DNA of 36,148 nucleotides from a virus. The notes beneath the pieces were generated by a model. It did no database searches and was not told the DNA's origin. It saw only the letters and a program-made list of their open reading frames with translations. Below are positions 1 to 36,148 of the stretch, in pieces (position 1 is the first letter of the stretch; each line of letters starts with the position of its first letter). The stretch is taken from the IMG/VR virus record IMGVR_UViG_3300031566_000183, positions 1-36,148 of that record; one strand, 5' to 3'. Made by a program: the position numbers and the translations under genes.

Positions 1-1065
1 GTTGAAAAATTAAAACAACCAAGAGAATATAAGAATCTTCTTTATATAAATCATAGTATAAGTACAAATATTAAACAAAGAGCAGAACCTTATCAATTAT
101 TGGAAGGTAAGTCGTGGGTAACATCAGAAGAAAGGCAGGATTTTGATATATATATTGATAATATTTATAATCATAAATTTGTTATCTGTCCAGAAGGAAA
201 TGGTATGGATACGCATAGAACTTGGGAATGTCTTTATATGGGAACCATTCCCATTGAGAAGAGAAATTTGAATAATCGGTTTTATGAAGATTTACCAATT
301 TGTTTTGTGGATGATTGGAAAGAAATAACAAAGTCATTTTTAGAAAAAGAATACAAGAGGATAAAAAATTCTGCATGGACTTTAGATAAACTTAATTTCA
401 ATTGGTATCAAAAAATCATAAAGGAATGTCAACCATTATCACTAATAGAAGAAAATTTGGCTGCGAGGATAGAAAAGGGTAAGGTTTTGATTCAAATAGG
501 AACCAATAATGCGTATGATGAATTTAATAGCATTGCTAAATATGCTGAGGCAAAAAAGGTTATTTTGGTTGAGCCTGATAGAAGATATAATGTGACAATT
601 TTGGATCGTTACGCAGGAGTAGATAATGTATTTATAGAAAATGTGGCAATAACAGAAATAAATAAAGGTTTGGTAAAATTGGTTACTCCCAGAAATAATG
701 TAAACTGTTATAGTTTATTACCGATGGATGACTGGGGGGATGATTTTTTAAGTATAGAAGTACCCAGTATGACTTTTAATGAGTTATGTGAAAAGCATAA
801 GGTAACAGATGTTCATTATCTACAGATAGATACAGAGGGGTATGATGTAGAAATTTTAAAGGCCATTGATTTTAAAAAGATTAATATTGATATAATTAAG
901 TATGAGAATTGGGGATTTCCAGAGGATCATTTTACGAGATATGGAGATAAAGCTAAATTATATGGTGTAAATGGTGTGAGAGATGCTGTAACTTTATTGG
1001 AAGATTTAGGTTATGAAGTAAGAACAGATTGGGGGAATGCGGATTCAGTTGCTGTAAAACATTAA
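1..1065 (+). CDS. Exostosin-like glycosyltransferase / FkbM methyltransferase fusion (5' partial)
   Basis: The reading frame is open from base 1, so the true start lies outside the window; about 354 codons are visible. The N-terminal part carries an exostosin-like (GT47-type) signature at roughly 188-265: FVICPEGNGMDTHRTWE, then LYMGTIPI. The C-terminal part (from about base 475) looks like an FkbM-family SAM methyltransferase, with VLIQIGTNN near the SAM loop, VILVEPD after it and the family-typical QIDTEGYDVEIL near 823-858. In these families the first domain transfers a sugar and the second O-methylates a sugar, so one polypeptide could extend and cap a glycan. It is followed after 3 bases by another methyltransferase. 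Domain calls are from motifs only; the acceptor is unknown. Confidence 0.8.
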   Translation, partial: VEKLKQPREYKNLLYINHSISTNIKQRAEPYQLLEGKSWVTSEERQDFDIYIDNIYNHKFVICPEGNGMDTHRTWECLYMGTIPIEKRNLNNRFYEDLPICFVDDWKEITKSFLEKEYKRIKNSAWTLDKLNFNWYQKIIKECQPLSLIEENLAARIEKGKVLIQIGTNNAYDEFNSIAKYAEAKKVILVEPDRRYNVTILDRYAGVDNVFIENVAITEINKGLVKLVTPRNNVNCYSLLPMDDWGDDFLSIEVPSMTFNELCEKHKVTDVHYLQIDTEGYDVEILKAIDFKKINIDIIKYENWGFPEDHFTRYGDKAKLYGVNGVRDAVTLLEDLGYEVRTDWGNADSVAVKH

Positions 1066-1068
1066 GAT

Positions 1069-1785
1069 ATGATAATGGGGAAAATGAATAAAGAAGAACT
1101 AATAGAAATATATAACAAATATGTTTCCATCAATTATACTGAAGAAAACAAAATGAAGTATGTGCCTCTTCCATTTGAATTAAACAATAAAAAGTGGAAA
1201 TGGGAAGGAAAGGATTTTCCTCGTGTGATATCGTTATTAGAGTTTAGAGAATATGTGTTAGCGGATAACAGGGTTTTTGATAGTGTATTATCATTTAACG
1301 GAGATGTGGGGGCAAATGGAAATGATCCTGAATTTGAGTATTTAAAGTATCATTCTTGGTATAATTATAATTATCAAGATAATGAAAAATATGATCTTCA
1401 TCATCTGGAACTTGAAAAAAAGGATTTTGATTTTGCTATGCTGAATCAAACAATTGAGCATTTATATAATCCAATACTTGCGCTGACTAATATTTATAAT
1501 CACATGGCAGTTGGAGGAATATTCTATGCTAATGTTCCTGTTAATAGTATTCCACACGATGATCCTTTGCATTTTTACACAGGGGTTACTATGATGGGAC
1601 TTGGTATGATGATGAAAGTTGCAGGGTTTGATATTTTGAAATTAGGGCAATGGGGGAATCAAAAGTATCTTCGGGATTCTCATGATGATAAGGTTTGGCA
1701 AGATTATACATATAGTAACTATCCTGGACTGAATGAATTTGGTTTTCCTTTAACAGCGTGGTGTTGGGTAATAAAAACAAAATAA
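1069..1785 (+). CDS. Class I SAM-dependent methyltransferase-like protein
   Basis: The 238-residue product has the second half of a class I methyltransferase fold: DFAMLNQTIEHLYNP (post-motif II region), then GGIFYANVPV, then HFYTGVTMM, resembling Methyltransf_11/23-type sugar methyltransferases. The usual glycine-rich SAM loop is weak; only SFNGDVGANG is seen near residue 75, so SAM binding is less certain. In-frame ATGs occur at 1069, 1075 and 1084; the last has GGGGA just upstream and may be the real start. It lies in a close-packed run of glycan genes and likely modifies the same product as its neighbours (inference). Confidence 0.7.
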   Translation: MIMGKMNKEELIEIYNKYVSINYTEENKMKYVPLPFELNNKKWKWEGKDFPRVISLLEFREYVLADNRVFDSVLSFNGDVGANGNDPEFEYLKYHSWYNYNYQDNEKYDLHHLELEKKDFDFAMLNQTIEHLYNPILALTNIYNHMAVGGIFYANVPVNSIPHDDPLHFYTGVTMMGLGMMMKVAGFDILKLGQWGNQKYLRDSHDDKVWQDYTYSNYPGLNEFGFPLTAWCWVIKTK

Positions 1786-1798
1786 TAAAATAAAAATT

Positions 1799-2338
1799 GT
1801 GAAAACATTGGTAAAATTATTGTCAAAGAAAGGAATTAAATATTACAATACTGATAAAGGAACCTATCATAATTATTTAATATATTATGATAAATTATTT
1901 TTACCATTTAGGAATAAAAAAATAAATATTTTTGAGGTTGGATTTTATCTTGGAGGAAGTTGTAAATTATGGGAAGATTATTTTACAAAAGCTAAAATAA
2001 AATTTATAGATATAGATTCTAATTGTATTCTTGAATCAACTTCGGGACGTGCTTCTTTAGATATTATGGATGTTATGAATTTAACTACTGATTATTTTGA
2101 CACTTTTCCTCCAGATATTGCAATAGATGATGGATCCCATACAATTGAGTCTCAAATACATTTTATTGAGGTTACTTATCCAGCCTTACGTTCTGGAGGT
2201 TTATTAATAGTAGAAGATGTTTACCTTGAGAAGTACGGACTTCTGGAATTTGATAAAATAAATATTCCTTATGAAATAATTGATAGAAGAACAGAACAAT
2301 CACGAGTAGATGAGGTTTTACTAATTTTCAGGAAATGA
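1799..2338 (+). CDS. Class I SAM methyltransferase (MycE/TylF-like O-methyltransferase type)
   Basis: The 179-residue protein starts at GTG 1799. It shows TDKGTYHNYLIYYDKLF, a common opening of the MycE/TylF-like sugar O-methyltransferases. The SAM-binding motif NIFEVGFYLGGSCKLW follows, then FIDIDSN for the acidic ribose-binding strand, PDIAIDDGSHT, and GGLLIVEDV. In known members the DDGSH segment helps bind a metal used in O-methylation. The stop overlaps the next ATG (ATGA at 2335-2338), indicating translational coupling. It is the third methyltransferase domain in about 2.3 kb. Substrate unknown; a sugar hydroxyl is inferred from context. Confidence 0.78.
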   Translation: MKTLVKLLSKKGIKYYNTDKGTYHNYLIYYDKLFLPFRNKKINIFEVGFYLGGSCKLWEDYFTKAKIKFIDIDSNCILESTSGRASLDIMDVMNLTTDYFDTFPPDIAIDDGSHTIESQIHFIEVTYPALRSGGLLIVEDVYLEKYGLLEFDKINIPYEIIDRRTEQSRVDEVLLIFRK

Positions 2339-3162
2339 ATAATATACCAAAAGTATGTTATATGTATTGGGGAGGATCAGGTAATATGCCACTGTTAATG
2401 GTATTTACCGTAATATCATTTCACAGATTTAACCCTGATTGGCAAATTATTATTTACCGGACAATACAAAAAGATGAAGAGTTAGGGAGAAATCCTTATG
2501 ATTATTATTATACTGGAAAGGATTATTTTCATTTGATTGAAGCGATGGATTTTGTAGAAATCAGGATTATTGATATATCTGTATATGGGATTAAAAAAGA
2601 TATTCATTCAATAATCGGATCGGATATGTTCAGAACAAAGATATTATACAACAATGGCGGTTTATATTCTGATTTGGATGTTATCTGGCTTAAACCTATG
2701 AGTGAATTTGTAAATATAGACTGCATTGGTGATCCAAATGATTTTGAATGTAATGTCTGTTTTCATAAGCAAACTAGTAGTCACCATACTATTTCAAATC
2801 TTATAGCTGAGTCAGGGAGTTTATTTCTTAAATCAATTATTGAAGATCAGAATAATATAAGTCCACCTTATGCCGATTGTAGTTTTAGTACGTTTTTACT
2901 CAATGACAAATATCCAGTGTTGAATGATATAATTTCTAAATTCCCTCGTGTACTGGCTTTGAGGTATGAGACTTTCTACCCATATTCTGTTTTTAATATG
3001 AAACAATTATGGATGGAAAATGATTTAACACCACTGGAAAGCAAAAATGTTATGTGTGTTCATTGGTTTAATGGGCAACCATTAAGTAAAAGATATACAA
3101 ATAATGGATTTCAAACTGATTGTAGTATGACTTCTATTTTAAAACAAGAAGGATACATATGA
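2335..3162 (+). CDS. Glycosyltransferase with DXD motif (GT32-like)
   Basis: The 275-residue protein begins IPKVCYMYWGG, the usual first strand of capsular-polysaccharide/mannosyltransferase GT32 proteins (IPKxIHxxWxG). A nucleotide-sugar and metal-binding segment follows: SDMFRTKILYNNGGLYSDLD, with the DLD triad near residue 117. The later VMCVHWFNGQ resembles the C-terminal His/Trp motif of the family. The start overlaps the previous stop and its own stop overlaps the next start by ATGA (3159-3162). No signal peptide or membrane segment is evident, so it probably acts in the cytoplasm. Donor and acceptor cannot be read from sequence. Confidence 0.82.
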   Translation: MNNIPKVCYMYWGGSGNMPLLMVFTVISFHRFNPDWQIIIYRTIQKDEELGRNPYDYYYTGKDYFHLIEAMDFVEIRIIDISVYGIKKDIHSIIGSDMFRTKILYNNGGLYSDLDVIWLKPMSEFVNIDCIGDPNDFECNVCFHKQTSSHHTISNLIAESGSLFLKSIIEDQNNISPPYADCSFSTFLLNDKYPVLNDIISKFPRVLALRYETFYPYSVFNMKQLWMENDLTPLESKNVMCVHWFNGQPLSKRYTNNGFQTDCSMTSILKQEGYI

Positions 3163-3929
3163 TATCAATAGTAATTGCATATTATAACCGTAAGAAATTG
3201 TTTATTGAAACATTGAAGTCAATAACTAAATCAGCATATAAAGATTTTGAAGTTATTGCTGTTGATGATGCAAGTTTATCGAAAGAACGAATAGAAGATT
3301 TAAAAACAGAATTTCCATTTTTAAAAGTGGTTAGAGTAGAAAAAGAAAACAAATGGTATCATAATTCCTGTATTCCTTTTAATATGGGACTTGCTAATGC
3401 TTCTGGAGATATTATTATACTGCAAAATCCAGAATGTTTGCATATTCACGATATACTAAGTCATGTGGTGGAAACAGTTAATGATTCTAATTATGTTTCA
3501 ATGTCTGCATACGCTATTAATGAATCACTGACAAAAGTATTACCTATGTTGAATAAAAAAGCATTCTTTGAATGTTTGCCACAACGACGTTGTACTGATT
3601 ATAATGGATGGTATAATCATTCAATACACAATCCAACTCATTATCATTTTTGTGCAGCACTTACAAGAAAAAATATCACGGCTCTTGGGGGATTTGATGA
3701 AAGGTTTGCAGATGGGATTGCATTTGAAGACAATGAATTTATTGATAGAGTTAACAGGTTAGGATTGAATAAAATAATTAGTGATGATATTTCAGTGATA
3801 CATCAATGGCATCCCAGAGTATTTAAACTTGAAATTCCTGAGCATCTTATACTATGGGAGATAAATACAGCTCTTTATGAGCAAACAAAGGGGGAAACAA
3901 TTTGCAAAGTAAAAAATAGTTATGAGTAA
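3159..3929 (+). CDS. Family 2 glycosyltransferase
   Basis: A 256-residue GT-A fold enzyme. The N-terminus reads MISIVIAYYNRKKLFIETL, followed by FEVIAVDDAS, the standard GT2 nucleotide-binding strand with paired aspartates. GDIIILQNPE occupies the DXD position. GGFDERFADGIAFEDNEFI near residues 183-202 matches the catalytic-base ED motif of family 2 enzymes. Unusually the metal-site segment is NPE rather than DXD, which is also seen in some phage and capsule GT2 proteins. It is coupled upstream by ATGA and its stop abuts the next ATG at 3930. Confidence 0.82.
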   Translation: MISIVIAYYNRKKLFIETLKSITKSAYKDFEVIAVDDASLSKERIEDLKTEFPFLKVVRVEKENKWYHNSCIPFNMGLANASGDIIILQNPECLHIHDILSHVVETVNDSNYVSMSAYAINESLTKVLPMLNKKAFFECLPQRRCTDYNGWYNHSIHNPTHYHFCAALTRKNITALGGFDERFADGIAFEDNEFIDRVNRLGLNKIISDDISVIHQWHPRVFKLEIPEHLILWEINTALYEQTKGETICKVKNSYE

Positions 3930-5225
3930 ATGAATATTTCACAACATACAGTAGTATTGGTTTTACGTTCCGGAGGAGGTTTCTCTTTCAGGGATGTGGT
4001 ATTGATTGCACAGCATATTAATGGTAAATGGAAATCTGAAACCCGTCCACGGATTATTTGTCTTTGGGATAAGGCAAGTCAGGAATATGATTTAGGTAAT
4101 TTAGAAATAATACCACTTAACAATAATTATCCAGGGACTTGGGCAAGAATGCAATTATATAGTCCAGAGATGGAACAATATCGTCCATTTCTTTATATTG
4201 ATTTGGATACTGTAGTTATTGATTCTCTTGAAAATATATTTGAATTGGTTAAAAATTCTTCTCAGTTTATTACATTGGAAGATTTTTGGCAAAGAGGACA
4301 ATTGGCAACCGGACTTGTTTGGGTTCCTGCTAATTCAGATAAAATCAGGAATATATGGAAGGCATGGGTAAAACAAGGTTTTCGTCCTTCTCAAAAACGA
4401 ATGGATTATTTTTTACGTAAGGTTGTGCGGCAGGACGTATTCTGGCAGGATTTAACGAAATCAATACATGATGCCAAACCAAGGAAAGTAGGGGTGATAA
4501 CAAATATTCCGGAAGGAGCAAATATACTTTGCTTTCATGGAAAACCACGTATTCACGATGCTATACATATTCCTTGGGTTAACGAATATGTAAATGCCAG
4601 TTTTAAGCAATATAGTGATAAGAAAAAAGTAACTGTTATCATTCCATATAATAAAGATAGGGGTTGGCTTAAAGATGCCATACAAAGCGTTCCTGATGGG
4701 GTACAATTGATTTTAAGCCAAGGACAAGGTAATTGGCCTCAAAACTTTAATAAGGTCTTACATCAAGCGGAAGGGGCATATATTAAATATCTTCATGAAG
4801 ATGATATGTTAACTCCAAATTGCATTGAAGATTCTGTAAATGCCATTGAAGAACAGGGAGTTGATTTTATACATGGTGAAGCAACTGAAATATTTATGAA
4901 TGCAGGAAGAGCCACACAACGATATAGACCAAAAGTTCAAATTCCAACATTACAGGATTTGTTAGTGAAAAATGTAATTCATAGTGCTACTTTGATGTAC
5001 AAAAAAGAAGTATTTGAAAAAGTAGGGGGATTTGATGAAACTTTAAATACAGCAGAGGAATATGAATTTAATTTGCGATCTTTGCAGGCTGGATTGAAGA
5101 TAGGGTATTGTCCTACTCCTTTGGCTTTTTATCGCAGGCATTCTCAACAGAAGGTTAGAGTTGTTTCAAAACAAAATAGAACACGAGAAAGAGAAATGGT
5201 TAAAAGTAAGTATAATGCAGGATAA
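3930..5225 (+). CDS. Two-domain glycosyltransferase (GT8-like N-terminus, GT2-like C-terminus)
   Basis: The 431-residue protein looks like a fusion. Residues 1 to about 220 resemble a GT8/nucleotide-diphospho-sugar transferase, with PGTWARMQLYSPEM and FLYIDLDTVVIDSLENIF containing the DLDT metal site. From about residue 230, KVTVIIPYNKDRGWLKDAI starts a second GT-A domain, with GAYIKYLHEDDML (EDD in the DXD position) and GGFDETLNTAEEYEFNLR as the catalytic-base region. Two active sites could add two sugars in sequence (inference). The gene begins directly after the preceding stop, and its 3' end overlaps the next gene. Confidence 0.78.
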   Translation: MNISQHTVVLVLRSGGGFSFRDVVLIAQHINGKWKSETRPRIICLWDKASQEYDLGNLEIIPLNNNYPGTWARMQLYSPEMEQYRPFLYIDLDTVVIDSLENIFELVKNSSQFITLEDFWQRGQLATGLVWVPANSDKIRNIWKAWVKQGFRPSQKRMDYFLRKVVRQDVFWQDLTKSIHDAKPRKVGVITNIPEGANILCFHGKPRIHDAIHIPWVNEYVNASFKQYSDKKKVTVIIPYNKDRGWLKDAIQSVPDGVQLILSQGQGNWPQNFNKVLHQAEGAYIKYLHEDDMLTPNCIEDSVNAIEEQGVDFIHGEATEIFMNAGRATQRYRPKVQIPTLQDLLVKNVIHSATLMYKKEVFEKVGGFDETLNTAEEYEFNLRSLQAGLKIGYCPTPLAFYRRHSQQKVRVVSKQNRTREREMVKSKYNAG

Positions 5226-5886
5226 GGTATATTCACCAGTATTCGTGACAGGATGTGAAAGATCGGGTTCATCCATTGTAGCGAGAGTTCTTGCTCTTTG
5301 CGGAGCCTTTACAGGGAGGACTACTGAAATGATGGAAAACGATAGATTAAGAAAATTAATTAGTGACTATTATGAATTTATAGGAGTGGATGTAAAAGGA
5401 CAATTTCCACTACCAGATACAAAAGAACTTTTTATACCAACGAATTGGAAAGACAAAGTAATGGCTCGTCTTAATTCAGAAGTGGTAAAACGGAAAGAGG
5501 GTCAATTGTGGATGGTTAAAGGTTCAAGGATTTGTCAAATATGGCCGGTGTGGCATTATGCTTTCCCAAATGCAAAGTGGATTATTGTAAGGAGAAAAAC
5601 TGGTGATATAATTGATTCTTGTTTAAAGACAGGATATATGATGGCTTATAATGACAGAGAGGGTTGGTTGGGATGGGTGCACCAGCATGAAAAACTATTT
5701 GTTGAAATGATTGAAACAGGATTAAATTGCAAAGTGATATGGCCGGAAAGAATGGTTTATGGAGATTATCAACAGGTATATGAAATGTTGGATTGGTTAG
5801 GGTTGGAATGGAATAAAGAAATAGTAAATTTAATACATCCCTTGTTATGGAGTGGTAATTATCAAAAGGAAAGGAGCAAAGTGTAA
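5215..5886 (+). CDS. Sulfotransferase family protein
   Basis: I place the start at ATG 5215, overlapping the previous gene by 11 bases; a TTG at 5161 would give an 18-residue longer form. The 223-residue product opens PVFVTGCERSGSSIVARVL, the P-loop-like 5'-phosphosulfate-binding motif of PAPS-dependent sulfotransferases. It also has WIIVRRKTGDIIDSCLKTGY, which fits the 3'-phosphate-binding motif (R..D..S). The family moves sulfate from PAPS to a sugar or other hydroxyl. Placed at the end of the glycosyltransferase run and touching the first connector gene, it probably sulfates the same glycan. Such an enzyme in a phage late operon is unusual. Confidence 0.75.
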   Translation: MQDKVYSPVFVTGCERSGSSIVARVLALCGAFTGRTTEMMENDRLRKLISDYYEFIGVDVKGQFPLPDTKELFIPTNWKDKVMARLNSEVVKRKEGQLWMVKGSRICQIWPVWHYAFPNAKWIIVRRKTGDIIDSCLKTGYMMAYNDREGWLGWVHQHEKLFVEMIETGLNCKVIWPERMVYGDYQQVYEMLDWLGLEWNKEIVNLIHPLLWSGNYQKERSKV

Positions 5887-6263
5887 TGGCAACAGCAGCG
5901 GAAGTCAGATTAATAATGAATGTAACTGATACAGTATTAACAGATGATATGATAGCTCCTTTTATTACGGCAGCAGAGGAGTTTGTTGATAAGGTTTTTG
6001 CTGATGATAGTGATATTGGAGATACATTATTGGAAGAGATTAAGAAATGGATGACAGCACACATGATAACTGCTACCATACGTCGCACTACAAGTGATGA
6101 AAAACTTGGGGAAGCTTCAGTAAAATACACTGGAAAGTGGGGAGAAGGTTTAAAATCTACTCCATACGGACAAATGTGTATTATATTGGATACATCAGGA
6201 TTAATGGCTAAAACAGGTAAGATGTCTGCTACAATCACCGCAGTAGAAAGTTTCGAAGATTAA
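5886..6263 (+). CDS. Head-tail connector protein (HK97 gp6-like)
   Basis: A small 125-residue, mostly helical protein. The pattern is a short N-terminal helix, DDMIAPFITAAEEFVDKV, then an amphipathic helix EEIKKWMTAHMI. It resembles the gp6/gp15 connector (adaptor) family that forms a ring beneath the portal. AGGAG lies upstream near 5873 and the start overlaps the previous stop (TAATG). It opens a standard run of connector, closure, gp10-like and tail-terminator genes, and that order is the strongest support. Family assignment is by length, helical layout and synteny rather than by a hallmark motif. Confidence 0.68.
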   Translation: MATAAEVRLIMNVTDTVLTDDMIAPFITAAEEFVDKVFADDSDIGDTLLEEIKKWMTAHMITATIRRTTSDEKLGEASVKYTGKWGEGLKSTPYGQMCIILDTSGLMAKTGKMSATITAVESFED

Positions 6264-6270
6264 AGGAAAT

Positions 6271-6669
6271 ATGAGTATAGAGACTTTTATAGAACAGGCT
6301 TGCACACAAACAGCAATCTATTGGGCTCCATTAGCAGAAGATGGTTATGGGGGTAAAACCTTTGCAGAGCCAGAAGAAATTGCTTGTCGTTGGGAAGAAA
6401 GGGAACAAGTTCTAACTGATCCAAATGGTACTATAATTGGTTCCAGAGCAGCCGTATTTGTAACTGAAGATGTAGAGGAGGAAGGGTATTTATTTTTAGG
6501 GACATTGAATGATTTGGATGATAGTGAAGCAGATAGTAGTGGAGTATGGTATAATCCGGAGGAAATTATTGGAGCATATATGATAAAGCAATTTGAGAAA
6601 ATACCAGCACTCGGATCAACTACTGAATTTATTCGGAAAGCATATTTATTGGTTTGGCAAAGGAGGTAA
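6271..6669 (+). CDS. Head closure / head-tail joining protein-like
   Basis: The 132-residue product has the short beta-rich layout of head-closure proteins (SPP1 gp16-like). It begins with an Ile/Glu-rich helix, then AIYWAPLAEDGYGGKTFAEP and ACRWEERE, a motif commonly seen in phage minor structural proteins that join head to tail. The C-terminus RKAYLLVWQRR is beta-like and basic. AAGGAAA sits just before ATG 6271. It lies in the expected second position after the connector. Function is inferred from gene order and size. Confidence 0.6.
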   Translation: MSIETFIEQACTQTAIYWAPLAEDGYGGKTFAEPEEIACRWEEREQVLTDPNGTIIGSRAAVFVTEDVEEEGYLFLGTLNDLDDSEADSSGVWYNPEEIIGAYMIKQFEKIPALGSTTEFIRKAYLLVWQRR

Positions 6670-6673
6670 TGAA

Positions 6674-7225
6674 ATGGAAAGATTAATACCACATTTAAGG
6701 CCGGGAATGCCGGGAGCAAGTGGAGGATTAAGTTATTTAAAAGGAATGGAAGTTGTTATGGCTAATCTTAATAAACAGATTGAAGGGATTAAGAATAGAA
6801 GTGTGAAAGGATTGATTATGTCAGCAGCTCATATAAGAGAACAAACAGAACATAAATTACCATTAACTCCTGTTGATTATGGTAATTTAAGAGCGAGTTG
6901 GTTTGTGGTGACAGCAGATCGAGTGGTTCCCACAAAAGGTCCTAAGACATTTAAAGGACCTGATGCAAATGAAATTTCATCTCAAAAGGAAGGAGCAATT
7001 ATGGAGGGACAAGGAGAAATGGGAAGAATATCAACAAAAGATAAAAAGTTTTTAATGATGGGGTATGGAGCTAATTATGCAGGATTTGTACATGAGTTTA
7101 TATCAGAGATGATGATTAATTTTAAACGTCCAGGATCTAATGCGAAATGGTTACAAGAACATCTTTATAAAAATACAAGTAAAATAGTACAAATAATAAA
7201 GGATAATGCTCAAATAAAAGGATAA
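6674..7225 (+). CDS. HK97 gp10-like neck/tail-completion protein
   Basis: The start is ATG 6674, with a strong AGGAGG at 6661-6666 seven bases upstream; a longer in-frame version from 6593 has no such support. The 183-residue product contains HIREQTEHKLPLTPVDYGNL followed by RASWFVVT, typical of HK97 gp10 family proteins, in which a basic helix precedes a P.D.G.LR.SW motif. YGANYAGFVHEF, another recurrent gp10-family feature, comes later. These proteins act in head-tail joining or tail completion. The stop directly precedes the next ATG. Confidence 0.75.
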   Translation: MERLIPHLRPGMPGASGGLSYLKGMEVVMANLNKQIEGIKNRSVKGLIMSAAHIREQTEHKLPLTPVDYGNLRASWFVVTADRVVPTKGPKTFKGPDANEISSQKEGAIMEGQGEMGRISTKDKKFLMMGYGANYAGFVHEFISEMMINFKRPGSNAKWLQEHLYKNTSKIVQIIKDNAQIKG

Positions 7226-7630
7226 ATGAATAGTCCATCAACTGATATACGTGATATGTTGGTAGCAGATGCCACTTTAGGATTGACTTTTGCTACAAAT
7301 TTATTTATAGGAAAGGAACCAGCCAATCCAGAGAATTGTGTTACTATATTTGATACTCCTGGTTTTCCACCTTACTTAGGATTGGCAGGTGAAGTAGGAT
7401 ATGAATATCCATCTATTCAAATCAGAGTACGTAATAGAGGATATATTAATGGATGGAATCTTATTGAAAAAATAAAGAACTCATTACATGGTCGGGCGCA
7501 AGATACATTATGTAGTCCGACTGTTTATACTATTATTTACTGTTCCAGTGGCCCCGCACTTCTGGATTGGGATGATAATGGAAATGTTCGACTTATTGTA
7601 AATTTTAATCTGCAGAGGAGAACTGCATAA
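7226..7630 (+). CDS. Tail terminator / minor capsid-like protein
   Basis: A 134-residue protein starting immediately after the preceding TAA. The sequence starts with a helix (DIRDMLVADA) and then has ENCVTIFDTPGFPP and YPSIQIRVRNRGYINGWNLI, a pattern of the phage minor-capsid/tail-terminator family in which the segment after YP.IQI.VR packs as a sheet. Its position between the gp10-like gene and the tail tube matches tail terminators (lambda gpU-like role), which cap the finished tube and join it to the head. No enzyme motif is seen. Confidence 0.68.
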   Translation: MNSPSTDIRDMLVADATLGLTFATNLFIGKEPANPENCVTIFDTPGFPPYLGLAGEVGYEYPSIQIRVRNRGYINGWNLIEKIKNSLHGRAQDTLCSPTVYTIIYCSSGPALLDWDDNGNVRLIVNFNLQRRTA

Positions 7631-7651
7631 ACTAAAAAGGAGGAAAAGAAA

Positions 7652-8086
7652 ATGAGTAGTAATGCTATTGTGGGTGTAGGGACATACTTTCGGCGTTGGG
7701 ATGGAGCCAATTGGGTTAATATTGCCGAAGTTAACTCGATCACCGGACCTACGAAGTCACGAGATTCAATTGATGTGACTTCATTGGATTCTATTGGTGG
7801 GTATCGAGAGTTTATTGGTGGTTTTCGTGATGGGGGAACAGTCACTCTTTCAATGAATTTTGCTCGTGGTACATATGATCTTATGAACGACGATTTTGAG
7901 AGTCCTGATCTTCAAAATTATGAAATTTACTTATCGTTAGATCCAGAAGAAACTTCTTTTGAATTTGAGGCTCTTGTAACTGAATTAGGATTGGCCATTA
8001 CAGTTGATGATAAGATTACAGCAGATGTGACACTTAAAATCAGTGGACAGGTAACAACTAATACAGGATCTGGTTCTGAGGCTTAA
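7652..8086 (+). CDS. Major tail tube protein
   Basis: The 144-residue product is beta-rich and reads like a siphovirus tail tube protein: an opening VGTYFRRWDGANWVNIAEVN, then SRDSIDVTSLDS, which is a conserved tube-protein loop motif, GGFRDGGTVTLSMNF, and a C-terminal sheet (ITADVTLKISGQV). AAGGAGG at 7637-7643 lies eight bases before the ATG, among the best ribosome-binding sites in the window, as expected for an abundant virion protein. A weak terminator-like hairpin follows the gene. It forms the stacked hexamer tube around the tape measure (known for the family). Confidence 0.82.
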   Translation: MSSNAIVGVGTYFRRWDGANWVNIAEVNSITGPTKSRDSIDVTSLDSIGGYREFIGGFRDGGTVTLSMNFARGTYDLMNDDFESPDLQNYEIYLSLDPEETSFEFEALVTELGLAITVDDKITADVTLKISGQVTTNTGSGSEA

Positions 8087-8105
8087 TTAAGTAACATTTA
8101 AAGGC

Positions 8106-8127
8106 TCACTAATCAAGTGATTTTTTT
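8106..8127 (+). terminator. Weak hairpin with T-run after the tail tube gene
   Basis: TCACT (8106-8110) pairs with AGTGA (8116-8120) around the loop AATCA, followed by seven T at 8121-8127. The five-base-pair stem is short, so this is probably a partial terminator or attenuator that lowers expression of the downstream assembly genes relative to the tube protein. Confidence 0.4.
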
Positions 8128-8154
8128 ATTATTAATAATTAAAAGACACTAATC

Positions 8155-8586
8155 ATGAAGACATTAAGTAGGAAAGCATTATTACAGAAAGAAAAACTTG
8201 AAGTTGTAAAAGTTGATTTAGGTAATGATGAATTTGTATTTGTAAAACAAATGACAGGTAGGGAAAGGGATAATTTTGAACAATCTCTTTTAAAAAAGAT
8301 CAAGGACAATAAAGGAATGATAACTGGTTTTGAACAGGCTACTGAAGACTTTCGAGCTAAACTTGCAGTGGTTACTGTTTGTGATGAAGGAGGAAATTGT
8401 GTTCTTCTGCCAGGGGATTATTCACTGTTAAGTCAAAATATGAGTGCAAAGAGATTGGAAACAATTGTAAATGTTGCTCAGAAGTTAAATGCAATTTCGG
8501 AACAAGATAAGGAGGAGTTGGTAAAAAACTTAGAAGCCGTCCAGGACGGCAATTCCAGTTCCGACTCTGCAGAGAAATCGGAATAG
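8155..8586 (+). CDS. Tail assembly chaperone (lambda gpG-like)
   Basis: The 143-residue protein has a beta-containing N-terminal part (VVKVDLGNDEFVFVKQMTGR) and then helices, ending in an acidic Ser-rich tail. This resembles the short form of the tail assembly chaperone, which binds the tape measure during tube assembly. Its position between tail tube and tape measure is diagnostic. The last third contains an A-AAA-AAC slippery site and a hairpin (8523-8550) that allow a minority of ribosomes to shift -1 into the gpT-like frame that continues to 8933. The short form stops at TAG 8584-8586. Confidence 0.8.
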   Translation: MKTLSRKALLQKEKLEVVKVDLGNDEFVFVKQMTGRERDNFEQSLLKKIKDNKGMITGFEQATEDFRAKLAVVTVCDEGGNCVLLPGDYSLLSQNMSAKRLETIVNVAQKLNAISEQDKEELVKNLEAVQDGNSSSDSAEKSE

Positions 8587-8933
8587 TTCATCCGGATTAT
8601 TTATTGGATCAACTAACTTCGGTTCAGTTAAGTGAATGGGAAGCTTACAGTAGGATTGATCCTATTGGTTCGTGGAGGGAAGATTTTAGAGTTGCTCAAT
8701 TACAATCTTTGATTATGAATATTGTTAATGTTTTATATTCAAAGAAAGGAATTAGACCAGCAATTACATCTCCAATGGATTTTATGCCTGATTGGAGTGG
8801 TGATAATGTGAAAGAACCAGAAAAGATGAGTACGGAAGAAATGAAACAAAGACTTCTTTCAATAGCAAGGATTCAAAATAGGAAGATACAAAATAGGACT
8901 CCGAATAAAAGGACTAATAAAAAGGAATTATGA
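8511..8933 (+). CDS. gpT-like C-terminal extension, expressed by -1 frameshift from the upstream chaperone gene
   Basis: This frame is open from 8511 (after TAA 8508-8510) to TGA 8931-8933 and has no good start; the first candidate is TTG 8604 with no ribosome-binding site. Continuous translation from the frameshift point gives HPDYLLDQLTS and then LSEWEAYSRIDPIGSWREDF, which is typical of lambda gpT-like minor tail proteins. The conserved HPDYLLDQ lies upstream of TTG 8604, which argues that the segment is made as a G-T fusion of about 259 residues. The tail end is basic (NKRTNKKEL). Its stop overlaps the tape measure start (ATGA). Confidence 0.82.
   Translation, partial: GGVGKKLRSRPGRQFQFRLCREIGIVHPDYLLDQLTSVQLSEWEAYSRIDPIGSWREDFRVAQLQSLIMNIVNVLYSKKGIRPAITSPMDFMPDWSGDNVKEPEKMSTEEMKQRLLSIARIQNRKIQNRTPNKRTNKKEL
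8523..8550 (+). promoter_or_regulatory. Programmed -1 ribosomal frameshift signal
   Basis: The zero-frame codons read GTA AAA AAC. This makes a canonical A AAA AAC slippery heptamer at 8523-8529. A 6-nt spacer TTAGAA (8530-8535) leads to a perfect GC-rich hairpin: GCCGTC at 8536-8541 pairs with GACGGC at 8545-8550 around the loop CAG. Such a GC-rich stem stands out in this AT-rich genome. Slipping by -1 enters the open gpT-like frame, as in lambda gpG-gpGT. Confidence 0.85.
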
Positions 8934-11563
8934 ATTTAGGCCAATTAACGGTTACGCTAGGGGTTGATACCCGTGGATTAATAGCGGCACAGACTGCTAT
9001 GCAAAATTGGCAAAAACAGACTACCACTTCGCTAAATAATATGTCCCAGAGATTCAGAACCTTTGGATATTTGGCTTCTGCTGCTATAACCTTACCTATT
9101 ATAGCTGCTGGAAAAACTATGTTTAAAATGGCTTCTGATTATGAGTTTGCAATACAAAAGATTGTTGGGTTAACTGGAACCGCTCAGGAAGAAGTAAATC
9201 AATGGAGTGAGGAAATTAAAAGAATGGCTGTGGAATTTGGAAAAACTCCTAAAGAATTAGCTGAGGGTTTATATTTTATTGCATCCTCTGGGATAAAAGG
9301 AGCAGAGGTTTTAAATGTACTTGAGTTATCTGCTAAAGCAGCAGCTTCAGGTTTAGGAGAAACCAGTACAATAGCTGATTATTTAACTTCTGTTTTAAAT
9401 GCTTATCGTGGAACAGGTATAACGGCTGCTTATGCTACAGATGTATTGGTAGCAGGAGTAAGAGAAGGGAAATCAGAAGCAACAGGATTTGCTTCTGCTA
9501 TGGGTGCAGTTATTCCTATGGCTTCTAAATTAGGAATGTCCATTGACCAAGTTGCTGGTAGTATGGCTGCTGTAACTCTTACTGGTTCCACAGCAGCTCA
9601 AGCAGCCACTTATTTAAGAGGAATGCTTAATATTTTAATGAAGGAAACAAAACAAGGTGCCGTTGCAATGGATGAAGCTTCAGAAGCTCTTGGAATAATG
9701 AAAACTTCCTATGTTGATTTACGAAAAATACTTAGGGAACAAGGAATTATGGCTTTGATGGAACGAATGAATAAATTATCTGTTGCTTATGGAGAAACAT
9801 TGGTTGCTAAAGTATTTCCTAATATACGAGCAATGAATGAGGTATTATCCTTATCAGGAAATAATATGAAGTATAATTCAGAGATAATAAAGAAAATTAC
9901 TAATTCAACTGGATCATTGGGAAAAGCATGGGCAGAGGTATCTGAAACAATAAAAGTTCAATTTGATCAAGCGTTGGCTGCTGCAAATGTTTCTATGATA
10001 ACATTGGGAAAATCTGTAGCTACTGCAATATTACCAGTATTAAAGTGGTTGGTAGAAAAATTGGAGGCTCTTACAAAGTGGTTTGATTCTTTGACTGAAG
10101 CACAAAAGCAGAATAAATTGGTTATACTTGCGATTGTTGCTGCTTTAGGACCGTTATCATTAATTGTATCTGTTGTTGGATATGCTTTATCCGGATTAAT
10201 TGGAATAGTTGTAAAATTAACCTCTGCTTTAGGTTTACTTAGAGTAGTTTCTATAACTAATCCTTGGGTATTAATAATTACAGCAGTAACTACTTTAATT
10301 GCATTGTTTGTTCGTGCTAAAAATAAAACAGAAGACTTTGTAAAAGAACAAGAGAAATTAAACATTGTTTTGATTAATGTAAATGGTGAGTTGAAGAGAA
10401 TGCAAGAACTTACGAAAGTTGATTATTCTAAGATGAACCTTCTCGGTCTTTCTCAAGCCTATGCTACAGCATGGGATGCGGCAGCTAAAGCTAAAAAGGA
10501 TTATGATAAACTTGTTGAAGCAAGAGGAGGAGAAACTAAGTTCAATGCTTGGTTAAAAGCTGGAAAATATGATATAATGGAAGAAGCAGTACTTCAAAGA
10601 TGGAATATTGCTAAAGAAGTAATAGCTAATGTAGCAAAGGAACTTGATAATTTTTCTGATAGGGCTTCTGAATCTGCCATTGCAACTTCTGATAATATTG
10701 ATAAAATTATTTTGAGTTTAGAAAAAATGCGTTCTGTTTTGGATCAATTAGCGGATCCATCACAACTTCCAAAAGCAATTTCACAAAAAGAATATATGGC
10801 TGCTCTTGGATTAGAACAATTAGCTAAAGCACCAAAAATGCCTGCTCTTGATTTTCAAAAAACAGTCATGGATGAACTTGCCAGACAACTTACTGAAAAT
10901 GCTGAATTATATTCCATTTTTGGAGATGCTGCATCTAAGACATCTATGGATATTCAGTCTGTTTCTGATGCAATGCGGACACTTTTATCAACTTTTAAAG
11001 CAGGAGAAATTGAAATGGATGTTTTGATTGCTCAATATAACGAATTAATATCTACACAAAAATTGTTAGGAGAGCAAAAAAGAGACATTGAAGCATTGGG
11101 AAGGGCTTTTAGTGAGGTTGGATCGGCAATCGAAGGAGTAGCAGGAAGTTGGTTGAGTTGGATAGGGAGCGTGATAGGAAAATTACCGGAAATAATAAAC
11201 ATGATTAAGGCAGTGGCGGCAGCACAAAGAGCATCAGCAGCAGCAGCAGCAAGTGAAGCCATAGCAGGTGCAACAGCATCAGGGGCAAAAATGCCATGGC
11301 CTGTTAATATAATAGCTATTGCCACAGGAGTAGCCGCTGTTATAGCAGCATTGGCAACAATACCAAAAATGGCAAAAGGAGGTACCGTTCCTCCTGGTTA
11401 TCCCAATGACACGTACCATGCTTTGCTCTCTTCTGGAGAGAAAGTATTACCAAAGGGATTGAGTAATTTATCTGAGCAGACACAAAATATTAATATAACA
11501 GTTGATGGGAAGGTTAGAGGAAAGGATTTAGATTTAGTACTTCGTAGATTTTATCAAAATTAA
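8930..11563 (+). CDS. Tail tape measure protein
   Basis: An 877-residue protein with the TP901-type tape-measure core: NLGQLTVTLGVDTRGL, then FRTFGYLASAAITLPIIAAG, then SDYEFAIQKIVGLTG, and a conserved EFGKTPKELAEGLYFIASSG stretch (residues about 1-125). Strongly hydrophobic segments occur near residues 397-445 and around 785-815, the latter followed by GGTVPPGYPNDTYHALL, a typical tape-measure C-terminus. Ala-rich coiled regions lie between. It sets tail length and is ejected with the DNA; using the rule of thumb of about 0.15 nm per residue, the tail would be near 130 nm (inference). The ATG overlaps the gpT stop. Confidence 0.9.
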   Translation: MNLGQLTVTLGVDTRGLIAAQTAMQNWQKQTTTSLNNMSQRFRTFGYLASAAITLPIIAAGKTMFKMASDYEFAIQKIVGLTGTAQEEVNQWSEEIKRMAVEFGKTPKELAEGLYFIASSGIKGAEVLNVLELSAKAAASGLGETSTIADYLTSVLNAYRGTGITAAYATDVLVAGVREGKSEATGFASAMGAVIPMASKLGMSIDQVAGSMAAVTLTGSTAAQAATYLRGMLNILMKETKQGAVAMDEASEALGIMKTSYVDLRKILREQGIMALMERMNKLSVAYGETLVAKVFPNIRAMNEVLSLSGNNMKYNSEIIKKITNSTGSLGKAWAEVSETIKVQFDQALAAANVSMITLGKSVATAILPVLKWLVEKLEALTKWFDSLTEAQKQNKLVILAIVAALGPLSLIVSVVGYALSGLIGIVVKLTSALGLLRVVSITNPWVLIITAVTTLIALFVRAKNKTEDFVKEQEKLNIVLINVNGELKRMQELTKVDYSKMNLLGLSQAYATAWDAAAKAKKDYDKLVEARGGETKFNAWLKAGKYDIMEEAVLQRWNIAKEVIANVAKELDNFSDRASESAIATSDNIDKIILSLEKMRSVLDQLADPSQLPKAISQKEYMAALGLEQLAKAPKMPALDFQKTVMDELARQLTENAELYSIFGDAASKTSMDIQSVSDAMRTLLSTFKAGEIEMDVLIAQYNELISTQKLLGEQKRDIEALGRAFSEVGSAIEGVAGSWLSWIGSVIGKLPEIINMIKAVAAAQRASAAAAASEAIAGATASGAKMPWPVNIIAIATGVAAVIAALATIPKMAKGGTVPPGYPNDTYHALLSSGEKVLPKGLSNLSEQTQNINITVDGKVRGKDLDLVLRRFYQN

Positions 11564-13927
11564 ATGGCAGCAGAAAAATATAGGACAGGATTTATTGATC
11601 GTTGTGGAAAACAATGTAGGATAGAAATATGGGAAGATACTCATACAGGAGGATATACTTCATTGAAAACATCTGGCAGTCCTTTAAAGTTTGATTTTGA
11701 CAATGAATCAGATGATGTCTTTGATCCTATCAGAATGACACAGGCTATTATTTCTATAATCTCCACTGAGAATTTTTCATTAATTGATTTATACTCCGTG
11801 GAAGATATGCACTTTCCAGTGTATATCTATATAGATAATGTTTTATATTTTAGAGGATATATTGCAACTCGACAATATCAAGAACCTTATGATGTTGTGC
11901 CTAATATTGTTTCAATTACGGCTATTGATGGTCTGGAGTTACTAAAGGAGATTGAGTACAAAAATGGAGAAGAGTATTATAATGGACGCAGACGGGAAAG
12001 CCAGATCATATTGGATATACTTAATAAAATAGGATTTACCACATTTTACGAGTTTTGTAATATCTATGAGGATCGTATGGCCAATAATGTTGAGGATTCA
12101 CCGATGGATCAGAACTTTCCTGATGTGGATATTTTTAAAGATATGAGTTGTTATGAAGTATTGATTGAGTTACTAATAAAGTACAATGCTATTATACGGC
12201 AGAGTTATGGATCGTTTTATATTACCAGACCAGTAGAGATGATAGAAGATACTGTTGCAGGAAGACACTTTACTGGTGCAATAACAAAAAGCTCTGTGAC
12301 TATTGTGCCTAATCAATTTATACGCAGGGTAAGTATACATCCTTCACGAACAATTAGGCAAACACCTAACGGTATTTTAATGGTGCAATCACCAGCAAAG
12401 AAAGTTACTATTAATCAGGATTATGGAAATAAAGAAAGTTTGATTGATAACTGGGAATTAAAAGGTGAAACATTTAATGGAACAGATTTTGATAACTGGT
12501 CTCAATCAGCAGGTACAAATATCAGACCCGTTGGTGCTAATATAAGTGATGGTAATAAAGGTGTTTATTTAGATAGTTATGATACCAGTTCTCCTTATGC
12601 ACATTATATTTATCAAATATTCGGTGCGAATTTAAAGGCAACTGCTGATTCTTGTGTAATTGAATTTGATTATCTACTTGATAATTTCACAGGTGCTCCC
12701 ATTGAAGATATTTTGGTAAAAGCAATATTACAGCAAGATACTTTTTATCTTGCAGGTAATGGTATTTGGGTTAGTGGTCTGCAAGGTTTGACAATAACTA
12801 AAACTGCTGAACCGGGGAGTTCAGGTTGGCAGCATTATAAAACGGATATAAAAAATGGTTTATTGTTAAGTAATACAAATATAAGAATTGAACTTCAGGC
12901 AAGTAATAACGCAAATGTCAGGATAGCTTACGGAGAGGTACGATTTTATTTTTATTCCAGTGAAACAATAAACAGACCTGTTGAATATAAGTTAATACAA
13001 CCAAAACAAAGATGGGGGATTTGGGGATATGGTCTTTATAAGCACTGGGAAACCATTACCAGGTTCGTTCCATTTAAGGAAATAAGAAGTATATTAAAAA
13101 AAGTATATGAAAAAACTAATCCTATTAATGGTGAAGAAATAGAATACGATTGCTTATTAGGTGATGTAATTGATACAGATTCTATTTCTTCACTTATTGA
13201 TAATGTATTGGAACAATTTGCTGGGTCTTTAGCAATAGGAACGGCTCAATTAAGAGTTGATACTATTACTCTGACAGGCAATAGCGGACAATGTGTTCCA
13301 ATTTGTAATGGATGGGGAGGGTTTTGTGTATATACCAGTTCACTAACAGTAACGGCGGCGAATTATGTAACTAATTACGCATCGTTATATCTGCCTACTG
13401 GAATAGTACTGACATCCTCTGGTGCTAATCTTATTTACACGTCTAACATTCTTGGCTTCGAGTTTAGTGGAGCTACCAGAGTTACTGGTCAAACAGGAAC
13501 ATTAGATGGGACAGTTGTATATACTACACCCGGCCTTGTTTTGTATCCAACTGAATCATGGAGTCGTAGAGGAACGGTAGAAATGAAAGAACTCTTGCAG
13601 ATAATATGTGATGAGAAAGCCGATCAATATAGCAGACCTAAACAGTTGATTCAAATGCCAATTGCAGATACATCCGGACAAATGGCAATTAACCTATTGG
13701 GAAATATTCAAGATACTAAAAATACTTTAGATGGCAAAGCCCGTTGTTTTGTTATTAATAGAGGTTGGTTTGACTCATACAATCGGATGTGGGAACTTGA
13801 TTTATTTGAGATAGGGACAAAGGAGATTGTAGAAGATGAAGGAGAATCAGGATCCGATGGAATAATAACGGCAGATATGATGTTGCCTACAGCAGATAAT
13901 ACTTATGTAACAGTTGATAACGGATAA
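11564..13927 (+). CDS. Large distal tail / baseplate-hub-like protein
   Basis: The 787-residue product starts directly after the tape-measure stop. Its N-terminal half has beta-barrel and hub character: residues 1-200 contain PLKFDFDNESDDVFDPIRMT, VYIYIDNVLYFRGYIATRQY and ITAIDGLELL, a pattern I associate with tail proteins that follow the tape measure in Bacteroidota siphoviruses. A middle segment (about 290-470; WELKGETFNGTDFDNW) looks like a jelly-roll carbohydrate-binding insertion. A Cys pair and Gly/Thr-rich stretch follow near 570-660. Assignment to distal-tail/hub is by position and layout. Sugar binding is inferred. Confidence 0.62.
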   Translation: MAAEKYRTGFIDRCGKQCRIEIWEDTHTGGYTSLKTSGSPLKFDFDNESDDVFDPIRMTQAIISIISTENFSLIDLYSVEDMHFPVYIYIDNVLYFRGYIATRQYQEPYDVVPNIVSITAIDGLELLKEIEYKNGEEYYNGRRRESQIILDILNKIGFTTFYEFCNIYEDRMANNVEDSPMDQNFPDVDIFKDMSCYEVLIELLIKYNAIIRQSYGSFYITRPVEMIEDTVAGRHFTGAITKSSVTIVPNQFIRRVSIHPSRTIRQTPNGILMVQSPAKKVTINQDYGNKESLIDNWELKGETFNGTDFDNWSQSAGTNIRPVGANISDGNKGVYLDSYDTSSPYAHYIYQIFGANLKATADSCVIEFDYLLDNFTGAPIEDILVKAILQQDTFYLAGNGIWVSGLQGLTITKTAEPGSSGWQHYKTDIKNGLLLSNTNIRIELQASNNANVRIAYGEVRFYFYSSETINRPVEYKLIQPKQRWGIWGYGLYKHWETITRFVPFKEIRSILKKVYEKTNPINGEEIEYDCLLGDVIDTDSISSLIDNVLEQFAGSLAIGTAQLRVDTITLTGNSGQCVPICNGWGGFCVYTSSLTVTAANYVTNYASLYLPTGIVLTSSGANLIYTSNILGFEFSGATRVTGQTGTLDGTVVYTTPGLVLYPTESWSRRGTVEMKELLQIICDEKADQYSRPKQLIQMPIADTSGQMAINLLGNIQDTKNTLDGKARCFVINRGWFDSYNRMWELDLFEIGTKEIVEDEGESGSDGIITADMMLPTADNTYVTVDNG

Positions 13928-13931
13928 AGAA

Positions 13932-15425
13932 ATGAAAAAATTACTTATTTTGTTTTTGTTTTTGACTTGTAGTTTATTAACATATAGTCAGATACAAACA
14001 ATTAATGTAGGGACCGTTGCCAATGACGGAACTGGAACGCCTTTACGTACGGCTTTTATTTATGTAAATAACAATTTCAGTTATCATTCCGGGTTGCTTG
14101 ATTTAAAAGCTAATCTGGCTTCTCCCAGTCTTACAGGCACACCATTGGCACCTACGGCAATACCGGGGACAAATACGACACAGATAGCTACGACGGCATT
14201 TACACGAATTGAAACATCAGGGCAGGTTGCTGATAGCCTTGCAGACCTCTTAGATAGGGCTGCACTAGTAAATACTATTTCCCCAGTATGGGCAACAGAT
14301 ACGGCAAATGCTCCCGGTAGTATAATAACTTTTACTCAGTTACAGAATTTTAGTGGTGGTGGAGCGGAAGGTAAATTTTATTATTTGTCAGGCATAACGG
14401 ATGTGGAGGGTTATCCTGCTACTGGTGATTCAACTATAACTCACACAGATTTTATAGGTAGGTATGTTTTATTTTTCCGGGAGGGCAATTTTCAGCAACA
14501 ACATCCTAACAATACACAATCTGATGGATTCTGGTATGATAACACGTTGGGTAGATTAACCGTCAAGCCCATTTTTGGAGCGGATGAGCAGTTATATGTG
14601 ATGGCAACGAATACCATTACGTTTCAACATTTAATTGCTGAGGGTGAGGGTGGAAGTCCACCGACTACACCTTCTCCCCTGCTTGACAGCCTTGTCGCCT
14701 ACTGGCAACTGGATGAGACAGGAGGTGTAACGGCAACTGAATTAATAGGTGGGTATAATGGCACACTGTATGGAGCCACGGCAGGGGTGGCAGGGAAATT
14801 AGGATTAGGAGTCAGTTTTGATGCTACTGATGCTATTATTATTCCTTATAATTCCGCTTTAAGTCCGACAGGTGATAAGATGAGTATCGCACTCTGGTTT
14901 AAGACCGATGTGCTTCCGAGTGTAGCAGGACATAGTATGGCGTTATTTACATTATTTGATGCTACGACTCATAATACAAGTACCGTGTATGTTGATTCAT
15001 ACGACAACAAGATATATGCAGATTTTATGAATACTGCTGCGAGCGAGTATATTGTAGGTTCCACGAGTGCTATCAGTACAGGGACATGGTATCATGTAGT
15101 AGGAATCTGCAAAGGTGATGGTAAGGCAGTTGAACTATATGTGGGTTACGGTGAAGCAAACTTCAAGACAACAGGAAATGTATTTTCAGGCACTCTGCAT
15201 ACGATAGATGATATAACGGCTATTGGTAATGATAACATAGGTTATTCACGTCCCGCTCATGGTACTATTGACGATGTTGGTTATTGGAGTTCGGGGCATA
15301 CCGAGGCAGACGTTAATTTATTGTTTAATGGTGGTGACGGCAGAACACATCCATTTATAGAATTTATGTGGTTGATTATATTTTTACTTCCGAATTACAA
15401 AAGAAAGTATAAAATAGCAGCATGA
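13932..15425 (+). CDS. Signal-peptide-bearing tail-fibre-like protein with LamG/concanavalin domain
   Basis: I start at ATG 13932 (a TTG at 13914 would overlap the previous gene). Residues 1-20 look like a Sec signal peptide (MKKLLILFLFLTCSLLTYSQ). Residues about 57-95 hold a tail-fibre motif (SPSLTGTPLAPTAIPGTNTT, then QIATTAF). Residues about 249-471 match a LamG/concanavalin-A-like lectin domain: SLVAYWQLDETGG, MSIALWFKTD, WYHVVGICKGDGK and IDDVGYWSSGHTEADVNLLF. The C-terminus has a hydrophobic stretch (FMWLIIFLL) followed by basic residues, like a membrane or sorting tail. It probably binds host glycans. A signal peptide on a virion protein is odd. Next gene overlaps by ATGA. Confidence 0.72.
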   Translation: MKKLLILFLFLTCSLLTYSQIQTINVGTVANDGTGTPLRTAFIYVNNNFSYHSGLLDLKANLASPSLTGTPLAPTAIPGTNTTQIATTAFTRIETSGQVADSLADLLDRAALVNTISPVWATDTANAPGSIITFTQLQNFSGGGAEGKFYYLSGITDVEGYPATGDSTITHTDFIGRYVLFFREGNFQQQHPNNTQSDGFWYDNTLGRLTVKPIFGADEQLYVMATNTITFQHLIAEGEGGSPPTTPSPLLDSLVAYWQLDETGGVTATELIGGYNGTLYGATAGVAGKLGLGVSFDATDAIIIPYNSALSPTGDKMSIALWFKTDVLPSVAGHSMALFTLFDATTHNTSTVYVDSYDNKIYADFMNTAASEYIVGSTSAISTGTWYHVVGICKGDGKAVELYVGYGEANFKTTGNVFSGTLHTIDDITAIGNDNIGYSRPAHGTIDDVGYWSSGHTEADVNLLFNGGDGRTHPFIEFMWLIIFLLPNYKRKYKIAA

Positions 15426-18400
15426 AAAAGATTTTAATCATATTATTCCTATTTCTTTCAATTCTTGTATCTGGAACTACTTACTACATAGATTCTGATG
15501 ATGGTCATGATGATACAGGTGATGGTTCAAGCGGTAATCCTTGGAAAACCCTTGCTTATGCTTGTACGATAGTATCAAGTCCTGATATAATTCATGTTAA
15601 TGCAGGGATATATAATGAGACGGCAAGGGCAAATTTGGCGGTTGGTGTTAGCATAATTGGCGAAGGGGATGGGTCTTATCTTAGATATGTCTATGCGCCG
15701 TCAAGTTCAAATGATGCAGCTATTCTATTAAACTCTTCCGCTCCTACTCCCACAAATGGGAATCAATCCATTAGTTATATCAAAATTGATGGTAACGCAT
15801 ATACCGCAACAAGAGCGATATGTGTGAATTACAGAAATAATGTTCTGATTCATCACGTTACTTTTACAGGTTTTAACTATTCAGGCATCACGTTTGATAG
15901 TTCAAATGATAGTTATCCTAATCCTCCAACATCTACTTATGCTACTGGAAATAAAGTCTATAACTGTACTTTTACAGATTGTACAAACAGGGCAAATGAA
16001 TCCGGGCAGATACGAATAGAGGGGCAGGATAATTTACTTGTTTATAGTAATACATTAACTGCAATTGGGCGTACACTTGGATTGAATGGGAATAATATTA
16101 CTTCGAATTGGAATACAAGATTAAAGTTTTATAGTAATAATTTTTACAGAAACCCCGATGAGGGATCAAACTGGAATTTCTTTTTCGAATATTGGCACGC
16201 TGAAGGAGAAGATGAGATATATAATAATACATTCAATGGTGGAGGGGTAATAGATATTGTTAATGTCGAGAAAGGAGCTTATTCCTGGGGTATAAAAATA
16301 CACGACAATGATTTTCTTATTAATTCACAAATACCAAAAGGATATAGAACAATTCAGGCTATTGATTTTGAGGAAAGAGGAAAATATGAATCAATTTATG
16401 TTTATAATAATTACATAAAAAATTATCCCAATGGTATCTTTCTCCTTGCAACAATGAATGAGGAGGATGTGTATATTGATGACATTTACATTTATTGTAA
16501 TATCATGGAGAATGTGGGATATTCTAATTATACATACTGTTATGGAATCTTTGTTAATGGTGAACAAACAACGTATGATGGATATGTAGATAATATAAAT
16601 ATTTGGAACAATACAATATTAAGTGGTTCTGGGAAAAGTAATGTGGGTATCCGTTGGCAAGTCTATGGTGCTGTGACTAATGTTTCAATAAGAAATAATA
16701 TTATTAGGGGATTTAATAATTATCCGATTCAGTTTACTTATCAATTAGCGGGAGGTACTGTTGATATATTATCTGTTGAAAACAATCTCTATTATTTGAA
16801 TGGAACTGATGCCGGGTATTACGTTGGGGCTACTATAACCAATAAAACTGAACAGAATAACAATGTAGGTAATCCTTATTTTCTTTCCTCTACAAATTTC
16901 CATTTAACAGCATCATCTACGTTGGCTATTGGTGAGGGAATAGATGTCGGATTAGATACAGATTATGATGGTGAGGCATGGGAGGCTACTCCAAGTATCG
17001 GGGCCTATGAATATTTTGCCGAGGGAGGCAGTAATACTTATTATATTGACCCTGCTGGTACGGACGGTCCTTCTCACACAGGACTGGTAGGTGATCCGTG
17101 GAAAACACTCGGTTACGCTTGTACAAGAGTTACTGTAGCAGGAGATTTTATTCATGTTAATCTCGGAACTTACATAGAAACAGGTATTTCAAACCTTGCA
17201 GTTGGTGTGAGTATTGAGGGTATTGGTGATCAATCTTTGATAAAATCACACTTGGCTGCTGCCGGTAGTTTCGAGGGACTGATAAGACTTGTAAGTGGAT
17301 CGGTGACGGACGGCAATCAATCCATTAGTAAAATTAAACTCGATGGAGATAACTATGCAGGTTACAAAGCCATCAGCGTTTACCGCCGGAATCATGTGAT
17401 TATCCATGATGTCACGGTAGTTAATTTTCGCATTGAGGGGATACGGTTCGGAGGATCGGGACAGACACATGGTAATGAGGTTTATAACTGCACAATAACA
17501 AATAGTGGTTGGTATTATAGTGGTGACCAGCGACCTAATCTGGCTGCGGAAAATACGGATGGGATGCTTATTCATCATAACACTATAACTGTTACTGACA
17601 GGGAGGATGGTCGTTCAGGTACTGGTTTTGAGAGTTTTGCTGGGCTCAATGGTTGTAAATTTTATAATTGCACGGCAACTAACGTTCCGCAGGTTGGTGA
17701 CGAATGGGCGTTTACATTTGAAACATTCTTCACTACTGGGATGGAGATGTATAATAATATTTTCTCCGGGAGAGTAGATTTCGGACATGATTGCTTAAAA
17801 GGCGTATATGACTACGGAGTTGATTTTCATCACAATACTGTTGGCAGGAGTAGTTTGGGTTCATCGTATGAGGAATACGGGTTAACACTTGAATATACTT
17901 CTGAAAATGTAATAGTAAGGAATAATATATTTAAAAATCTTCGATATCCCATTTGTTTCACTCAGTATAATAGTGCGACAGAATATATTGAGAACGTCTG
18001 GATTTATAATAATTTGATTTACAATGTTGGAATTTTGGGTGCTCATTCAGGAGCTGGCATAAATTTTACAACGGGGCCAGTCTTACCGGATTATCTTGAT
18101 AATATAAATATCTGGAATAATGTCATTATAGCAGCGAGCGGAAGTAACTCGGCACTGGCTGGTATATTTCTCCCAACAGGCGATGCCGTAACAAATATAA
18201 GTATTAGAAATAATATTATCCAGGGTTTTTATACTGCTCCGATTTACGCTAACCAGTCCAGTTATGGCACAATTAATATTATGAGTGTCGAGAATAATCT
18301 GTTTTATCTGAATGGGAACAGCAATATCCCTCTTTATGTACATCCCGTGCCCACGAACTTAACTTATCAGAACAATAACATAGGCAATCCTTATTTTGTC

Positions 18401-18934
18401 GGGGGTACTGATTTTCACCTGACTTCACTTTCAACTTTAGCTATTGCTGAAGGGATAAATGTTGGATTAACTTATGATTATGATGGCGAGTTATGGAACA
18501 CTATACCGAGTATTGGTGCTTATGAATATGGAGTTGCACCTCCCGTTGTGCCAACTGTTACCACGACAGCGATTACTAACATCACGACTATTACCGCCAC
18601 TTCAGGAGGCAACGTCACTGATGACGGAGGGGAGAGTGTTACGGCTCGTGGTGTGTGCTGGTCAACAGGACAAAATCCTACCACGGCAGGTAGCAAGACA
18701 ACGAACGGCACAGGCACAGGGGTATTTGTAAGTAACATAATCAACCTGACACCTGGACTAACTTACTACGTGCGGGCGTATGCAACGAACTCGATGGGTA
18801 CGGCTTATGGCAACCAGAGGAGTTTTGTTGCAAGTGATACGCCTCCGCCAACGGGAAATGTTCTTATAAAAATTCAAAGTGGAACACAATTTATTAAAAC
18901 TCAAAGTGGGTTACAACTTATAAAAATTGAATAA
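15422..18934 (+). CDS. Duplicated right-handed beta-helix protein with C-terminal Fn3-like domain
   Basis: The 1170-residue product starts with a signal-peptide-like segment (MKKILIILFLFLSILVSG). Two homologous halves follow. Residues about 20-531 and 538-1038 each begin (T/N)TYYID..., then PWKTL.YACT and IHVN.G.Y.ET..NLAVGVSI.G.GD, and end LAI.EGI.VGL..DYDGE.W...PSIGAYEY. Both are rich in N-containing short strands, as in pectate-lyase-like beta-helices that bind or cleave polysaccharide. Residues about 1043-1140 are the Bacteroidota-type Fn3-like repeat (SGGNVTDDGGESVTARGVCW, then YYVRAYATNSMGTAYGN). The C-terminus repeats IK.QSG. Polysaccharide depolymerase or adhesin is the likely role; no catalytic residues can be assigned. 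Confidence 0.72.
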   Translation: MKKILIILFLFLSILVSGTTYYIDSDDGHDDTGDGSSGNPWKTLAYACTIVSSPDIIHVNAGIYNETARANLAVGVSIIGEGDGSYLRYVYAPSSSNDAAILLNSSAPTPTNGNQSISYIKIDGNAYTATRAICVNYRNNVLIHHVTFTGFNYSGITFDSSNDSYPNPPTSTYATGNKVYNCTFTDCTNRANESGQIRIEGQDNLLVYSNTLTAIGRTLGLNGNNITSNWNTRLKFYSNNFYRNPDEGSNWNFFFEYWHAEGEDEIYNNTFNGGGVIDIVNVEKGAYSWGIKIHDNDFLINSQIPKGYRTIQAIDFEERGKYESIYVYNNYIKNYPNGIFLLATMNEEDVYIDDIYIYCNIMENVGYSNYTYCYGIFVNGEQTTYDGYVDNINIWNNTILSGSGKSNVGIRWQVYGAVTNVSIRNNIIRGFNNYPIQFTYQLAGGTVDILSVENNLYYLNGTDAGYYVGATITNKTEQNNNVGNPYFLSSTNFHLTASSTLAIGEGIDVGLDTDYDGEAWEATPSIGAYEYFAEGGSNTYYIDPAGTDGPSHTGLVGDPWKTLGYACTRVTVAGDFIHVNLGTYIETGISNLAVGVSIEGIGDQSLIKSHLAAAGSFEGLIRLVSGSVTDGNQSISKIKLDGDNYAGYKAISVYRRNHVIIHDVTVVNFRIEGIRFGGSGQTHGNEVYNCTITNSGWYYSGDQRPNLAAENTDGMLIHHNTITVTDREDGRSGTGFESFAGLNGCKFYNCTATNVPQVGDEWAFTFETFFTTGMEMYNNIFSGRVDFGHDCLKGVYDYGVDFHHNTVGRSSLGSSYEEYGLTLEYTSENVIVRNNIFKNLRYPICFTQYNSATEYIENVWIYNNLIYNVGILGAHSGAGINFTTGPVLPDYLDNINIWNNVIIAASGSNSALAGIFLPTGDAVTNISIRNNIIQGFYTAPIYANQSSYGTINIMSVENNLFYLNGNSNIPLYVHPVPTNLTYQNNNIGNPYFVGGTDFHLTSLSTLAIAEGINVGLTYDYDGELWNTIPSIGAYEYGVAPPVVPTVTTTAITNITTITATSGGNVTDDGGESVTARGVCWSTGQNPTTAGSKTTNGTGTGVFVSNIINLTPGLTYYVRAYATNSMGTAYGNQRSFVASDTPPPTGNVLIKIQSGTQFIKTQSGLQLIKIE

Positions 18935-18935
18935 C

Positions 18936-20273
18936 ATGAAAAAGATAGTTTTGTTTATTGTTTTATGCCTGATGTCCTTTGTTCTATGGGGGCAGAGTCA
19001 GAATGTCAGACACATTATAACTCCTGATGGCGAAGTAATACACATGAGAGGACAACAGCAACTCTTTGTCAGGGGTTATGCAGGTGAACCTATCTATGTG
19101 GCAGATCACTATGTTGCAGCCAACGGTAGTGATGATAATGCCGGAACTTTTACTGAGCCGTGGGCTACATGGCAGAAAGCCTTCGATAATACAGCCGCAG
19201 GAGAATTGACTTACATAAGAGGTGGAACATATCAAGTATCTGCCATTGATGCTCCAGGTGCTTATGCCACATTAAAAAACGGCACGAGTGAAAATCCAAT
19301 ATGTATTTATAATTATCCCGGTGAAATACCAATTTTAGATATGAGTAATTGCACAGGGACGGATCAAAATTTCGGTGTGTACTTATATGATTGTGATTAC
19401 TGGCATCTTAAAGGATTACGTGTTACAAAAACGCCACATGGCACAATTGACCAGCCGTGGTCAATTGCCGCCCATGCTTCCAATTATATTACTTTTGAAA
19501 ATCTTGTAGCATATAATAATCATGGTTGTGGTATTATTTTTGGAGGGACGGATCATGGTTTGATGTTGAATTGTGACTCTTATGCTAATTATGATTATGT
19601 AAATAATACTAATGGCAATGGATTTGCAATTTTAGGAACCATAAATACATCAACTAACACAGTCAGAGGATGCAGATCATGGGATAATGAATGGGGCGAA
19701 GGTTTTGGTACATGGGACGTTGAAGGCGTTGCAATATATGATTCATGTTGGGCATGGAATAATCATGGAACTGATGGTGATGGATATGGGTTTGAACTTG
19801 GGAAAACAGTAGAGGATCAGAGTACCTTACTAAGGAGAATATTAACTAATTGTATTTCAGCATATAATGACAGTGGTTACAATCAGGCTGAGGCTAATGT
19901 TATAATACACCTGTTTAATAATGTTTCTTATTCCAATGTCGAAGCAGGGTATTTATTTGCAAGTACCAATCCGGACAATGCACATATTGTTAGAAACAAC
20001 CTATCTTATTTAGATCCCATTATTGGCGATTTTCATAGTAATGCCATAAGGGATCATAACAGTTGGCAGGATGGTCTTGTTGTCAATAATGCAGATTTTG
20101 TGAGTTTGGCAACAAGTCAATTATTATCTGCAAGAAAAGCGAATGGCAGTCTGCCGGATATTACCTGTTTTCACTTAGTCACGGGATCGGATTTAAAGAA
20201 TGCTGGGGTTGATGTCGGAATACCATATTTAGGTGCCGCACCGGATATTGGTTGTTTTGAATTTATAGAATAA
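18936..20273 (+). CDS. Signal-peptide-bearing right-handed beta-helix protein
   Basis: ATG 18936 is preferred to the overlapping TTG 18927. The 445-residue product has an N-terminal signal-like segment (MKKIVLFIVLCLMSFVLWGQ) and then HYVAANGSDDNAGTFTEPWA, the usual opening of pectate-lyase-like (PL9/DUF1565-type) beta-helix domains. Repeated turns follow (CDYWHLKGLRVTKTP, NYITFENLVAYNNHGCGIIF, RGCRSWDNEWGEGFGTWD, LRRILTNCISAYN). The sequence ends AAPDIGCFEF, resembling the SIGAYEY end of the neighbouring beta-helices. It likely binds or degrades host surface polysaccharide. Catalytic residues are not evident. Confidence 0.72.
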   Translation: MKKIVLFIVLCLMSFVLWGQSQNVRHIITPDGEVIHMRGQQQLFVRGYAGEPIYVADHYVAANGSDDNAGTFTEPWATWQKAFDNTAAGELTYIRGGTYQVSAIDAPGAYATLKNGTSENPICIYNYPGEIPILDMSNCTGTDQNFGVYLYDCDYWHLKGLRVTKTPHGTIDQPWSIAAHASNYITFENLVAYNNHGCGIIFGGTDHGLMLNCDSYANYDYVNNTNGNGFAILGTINTSTNTVRGCRSWDNEWGEGFGTWDVEGVAIYDSCWAWNNHGTDGDGYGFELGKTVEDQSTLLRRILTNCISAYNDSGYNQAEANVIIHLFNNVSYSNVEAGYLFASTNPDNAHIVRNNLSYLDPIIGDFHSNAIRDHNSWQDGLVVNNADFVSLATSQLLSARKANGSLPDITCFHLVTGSDLKNAGVDVGIPYLGAAPDIGCFEFIE

Positions 20274-20279
20274 AATGAT

Positions 20280-20730
20280 ATGAAAACGATGAAACTGATT
20301 TTCGCACTTTTAATAGCAACCTTTGCCGTTGCCTGCGGGCAGAAGGCTGATGATACCTTTCTGAAACCTATGTATTTCAATTTCGGGCTGTCAACAATGA
20401 AGATAACGTTTCCCGATGGTACGTCAATGAATACTGTGCTGACAGGAGGCGCAACCTATTGGAATGATGTTCTTAGCAAGCCGTTGACCTTCCCGCCTAT
20501 TGCACACACGCACGACTACGCAATTGACTTAACGAATAAGCCGGGTACGATTGAATTAGCGGAGGCCATTGAACAGTTGGGATATTTTACCTATCCCGGG
20601 CAAAACAACGGCAGAGATCAACGCTATTGTGGTTCCTGCGGGCAAAAGTGGGATAGTGAAAGACGCAACACTTGATTGTTATAAAATTTGGTCAAATGGT
20701 GTATGGAAAGTTTTAATAACTAATAATTAA
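20280..20730 (+). pseudogene. Lipoprotein-like tail fibre tip protein, one-base frameshift
   Basis: The frame from ATG 20280 stops at 20675 (131 aa). It begins with a lipoprotein signal (ALLIATFAVACG lipobox), and WNDVLSKPLTFPPIAHTHDY is a well-known phage fibre motif. At 20602-20605 the run CAAAAC shifts the frame. Dropping one A gives PGQTTAEINAIVVPAGKSG, then VKDATLDCYKIWSNGVWKVL, ending at TAA 20728-20730, a common phage fibre C-terminus. The corrected product is about 149 residues. The indel in a short homopolymer may be a sequencing or assembly error, or a recent mutation. Confidence 0.75.
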
Positions 20731-20748
20731 GGTATAAAACTGCATAGG

Positions 20749-21063
20749 TCATATATATTTCCAAATCCATCCTTGTTTAGTAGGTTTATCCCTACGCATT
20801 GAATAGTTAATACCTTGTGCTGTAAATCCTGTTTTCCTTGCAGCTTCCTTTTGACTTCGGAAGATACTCATTAGTTTACCTTCTCTATTGTATTGCCCTA
20901 TCTTTTTATTACTGTGGTAATCTGCTCCTTGTCTGCCTAATTCCCATCCTGCAACAAATACAGCGTCAAGATATGTTCGTGCCTCACCTGTAAAATCAGG
21001 ATCAAGTAATCCTTGCATCTTCATATCACGCAGGACATGACTGATAATCTCGTGTTGGTTCAT
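20749..21063 (-). CDS. NUMOD1-domain DNA-binding protein without nuclease domain
   Basis: The 104-residue product carries a NUMOD1-type DNA-binding module in its second half: YNREGKLMSIFRSQKEAARK, then TGFTAQGINYSMRRDKPTKQ and GWIWKY. NUMOD1 is normally a specificity domain in homing endonucleases; here no HNH or GIY-YIG catalytic part is present, only a short N-terminal helix (LLDPDFTGEARTYLDAVFVA). It might be a remnant or a repurposed DNA-binding regulator. The start overlaps the stop of a 43-aa membrane-peptide gene (ATGA at 21060-21063), so it is translated as part of that operon. Confidence 0.68.
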   Translation of the reverse strand: MNQHEIISHVLRDMKMQGLLDPDFTGEARTYLDAVFVAGWELGRQGADYHSNKKIGQYNREGKLMSIFRSQKEAARKTGFTAQGINYSMRRDKPTKQGWIWKYI

Positions 21064-21191
21064 TGCTTGTCAAGATATTTTTCTAAAATATCTGCAAGTC
21101 TGTCAATTGATTTTGAATGATTCCATAATCCTACATATAATAGGATGCCTACTCCTAAGATCAATATTCCTAACATTACTATTTCTGTCAT
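21060..21191 (-). CDS. Small single-pass membrane peptide (43 aa)
   Basis: This short gene starts at ATG 21191, which overlaps the stop of the upstream lipoprotein gene, and it ends in TGA that overlaps the next ATG; ATGA at both junctions argues that it is real. The product reads MTEIVMLGILILGVGILLYV, then a short Gly/Leu/Trp segment, then a polar helix (SIDRLADILEKYL). It has one transmembrane helix and a charged tail. It resembles many phage membrane peptides (holin-, spanin- or exclusion-type), but no specific family can be claimed. Confidence 0.62.
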   Translation of the reverse strand: MTEIVMLGILILGVGILLYVGLWNHSKSIDRLADILEKYLDKQ

Positions 21192-21370
21192 CGGTTCCGT
21201 TTTTTATAGTGTTCACGCATCGTGTCGGCATTGTCGTAAACATTGCAATCCCTGATTTTGTTATCCTTCCGGTCAGGTTTGAATTGTTGTGAATGGTACT
21301 TTTGATAAGCACAACTGCTCATCAAAATCATAATAATTAAAAGACTTAAAAAGAATAGTAGTTTTTTCAT
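21188..21370 (-). CDS. Small lipoprotein
   Basis: ATG 21370 gives a 60-residue product; a longer version from TTG 21388 seems spurious. It begins MKKLLFFLSLLIIMILMSSC, with a lipobox whose Cys is followed by AYQKYHSQQF and a basic, polar remainder (NKIRDCNVYDNADTMREHYK). The mature protein would be anchored to a membrane. It is coupled to the 43-aa membrane peptide. A spanin-like role is possible only by context. Confidence 0.65.
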   Translation of the reverse strand: MKKLLFFLSLLIIMILMSSCAYQKYHSQQFKPDRKDNKIRDCNVYDNADTMREHYKKRNR

Positions 21371-21380
21371 TGGTTTAATT

Positions 21381-21644
21381 TTAATCAATTTTTACACATT
21401 CCTCAAAGAAATGTACCATATTTAATGAATCAAGTTTCCATTGATTTCTTGATACCACATCATCTTTATTTATATACCATGTCAAACCACTCTTTACTCC
21501 ATTCATATAATTCGTTTGCCAAATTACCATAAATTGTTCCTGATTTAAAATAATAGATTTCTCAGGAATAATAGATTCTTTCTGTATTTGTGTTTGACAA
21601 CAAACCAATACAATTAAAACAAGTAAGAATAATAGTTTTTTCAT
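21381..21644 (-). CDS. Small lipoprotein
   Basis: The 87-residue product begins MKKLLFLLVLIVLVCCQTQI with a Cys pair after the hydrophobic core, consistent with a lipoprotein signal. The mature part is small and polar, with a Trp-containing core (FMVIWQTNYMNGVKSGLTWY) and an acidic C-terminus. I know no family. The signal peptide is very similar to its two neighbours, suggesting recent duplication or shared export needs. A junction motif (21645-21662) precedes the start. Confidence 0.62.
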   Translation of the reverse strand: MKKLLFLLVLIVLVCCQTQIQKESIIPEKSIILNQEQFMVIWQTNYMNGVKSGLTWYINKDDVVSRNQWKLDSLNMVHFFEECVKID

Positions 21645-21662
21645 GTTATTTGGTTTTAAATT
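21645..21662 (-). promoter_or_regulatory. Junction motif, copy 1
   Basis: Minus-strand AATTTAAAACCAAATAAC directly before ATG 21644; it includes the FKTK-stop codons of the upstream gene. Confidence 0.5.
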
Positions 21663-21975
21663 TATCTCGCCATGTAATAGGTGAAAGCATCCATTTTAAT
21701 TCTTCCTGATTATAATGTGTTAATATAAATTCTATTGTTTCAGAAGTCATATCTTTAAAAGGATTAAAATATGTTTCTCTTTTGGTTGGCCGTTCCTGAA
21801 AATATTTATCATAATAATATTTGGATATTAATTCTGTATATGCCCACATTGTATCTCCACTATAATTGTTTATGACATAAACAGTATCAAGGACTACAAG
21901 TGTATCCGCTTCCCTTTGCGCCTGACACATTATGCCAGCAAATGCAAATAGTAAAATCAGTAGTAGTTTTTTCAT
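21646..21975 (-). CDS. Exported small protein with signal peptide
   Basis: The 109-residue product has MKKLLLILLFAFAGIMCQAQ, a signal peptide probably cleaved after CQA (SPI) rather than at a lipobox. The mature domain begins READTLVVLDTVYVINNYSG and ends with SPITWRDKFKTK. The final FKTK-stop is part of a repeated gene junction (see findings). No recognised family; function unknown. Confidence 0.62.
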   Translation of the reverse strand: MKKLLLILLFAFAGIMCQAQREADTLVVLDTVYVINNYSGDTMWAYTELISKYYYDKYFQERPTKRETYFNPFKDMTSETIEFILTHYNQEELKWMLSPITWRDKFKTK

Positions 21976-22139
21976 GGTTTTGGTGAATAAAAATGAATTG
22001 ATTTGTTACATTTTAAACACCTTGCCTTATATCCACCTTCAAGGAGGACATATTCAGGAGGGTGCTTACATTCCTGCTCCTCAATCTTCGGAGGAATAAA
22101 TGACTTATCTAATCCAGAATTTTTGTCTTTTGTGTCCAT
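21972..22139 (-). CDS. Hypothetical small Cys-containing protein
   Basis: Starting at ATG 22139 (an earlier ATG at 22157 would add six residues) the product is about 55 residues: MDTKDKNSGLDKSF, then a Cys/His stretch EQECKHPPEY and KARCLKCNKS, which suggests a small zinc-binding knuckle. It overlaps the start of the 21975 gene by a few bases. The first residues recur inside the 22859-23524 protein (IMDTKDKL), hinting at reuse of a common segment. Function unknown. Confidence 0.5.
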   Translation of the reverse strand: MDTKDKNSGLDKSFIPPKIEEQECKHPPEYVLLEGGYKARCLKCNKSIHFYSPKP

Positions 22140-22188
22140 TGTAATTTGGTTTTTCATAATTTTTATCAAAGTTAAGAATTTCCTTTGG

Positions 22189-22398
22189 TTAATAACCTTC
22201 TATAATATCAATAACATCTGCTAATTTAACGTAATAGTCATCAGCAATATATTCGCCATTAATTTTTTCTACTCTTTTACAGAGAATATTTCGCATGCGT
22301 TCTTTAATACTATCGCCCACATTATCAAAGTCCTCTTGCTCTCCTAAAGAGTGAAAACTCCTCATACAAGCTCCCCGTCCACAAATTTCGCAACTCAT
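22189..22398 (-). CDS. Hypothetical protein with Cys-rich N-terminus
   Basis: The 69-residue product begins MSCEICGRGACMRSFHSLGE, with two CxxC-like cysteine pairs that may bind zinc, then an Arg/Lys-rich helix and IDIIEGY at the end. Similar short proteins with MSCEICGRG openings are, to my recollection, common in Bacteroidota and Firmicutes phages, but none has a known function. A 20-nt junction motif (22399-22418) lies directly upstream of the start. Confidence 0.55.
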   Translation of the reverse strand: MSCEICGRGACMRSFHSLGEQEDFDNVGDSIKERMRNILCKRVEKINGEYIADDYYVKLADVIDIIEGY

Positions 22399-22418
22399 TG
22401 GTTATTTGGTTTTAATTT
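22399..22418 (-). promoter_or_regulatory. Junction motif, copy 2
   Basis: Minus-strand AAATTAAAACCAAATAACCA directly before ATG 22398; here it is intergenic. Confidence 0.5.
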
Positions 22419-22420
22419 GT

Positions 22421-22855
22421 TCAGACATTTGATAATTGTAACATTTTCATCTCATTATTTTGAATTTCTTTGTAAAGAGTTACGCCGGTTTTTGTAATTG
22501 CATAAGGTAAAAATACTTCTGCCATATCTGCGAGTTGAGCTTCTACAATTGCCATTTGAGCCTCAACCCAATCTTTGACAATTCGCCATGCCACTTTTTG
22601 AGCTTGATCGATATTGCATTTTGAACGAGGAATTTTTCTATCTGCCTTCATCGCTTTTAATACTCCTTCATAATTTGCTGGCAAAGAAAATCCTATAATA
22701 TTTCCGTTTAATGTAATACAAAAAGTAACAGCAGAAGGAGTCCCATTCTGATAATCTGTAACTATTTTATGGGCACCATGCTTGACTAAACATTTTTGAA
22801 TTTCACCAATTGACTTTTCACAGTTAATGGATGTTGTATAATTAAGTATTGCCAT
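22421..22855 (-). CDS. Conserved phage protein of unknown function
   Basis: The 144-residue product has the layout MAILNYTTSINCEKSIGEIQ, then CLVKHGAHKIVTDYQNGTPS, GFSLPANYEGVL and AQKVAWRIVKDWVEAQMAIV. I recognise this as a widespread conserved phage/prophage protein with the same internal spacing, but its function is not established to my knowledge. The central helix with RIVKDWVEAQM is the most conserved part. It lies in the accessory stretch between the split ATPase and the lipoprotein genes. Confidence 0.6.
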   Translation of the reverse strand: MAILNYTTSINCEKSIGEIQKCLVKHGAHKIVTDYQNGTPSAVTFCITLNGNIIGFSLPANYEGVLKAMKADRKIPRSKCNIDQAQKVAWRIVKDWVEAQMAIVEAQLADMAEVFLPYAITKTGVTLYKEIQNNEMKMLQLSNV

Positions 22856-22875
22856 CAGTTATTTGTTTTTAAATT
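22856..22875 (-). promoter_or_regulatory. Junction motif, copy 3 (variant)
   Basis: Minus-strand AATTTAAAAACAAATAACTG directly before ATG 22855; it overlaps the end of the upstream gene (FKNK-stop). Confidence 0.45.
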
Positions 22876-23524
22876 GCTCCTCCCCCAAGTCCTGAATTAC
22901 ACCTGTATAAAATTCCCTCGCCATAACAGCACCGGCACAATAATCATGCTCAATCCACATCGGACAATCTTTATCAGGTGCCTCACTGTGATCTCTTGCA
23001 TAAATCTTCGCTTTTGCTGTAATTTCAGCATCAGTTAATCTCTTTGATTCCTGCTCCTTAATCTGCTTTTCAAGAGTGGCAATTTCTGATAATAAATTAT
23101 CTTTATGATAACACCAAAAACATTGAGATTGATTGTGATTTATTATTGGATAAGGTTCGGGTAATGGGTTTCCATGTCCATCATCAACCCATTTTGTTCC
23201 TGTTTTTACAGTCTGACTTAAAATGATTCCATTCCCATCACAATCGGGACATTTAGCAGAACTTAAAAGATTATCTGCCTCTTTTAGTACACCAATCAAT
23301 TTATCTTTTGTGTCCATGATACTAATTATTTCATCAATAGGTTGAAGATACCAGTCAATTTTATTAATCCACCAAATATTACCTGACCCTGCAAAATCAT
23401 TATCATATCTTACTTTTCCAAATGTTTTGTGATCATTAAATAAACATTCATAATCACCTCTTTCTTTCGGCAGATCAGCTTCGGTCTTAATAACTTTAAC
23501 TCTTAATAATTGTCCTTCTTTCAT
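22859..23524 (-). CDS. Hypothetical protein, paralog of the following gene, with zinc-knuckle pairs
   Basis: The 221-residue product has an N-terminal domain (1 to about 62) shared with the 23528-23947 gene: MKEGQLLRVKVIKTEADLPK ... IDWYLQP. Residues about 90-135 hold two CxxC pairs (CPDCDGNG and CFWCY), which suggests a metal-binding insertion. The C-terminus includes EQESKRLTDAEITAKAK, again shared in part with the paralog, and ends QFKNK. Function unknown; the presence of two paralogs points to a duplicated small module. Confidence 0.55.
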   Translation of the reverse strand: MKEGQLLRVKVIKTEADLPKERGDYECLFNDHKTFGKVRYDNDFAGSGNIWWINKIDWYLQPIDEIISIMDTKDKLIGVLKEADNLLSSAKCPDCDGNGIILSQTVKTGTKWVDDGHGNPLPEPYPIINHNQSQCFWCYHKDNLLSEIATLEKQIKEQESKRLTDAEITAKAKIYARDHSEAPDKDCPMWIEHDYCAGAVMAREFYTGVIQDLGEEQFKNK

Positions 23525-23544
23525 TGGTTATTTGGTTTTAAATT
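23525..23544 (-). promoter_or_regulatory. Junction motif, copy 4
   Basis: Minus-strand AATTTAAAACCAAATAACCA directly before ATG 23524; it overlaps the FKTK-stop of the upstream gene. Weaker relatives precede 21370, 21975, 22139 and 23947. Confidence 0.5.
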
Positions 23545-23947
23545 GATTAGCATATTCTTCTAAACAAGTTTTTATCAAATCCTTATACCATTGACAAAGA
23601 TCTTCATCATTGATTAAACTATCTAATCCTTTGAAATTTTCATTTACCATTTCTTCTGCTGTCAGCAAGGACTTTGATTCCTGCTCCCCGACTTGTTGCT
23701 TTGGATGTACATCATCCCAGCATTTTACGCAAATAGGATAAATATCTATTTTGTTTTTACCACAAATATTGCAGTTTATCTCAGGTTGGAGATACCAGTC
23801 AATATCATTAAAATATCTTTTCATTGTCCATCCGTGCATCCGATGAAAGTCATTGCCTTTCCAAAAAACATCATATTTCTTATTGTCAATTGGCAGGTCC
23901 TTCTCGGATTTGACATAAATCTTTCTGACTAATTGCCCGTCTTTCAT
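23528..23947 (-). CDS. Hypothetical protein, paralog of the 22859 gene
   Basis: The 139-residue product begins MKDGQLVRKIYVKSEKDLPI and reaches IDWYLQP, matching the first domain of the neighbour. It then has paired cysteines (CNICGKN and CVKCWDDVHP) that may bind zinc, followed by QESKSLLTAEEM. It ends QFKTK; the same terminal codons and stop recur at neighbouring junctions. The ATG at 23947 lies a few bases downstream of the ATPase C-half's stop region. Confidence 0.55.
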   Translation of the reverse strand: MKDGQLVRKIYVKSEKDLPIDNKKYDVFWKGNDFHRMHGWTMKRYFNDIDWYLQPEINCNICGKNKIDIYPICVKCWDDVHPKQQVGEQESKSLLTAEEMVNENFKGLDSLINDEDLCQWYKDLIKTCLEEYANQFKTK

Positions 23948-24555
23948 GTCATTTGTATTTTGGTTTTACCTTTTTTAATACTTGTTTCAAAAATTCTATC
24001 GGCATAAGATGCCAATATTGATTCGTGGGTAACCAAAATAAACTGGATACCTAATTTCTTTGATACTTCTTTTATCATTGCAGAGGCTCTTTCTTGCAAG
24101 TCAGCACTGAGAAATCGCAGAGGTTCATCCAGTATTATTACATTACGGGTACGTGGTCGAGCCATGCTCCATGAGGCAATCCTCAAAGCAAAAGCAGCGA
24201 CGTCAACGGCTCCTCCTCCGCTGGCAGAAAGTGGATCCATTTTTTCGCCATGTCTAACAAAGTATAAATCACATTCTGTTTTGTTGCGTCGCTGCACAAA
24301 TTCTACTTCCAATTTATATGGTTCATGGAATACTGCTTCAAGGGCAAGGGAGGTAATGTCAGAGATGTGGAATTGGAGTTTCTCCTGCGTCTTTAAAGCA
24401 ACTTCACGAATAACCTCACGAGCTTGTTCATGACGGGTTAAGGAACGTTTCTTTTCTCTTAATTCATCCTGTAGAGTGGATAAGGACTTTTCAATTTGAA
24501 AAGCCTGTCCTTTCTGCTGTTCAAGTAGGTTTCTATATGGTTGAATTCCGTTCAT
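23944..24555 (-). CDS. C-terminal half of a split Rad50/SbcC (gp46)-like ATPase
   Basis: The 203-residue product has a coiled-coil N-terminus (residues 1-60) and then the C-terminal half of an SMC/Rad50-type ATPase: an ABC signature LSASGGGAVDVAAF at 109-122, Walker B NVIILDEP at 138-145 with Asp143-Glu144, and an H-loop THES with His177. No Walker A is present, so it cannot bind ATP alone. The N-half is encoded 2.7 kb upstream at 27224-28330. The start overlaps the previous stop (ATGA). Probably acts with the SbcD-like nuclease in DNA end processing. Confidence 0.8.
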   Translation of the reverse strand: MNGIQPYRNLLEQQKGQAFQIEKSLSTLQDELREKKRSLTRHEQAREVIREVALKTQEKLQFHISDITSLALEAVFHEPYKLEVEFVQRRNKTECDLYFVRHGEKMDPLSASGGGAVDVAAFALRIASWSMARPRTRNVIILDEPLRFLSADLQERASAMIKEVSKKLGIQFILVTHESILASYADRIFETSIKKGKTKIQMT

Positions 24556-25049
24556 TTTCCTTTAATTGCATTTTCTATTTTTTCGTACTTATATTTTGGA
24601 AATGTGTTTTCTTGTTGACAAATAGGACAAATTTCAACTTCATATTCATCCATAATCCAATCTGTTTCTATTGCATCAACATCAACTTTATTTTTACAAT
24701 GTTTACATTTCAGTTTCGTTTTTTCATATTCAAATAAATAATCAGGTTCAGGAAAATGATCTATGATTATAGGTTCACATAATATATTTATAGATAATCC
24801 TTTTACTGTTTTAAACTTCTCAATCATTTTATCAGTAATAGGACCATTAATTTTACCTTCAAGTTCTATTACAATATTATTTTCTATTCTCTGATCAGTA
24901 GGATAAAAAGGATCTTTTAATAACCATTTAGGAATTTTACCAGATTTAATTTTAAATGAAGTATCTTTTAGTCCTTGCAAATATGTTCGTGTACTTCCTG
25001 CATTAGGATTTCTCTTAATGGAAGTTCTATCAATTTTTATTATTTTCAT
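24552..25049 (-). CDS. Hypothetical protein with zinc-ribbon-like C-terminus
   Basis: I start at ATG 25049, preceded by a strong GGAGGAG; an upstream alternative at 25145 would overlap the coiled-coil gene fully. The 165-residue product has a basic N-terminus (IKIDRTSIKRNPNAGSTRTY), a central alpha/beta part, and paired cysteines CKHCKNK and CPICQQE separated by about 28 residues, like a zinc ribbon. It sits between the coiled-coil gene and the ATPase C-half, so it might act with them. Function unknown. Confidence 0.55.
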   Translation of the reverse strand: MKIIKIDRTSIKRNPNAGSTRTYLQGLKDTSFKIKSGKIPKWLLKDPFYPTDQRIENNIVIELEGKINGPITDKMIEKFKTVKGLSINILCEPIIIDHFPEPDYLFEYEKTKLKCKHCKNKVDVDAIETDWIMDEYEVEICPICQQENTFPKYKYEKIENAIKGK

Positions 25050-25272
25050 ATTTCTCCTCCAGTTCCTTAACTCCCTTTTCAATTTTACGTTCAATGGAAG
25101 CAATGTTAGTTTCCATTTCTTTGAGTTTCTTTTCTGCTTCTTCAACTGAATTGCATTTCCAATCAGTTTTAAGTTGATTCATCAGAGCAGTTTGTTGTCC
25201 TTTGAGTTCTGATACTGCAGATTTTGCATCATCTACTTTTTTCTTTAAATCAAGTAATTGTCTTTCATCCAT
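25030..25272 (-). CDS. Small coiled-coil protein next to the split ATPase
   Basis: An 80-residue, nearly all-helical protein (QLLDLKKKVDDAKSAVSELK, then EEAEKKLKEMETNIASIERK) with strong coiled-coil heptads and one Cys. It lies between the nuclease gene and the ATPase C-half. Because the split ATPase pieces have unequal coiled-coil arms, this protein could bridge or complete the arm (inference). No hallmark motif; it could simply be an accessory protein. Confidence 0.5.
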   Translation of the reverse strand: MDERQLLDLKKKVDDAKSAVSELKGQQTALMNQLKTDWKCNSVEEAEKKLKEMETNIASIERKIEKGVKELEEKYENNKN

Positions 25273-25459
25273 TTGCTTCTGGGTATATTGTTAATATTCT
25301 AATTGCATAATGATAGGAAGCAATTAATGGTATGAGATTTCTCATATGTTCTTCATAAAGCTCAATATCAATTTTTCCTATTTTAAGAGCATCTATTGAG
25401 TGTTGTTTAGCACTTAATAATTTATTCAATTCCTGTTGAAGTAATTTAATTGGTTTCAT
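25265..25459 (-). CDS. Hypothetical small protein
   Basis: The 64-residue, helix-rich product (MKPIKLLQQELNKLLSAKQH) has no recognisable family. It overlaps its neighbours at both ends (upstream gene stop at 25456 and coiled-coil gene start at 25272), consistent with operon translation. Function unknown. Confidence 0.42.
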   Translation of the reverse strand: MKPIKLLQQELNKLLSAKQHSIDALKIGKIDIELYEEHMRNLIPLIASYHYAIRILTIYPEANG

Positions 25460-25680
25460 TTTCCTATTATTTTAGTGAATTCCTTAGTTTCATCAACTGT
25501 TATTATCCCTTCTTTAAAAAGTCGGTGTGCATAATCCGGACGATATAGTGGATGCACGTTCCTTAATAATTGTATGTAATCCATTGATTTAACAGCATCT
25601 TTTAGTACCCTGTTAGTAGATATAACACTGATTTCAAGTTCTTGTCTTATTGAATTCATAATTTTTATAATTCTTCTCAT
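25456..25680 (-). CDS. Hypothetical small protein
   Basis: A 74-residue product, or 67 residues from ATG 25659. It has a basic N-terminus (MRRIIKIMNSIRQELEISVI) and a C-terminal FKEGIITVDETKEFTKII. No family is recognised. Its stop overlaps the next start by four bases. Function unknown. Confidence 0.42.
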   Translation of the reverse strand: MRRIIKIMNSIRQELEISVISTNRVLKDAVKSMDYIQLLRNVHPLYRPDYAHRLFKEGIITVDETKEFTKIIGK

Positions 25681-25703
25681 GATTTTAAATTATTTGATTT
25701 TAT

Positions 25704-25940
25704 TTATTTATAACTTACTGAACCATCTTCATCTCGATAATACTCAATATCATCAGAATCAGTAAAAGTTTTAGGTTCTTTCTTTTCTTTCTCAATCTGC
25801 TTTTCAAGGACGGCAATCTCTGATTTGAGTCTTCTGACCTTTTGATACCCTCCCTCATCATCATAATCAATTTCCAGCCAATCTTCAAATATTTCTATTA
25901 GTTCTGCCTGTTTTTCGCTTATTGCTTTATAATCTTTCAT
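25704..25940 (-). CDS. Hypothetical small charged protein
   Basis: The 78-residue product has a central helix (QKVRRLKSEIAVLEKQIEKE) with coiled-coil character and an acidic C-terminus (DSDDIEYYRDEDGSVSY). It directly follows the nuclease gene in the operon. No family match is apparent to me. Confidence 0.42.
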   Translation of the reverse strand: MKDYKAISEKQAELIEIFEDWLEIDYDDEGGYQKVRRLKSEIAVLEKQIEKEKKEPKTFTDSDDIEYYRDEDGSVSYK

Positions 25941-26848
25941 TCTAAACTATGATAAATTATTTCTTTTACTGATTCTCTTATACTATTTGCTTTAAAGAAA
26001 GCCTCCAAATTATCTTCAAACGACATGTCAGCTTTCCAAGTCCCATCTAACCTGCTGACAAAAGCATCAATTCGGTTATCACGTTCCTCTTTGCGTTCAA
26101 TATGTTCCCTGCTTATTACATTATCTTCAATTGGAAGAAATACTTTCTGGACTGTGTTATCTTCAGCAAACCACAAATAAACACAAGGTTTATGATTTAT
26201 CTGGTCTGCATCCATTCGCATTAATGAACCAGGATTGACGAGTAATCGTCCTTCGTGTTCCTCATGAAAGGTTTTGTGGTTATCTCCTGTTAAAATCAAA
26301 TCATATTGAGGATACTTCCGTAACAATTTTGCTGCCATTGGAGCATCACATCCTGGCCAAGGTAATTTACCTTGGTAGTTCATAATATGCCAAACGAGTA
26401 TTTTTCTTTTCCAAATAAACTTCTTCGTCTGTTTATCTTCTTTTATTAAATGCAATGATGGTTTTATTTTATCTGGAATTTGTCCCCAATGAGTATTTGG
26501 TAATACATTTAATCTTCCTACTTCCAATAATAAATCTATTCCACACCTTTCAGATAATTTTATATTATGTTGTGGCAAATCGTGTTGTCCGTATATTGTA
26601 TAGAATTTATTTGGAAGATGTTTAGCTGTTTCTTTTGATAAATATGTTGTTATTTTCCAACGATCATATAAATCTCCGGCATGGATTACAAGACAATTAT
26701 ATTCTTCTTGTAATTTGGATATAAAATCTACCTTTTTCCATTGAGTTTCCCAATAGTTATCAGTTCTGCAAATAGGAGTATCTTCTCGAAGATGCCAGTC
26801 ACTCGTGAGAATGGCTGAAGGAGTTTTATTCAGTTTTGTTCTTTCCAT
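25937..26848 (-). CDS. SbcD/Mre11-like metallophosphoesterase
   Basis: The 303-residue product shows the metallophosphatase motifs in order: SDWH (Asp17, His19), GDLYDRW (Asp59, Asp62), GQHD at 87-90 (GNHD in most relatives), VWHIMN near 153, and GDNH near 199 (usually GHTH). These are the metal ligands of the SbcD/Mre11 and T4 gp47 nucleases. It ends with a helical cap. With the split ATPase it likely forms an SbcCD/gp46-47-like complex for double-strand end resection or branched DNA processing. The ATG overlaps the preceding gene by about 23 bases. Confidence 0.8.
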   Translation of the reverse strand: MERTKLNKTPSAILTSDWHLREDTPICRTDNYWETQWKKVDFISKLQEEYNCLVIHAGDLYDRWKITTYLSKETAKHLPNKFYTIYGQHDLPQHNIKLSERCGIDLLLEVGRLNVLPNTHWGQIPDKIKPSLHLIKEDKQTKKFIWKRKILVWHIMNYQGKLPWPGCDAPMAAKLLRKYPQYDLILTGDNHKTFHEEHEGRLLVNPGSLMRMDADQINHKPCVYLWFAEDNTVQKVFLPIEDNVISREHIERKEERDNRIDAFVSRLDGTWKADMSFEDNLEAFFKANSIRESVKEIIYHSLE

Positions 26849-27023
26849 TTGTTATTAAAAAGTTATACCCATAATAAGGTAAATTAGTATCATCTCCATA
26901 TCCCATAGATTCTATCATATCCTCTAATTCTTTATTAGAAAGAGCTGAAACAAGTATTATTCTATCCATAATTAATTGAATAGCTTCTTCTCTTGTAATA
27001 TCTATTGTTGATTTCCATCCCAT
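26826..27023 (-). CDS. Hypothetical small phage protein
   Basis: A 65-residue product: MGWKSTIDITREEAIQLIMD, then a Gly-rich NLPYYGYNF near the end. To my recollection the TREEA stretch followed by a small NF-containing end recurs in phage replication neighbourhoods, but no function is known. It overlaps the nuclease start by 23 bases. The start context AGAAATTATGGG is shared with the next upstream gene. Confidence 0.5.
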   Translation of the reverse strand: MGWKSTIDITREEAIQLIMDRIILVSALSNKELEDMIESMGYGDDTNLPYYGYNFLITNGKNKTE

Positions 27024-27032
27024 AATTTCTAT

Positions 27033-27218
27033 TTATTTCCAAAATTGATACCATTTCTTTTCTTTGATAGGAACTACTCTAATTCCTATTTTAATATCTC
27101 TTAAAAGCTCATGGAGAGCATAACTGAATTCTTCCGTTTCTCTGTGAAGTTTATGAAACTTTCTTATTGCTTCCTTATTATCTACTTCTATTCTAAATTT
27201 TAAGTTTGGTTGTCCCAT
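27033..27218 (-). CDS. Hypothetical small protein
   Basis: A 61-residue product beginning MGQPNLKFRIEVDNKEAIRK and ending KKWYQFWK. Helical and basic, with no family match apparent to me. Its start context AGAAATTATGGG matches that of the preceding small gene, suggesting a shared initiation region. Function unknown. Confidence 0.4.
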   Translation of the reverse strand: MGQPNLKFRIEVDNKEAIRKFHKLHRETEEFSYALHELLRDIKIGIRVVPIKEKKWYQFWK

Positions 27219-27223
27219 AATTT

Positions 27224-28330
27224 CTATTTTTTAACTGGTTGATTACATAAAGGACATATATTTGGAAACACCCTATTAAATTCTACCTGTAAAGTCTTAT
27301 GTCTAACCTCTGCTGTTTTAAGTTGCCCATTAGTACTGTTTAACTGAGAAACTGCCTTAAATAGCCGTTTCCTTTGATCGTCAGCCGTTTCTTTATTCTC
27401 ATACAACTCTAATAAGGCGTTTACAGGTTTTTCAATAGTAATTAGTTCTTCTTGCTCCAATATTTCTGCTTGAACATCTTTTATTTGTTTTACAAGAAAG
27501 GTTAATTCACCTCCCTCTGTTCCAATATCTTCAATTTCATATTTCCATTCAAATATCTGATTTAATGGTTTTTCTAATTCAAGAATTTCTGAAACATCTT
27601 CAATATCAGTATTTACTTCTTTAATATTATCAACTAATTTTCCAAGTTTATCATAATTAACACAACTTTTGATTAGTCTTTCATCCATTCCTTCCAATAC
27701 TTCCACATCAATCTCAAACTTTTCCAAGTGGTCAAATTGTTTGAGTTCTCGTTCTTTATCTTCTATTTGTTTGATAAGTCCAGTGGCTGGTTTATCTTTT
27801 TTAGCTTCTTTTCCTATTGTGAAACTTAATTGATTTATCCAACTCTGTACATTTTGAGTACCAGTATCAATTTTATCCAGCCTTGCAACTTTGTTGAAAT
27901 GACTTGCTACTGCACCTGGTGATTCACTTAATAAAAATGGGGCATCAAATTGATTTTGTAAGTTTATTTCATTGATATTAAGAAACCTACTGATTTCTTC
28001 CGGAACTGAAGTACCAAAAGCTGTGAATTCCGTTTTATTTCGCTTATCCCCTTCTTGTACTCCACTTGTTTCCAAGATGTATTTATCCATCTTATCTTTA
28101 ATCCAAGTAACGATACCTTCTTCTGTTTGAAATCGTATCTTCGATTCACCAGCCCAGTGAGAACAGAGGGAACTCCCTGAAGGTCTATTCCAAACAACTT
28201 TTCGTATAGAGCGAATGATTCCTGTCTTTCCAGAATCAGACGATCCAACAATGACGTTAACTCCATTGGAGAATTCAAGTTCTGTTTCTTCATGACTTTG
28301 AACATTGGTGATTTGTAATGATTTAATCAT
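27224..28330 (-). CDS. N-terminal half of a split Rad50/SbcC (gp46)-like ATPase with zinc hook
   Basis: The 368-residue product has Walker A GSSDSGKT at 29-36 after [16 protein letters not shown], the usual SMC/Rad50 N-terminus, then a Q-loop-like [12 protein letters not shown] near 124-135. A long coiled coil runs from about 150 to 350 and ends in a zinc-hook CPLC (359-362). The protein stops just after the hook, so signature and Walker B are missing; those are supplied by the product of 23944-24555. It overlaps the UXS-like gene by ATGA (28327-28330). An intact SbcC is normally one chain of about 1000 residues. Confidence 0.82.
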
Positions 28331-29271
28331 AATATTAAAATATTTTTAAAATAGCAAATTGTATTTTTTAATCCTGTTAGTAAATCTACATGAGGAACCC
28401 ATCCTAACTTTTCTTTGGCTAAAGTGATATCTAATTGTCTGCGGACAGGATCGTCTGCTGGTAATGGCTTATAAATAATCTTTGATTTAGAATCTGTGAT
28501 ATGGATTATTAAATCTGCCAACTCATCAATAGTAAACTCATATGGATTTCCAATATTTACAGGGCCAGTGAAATCATCTGCTGAATCCATCATCTTTATT
28601 AATCCTTCAACAAGATCAGAAATATACTGGAAACTTCGAGTCTGTTTTCCATTACCATAAATAGTTATATCTTCTCCTTTTAATGCTTGAATAATAAAAT
28701 TACTAATTACCCTTCCGTCATTTGTTAACATCTTTGGTCCGTACGTGTTACTTATCCTAACTATCTTTATTTTTACTCCTTCCTGTCTGTGATAGTTAAT
28801 AAACAAGGTCTCTGCACATCTTTTGGATTCATCGTAACAAGCACGAACACCTATTGGATTAACATTACCCCAATATGTTTCTTTTTGTGGGTGTTCCAAT
28901 GGATCTCCATATATTTCACTTGTGGATGCCTGTAGTACTTTTACGTTAAGTCTTTTTGCTAATTCCAGTACATTAATGGCTCCCATCACAGAGGTATTGA
29001 TTGTCTTTATGGGATTATGCTGATAATGTACCGGAGATGCAGGACAGGCTAAATTATATATCTCATCACATTCAATTTGAATTGGATTAATCACATCATG
29101 GCGGATTGCTTCAAAGTATGGGTTTGACAATAGTAATAGATGGCATATACTATCTTTTCGTCCTGAAAAGTAGCTGTCCAAGCAAATAACTTCATTACCT
29201 TCATTTAATAATCTTTCACAAAGATGTGAACCAATAAAACCTGCTCCTCCACAAACTAAAATTCTCTTCAT
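28327..29271 (-). CDS. UDP-glucuronate decarboxylase-like NAD-dependent epimerase
   Basis: The 314-residue product is a short-chain sugar-nucleotide enzyme: GGAGFIGSH at 8-16 (NAD-binding), STSEIYGDP near 116-124 (Thr117) and a YxxxK pair at Tyr146-Lys150. [11 protein letters not shown] and [10 protein letters not shown] match UDP-xylose synthase (UXS) members most closely. UXS makes UDP-xylose from UDP-glucuronate, so this gene could supply a donor to the glycosyltransferases at 1-5886 although it sits 20 kb away on the other strand (inference). Its start overlaps the upstream HNH gene's stop. Other dehydratase/epimerase activities are not excluded. Confidence 0.75.
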
Positions 29272-29807
29272 TTTTCTTTATATTTTATTCTATATTCCAT
29301 TTTTACTTTATGATGTAATTTCATATGACATTTATGACATAAACTTATCCAATCATTTATATTTCTTCTATATTGTCCATCTACATTATGCCAAACATAT
29401 AAAGTAGATGTTGTTATACGACAAAATTCACAATGATCGGCTTTTCCTAATTTTCTCTGAATATATGTATGTAATGCTCCATATTTAACATCATCTCCTT
29501 TCCAATTGTAATTTTTCTCATTTACCGATGTTTCAGTTCTAAATTCAGTTTTAATACTGTTGTGTTCTCCTTCTTTAAAAGAAGTTTTATTTTGTTTACA
29601 AAATCCAATTGTGCCTTTATTCCAAGGAGCAATTCCTTCTTTAAAGGAAGTTGGATTTTCTTTATGTTTAATATAGATAAGTCTTGATGGTCTTAATCTA
29701 TATTTATACTTGCATTCTTGAGAACAAAACTTATCTCTTCCATTTCTTATTCTATAAGATTTTCCGATAAATTCTTTACCACATTCACATTTAACAAGTA
29801 TATCCAT
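29268..29807 (-). CDS. HNH endonuclease, NUMOD3-like
   Basis: The 179-residue product begins with a zinc-ribbon (CECGKEF and CSQECKYKY) and then two NUMOD3-like repeats with SFKEG ([16 protein letters not shown], then [12 protein letters not shown]). The catalytic end has [19 protein letters not shown], then [13 protein letters not shown], typical of HNH homing endonucleases. These enzymes nick or cut DNA and spread by copying themselves. Unlike many free-standing copies it is coupled to the UXS gene by ATGA, so it may be long established. Target unknown. Confidence 0.75.
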
Positions 29808-29835
29808 TTTAAATATTTTGTATCAATTCTGTTTA

Positions 29836-30054
29836 CTAAAAAGTTAGATTAGTCCCCTCATTAAGTAATTCTCTTTTTTTCTTACCTTTTTTAAATCCCT
29901 TATCATATCCTTTCTGATATACCTTCAAAAACAAATTTACTATTTCTAATTGAATGGGTGCAACTTGAACAGAATCATTTTTTATCTTAGAAAGTTTATC
30001 TAATATAAGTAAACATTCTTCAAGGAATTCTAATATTTCTTCTTTTTCTTTCAT
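29836..30054 (-). CDS. Hypothetical small helical protein
   Basis: The 72-residue product (MKEKEEILEFLEECLLILDK, then YQKGYDKGFKKGKKKREL) is helical, with a basic KGF.KGKKK stretch that may touch nucleic acid. No family is recognised. It lies between the RuvC-side hypothetical gene and the HNH gene. Confidence 0.42.
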   Translation of the reverse strand: MKEKEEILEFLEECLLILDKLSKIKNDSVQVAPIQLEIVNLFLKVYQKGYDKGFKKGKKKRELLNEGTNLTF

Positions 30055-30065
30055 CTCTTTATCAT

Positions 30066-30350
30066 TTATTCATGTTGTAAATTACCTTTTTCATCTTCAT
30101 ACCAAATAAACCCTCCTATTCCTTTTCTTCTTCTTTTCAGCATCTCTAAATTTACTTCTTTAAAGGCAGATAAATTTATTTCTTTACAAGTAATATGTAA
30201 ATTTCCTATTGCAAAACGAGGATTTGATATACCATGACGTTTACGTATGTCTAGTGCATTTTCTTTTGATGTTGCTTTAATTATGTGACATCCAGCAACT
30301 CGTTTTCCTTCTGTATTTGTGCCAAATACACAAACTGTATAATATATCAT
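30066..30350 (-). CDS. Hypothetical small protein
   Basis: A 94-residue product: MIYYTVCVFGTNTEGKRVAG, ATSKENALDIRKRHGI and a C-terminal GIGGFIWYEDEKGNLQHE. No family is recognised; the layout suggests a small alpha/beta protein. The ATG overlaps the RuvC-like gene's stop (ATGA at 30347-30350). Confidence 0.45.
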   Translation of the reverse strand: MIYYTVCVFGTNTEGKRVAGCHIIKATSKENALDIRKRHGISNPRFAIGNLHITCKEINLSAFKEVNLEMLKRRRKGIGGFIWYEDEKGNLQHE

Positions 30351-30964
30351 CTCTTCATCATTTTAAATATTTGTGATTGCTTGCTTGCTACGTAGTGAAT
30401 AGCCAAAGCATCGGCAACTGCTTCATCAATGTACTTAATACCCTTCAAATCTACTTCATACAATTTACATATTGCTTCAATCATATCCCCTTTTGTTGCT
30501 GCTTTCTTACCCAATACAGCTTTCTTGGCATCCTGTTCGGAATAGTATTCTATTGGTATTCCCAAACATTCAGAAATGGTGGTTGTTACTCCTGTTACCA
30601 CTCCAATCATTACAGCAGCATTGGCATTTTGACTTCCGTGTGGAACTTCACTGAGAATGAGTCGTATATTATATTCTCTTATTATTTTCTTTAATTTCTG
30701 TATTATTTCTACCGTTCTGCGATAACGATCATCAGATGTACGAATCCTACGTTTTTTCTGTTCTGGAGTAGTTTTAATACAGCCTGTTTCAAGAATATGA
30801 TCTTTATTGTTTAATACAGCCCACCCCCAAGCAGTAAAACTGGGATCATTGGTAAGAATGGTAAATTGATTAGTAATACCAACTTCATCATCATAATGTA
30901 ATCTATCAGGAACATATTCTTTACCACTTCTAAAAATAACTTCAGGTTTCTTTGTTCTTTTCAT
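30347..30964 (-). CDS. RuvC-like Holliday junction resolvase
   Basis: The 205-residue protein has a RuvC/RNase H-like arrangement of acidic residues: Asp40 in ILTNDPSFTAWGWAVL, Glu106 in RLILSEVPHGS, and Asp180 with Asp185 in YIDEAVADALAIHY. The spacing and the DEAVADALAI motif fit phage RuvC-like resolvases, which cut Holliday junctions made during recombination-dependent replication. It is encoded just after the RecA-like and endonuclease genes. The first 30 residues are extra compared with the usual bacterial form. Confidence 0.75.
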   Translation of the reverse strand: MKRTKKPEVIFRSGKEYVPDRLHYDDEVGITNQFTILTNDPSFTAWGWAVLNNKDHILETGCIKTTPEQKKRRIRTSDDRYRRTVEIIQKLKKIIREYNIRLILSEVPHGSQNANAAVMIGVVTGVTTTISECLGIPIEYYSEQDAKKAVLGKKAATKGDMIEAICKLYEVDLKGIKYIDEAVADALAIHYVASKQSQIFKMMKR

Positions 30965-31142
30965 TTTTATCCTTTCTAATCAATGTTTTATAATGATGGT
31001 CGGGATGGTCTAAATACTCCACCTCCCAATATTCCAATTCTCCATAATCTTGCACAAGATAATGTAATCTTGCCTGTCCTTGAGGATATTTGTTTTCCAT
31101 AGGATTCGCAAATATCATAACTATATCTCCAATTTTCATCAT
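30942..31142 (-). CDS. Hypothetical small protein
   Basis: The 66-residue product (MMKIGDIVMIFANPMENKYP, then YGELEYWEVEYLDHPDHHYK) resembles small SH3/KOW-like phage proteins. It starts at ATG 31142 within the stop of the GIY-YIG gene and overlaps the RuvC-like start by 23 bases. An alternative frame (30988-31188) was judged a shadow. Function unknown. Confidence 0.48.
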   Translation of the reverse strand: MMKIGDIVMIFANPMENKYPQGQARLHYLVQDYGELEYWEVEYLDHPDHHYKTLIRKDKNEKNKET

Positions 31143-31876
31143 ACTTTAGGATTTCGTTCTTGTTTAAATTTACTATTAATTTTAGCAAGTCCCTTGCCTT
31201 CTTTATACTGTTGCTTAGCTCGAATAGACGCCTGTAATCGCATTTCAGGAGTCCAACTGTTTCTCATTTTTTCTATTTCTTCTGGAGTATGGGAAAATCT
31301 ATTTCCTTTTGCATATTGATTTCCTTTCAGATTACCTCTATTTTTATTCCCAATCATATTCCGAGTTTTTTTGGTGTGTTTTCTTTTATAAAATGAATTT
31401 CTTTCCCCAAAAGGATGTTCATGACTTTCCCAATACTTTTTTCTTGCTTCTGATTGTTTTCGTTTTACATCAAATCGTTTACTAACACTATTTTCTCCAC
31501 GATGTTTTTGTTTAAAATCTTCTGATCGTTTAATTCCAAGTGGTGAACCTGCGATTTTTGCAATATTAAATTCTGGTTTTAATGTATCTATATAATATTG
31601 TTCTCTTTCCAATAACCGTTTTTTAAATGAGAGAATATCTTCATTTATTTTTCTTGAAACTATTTCTATTATTTCAAATATTAAATTATTCTCTCCATGA
31701 ACATCATAATGTCTTTGTAATAAGTAACTACCATGATTTTTGTTTTTTAATCTTTTAAGATGATCCCATTTTCTATCTTTAAAATGATTAGCACTCCCTA
31801 CATATAATTTACCATTTATAATAGATCGTATTTGATAAATACCTGAAGTACTAAGAGAATGTATTATTCTTTCCAT
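31139..31876 (-). CDS. GIY-YIG homing endonuclease inserted at the end of the RecA-like gene
   Basis: The 245-residue product has GIYQIRSI at 12-19 and KLYVGSANHFKDRK at 23-36, the GIY-YIG catalytic core, followed by an Arg/Glu-rich helix and NUMOD3-type segments (GIKRSEDFKQKHRGENS; GERNSFYKRKHTKKTRNMI). It ends in ERNPKV-stop, the same codons as the end of the RecA-like gene, because a 19-bp direct repeat flanks the insertion. The cassette is about 782 bp. In phages such free-standing GIY-YIG genes spread by cutting allelic sites. Confidence 0.8.
   Translation of the reverse strand: MERIIHSLSTSGIYQIRSIINGKLYVGSANHFKDRKWDHLKRLKNKNHGSYLLQRHYDVHGENNLIFEIIEIVSRKINEDILSFKKRLLEREQYYIDTLKPEFNIAKIAGSPLGIKRSEDFKQKHRGENSVSKRFDVKRKQSEARKKYWESHEHPFGERNSFYKRKHTKKTRNMIGNKNRGNLKGNQYAKGNRFSHTPEEIEKMRNSWTPEMRLQASIRAKQQYKEGKGLAKINSKFKQERNPKV
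31142..31160. repeat. 19-bp direct repeat, cassette left copy
   Basis: TACTTTAGGATTTCGTTCT, identical to 31924-31942. It encodes the shared C-terminal codons ERNPKV on the minus strand. Together with adjoining bases the two copies match at 26 of 29 positions. Confidence 0.85.
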
Positions 31877-31923
31877 TTTAGTAAATATGTAAGTCCCTAC
31901 AACAAATTTATTTATAATTATCG
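31142..31923 (-). mobile_element. GIY-YIG homing-endonuclease cassette bounded by 19-bp direct repeats
   Basis: Copies of TACTTTAGGATTTCGTTCT (plus strand) occur at 31142-31160 and 31924-31942. The segment from the start of one copy to the start of the other is 782 bp and carries only the GIY-YIG gene and its short leader (31877-31917). An insertion that duplicated the recombinase 3' end fits this structure (inference). Confidence 0.65.
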
Positions 31924-32952
31924 TACTTTAGGATTTCGTTCTGATTGAAATTGTTTTTCTATATATTCCCACAAATCAATAACTTCCTCTTTTAAAATGA
32001 ATTCTGATTGATTATCTTCAATTATCTTAATAGCTTTACTCATTTCATTGGATAATTCTTTTTTTTGAAGGGTATAAACTTTATTGTTTGTATAATTCTT
32101 AATAAATTGTAAGTTATCCCTCACAGAATCTATTCCATAGTCAAAAATTATGGTTACAGGAGCAGTTCGGAATGGTTTCCAAATACTACTTTTTACAACT
32201 TCAACCTCAATATTTACCCCAATAACACGTTTGACTTCTTTTCCATTCACTGTTTTTATCTTTGTGATTTTGTTTTTAGTATCTGTTTCCAAACGCAGAC
32301 TGGAATAAAATCTGATTGCTTTGCCACCGGGACTATCCTGCTTCTTTCCAAATGTTGCAAAAGTATCCCGTATTTGATTGGAACAGACTAAAAGGTAGTT
32401 TTTCTGTTTAAGTATACGACAACCCATTCTCAATTCCTGACTAAATTCTTTACCTCTTCTGCCCCCCATTGTATCCTTCCCCTCCATTTCCATATCAGTA
32501 GAGAGAGCAGCAAGAGAATCCACCATAATCCCATGGATTCCATTTCCTTTCGGATTCCAATCTTTTATAGATGCGAAAACTAAAGGGATTGTATCCGGTT
32601 GATAGTAATTCTTATTGTCAATATTAATGCCATACATTTGAGCGTACTGATTATCAATCCTGCCTTCAGGATCATGATATTGACATTCCCCTCCACCAGA
32701 TTGAATATTACCACCTATTTCACAAAGGAAAGCAGTTTTTCCACTACTTTCCGGACCATAAATCTCTACAAATATACCACCTGGTAAACCACCTCCTCTG
32801 ATTCTGCCTCCTGATATGGCAAGATCGAGTAACGTTGATCCTGTACTGATAACTTTTCCAAAATTTCCATCATACTCCTCCTTCTTTTCTTTTGGTGAAG
32901 ATACTTTCTTTTTCATCTGCTGACTTAATCCTGAATGTCGTACTCTTTGCAT
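31918..32952 (-). CDS. RecA/UvsX-like recombinase
   Basis: The 344-residue protein has the Walker A motif GPESSGKT at 66-73, Walker B GIMVDSLAAL near 140-149, and SNQIRDTFATFGKKQDSPGG near the L2-type segment, followed by AIRFYSSLRLE. These mark the RecA/UvsX strand-exchange family. It lies next to an ssDNA-binding protein and near a UvsY-like and a RuvC-like gene, as in T4-like recombination-dependent replication. The C-terminus ends ERNPKVR; the last codons are duplicated downstream by the GIY-YIG insertion. Its stop is followed by a 41-nt leader. Confidence 0.85.
   Translation of the reverse strand: MQRVRHSGLSQQMKKKVSSPKEKKEEYDGNFGKVISTGSTLLDLAISGGRIRGGGLPGGIFVEIYGPESSGKTAFLCEIGGNIQSGGGECQYHDPEGRIDNQYAQMYGINIDNKNYYQPDTIPLVFASIKDWNPKGNGIHGIMVDSLAALSTDMEMEGKDTMGGRRGKEFSQELRMGCRILKQKNYLLVCSNQIRDTFATFGKKQDSPGGKAIRFYSSLRLETDTKNKITKIKTVNGKEVKRVIGVNIEVEVVKSSIWKPFRTAPVTIIFDYGIDSVRDNLQFIKNYTNNKVYTLQKKELSNEMSKAIKIIEDNQSEFILKEEVIDLWEYIEKQFQSERNPKVR
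31924..31942. repeat. 19-bp direct repeat, cassette right copy (end of the RecA-like gene)
   Basis: Same sequence as 31142-31160, lying in the last codons of the recombinase gene on the minus strand. Confidence 0.85.
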
Positions 32953-33305
32953 TACTTTCTCATTTCAGCAATAATAACATCAATATGCTCTTCAGCCAAT
33001 CCCTTAATAAATAATTCATTTCTTACAGCATCTTTAAATTCACTCATAGTCATTCCTTTACCGGATGCTTTTTCAATTTTCCATTGAATATCCAATCTTG
33101 CTATAATATCCCTTATTAAGTCTTTGTCATTTTCAATCTCCCTTCTCTCTGTCATCCAAGCATAAAGTAAATCCTTTACTACATCTGTCTTGGTTTTTCC
33201 TTTAGCCAAAGAGTAGAAAGTAAGATATTTGTGAAGTCGTATAGGTAAAAATGCGCCTAATAACTTCACATCATCTCTTTTAGTTTGTGCTTTAAATATG
33301 CCCAT
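32952..33305 (-). CDS. Ribbon-helix-helix-like protein (candidate)
   Basis: I start at ATG 33305, one base after the ssDNA-binding protein's stop; a longer version from 33395 overlaps that gene deeply. The product is about 117 residues: MGIFKAQTKRDDVKLLGAFL, then a ribbon-helix-helix-like stretch PIRLHKYLTFYSLAKGKTKT, DVVKDLLYAWMTERR, and a helical C-terminus. RHH proteins bind DNA as dimers and often autoregulate. Its place between the SSB and the recombinase suggests regulation of this block, but function is not known. Confidence 0.5.
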   Translation of the reverse strand: MGIFKAQTKRDDVKLLGAFLPIRLHKYLTFYSLAKGKTKTDVVKDLLYAWMTERREIENDKDLIRDIIARLDIQWKIEKASGKGMTMSEFKDAVRNELFIKGLAEEHIDVIIAEMRK

Positions 33306-33306
33306 A

Positions 33307-34395
33307 TCATTTTCCTTCTTTTTCATCCATGCAGTCTGCCCAAATCGTACATTTGTCGCAGGCATCAAACTTTTCGGTATCCGTACCGAATTCATGCCCG
33401 TGTGGGCATTTCTTCTCTATTCCTGTATTTGGAGGTTCAGGTGAAGTTTTCCTTGTAGAATGTCTTACAGGTTTTTCATCCACTTCCGGTTCTTTTTCCG
33501 GTTCACGTGATCTGCGAAAGGATTTTGGTTTTTCCTTCTCTGTTTCAACAGGAACTGGACGTCTCCTGCGTGGAGTTTCAGTTTCCTCTGCTTCTGGTCT
33601 GGGTGTTCTTCTCTTTCGTGAAACCGGTTCTTCCTCAATTTCTGTTAACTTGCCTCCTGTTTCATCTTCCTCAAGTTCAAAGAATTTATTTGAAAGTTCT
33701 TCATAAGATAAAACAGTAAGAAGTTTATCAAGATCAGGAACTTCATCAAGTATAGTTTCCTCATAGGGATCCCTGTCAAAAAATTTGATTTTCCTTGCTT
33801 TAGGAAAAGTATTCCTGCCAAGTTTCTCCCAGGCAAAAGTAATTTCCAAAGTCTTCCCTTCTTCCAGATCAGGAAATACTTCATTGTTTTCATCCTCTTC
33901 CAGTTCATCATTTAAAATATCCTGGAAAAGTTTCTGGCTCATATCCCATACATGAGGAATTTCATCAAAGTCTTTTTGTTCGATAGGAACAACAATATAT
34001 AAATTACGTGACTTAGCGTAAAGTTCAGTTGTCTCTTCCTTATCCGCTCCTTCAGCAAAACGTTTTTTCTGATAGTCACATATAGGACACGGCTTTCCTA
34101 TTGATTTTGGACAAACTACCGTATCATTATCTGCTCCTACGTTTCTGTGAATTTTAAAAGGTCGTTTATACCATAAACTTCCAACTGGAGCCATTTCATG
34201 ATTAGGATGTTTCGGATCAGAGACTAAGTAAGGTAAGAAATCAAGCAATACCTTTCTTGTGTTCTCTTCAGCATTATAAATCTTTGTTCCTTTTGGAAGA
34301 TTTAAGTATCCATATGAAGCACCTGCTGTTTTTTGTTTCTGTGCATCTTTTCCCACTCTTCCTTTAAAACTGCTACTTTTGTGTTTCGTTGTCAT
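33307..34395 (-). CDS. gp32-like single-stranded DNA-binding protein
   Basis: The 362-residue product has a conserved zinc site near 95-106 (CPKSIGKPCPIC) in a beta-rich core (PVGSLWYKRPFKIHRNV; RNLYIVVPIEQKDF), as in T4 gp32-like phage SSBs. A low-complexity charged linker (about 255-325, rich in E, R, K and P) follows. The C-terminal region carries another Cys/His cluster (CPHGHEF, FDACDKC and WADC) instead of the plain acidic tip. It binds ssDNA and probably recruits the recombinase. The SSB stop is one base before the next start. Confidence 0.78.
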   Translation of the reverse strand: MTTKHKSSSFKGRVGKDAQKQKTAGASYGYLNLPKGTKIYNAEENTRKVLLDFLPYLVSDPKHPNHEMAPVGSLWYKRPFKIHRNVGADNDTVVCPKSIGKPCPICDYQKKRFAEGADKEETTELYAKSRNLYIVVPIEQKDFDEIPHVWDMSQKLFQDILNDELEEDENNEVFPDLEEGKTLEITFAWEKLGRNTFPKARKIKFFDRDPYEETILDEVPDLDKLLTVLSYEELSNKFFELEEDETGGKLTEIEEEPVSRKRRTPRPEAEETETPRRRRPVPVETEKEKPKSFRRSREPEKEPEVDEKPVRHSTRKTSPEPPNTGIEKKCPHGHEFGTDTEKFDACDKCTIWADCMDEKEGK

Positions 34396-34528
34396 CTTTC
34401 TTATTTTTAAATTTATTTGTTAATACATTTTCAAGTTCTTTTAAACCTATTTTCCAGAAAATTCCACATAAAAAATAGAATAATATCAGAAAACATATGA
34501 TTGCTAATATGATATAAATTATTGTCAT
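34373..34528 (-). CDS. Small single-pass membrane protein (51 aa)
   Basis: The frame from ATG 34528 overlaps the previous gene's stop (TGA 34527-34525) and ends at TAG 34375-34373, so it overlaps the next gene's start at 34395. The product begins MTIIYIILAIICFLILFYFL (one transmembrane helix) and continues with a basic, soluble tail (GLKELENVLTNKFKNKKDD). It is too small for a simple length cut-off, but the coupling on both sides argues that it is real. Function unknown; it sits oddly inside a replication block. Confidence 0.62.
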   Translation of the reverse strand: MTIIYIILAIICFLILFYFLCGIFWKIGLKELENVLTNKFKNKKDDNETQK

Positions 34529-35004
34529 TTTTGTCTTGTTAATCTTGTTGCAATTTTTAAATCAGCTTTCTTTTCCTTTAATTCCCTTTCTTTGGATAAA
34601 TCCCTCAGAACATTAGGTCCGGCAAAGTAACTCTGACCATGCAACTTTATGAGTTGTTCAAGCATATCTTTTCTTTGAATCATTGCATTTACAGCATTTT
34701 GTGCCATATCAGCCTCATATTTTGCGTCAATCACATCCTGATAAGTATTTTGATAGTCTTTATCACTCAGTATAGCACTTTGAATAGAACCTTCAGTAAC
34801 TTTTTCAATTTTATACTTATCAGGATTTTCTCTTATAGATTTATCAATCTCGGCTTTCTTAATATCCAAAATTTGTTTTGTCTCTTCAAGATTTCGTTTC
34901 GCCTCTGCTGAAATTTTAGCATATTTCATAAATAAGGATGCCTGATCTAAACATTCAAGGTCAAGAGAAGCATCATCAATTTTTAAATCCTTTTCGTAAT
35001 CCAT
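34525..35004 (-). CDS. UvsY-like recombination mediator (candidate)
   Basis: The 159-residue product is helical and charged: MDYEKDLKIDDASLDLECLD at the N-terminus, which resembles the ID-containing start of T4 UvsY, then coiled helices (SAEAKRNLEETKQILDIKKA; MIQRKDMLEQLIKLHGQ). UvsY helps load UvsX on gp32-coated DNA. Here it precedes the SSB and RecA-like genes, which fits that role. Because UvsY diverges strongly, the assignment is tentative and by layout and context. Confidence 0.48.
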   Translation of the reverse strand: MDYEKDLKIDDASLDLECLDQASLFMKYAKISAEAKRNLEETKQILDIKKAEIDKSIRENPDKYKIEKVTEGSIQSAILSDKDYQNTYQDVIDAKYEADMAQNAVNAMIQRKDMLEQLIKLHGQSYFAGPNVLRDLSKERELKEKKADLKIATRLTRQK

Positions 35005-35011
35005 AGTTTAT

Positions 35012-35227
35012 TTATTTTTCATCAATATTATATATTCCAAGGTAAACAAATTTGCCATTACCAAGTTCCCATGCCTGATGAACTTCTCCCCGCCATTCAC
35101 ACATAGACTTTTTCCCTAAATATTTTTTTATTCTATTTAAGCCATTTTGTAAAGTTGAATGGACTTCCAAATATCCAGTAAGATTGCCTTTTTCATTACA
35201 TTCAGTTATTATAAATACTTTTTTCAT
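35012..35227 (-). CDS. Hypothetical small protein
   Basis: A 71-residue product, MKKVFIITECNEKGNLTGYL ... FVYLGIYNIDEK, probably a small alpha/beta protein. No family is recognised. It lies between the gene at 35255 and the UvsY-like gene. Confidence 0.42.
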   Translation of the reverse strand: MKKVFIITECNEKGNLTGYLEVHSTLQNGLNRIKKYLGKKSMCEWRGEVHQAWELGNGKFVYLGIYNIDEK

Positions 35228-35254
35228 AATTATTTCATTTTTTTAAGTATAAAT

Positions 35255-35467
35255 TTATAGTTCAACAGTAATTCTTACATCATATAGTAACTTTATAGTG
35301 TGTCCATATTTATCTGTAATATCTTTGAGATGTAAATCAATAGATGTAATTCCAATTCCCATGTCTTGTTGAAAATTAGATATTGATTCTCTTAGAAATT
35401 TAATACACTCTGCTTCCAAACGTATTTTTGCAGCTTTTGCCTGAGTCAATGTTACAAATTCATTCAT
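35255..35467 (-). CDS. Hypothetical small protein
   Basis: A 70-residue product: MNEFVTLTQAKAAKIRLEAE, then HLKDITDKYGHTIKLLYDVR. It overlaps the upstream gene's stop by four bases. Possibly a small alpha/beta protein; no family is known to me. Confidence 0.42.
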   Translation of the reverse strand: MNEFVTLTQAKAAKIRLEAECIKFLRESISNFQQDMGIGITSIDLHLKDITDKYGHTIKLLYDVRITVEL

Positions 35468-35847
35468 TTCTTTTCAGTTTTAATTGTTAATTCGTTCTCT
35501 GTTAATGCAAAGTAAAGATTCTGAAGCTGGTGAACGTATTTAGGTAATCTTATATATGTACATTCATTAAAGTCTCCGCAAATAGCCCATTCAGCATCTA
35601 TTACAAAATATATACCTGAAGGAAAACCTTTGTGCATATAACAATGTTCTGCTGTATCTTTTTTAAATCCAAACCTCAAGAGCCATTCTTCAGTTAAGGG
35701 AATAGGTTCATATTCCTCCCGATAATCTATACTTTGTTCCATTTTATGAATATTACCGCCATTTATTATATTGACGTCATTTTCATTAAATTTAAGGCAG
35801 CCATTATAAATAATATAATTCCCGATTCTCAATTCTGTTGCTTTCAT
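35464..35847 (-). CDS. Conserved hypothetical Bacteroidota phage protein
   Basis: The 127-residue product begins MKATELRIGNYIIYNG and has EYEPIPLTEEWLLRFGF and a conserved VHQLQNLYFALTENELTI near the end. I recognise this layout from Bacteroidota phages and mobile elements, where it has no known function. It is the first gene of the minus-strand operon, starting about 30 bases from the repeat array. Confidence 0.55.
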   Translation of the reverse strand: MKATELRIGNYIIYNGCLKFNENDVNIINGGNIHKMEQSIDYREEYEPIPLTEEWLLRFGFKKDTAEHCYMHKGFPSGIYFVIDAEWAICGDFNECTYIRLPKYVHQLQNLYFALTENELTIKTEKK

Positions 35848-35878
35848 AGTTATTATTTATTTAAATTTATAATTTAAT
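35848..35878. other. AT-rich leader upstream of the early operon
   Basis: About 30 bases, almost entirely A and T, lie between the first minus-strand gene (start 35847) and the array. A promoter could lie here or in the array, but no clear Bacteroidota -7 (TAnnTTTG) box is visible. Confidence 0.3.
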
Positions 35879-36148
35879 TTTTAAAATAAGACATTCGGTT
35901 AAAGGGTACCATAGGGCCGTAGGTCTATTAATATTTTTAAAATAAGACATCTGTTCACAGGGTAACATGAAACAAAAGGTCCTAATAAGTTTTGACATAT
36001 TTGTAAAGGGTAACATAAAACACTAGGTCTATTAATATTTTAAAAAGAGACATTAAATCAGAGGGTAACATACTATACTAGGTCTATTAATATTTTAAAA
36101 AGAGACATTAAATCAGAGGGTAACATACTATACTAGGTCTATTAATAT
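35879..36148. repeat. Tandem array of five units with alternating constant and variable segments
   Basis: Units: 35879-35934 (56 bp), 35935-35990 (56), 35991-36038 (48), 36039-36093 (55) and 36094-36148 (55). Unit plan: box A TTTTAAAATAAGACAT, 8 variable bases, box B AGGGTAACAT, 8 variable bases, box C AGGTCTATTAATAT. Units 1-4 differ in the 8-base segments (e.g. TCGGTTAA/AGGGCCGT, CTGTTCAC/GAAACAAA, ATTTGTAA/AAAACACT, TAAATCAG/ACTATACT); unit 5 copies unit 4 exactly. It fills the intergenic space upstream of the early operon and reaches the window end. Confidence 0.8.

Follow-up and report, generated by a model that had tools for sequence, protein, structure and literature searches.

The first 5,886 nucleotides of the window (the whole stretch of DNA analysed, a 36,148-bp linear fragment whose position 1 is only a contig end) encode five glycosyltransferase domains, three methyltransferase domains and one PAPS-type sulfotransferase. 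Synteny with related phages suggests that this region is the connector-side half of a glycan island located beside the capsid gene; the missing side, with the major capsid protein (MCP) and a sialyltransferase-like (SiaT) gene, is assumed from that synteny. The island enzymes probably act late and in the cytoplasm, glycosylating virion proteins and capping the glycan with methyl and sulfate groups, and we infer that the glycan is attached to the virion. The lineage is one of uncultured, widespread tailed phages of ~62-79 kb, probably virulent siphophages. The region and the genes downstream of it comprise:

1..1065, plus strand: C-terminal donor-binding half of a GT114 (A075L-like) xylosyltransferase fused to an FkbM methyltransferase, 5' part missing (gene 1)
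1069..1785, plus strand: class I methyltransferase (Pfam Methyltransf_11/23)
1799..2338, plus strand: Methyltransf_24-like methyltransferase, GTG start (phrog_21658, 2.4e-18)
2335..3162, plus strand: GT32-type glycosyltransferase (Gly_transf_sug, DXD; Pfam 6.4e-8)
3159..3929, plus strand: GT2 glycosyltransferase (Pfam 2e-15)
3930..5225, plus strand: two-domain glycosyltransferase, GT8-like/phrog_1962 N-half (P1 PmgQ-related) and GT2 C-half (Pfam, PHROGs)
5215..5886, plus strand: PAPS-type sulfotransferase (Sulfotransfer_3, Pfam E 1.2e-7), usually the final island gene
5886..6263, plus strand: DUF4054 head-tail connector (adaptor; Pfam 4.9e-7, phrog_302 5.6e-8), start codon overlapping the sulfotransferase stop
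6271..11563, plus strand: morphogenesis genes in the same transcription unit (PHROGs: head closure, neck, tail completion, chaperones)
7652..8086, plus strand: major tail protein (PHROGs), C-terminus Ser/Gly-rich
8930..11563, plus strand: tape measure (PHROGs)

The Pfam and PHROGs matches agree with the sequence-only reading, which had counted four glycosyltransferase domains beyond the first, three methyltransferase domains and one sulfotransferase. Its description of head-to-tail packing also holds, but not the overlap at every stop and start: four junctions overlap (by 4, 4, 11 and 1 nt), one abuts (3929/3930) and two are gaps of 3 nt (1065/1069) and 13 nt (1785/1799). The TAATG at 5884-5888 is exact, and the island ends there in overlap with the DUF4054 gene. 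Relatives are packed likewise, with overlap or abutment at 70% of 434 junctions. This tight packing supports the proposal that the island forms part of the late operon of structural genes, as do the promoter-like matches, which are as frequent as in shuffled sequence (48 vs 47.9), and the lack of any terminator-like site before 8578. Phage-encoded glycosyltransferases are thus encoded with virion genes, the arrangement of a phage virion glycosylation system.

With an MCP-based scan, which does not favor loci with glycan genes, we obtained 51 complete and distinct loci, 264-9778 bp long. Glycan genes lie between the MCP and the connector in 50 of them and one locus is empty; the adjacency of island and connector noticed in the window is therefore found almost always. 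Both ends are conserved. At the capsid side, a gene of the CstII/Maf fold (SiaT) is present in 50 of the 51 loci, and it comes first after a small protein, c10, in 45 of the 45 non-empty loci of the first scan. At the connector side, 41 of the 51 loci encode a sulfotransferase, usually in last position, and the order 3930 gene, sulfotransferase, DUF4054 occurs in 41 of the 44 related contigs that were found via the 3930 gene and have enough sequence downstream of it, so the arrangement in the window is not due to chance. Upstream, where gene 1 is cut by the contig end and lacks its N-terminal domain, relatives have several kb more of island and then the capsid gene. The location beside the capsid gene could simply be one that tolerates insertions, which counts against the virion reading. 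Isolated phages gave no DNA match to 1-5886, no protein match to the sulfotransferase and a match to the 3930 gene product at half length only, and a literature search within one collection of papers found none describing the locus. A Spirochaetota host was considered from one metagenome-assembled contig with the capsid and 3930 genes; this contig is the sole MCP carrier among 198 Spirochaetota genomes, so a mis-binned phage contig is equally likely.

Gene 1 consists of the GT114 half (positions 1 to ~430; Pfam RXYLT1_C, GT47/RXYLT1-like, 3.6e-8) and the FkbM methyltransferase (~490-1060; Methyltransf_21, 3e-12). The nearest kin of the former is chlorovirus A075L (8q8i/8avq, E 5e-32 over residues 2-142), which builds the glycan of the VP54 capsid protein (PMC11571054). 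The UDP-Xyl contacts Asn148, Asn153, Arg158, Arg208 and Glu211 are identical in the alignment, and Thr150 is replaced by Ser. Full-length relatives keep an HNSD motif in the N-terminal domain, which we match to Ser72-Asp73 of A075L. The catalytic base of A075L, Asp73, is in the N-terminal domain, which for gene 1 falls beyond the contig end. The phage also encodes a predicted synthase of the corresponding nucleotide sugar:

28327..29271, minus strand: UDP-glucuronate decarboxylase (UXS, UDP-xylose synthase), in the early/replication operon, opposite orientation

Its product matches human UXS1 (4gll) with E 1.1e-109 over residues 2-310, other families reaching 1e-38 or weaker, and keeps the active-site block TSE...ACYDE.KR (S/T-E, Y, K). 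By these signatures, the enzyme likely supplies the donor to the GT114 domain. The kinship of gene 1 with A075L and the presence of a putative UDP-xylose synthase in the same phage are new here.

The SiaT protein of relatives is modelled with high confidence (AF2 pLDDT 93.7). The fold is close to those of CstII (E 1.2e-5) and of the flagellin transferase Maf (E 3e-5, TM 0.61), which places it in the GT42/Maf (DUF115) fold group; its Pfam match to MptE-like is under the cut-off. The c10 protein is encoded between the MCP and SiaT. Its domain is fused to glycosyltransferase-like proteins in six loci. The AlphaFold model of c10 has no fold match in the PDB and the protein has no Pfam family; neither MAINES_00540 nor the K1M (Citrobacter phage) head-fiber protein is detectably related to it. 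As candidate acceptors we considered the Ser-rich decoration-protein loops and major-tail-protein tails that are common in the lineage. Island size shows no correlation with the number of Ser residues in either (p 0.55 and 0.45), and we keep them as a lead only.

Taken together, the soluble nature of the enzymes, the capsid-side position, the kinship with A075L and the fusion of a capsid-side domain to glycosyltransferases make a virion glycan the best reading. The sequence-only reading had left the choice between the virion and a host surface; of its two options the former is preferred, and the latter is less supported as membrane proteins are missing. Late alteration of the host envelope (its capsule, O-antigen or another glycan), for example against superinfection or against readsorption of progeny to debris, is an unlikely role for the island. 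In its favor, the GT2, GT32, LicD, GT11 and FkbM families are frequent in envelope-polysaccharide loci, and the tail proteins have lectin/pectate-lyase-like domains, indicating that host polysaccharide matters to the phage. However, no more than one hydrophobic window was seen in any of the 586 island ORFs. They therefore include no flippase, polymerase or GtrA/Gtr-type membrane transferase, and the parts of a gtrABC-type serotype-conversion cluster (GtrA flippase, bactoprenol GtrB, polytopic Gtr transferase) are missing, which argues against O-antigen conversion. The packing with structural rather than early genes, the fixed capsid-side site and the relationship to a viral capsid xylosyltransferase also disfavor a host-surface target.

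The sulfotransferase most likely starts at ATG 5215, near the onset of homology in most relatives, and a TTG start at 5161 was rejected. Among 34 sequences, R16, G18, R127 and S135 are invariant and S17 is near-invariant, giving the 5'-PSB loop (R-S-G) and the Arg/Ser of the 3'-PB. Compared with solved structures, the profile of the 34 relatives best matches the tyrosine sulfotransferases TPST1/2 (TPST1, 1.5e-7). This raises the possibility that the terminal enzyme sulfates tyrosines of a virion protein, with a separate glycosylation alongside and no sulfated glycan. We regard this as improbable, as the superfamily also includes carbohydrate sulfotransferases and, in the loci examined, the gene is found only within glycan islands, of which the smallest lack it.

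The interior of the island changes rapidly. Phages with 93-96% identical MCPs can differ sharply in island gene content (Jaccard 0.14-0.44, e.g., loci L143 and L159), 53 of the 87 island gene clusters are singletons, and the GC content of the interior is below that of the structural genes (0.355 vs 0.406; this holds for 42 of 44 loci, p 1e-8). In the window, the methyltransferase at 1069-1785 has no homologue in the 49 loci screened. The product of 1799-2338, whose Pfam Methyltransf_24 match is under the cut-off (E 0.0017), is 66% identical to its counterpart in locus L019, and that of 2335-3162 is 52-54% identical to counterparts in L019 and L033. The site of the island, between the genes for the MCP and the head-tail adaptor, is fixed, and the pattern indicates a cassette that relatives swap wholesale. 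This turnover, low GC and abundance of singletons would also be expected if a permissive gap in the late operon passively gathered moron genes with no common virion role, but this is very unlikely: the identified content is almost purely glycan-active, both ends are conserved, and the core genes match the structural genes in conservation. The 3930 gene, part of the conserved core of large islands and split into two ORFs in several relatives, has a mean identity of 61.9% (48 loci), compared with 60.0% for the tail completion protein and 65.8% for the major tail protein; its D91-L-D93 and E290-D-D292 motifs are at least 97% conserved.

The least probable alternative is that the glycan is placed on modified bases of packaged DNA against restriction, as in TET/JBP or hydroxymethyl-pyrimidine systems: some viral glycosyltransferases hypermodify DNA (Pyle 2024, as cited in PMC12619734) and phage nucleotide modification systems based on glycosyl- and sulfotransferases have been reported (PMC10829341), but no thymidylate-synthase-like enzyme (PF00303) was detected in 11 records (control positive), the genes lie in the capsid-connector operon away from the replication genes, and characterised relatives are protein or glycan transferases. 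A search for TET/JBP (PF12851) gave no match, a weak result since the control gave none either.

For the preferred virion glycan, the sequences themselves show which genes the island holds, its fixed site and conserved ends, the turnover of its interior, the signatures of donor synthesis and binding and the absence of multi-pass membrane proteins; the enzymatic activities, the order of addition, the virion as acceptor and the selective advantage are inferred. The island enzymes would be co-expressed with capsid, connector and tail genes. The CstII/Maf-fold transferase encoded beside the capsid gene would act in the cytoplasm to start or cap the glycan of a virion protein, and the variable interior enzymes, here including the GT114 xylosyltransferase fed by the phage UDP-xylose synthase, would extend it. 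FkbM and other methyltransferases would methylate the glycan, and the terminal sulfotransferase would sulfate it with host PAPS as donor. Exchange of interior genes would alter the sugar coat of the virion while the capsid stays constant, much like a serotype locus, and the coat may shield from particle-binding factors or alter adsorption or stability. A bolder version, plausible but tentative, is a phage 'capsid serotype locus': a modular cassette, exchanged horizontally at the fixed site, would build a sulfated, methylated, xylose-containing virion coat, the N-terminal domain of c10 would dock fused or partner glycosyltransferases on the assembling head, and exchange of the cassette would switch the coat type with the capsid protein nearly constant.

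Glycosylation of phage particles has been documented in few systems, mostly in mycobacteriophages, and the island lineage would add a further case of this known phenomenon. An entire uncultured lineage devotes an exchangeable locus between capsid and connector genes to glycans, with enzymes for sulfation and methylation and, in the phage of the window, a predicted UDP-xylose supply. The natural series of empty, minimal, small and large islands, together with near-identical capsids associated with different islands, makes the benefit of a sugar coat directly testable. Mycobacteriophages of the Che8 and Rita type also encode their glycosyltransferases (Freeman 2023, as cited in PMC11256854 and PMC12619734). 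As summarised there, their glycans are on capsid and tail-tube subunits, where the island lineage may carry them too. In Maravista the glycosyltransferase genes are near the 3' end of the genome rather than in a capsid-adjacent cassette. Relative to these systems as summarised, the island adds nucleotide-sugar synthesis, a sulfotransferase and several methyltransferases, and it is rapidly exchanged.

The capsid N-glycan machinery of chlorovirus PBCV-1 (A064R, A061L, the GT114 enzyme A075L, A111/114R) is likewise composed of virus-encoded glycosyltransferases and methyltransferases, and shares with the island multidomain fusions of the two and a GT114 homologue. The island thereby links phage and chlorovirus capsid-glycan enzymes. 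Chlorovirus antigenic variants map to glycan genes (PMC9614988). PBCV-1 is however a virus of eukaryotic algae with several separate genes, whereas the phage island is single and operonic, and the portions of the PBCV-1 accounts available describe no sulfotransferase. Maf flagellin glycosylation likewise uses a DUF115/GT42-like enzyme to modify a self-assembling surface protein, but on the bacterial flagellum and with a 632-aa enzyme, much longer than the ~230-aa SiaT.

The island also hints at what some unassigned genes of phage P1 and of D3-like phages may do. In the D3-like Pseudomonas phage PMG1 (orf8, orf12, orf13), a SiaT homologue is located at the same MCP/head-tail adaptor junction, which counts in favor of the virion-glycan reading, and glycosyltransferase-like and methyltransferase genes are inserted farther along the connector genes. 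D3-like phages differ in having one to three such genes, no sulfotransferase found and no match to the capsid family of the island lineage. The P1 genes pmgO, pmgP and pmgQ, whose dispensability for plaquing (PMC10695390) counts against the virion-glycan reading, lie in the group pmgO-pmgP-ppp-pmgQ, which in contrast to the island is not capsid-adjacent, has no sulfotransferase or methyltransferase match and is annotated as putative morphogenetic only. PmgO and, weakly, PmgP belong to the SiaT family, and in its N-half the 3930 gene matches PmgQ.

The window record is a linear fragment of 36,148 bp. A siphophage late operon occupies its plus strand up to about 20.7 kb. The main features of the record are:

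1-1065, plus strand: gene 1, cut at its 5' end
3930-5225, plus strand: two-domain glycosyltransferase (GT)
5215-5886, plus strand: PAPS-type sulfotransferase
5886-6263, plus strand: DUF4054 head-tail connector (adaptor)
remainder of the late operon, plus strand: head closure, neck, tail completion, major tail protein, chaperones, tape measure, fibre and beta-helix lyase-like proteins
13914-20273, plus strand: tail-end proteins carrying Laminin_G_3, beta-helix and Pel9A-like lyase domains; these are probably tail fibres that bind or degrade polysaccharide
minus strand: replication/recombination operon with RecA/UvsX-, UvsY-, gp32-, RuvC- and RecF-like genes
28327-29271, minus strand (opposite the island), in the replication operon: UDP-glucuronate decarboxylase, matching human UXS1 along its length at 1.1e-109

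Domain search reproduced the glycan-gene domain counts of the sequence-only reading for 1-5886, and the TAATG junction with the connector is present at 5884-5888. The packing by stop/start overlaps that it described holds at most junctions, two being short gaps. Its proposal of co-expression with the structural genes is supported: promoter-like sites are at the level of shuffled sequence and no terminator-like site precedes 8578, as expected if the island is transcribed with them.

A search with the two-domain GT retrieved 47 related contigs from IMG/VR. This gene is followed by the sulfotransferase and then DUF4054 in 41 of the 44 contigs with enough downstream sequence. Whole relatives share a single gene order; four of them (69-75 kb) have terminal repeats of 127-141 bp, which suggests circular completeness. 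The order is terminase, portal, head morphogenesis, protease, decoration protein, major capsid protein (MCP), the small protein c10 (~120 aa), SiaT (phrog_4603 'sialyltransferase'), in many cases GT11, a variable block with a GT47/RXYLT1-like gene among its members, two-domain GT, sulfotransferase, DUF4054 and tail genes. This order puts the island in the interval from MCP to connector, with the window beginning inside it. One contig (L019/L119) has the MT-GT32-GT2-GT2b-ST order of the window at 52-66% identity and serves as a model of the part beyond the contig end.

Because this set was picked via an island gene, a second scan was run with MCP alignments, keeping the best 80 matches per query, which leaves more distant capsids under-sampled. 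Among the matches listed, 51 loci have both MCP and connector after removal of duplicates, and 50 of these carry glycan genes in between; the remaining site is empty (L167, 264 bp, MCP-c10-DUF4054). The 51 loci include 50 with SiaT, 47 with c10, 41 with the sulfotransferase, 27 with the two-domain GT and 14 each with GT11 and GT47. The loci span 264 bp to 9.8 kb (median 5.4 kb), with SiaT-only and two-gene islands at 1.0-1.8 kb. Two tandem copies of c10 lie directly behind MCP in L126, L152, L164, L210, L219 and L206. Phage virion glycosylation as such is already known; of a lineage-wide, exchangeable island, usually capped by a sulfotransferase, we found no description in the literature searched, a search that most subscription journals lie outside.

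UDP-glucuronate decarboxylase is the enzyme producing UDP-xylose. This donor-making enzyme and a putative matching transferase within one phage genome are the most specific functional clue. Solved structures of A075L from chlorovirus PBCV-1 are matched by the N-terminal half of gene 1 (E 5e-32). A075L is the beta-xylosyltransferase that founded GT114, and it acts on the glycan of the VP54 capsid protein (PMC11571054). Among the UDP-xylose contacts of A075L (PMC11571054), Asn148, Asn153, Arg158, Arg208 and Glu211 are retained and Thr150 is replaced by Ser. The catalytic-base domain of gene 1 falls past the contig end; in relatives this domain keeps an HNSD motif. The lineage relatives examined have no close homologue of the decarboxylase, only distant epimerases (≤33% identity), and homologues 58-68% identical occur in unannotated faecal phage contigs.

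We infer that the glycan acceptor is the virion, given a late operon on the capsid side, the chlorovirus precedent and a SiaT homologue at the MCP/adaptor junction of Pseudomonas phage PMG1. The enzymes also look soluble, as none of 586 island ORFs has two hydrophobic windows. Modification of the host surface by these enzymes is unlikely, as the membrane components it requires are absent from the island. Usually in this lineage, the decoration protein has a Ser-rich DLSGSSGEESSG-like loop; the major tail protein has an NSGSGS-like C-terminus (NTGSGSEA in the window). The single empty locus lacks both, as does at least one island-bearing locus (L214), and Ser counts in these segments do not correlate with island size. 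As candidate acceptor sites, they are a weak lead. Mycobacteriophage glycans are reported to lie on C-termini of capsid and tail-tube proteins (PMC12619734).

The sulfotransferase retains PAPS-binding motifs, and its profile best matches tyrosine sulfotransferases among solved structures, making a protein acceptor possible. That the terminal enzyme sulfates tyrosines of a virion protein is doubtful; such a reaction fits a virion target and would alter the last step only. SiaT from relatives gives a high-confidence structure model matching CstII and the Maf flagellin transferase. The c10 model has no known fold, and its N-terminal domain (W+K.GGGSLR..GRIIKP...F.A..EEIP.AFRD) no known fold or Pfam family. 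The fusion of this domain to GT-like or SiaT-FkbM proteins, in several architectures at six loci, ties c10 to the glycan pathway:

L159: 12517-14637
L131: 12192-14309
L137: 12537-13484
L162: 12184-13128
L140: 3084-5375
L170: 6070-7542

Interior island genes turn over quickly. Singletons make up 53 of their 87 gene clusters, and for several locus pairs (L143/L159, L137/L143, L159/L162), whose MCPs are 93-96% identical, the overlap in island gene families is just 14-44%. Few of the relatives, or none, carry the window's interior genes (1069-3929). Interior GC is 0.355, versus 0.406 for structural genes of the same locus (44 loci compared, 42 with the lower interior value; Wilcoxon p 1e-8); in the window, 1-4000 is at 29-31% and most of the structural part at 34-37% or above. 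Between MCP and connector, 70% of 434 junctions overlap or abut and 89% are ≤20 nt. For the two-domain GT, mean identity to the window is 61.9% over 48 loci, similar to the values for the tail completion protein (60.0%) and the major tail protein (65.8%). Capsule and O-antigen loci have conserved ends and a variable middle, a layout like that of the island, by analogy only. A passive moron hot spot would leave the conserved ends unexplained and is highly improbable. DNA hypermodification by the island enzymes is very improbable, since thymidylate-synthase-like enzymes were not found (11 records, control matched), nor, less securely, TET/JBP (no control matched). L063-L066 (together G004) contain two directly repeated copies of a ~6.5-kb block, either a duplication or an assembly artefact. 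The block has ten ORFs, follows the tail genes and lies about 9.8-23 kb downstream of the two-domain GT.

Brevundimonas phages, whose MCPs come nearest among isolates at 35% identity, lack an island. The only genome-collection contig found with capsid and island genes (L093, 17,960 bp) belongs to a Spirochaetota MAG, a possible host hint or a mis-binned phage. D3-like phages have single SiaT genes of unassigned function at the MCP/adaptor junction. In these phages, as in PMG1 (L174, 5813-9192), this SiaT homologue is part of a split mini-island whose second part, behind the head-closure gene, holds a GT-like gene (matching the c10-fused cluster) and a methyltransferase. In P1 (L175, 2093-4651), three genes annotated 'putative morphogenetic' are related: PmgO belongs to the SiaT family, PmgP is a weak match to that family and PmgQ corresponds to the N-terminal half of the two-domain GT. 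These genes are dispensable for plaquing (PMC10695390), so an island role would be conditional. ORF373-375 of XacN1 form a trio like pmgO/pmgP/pmgQ.
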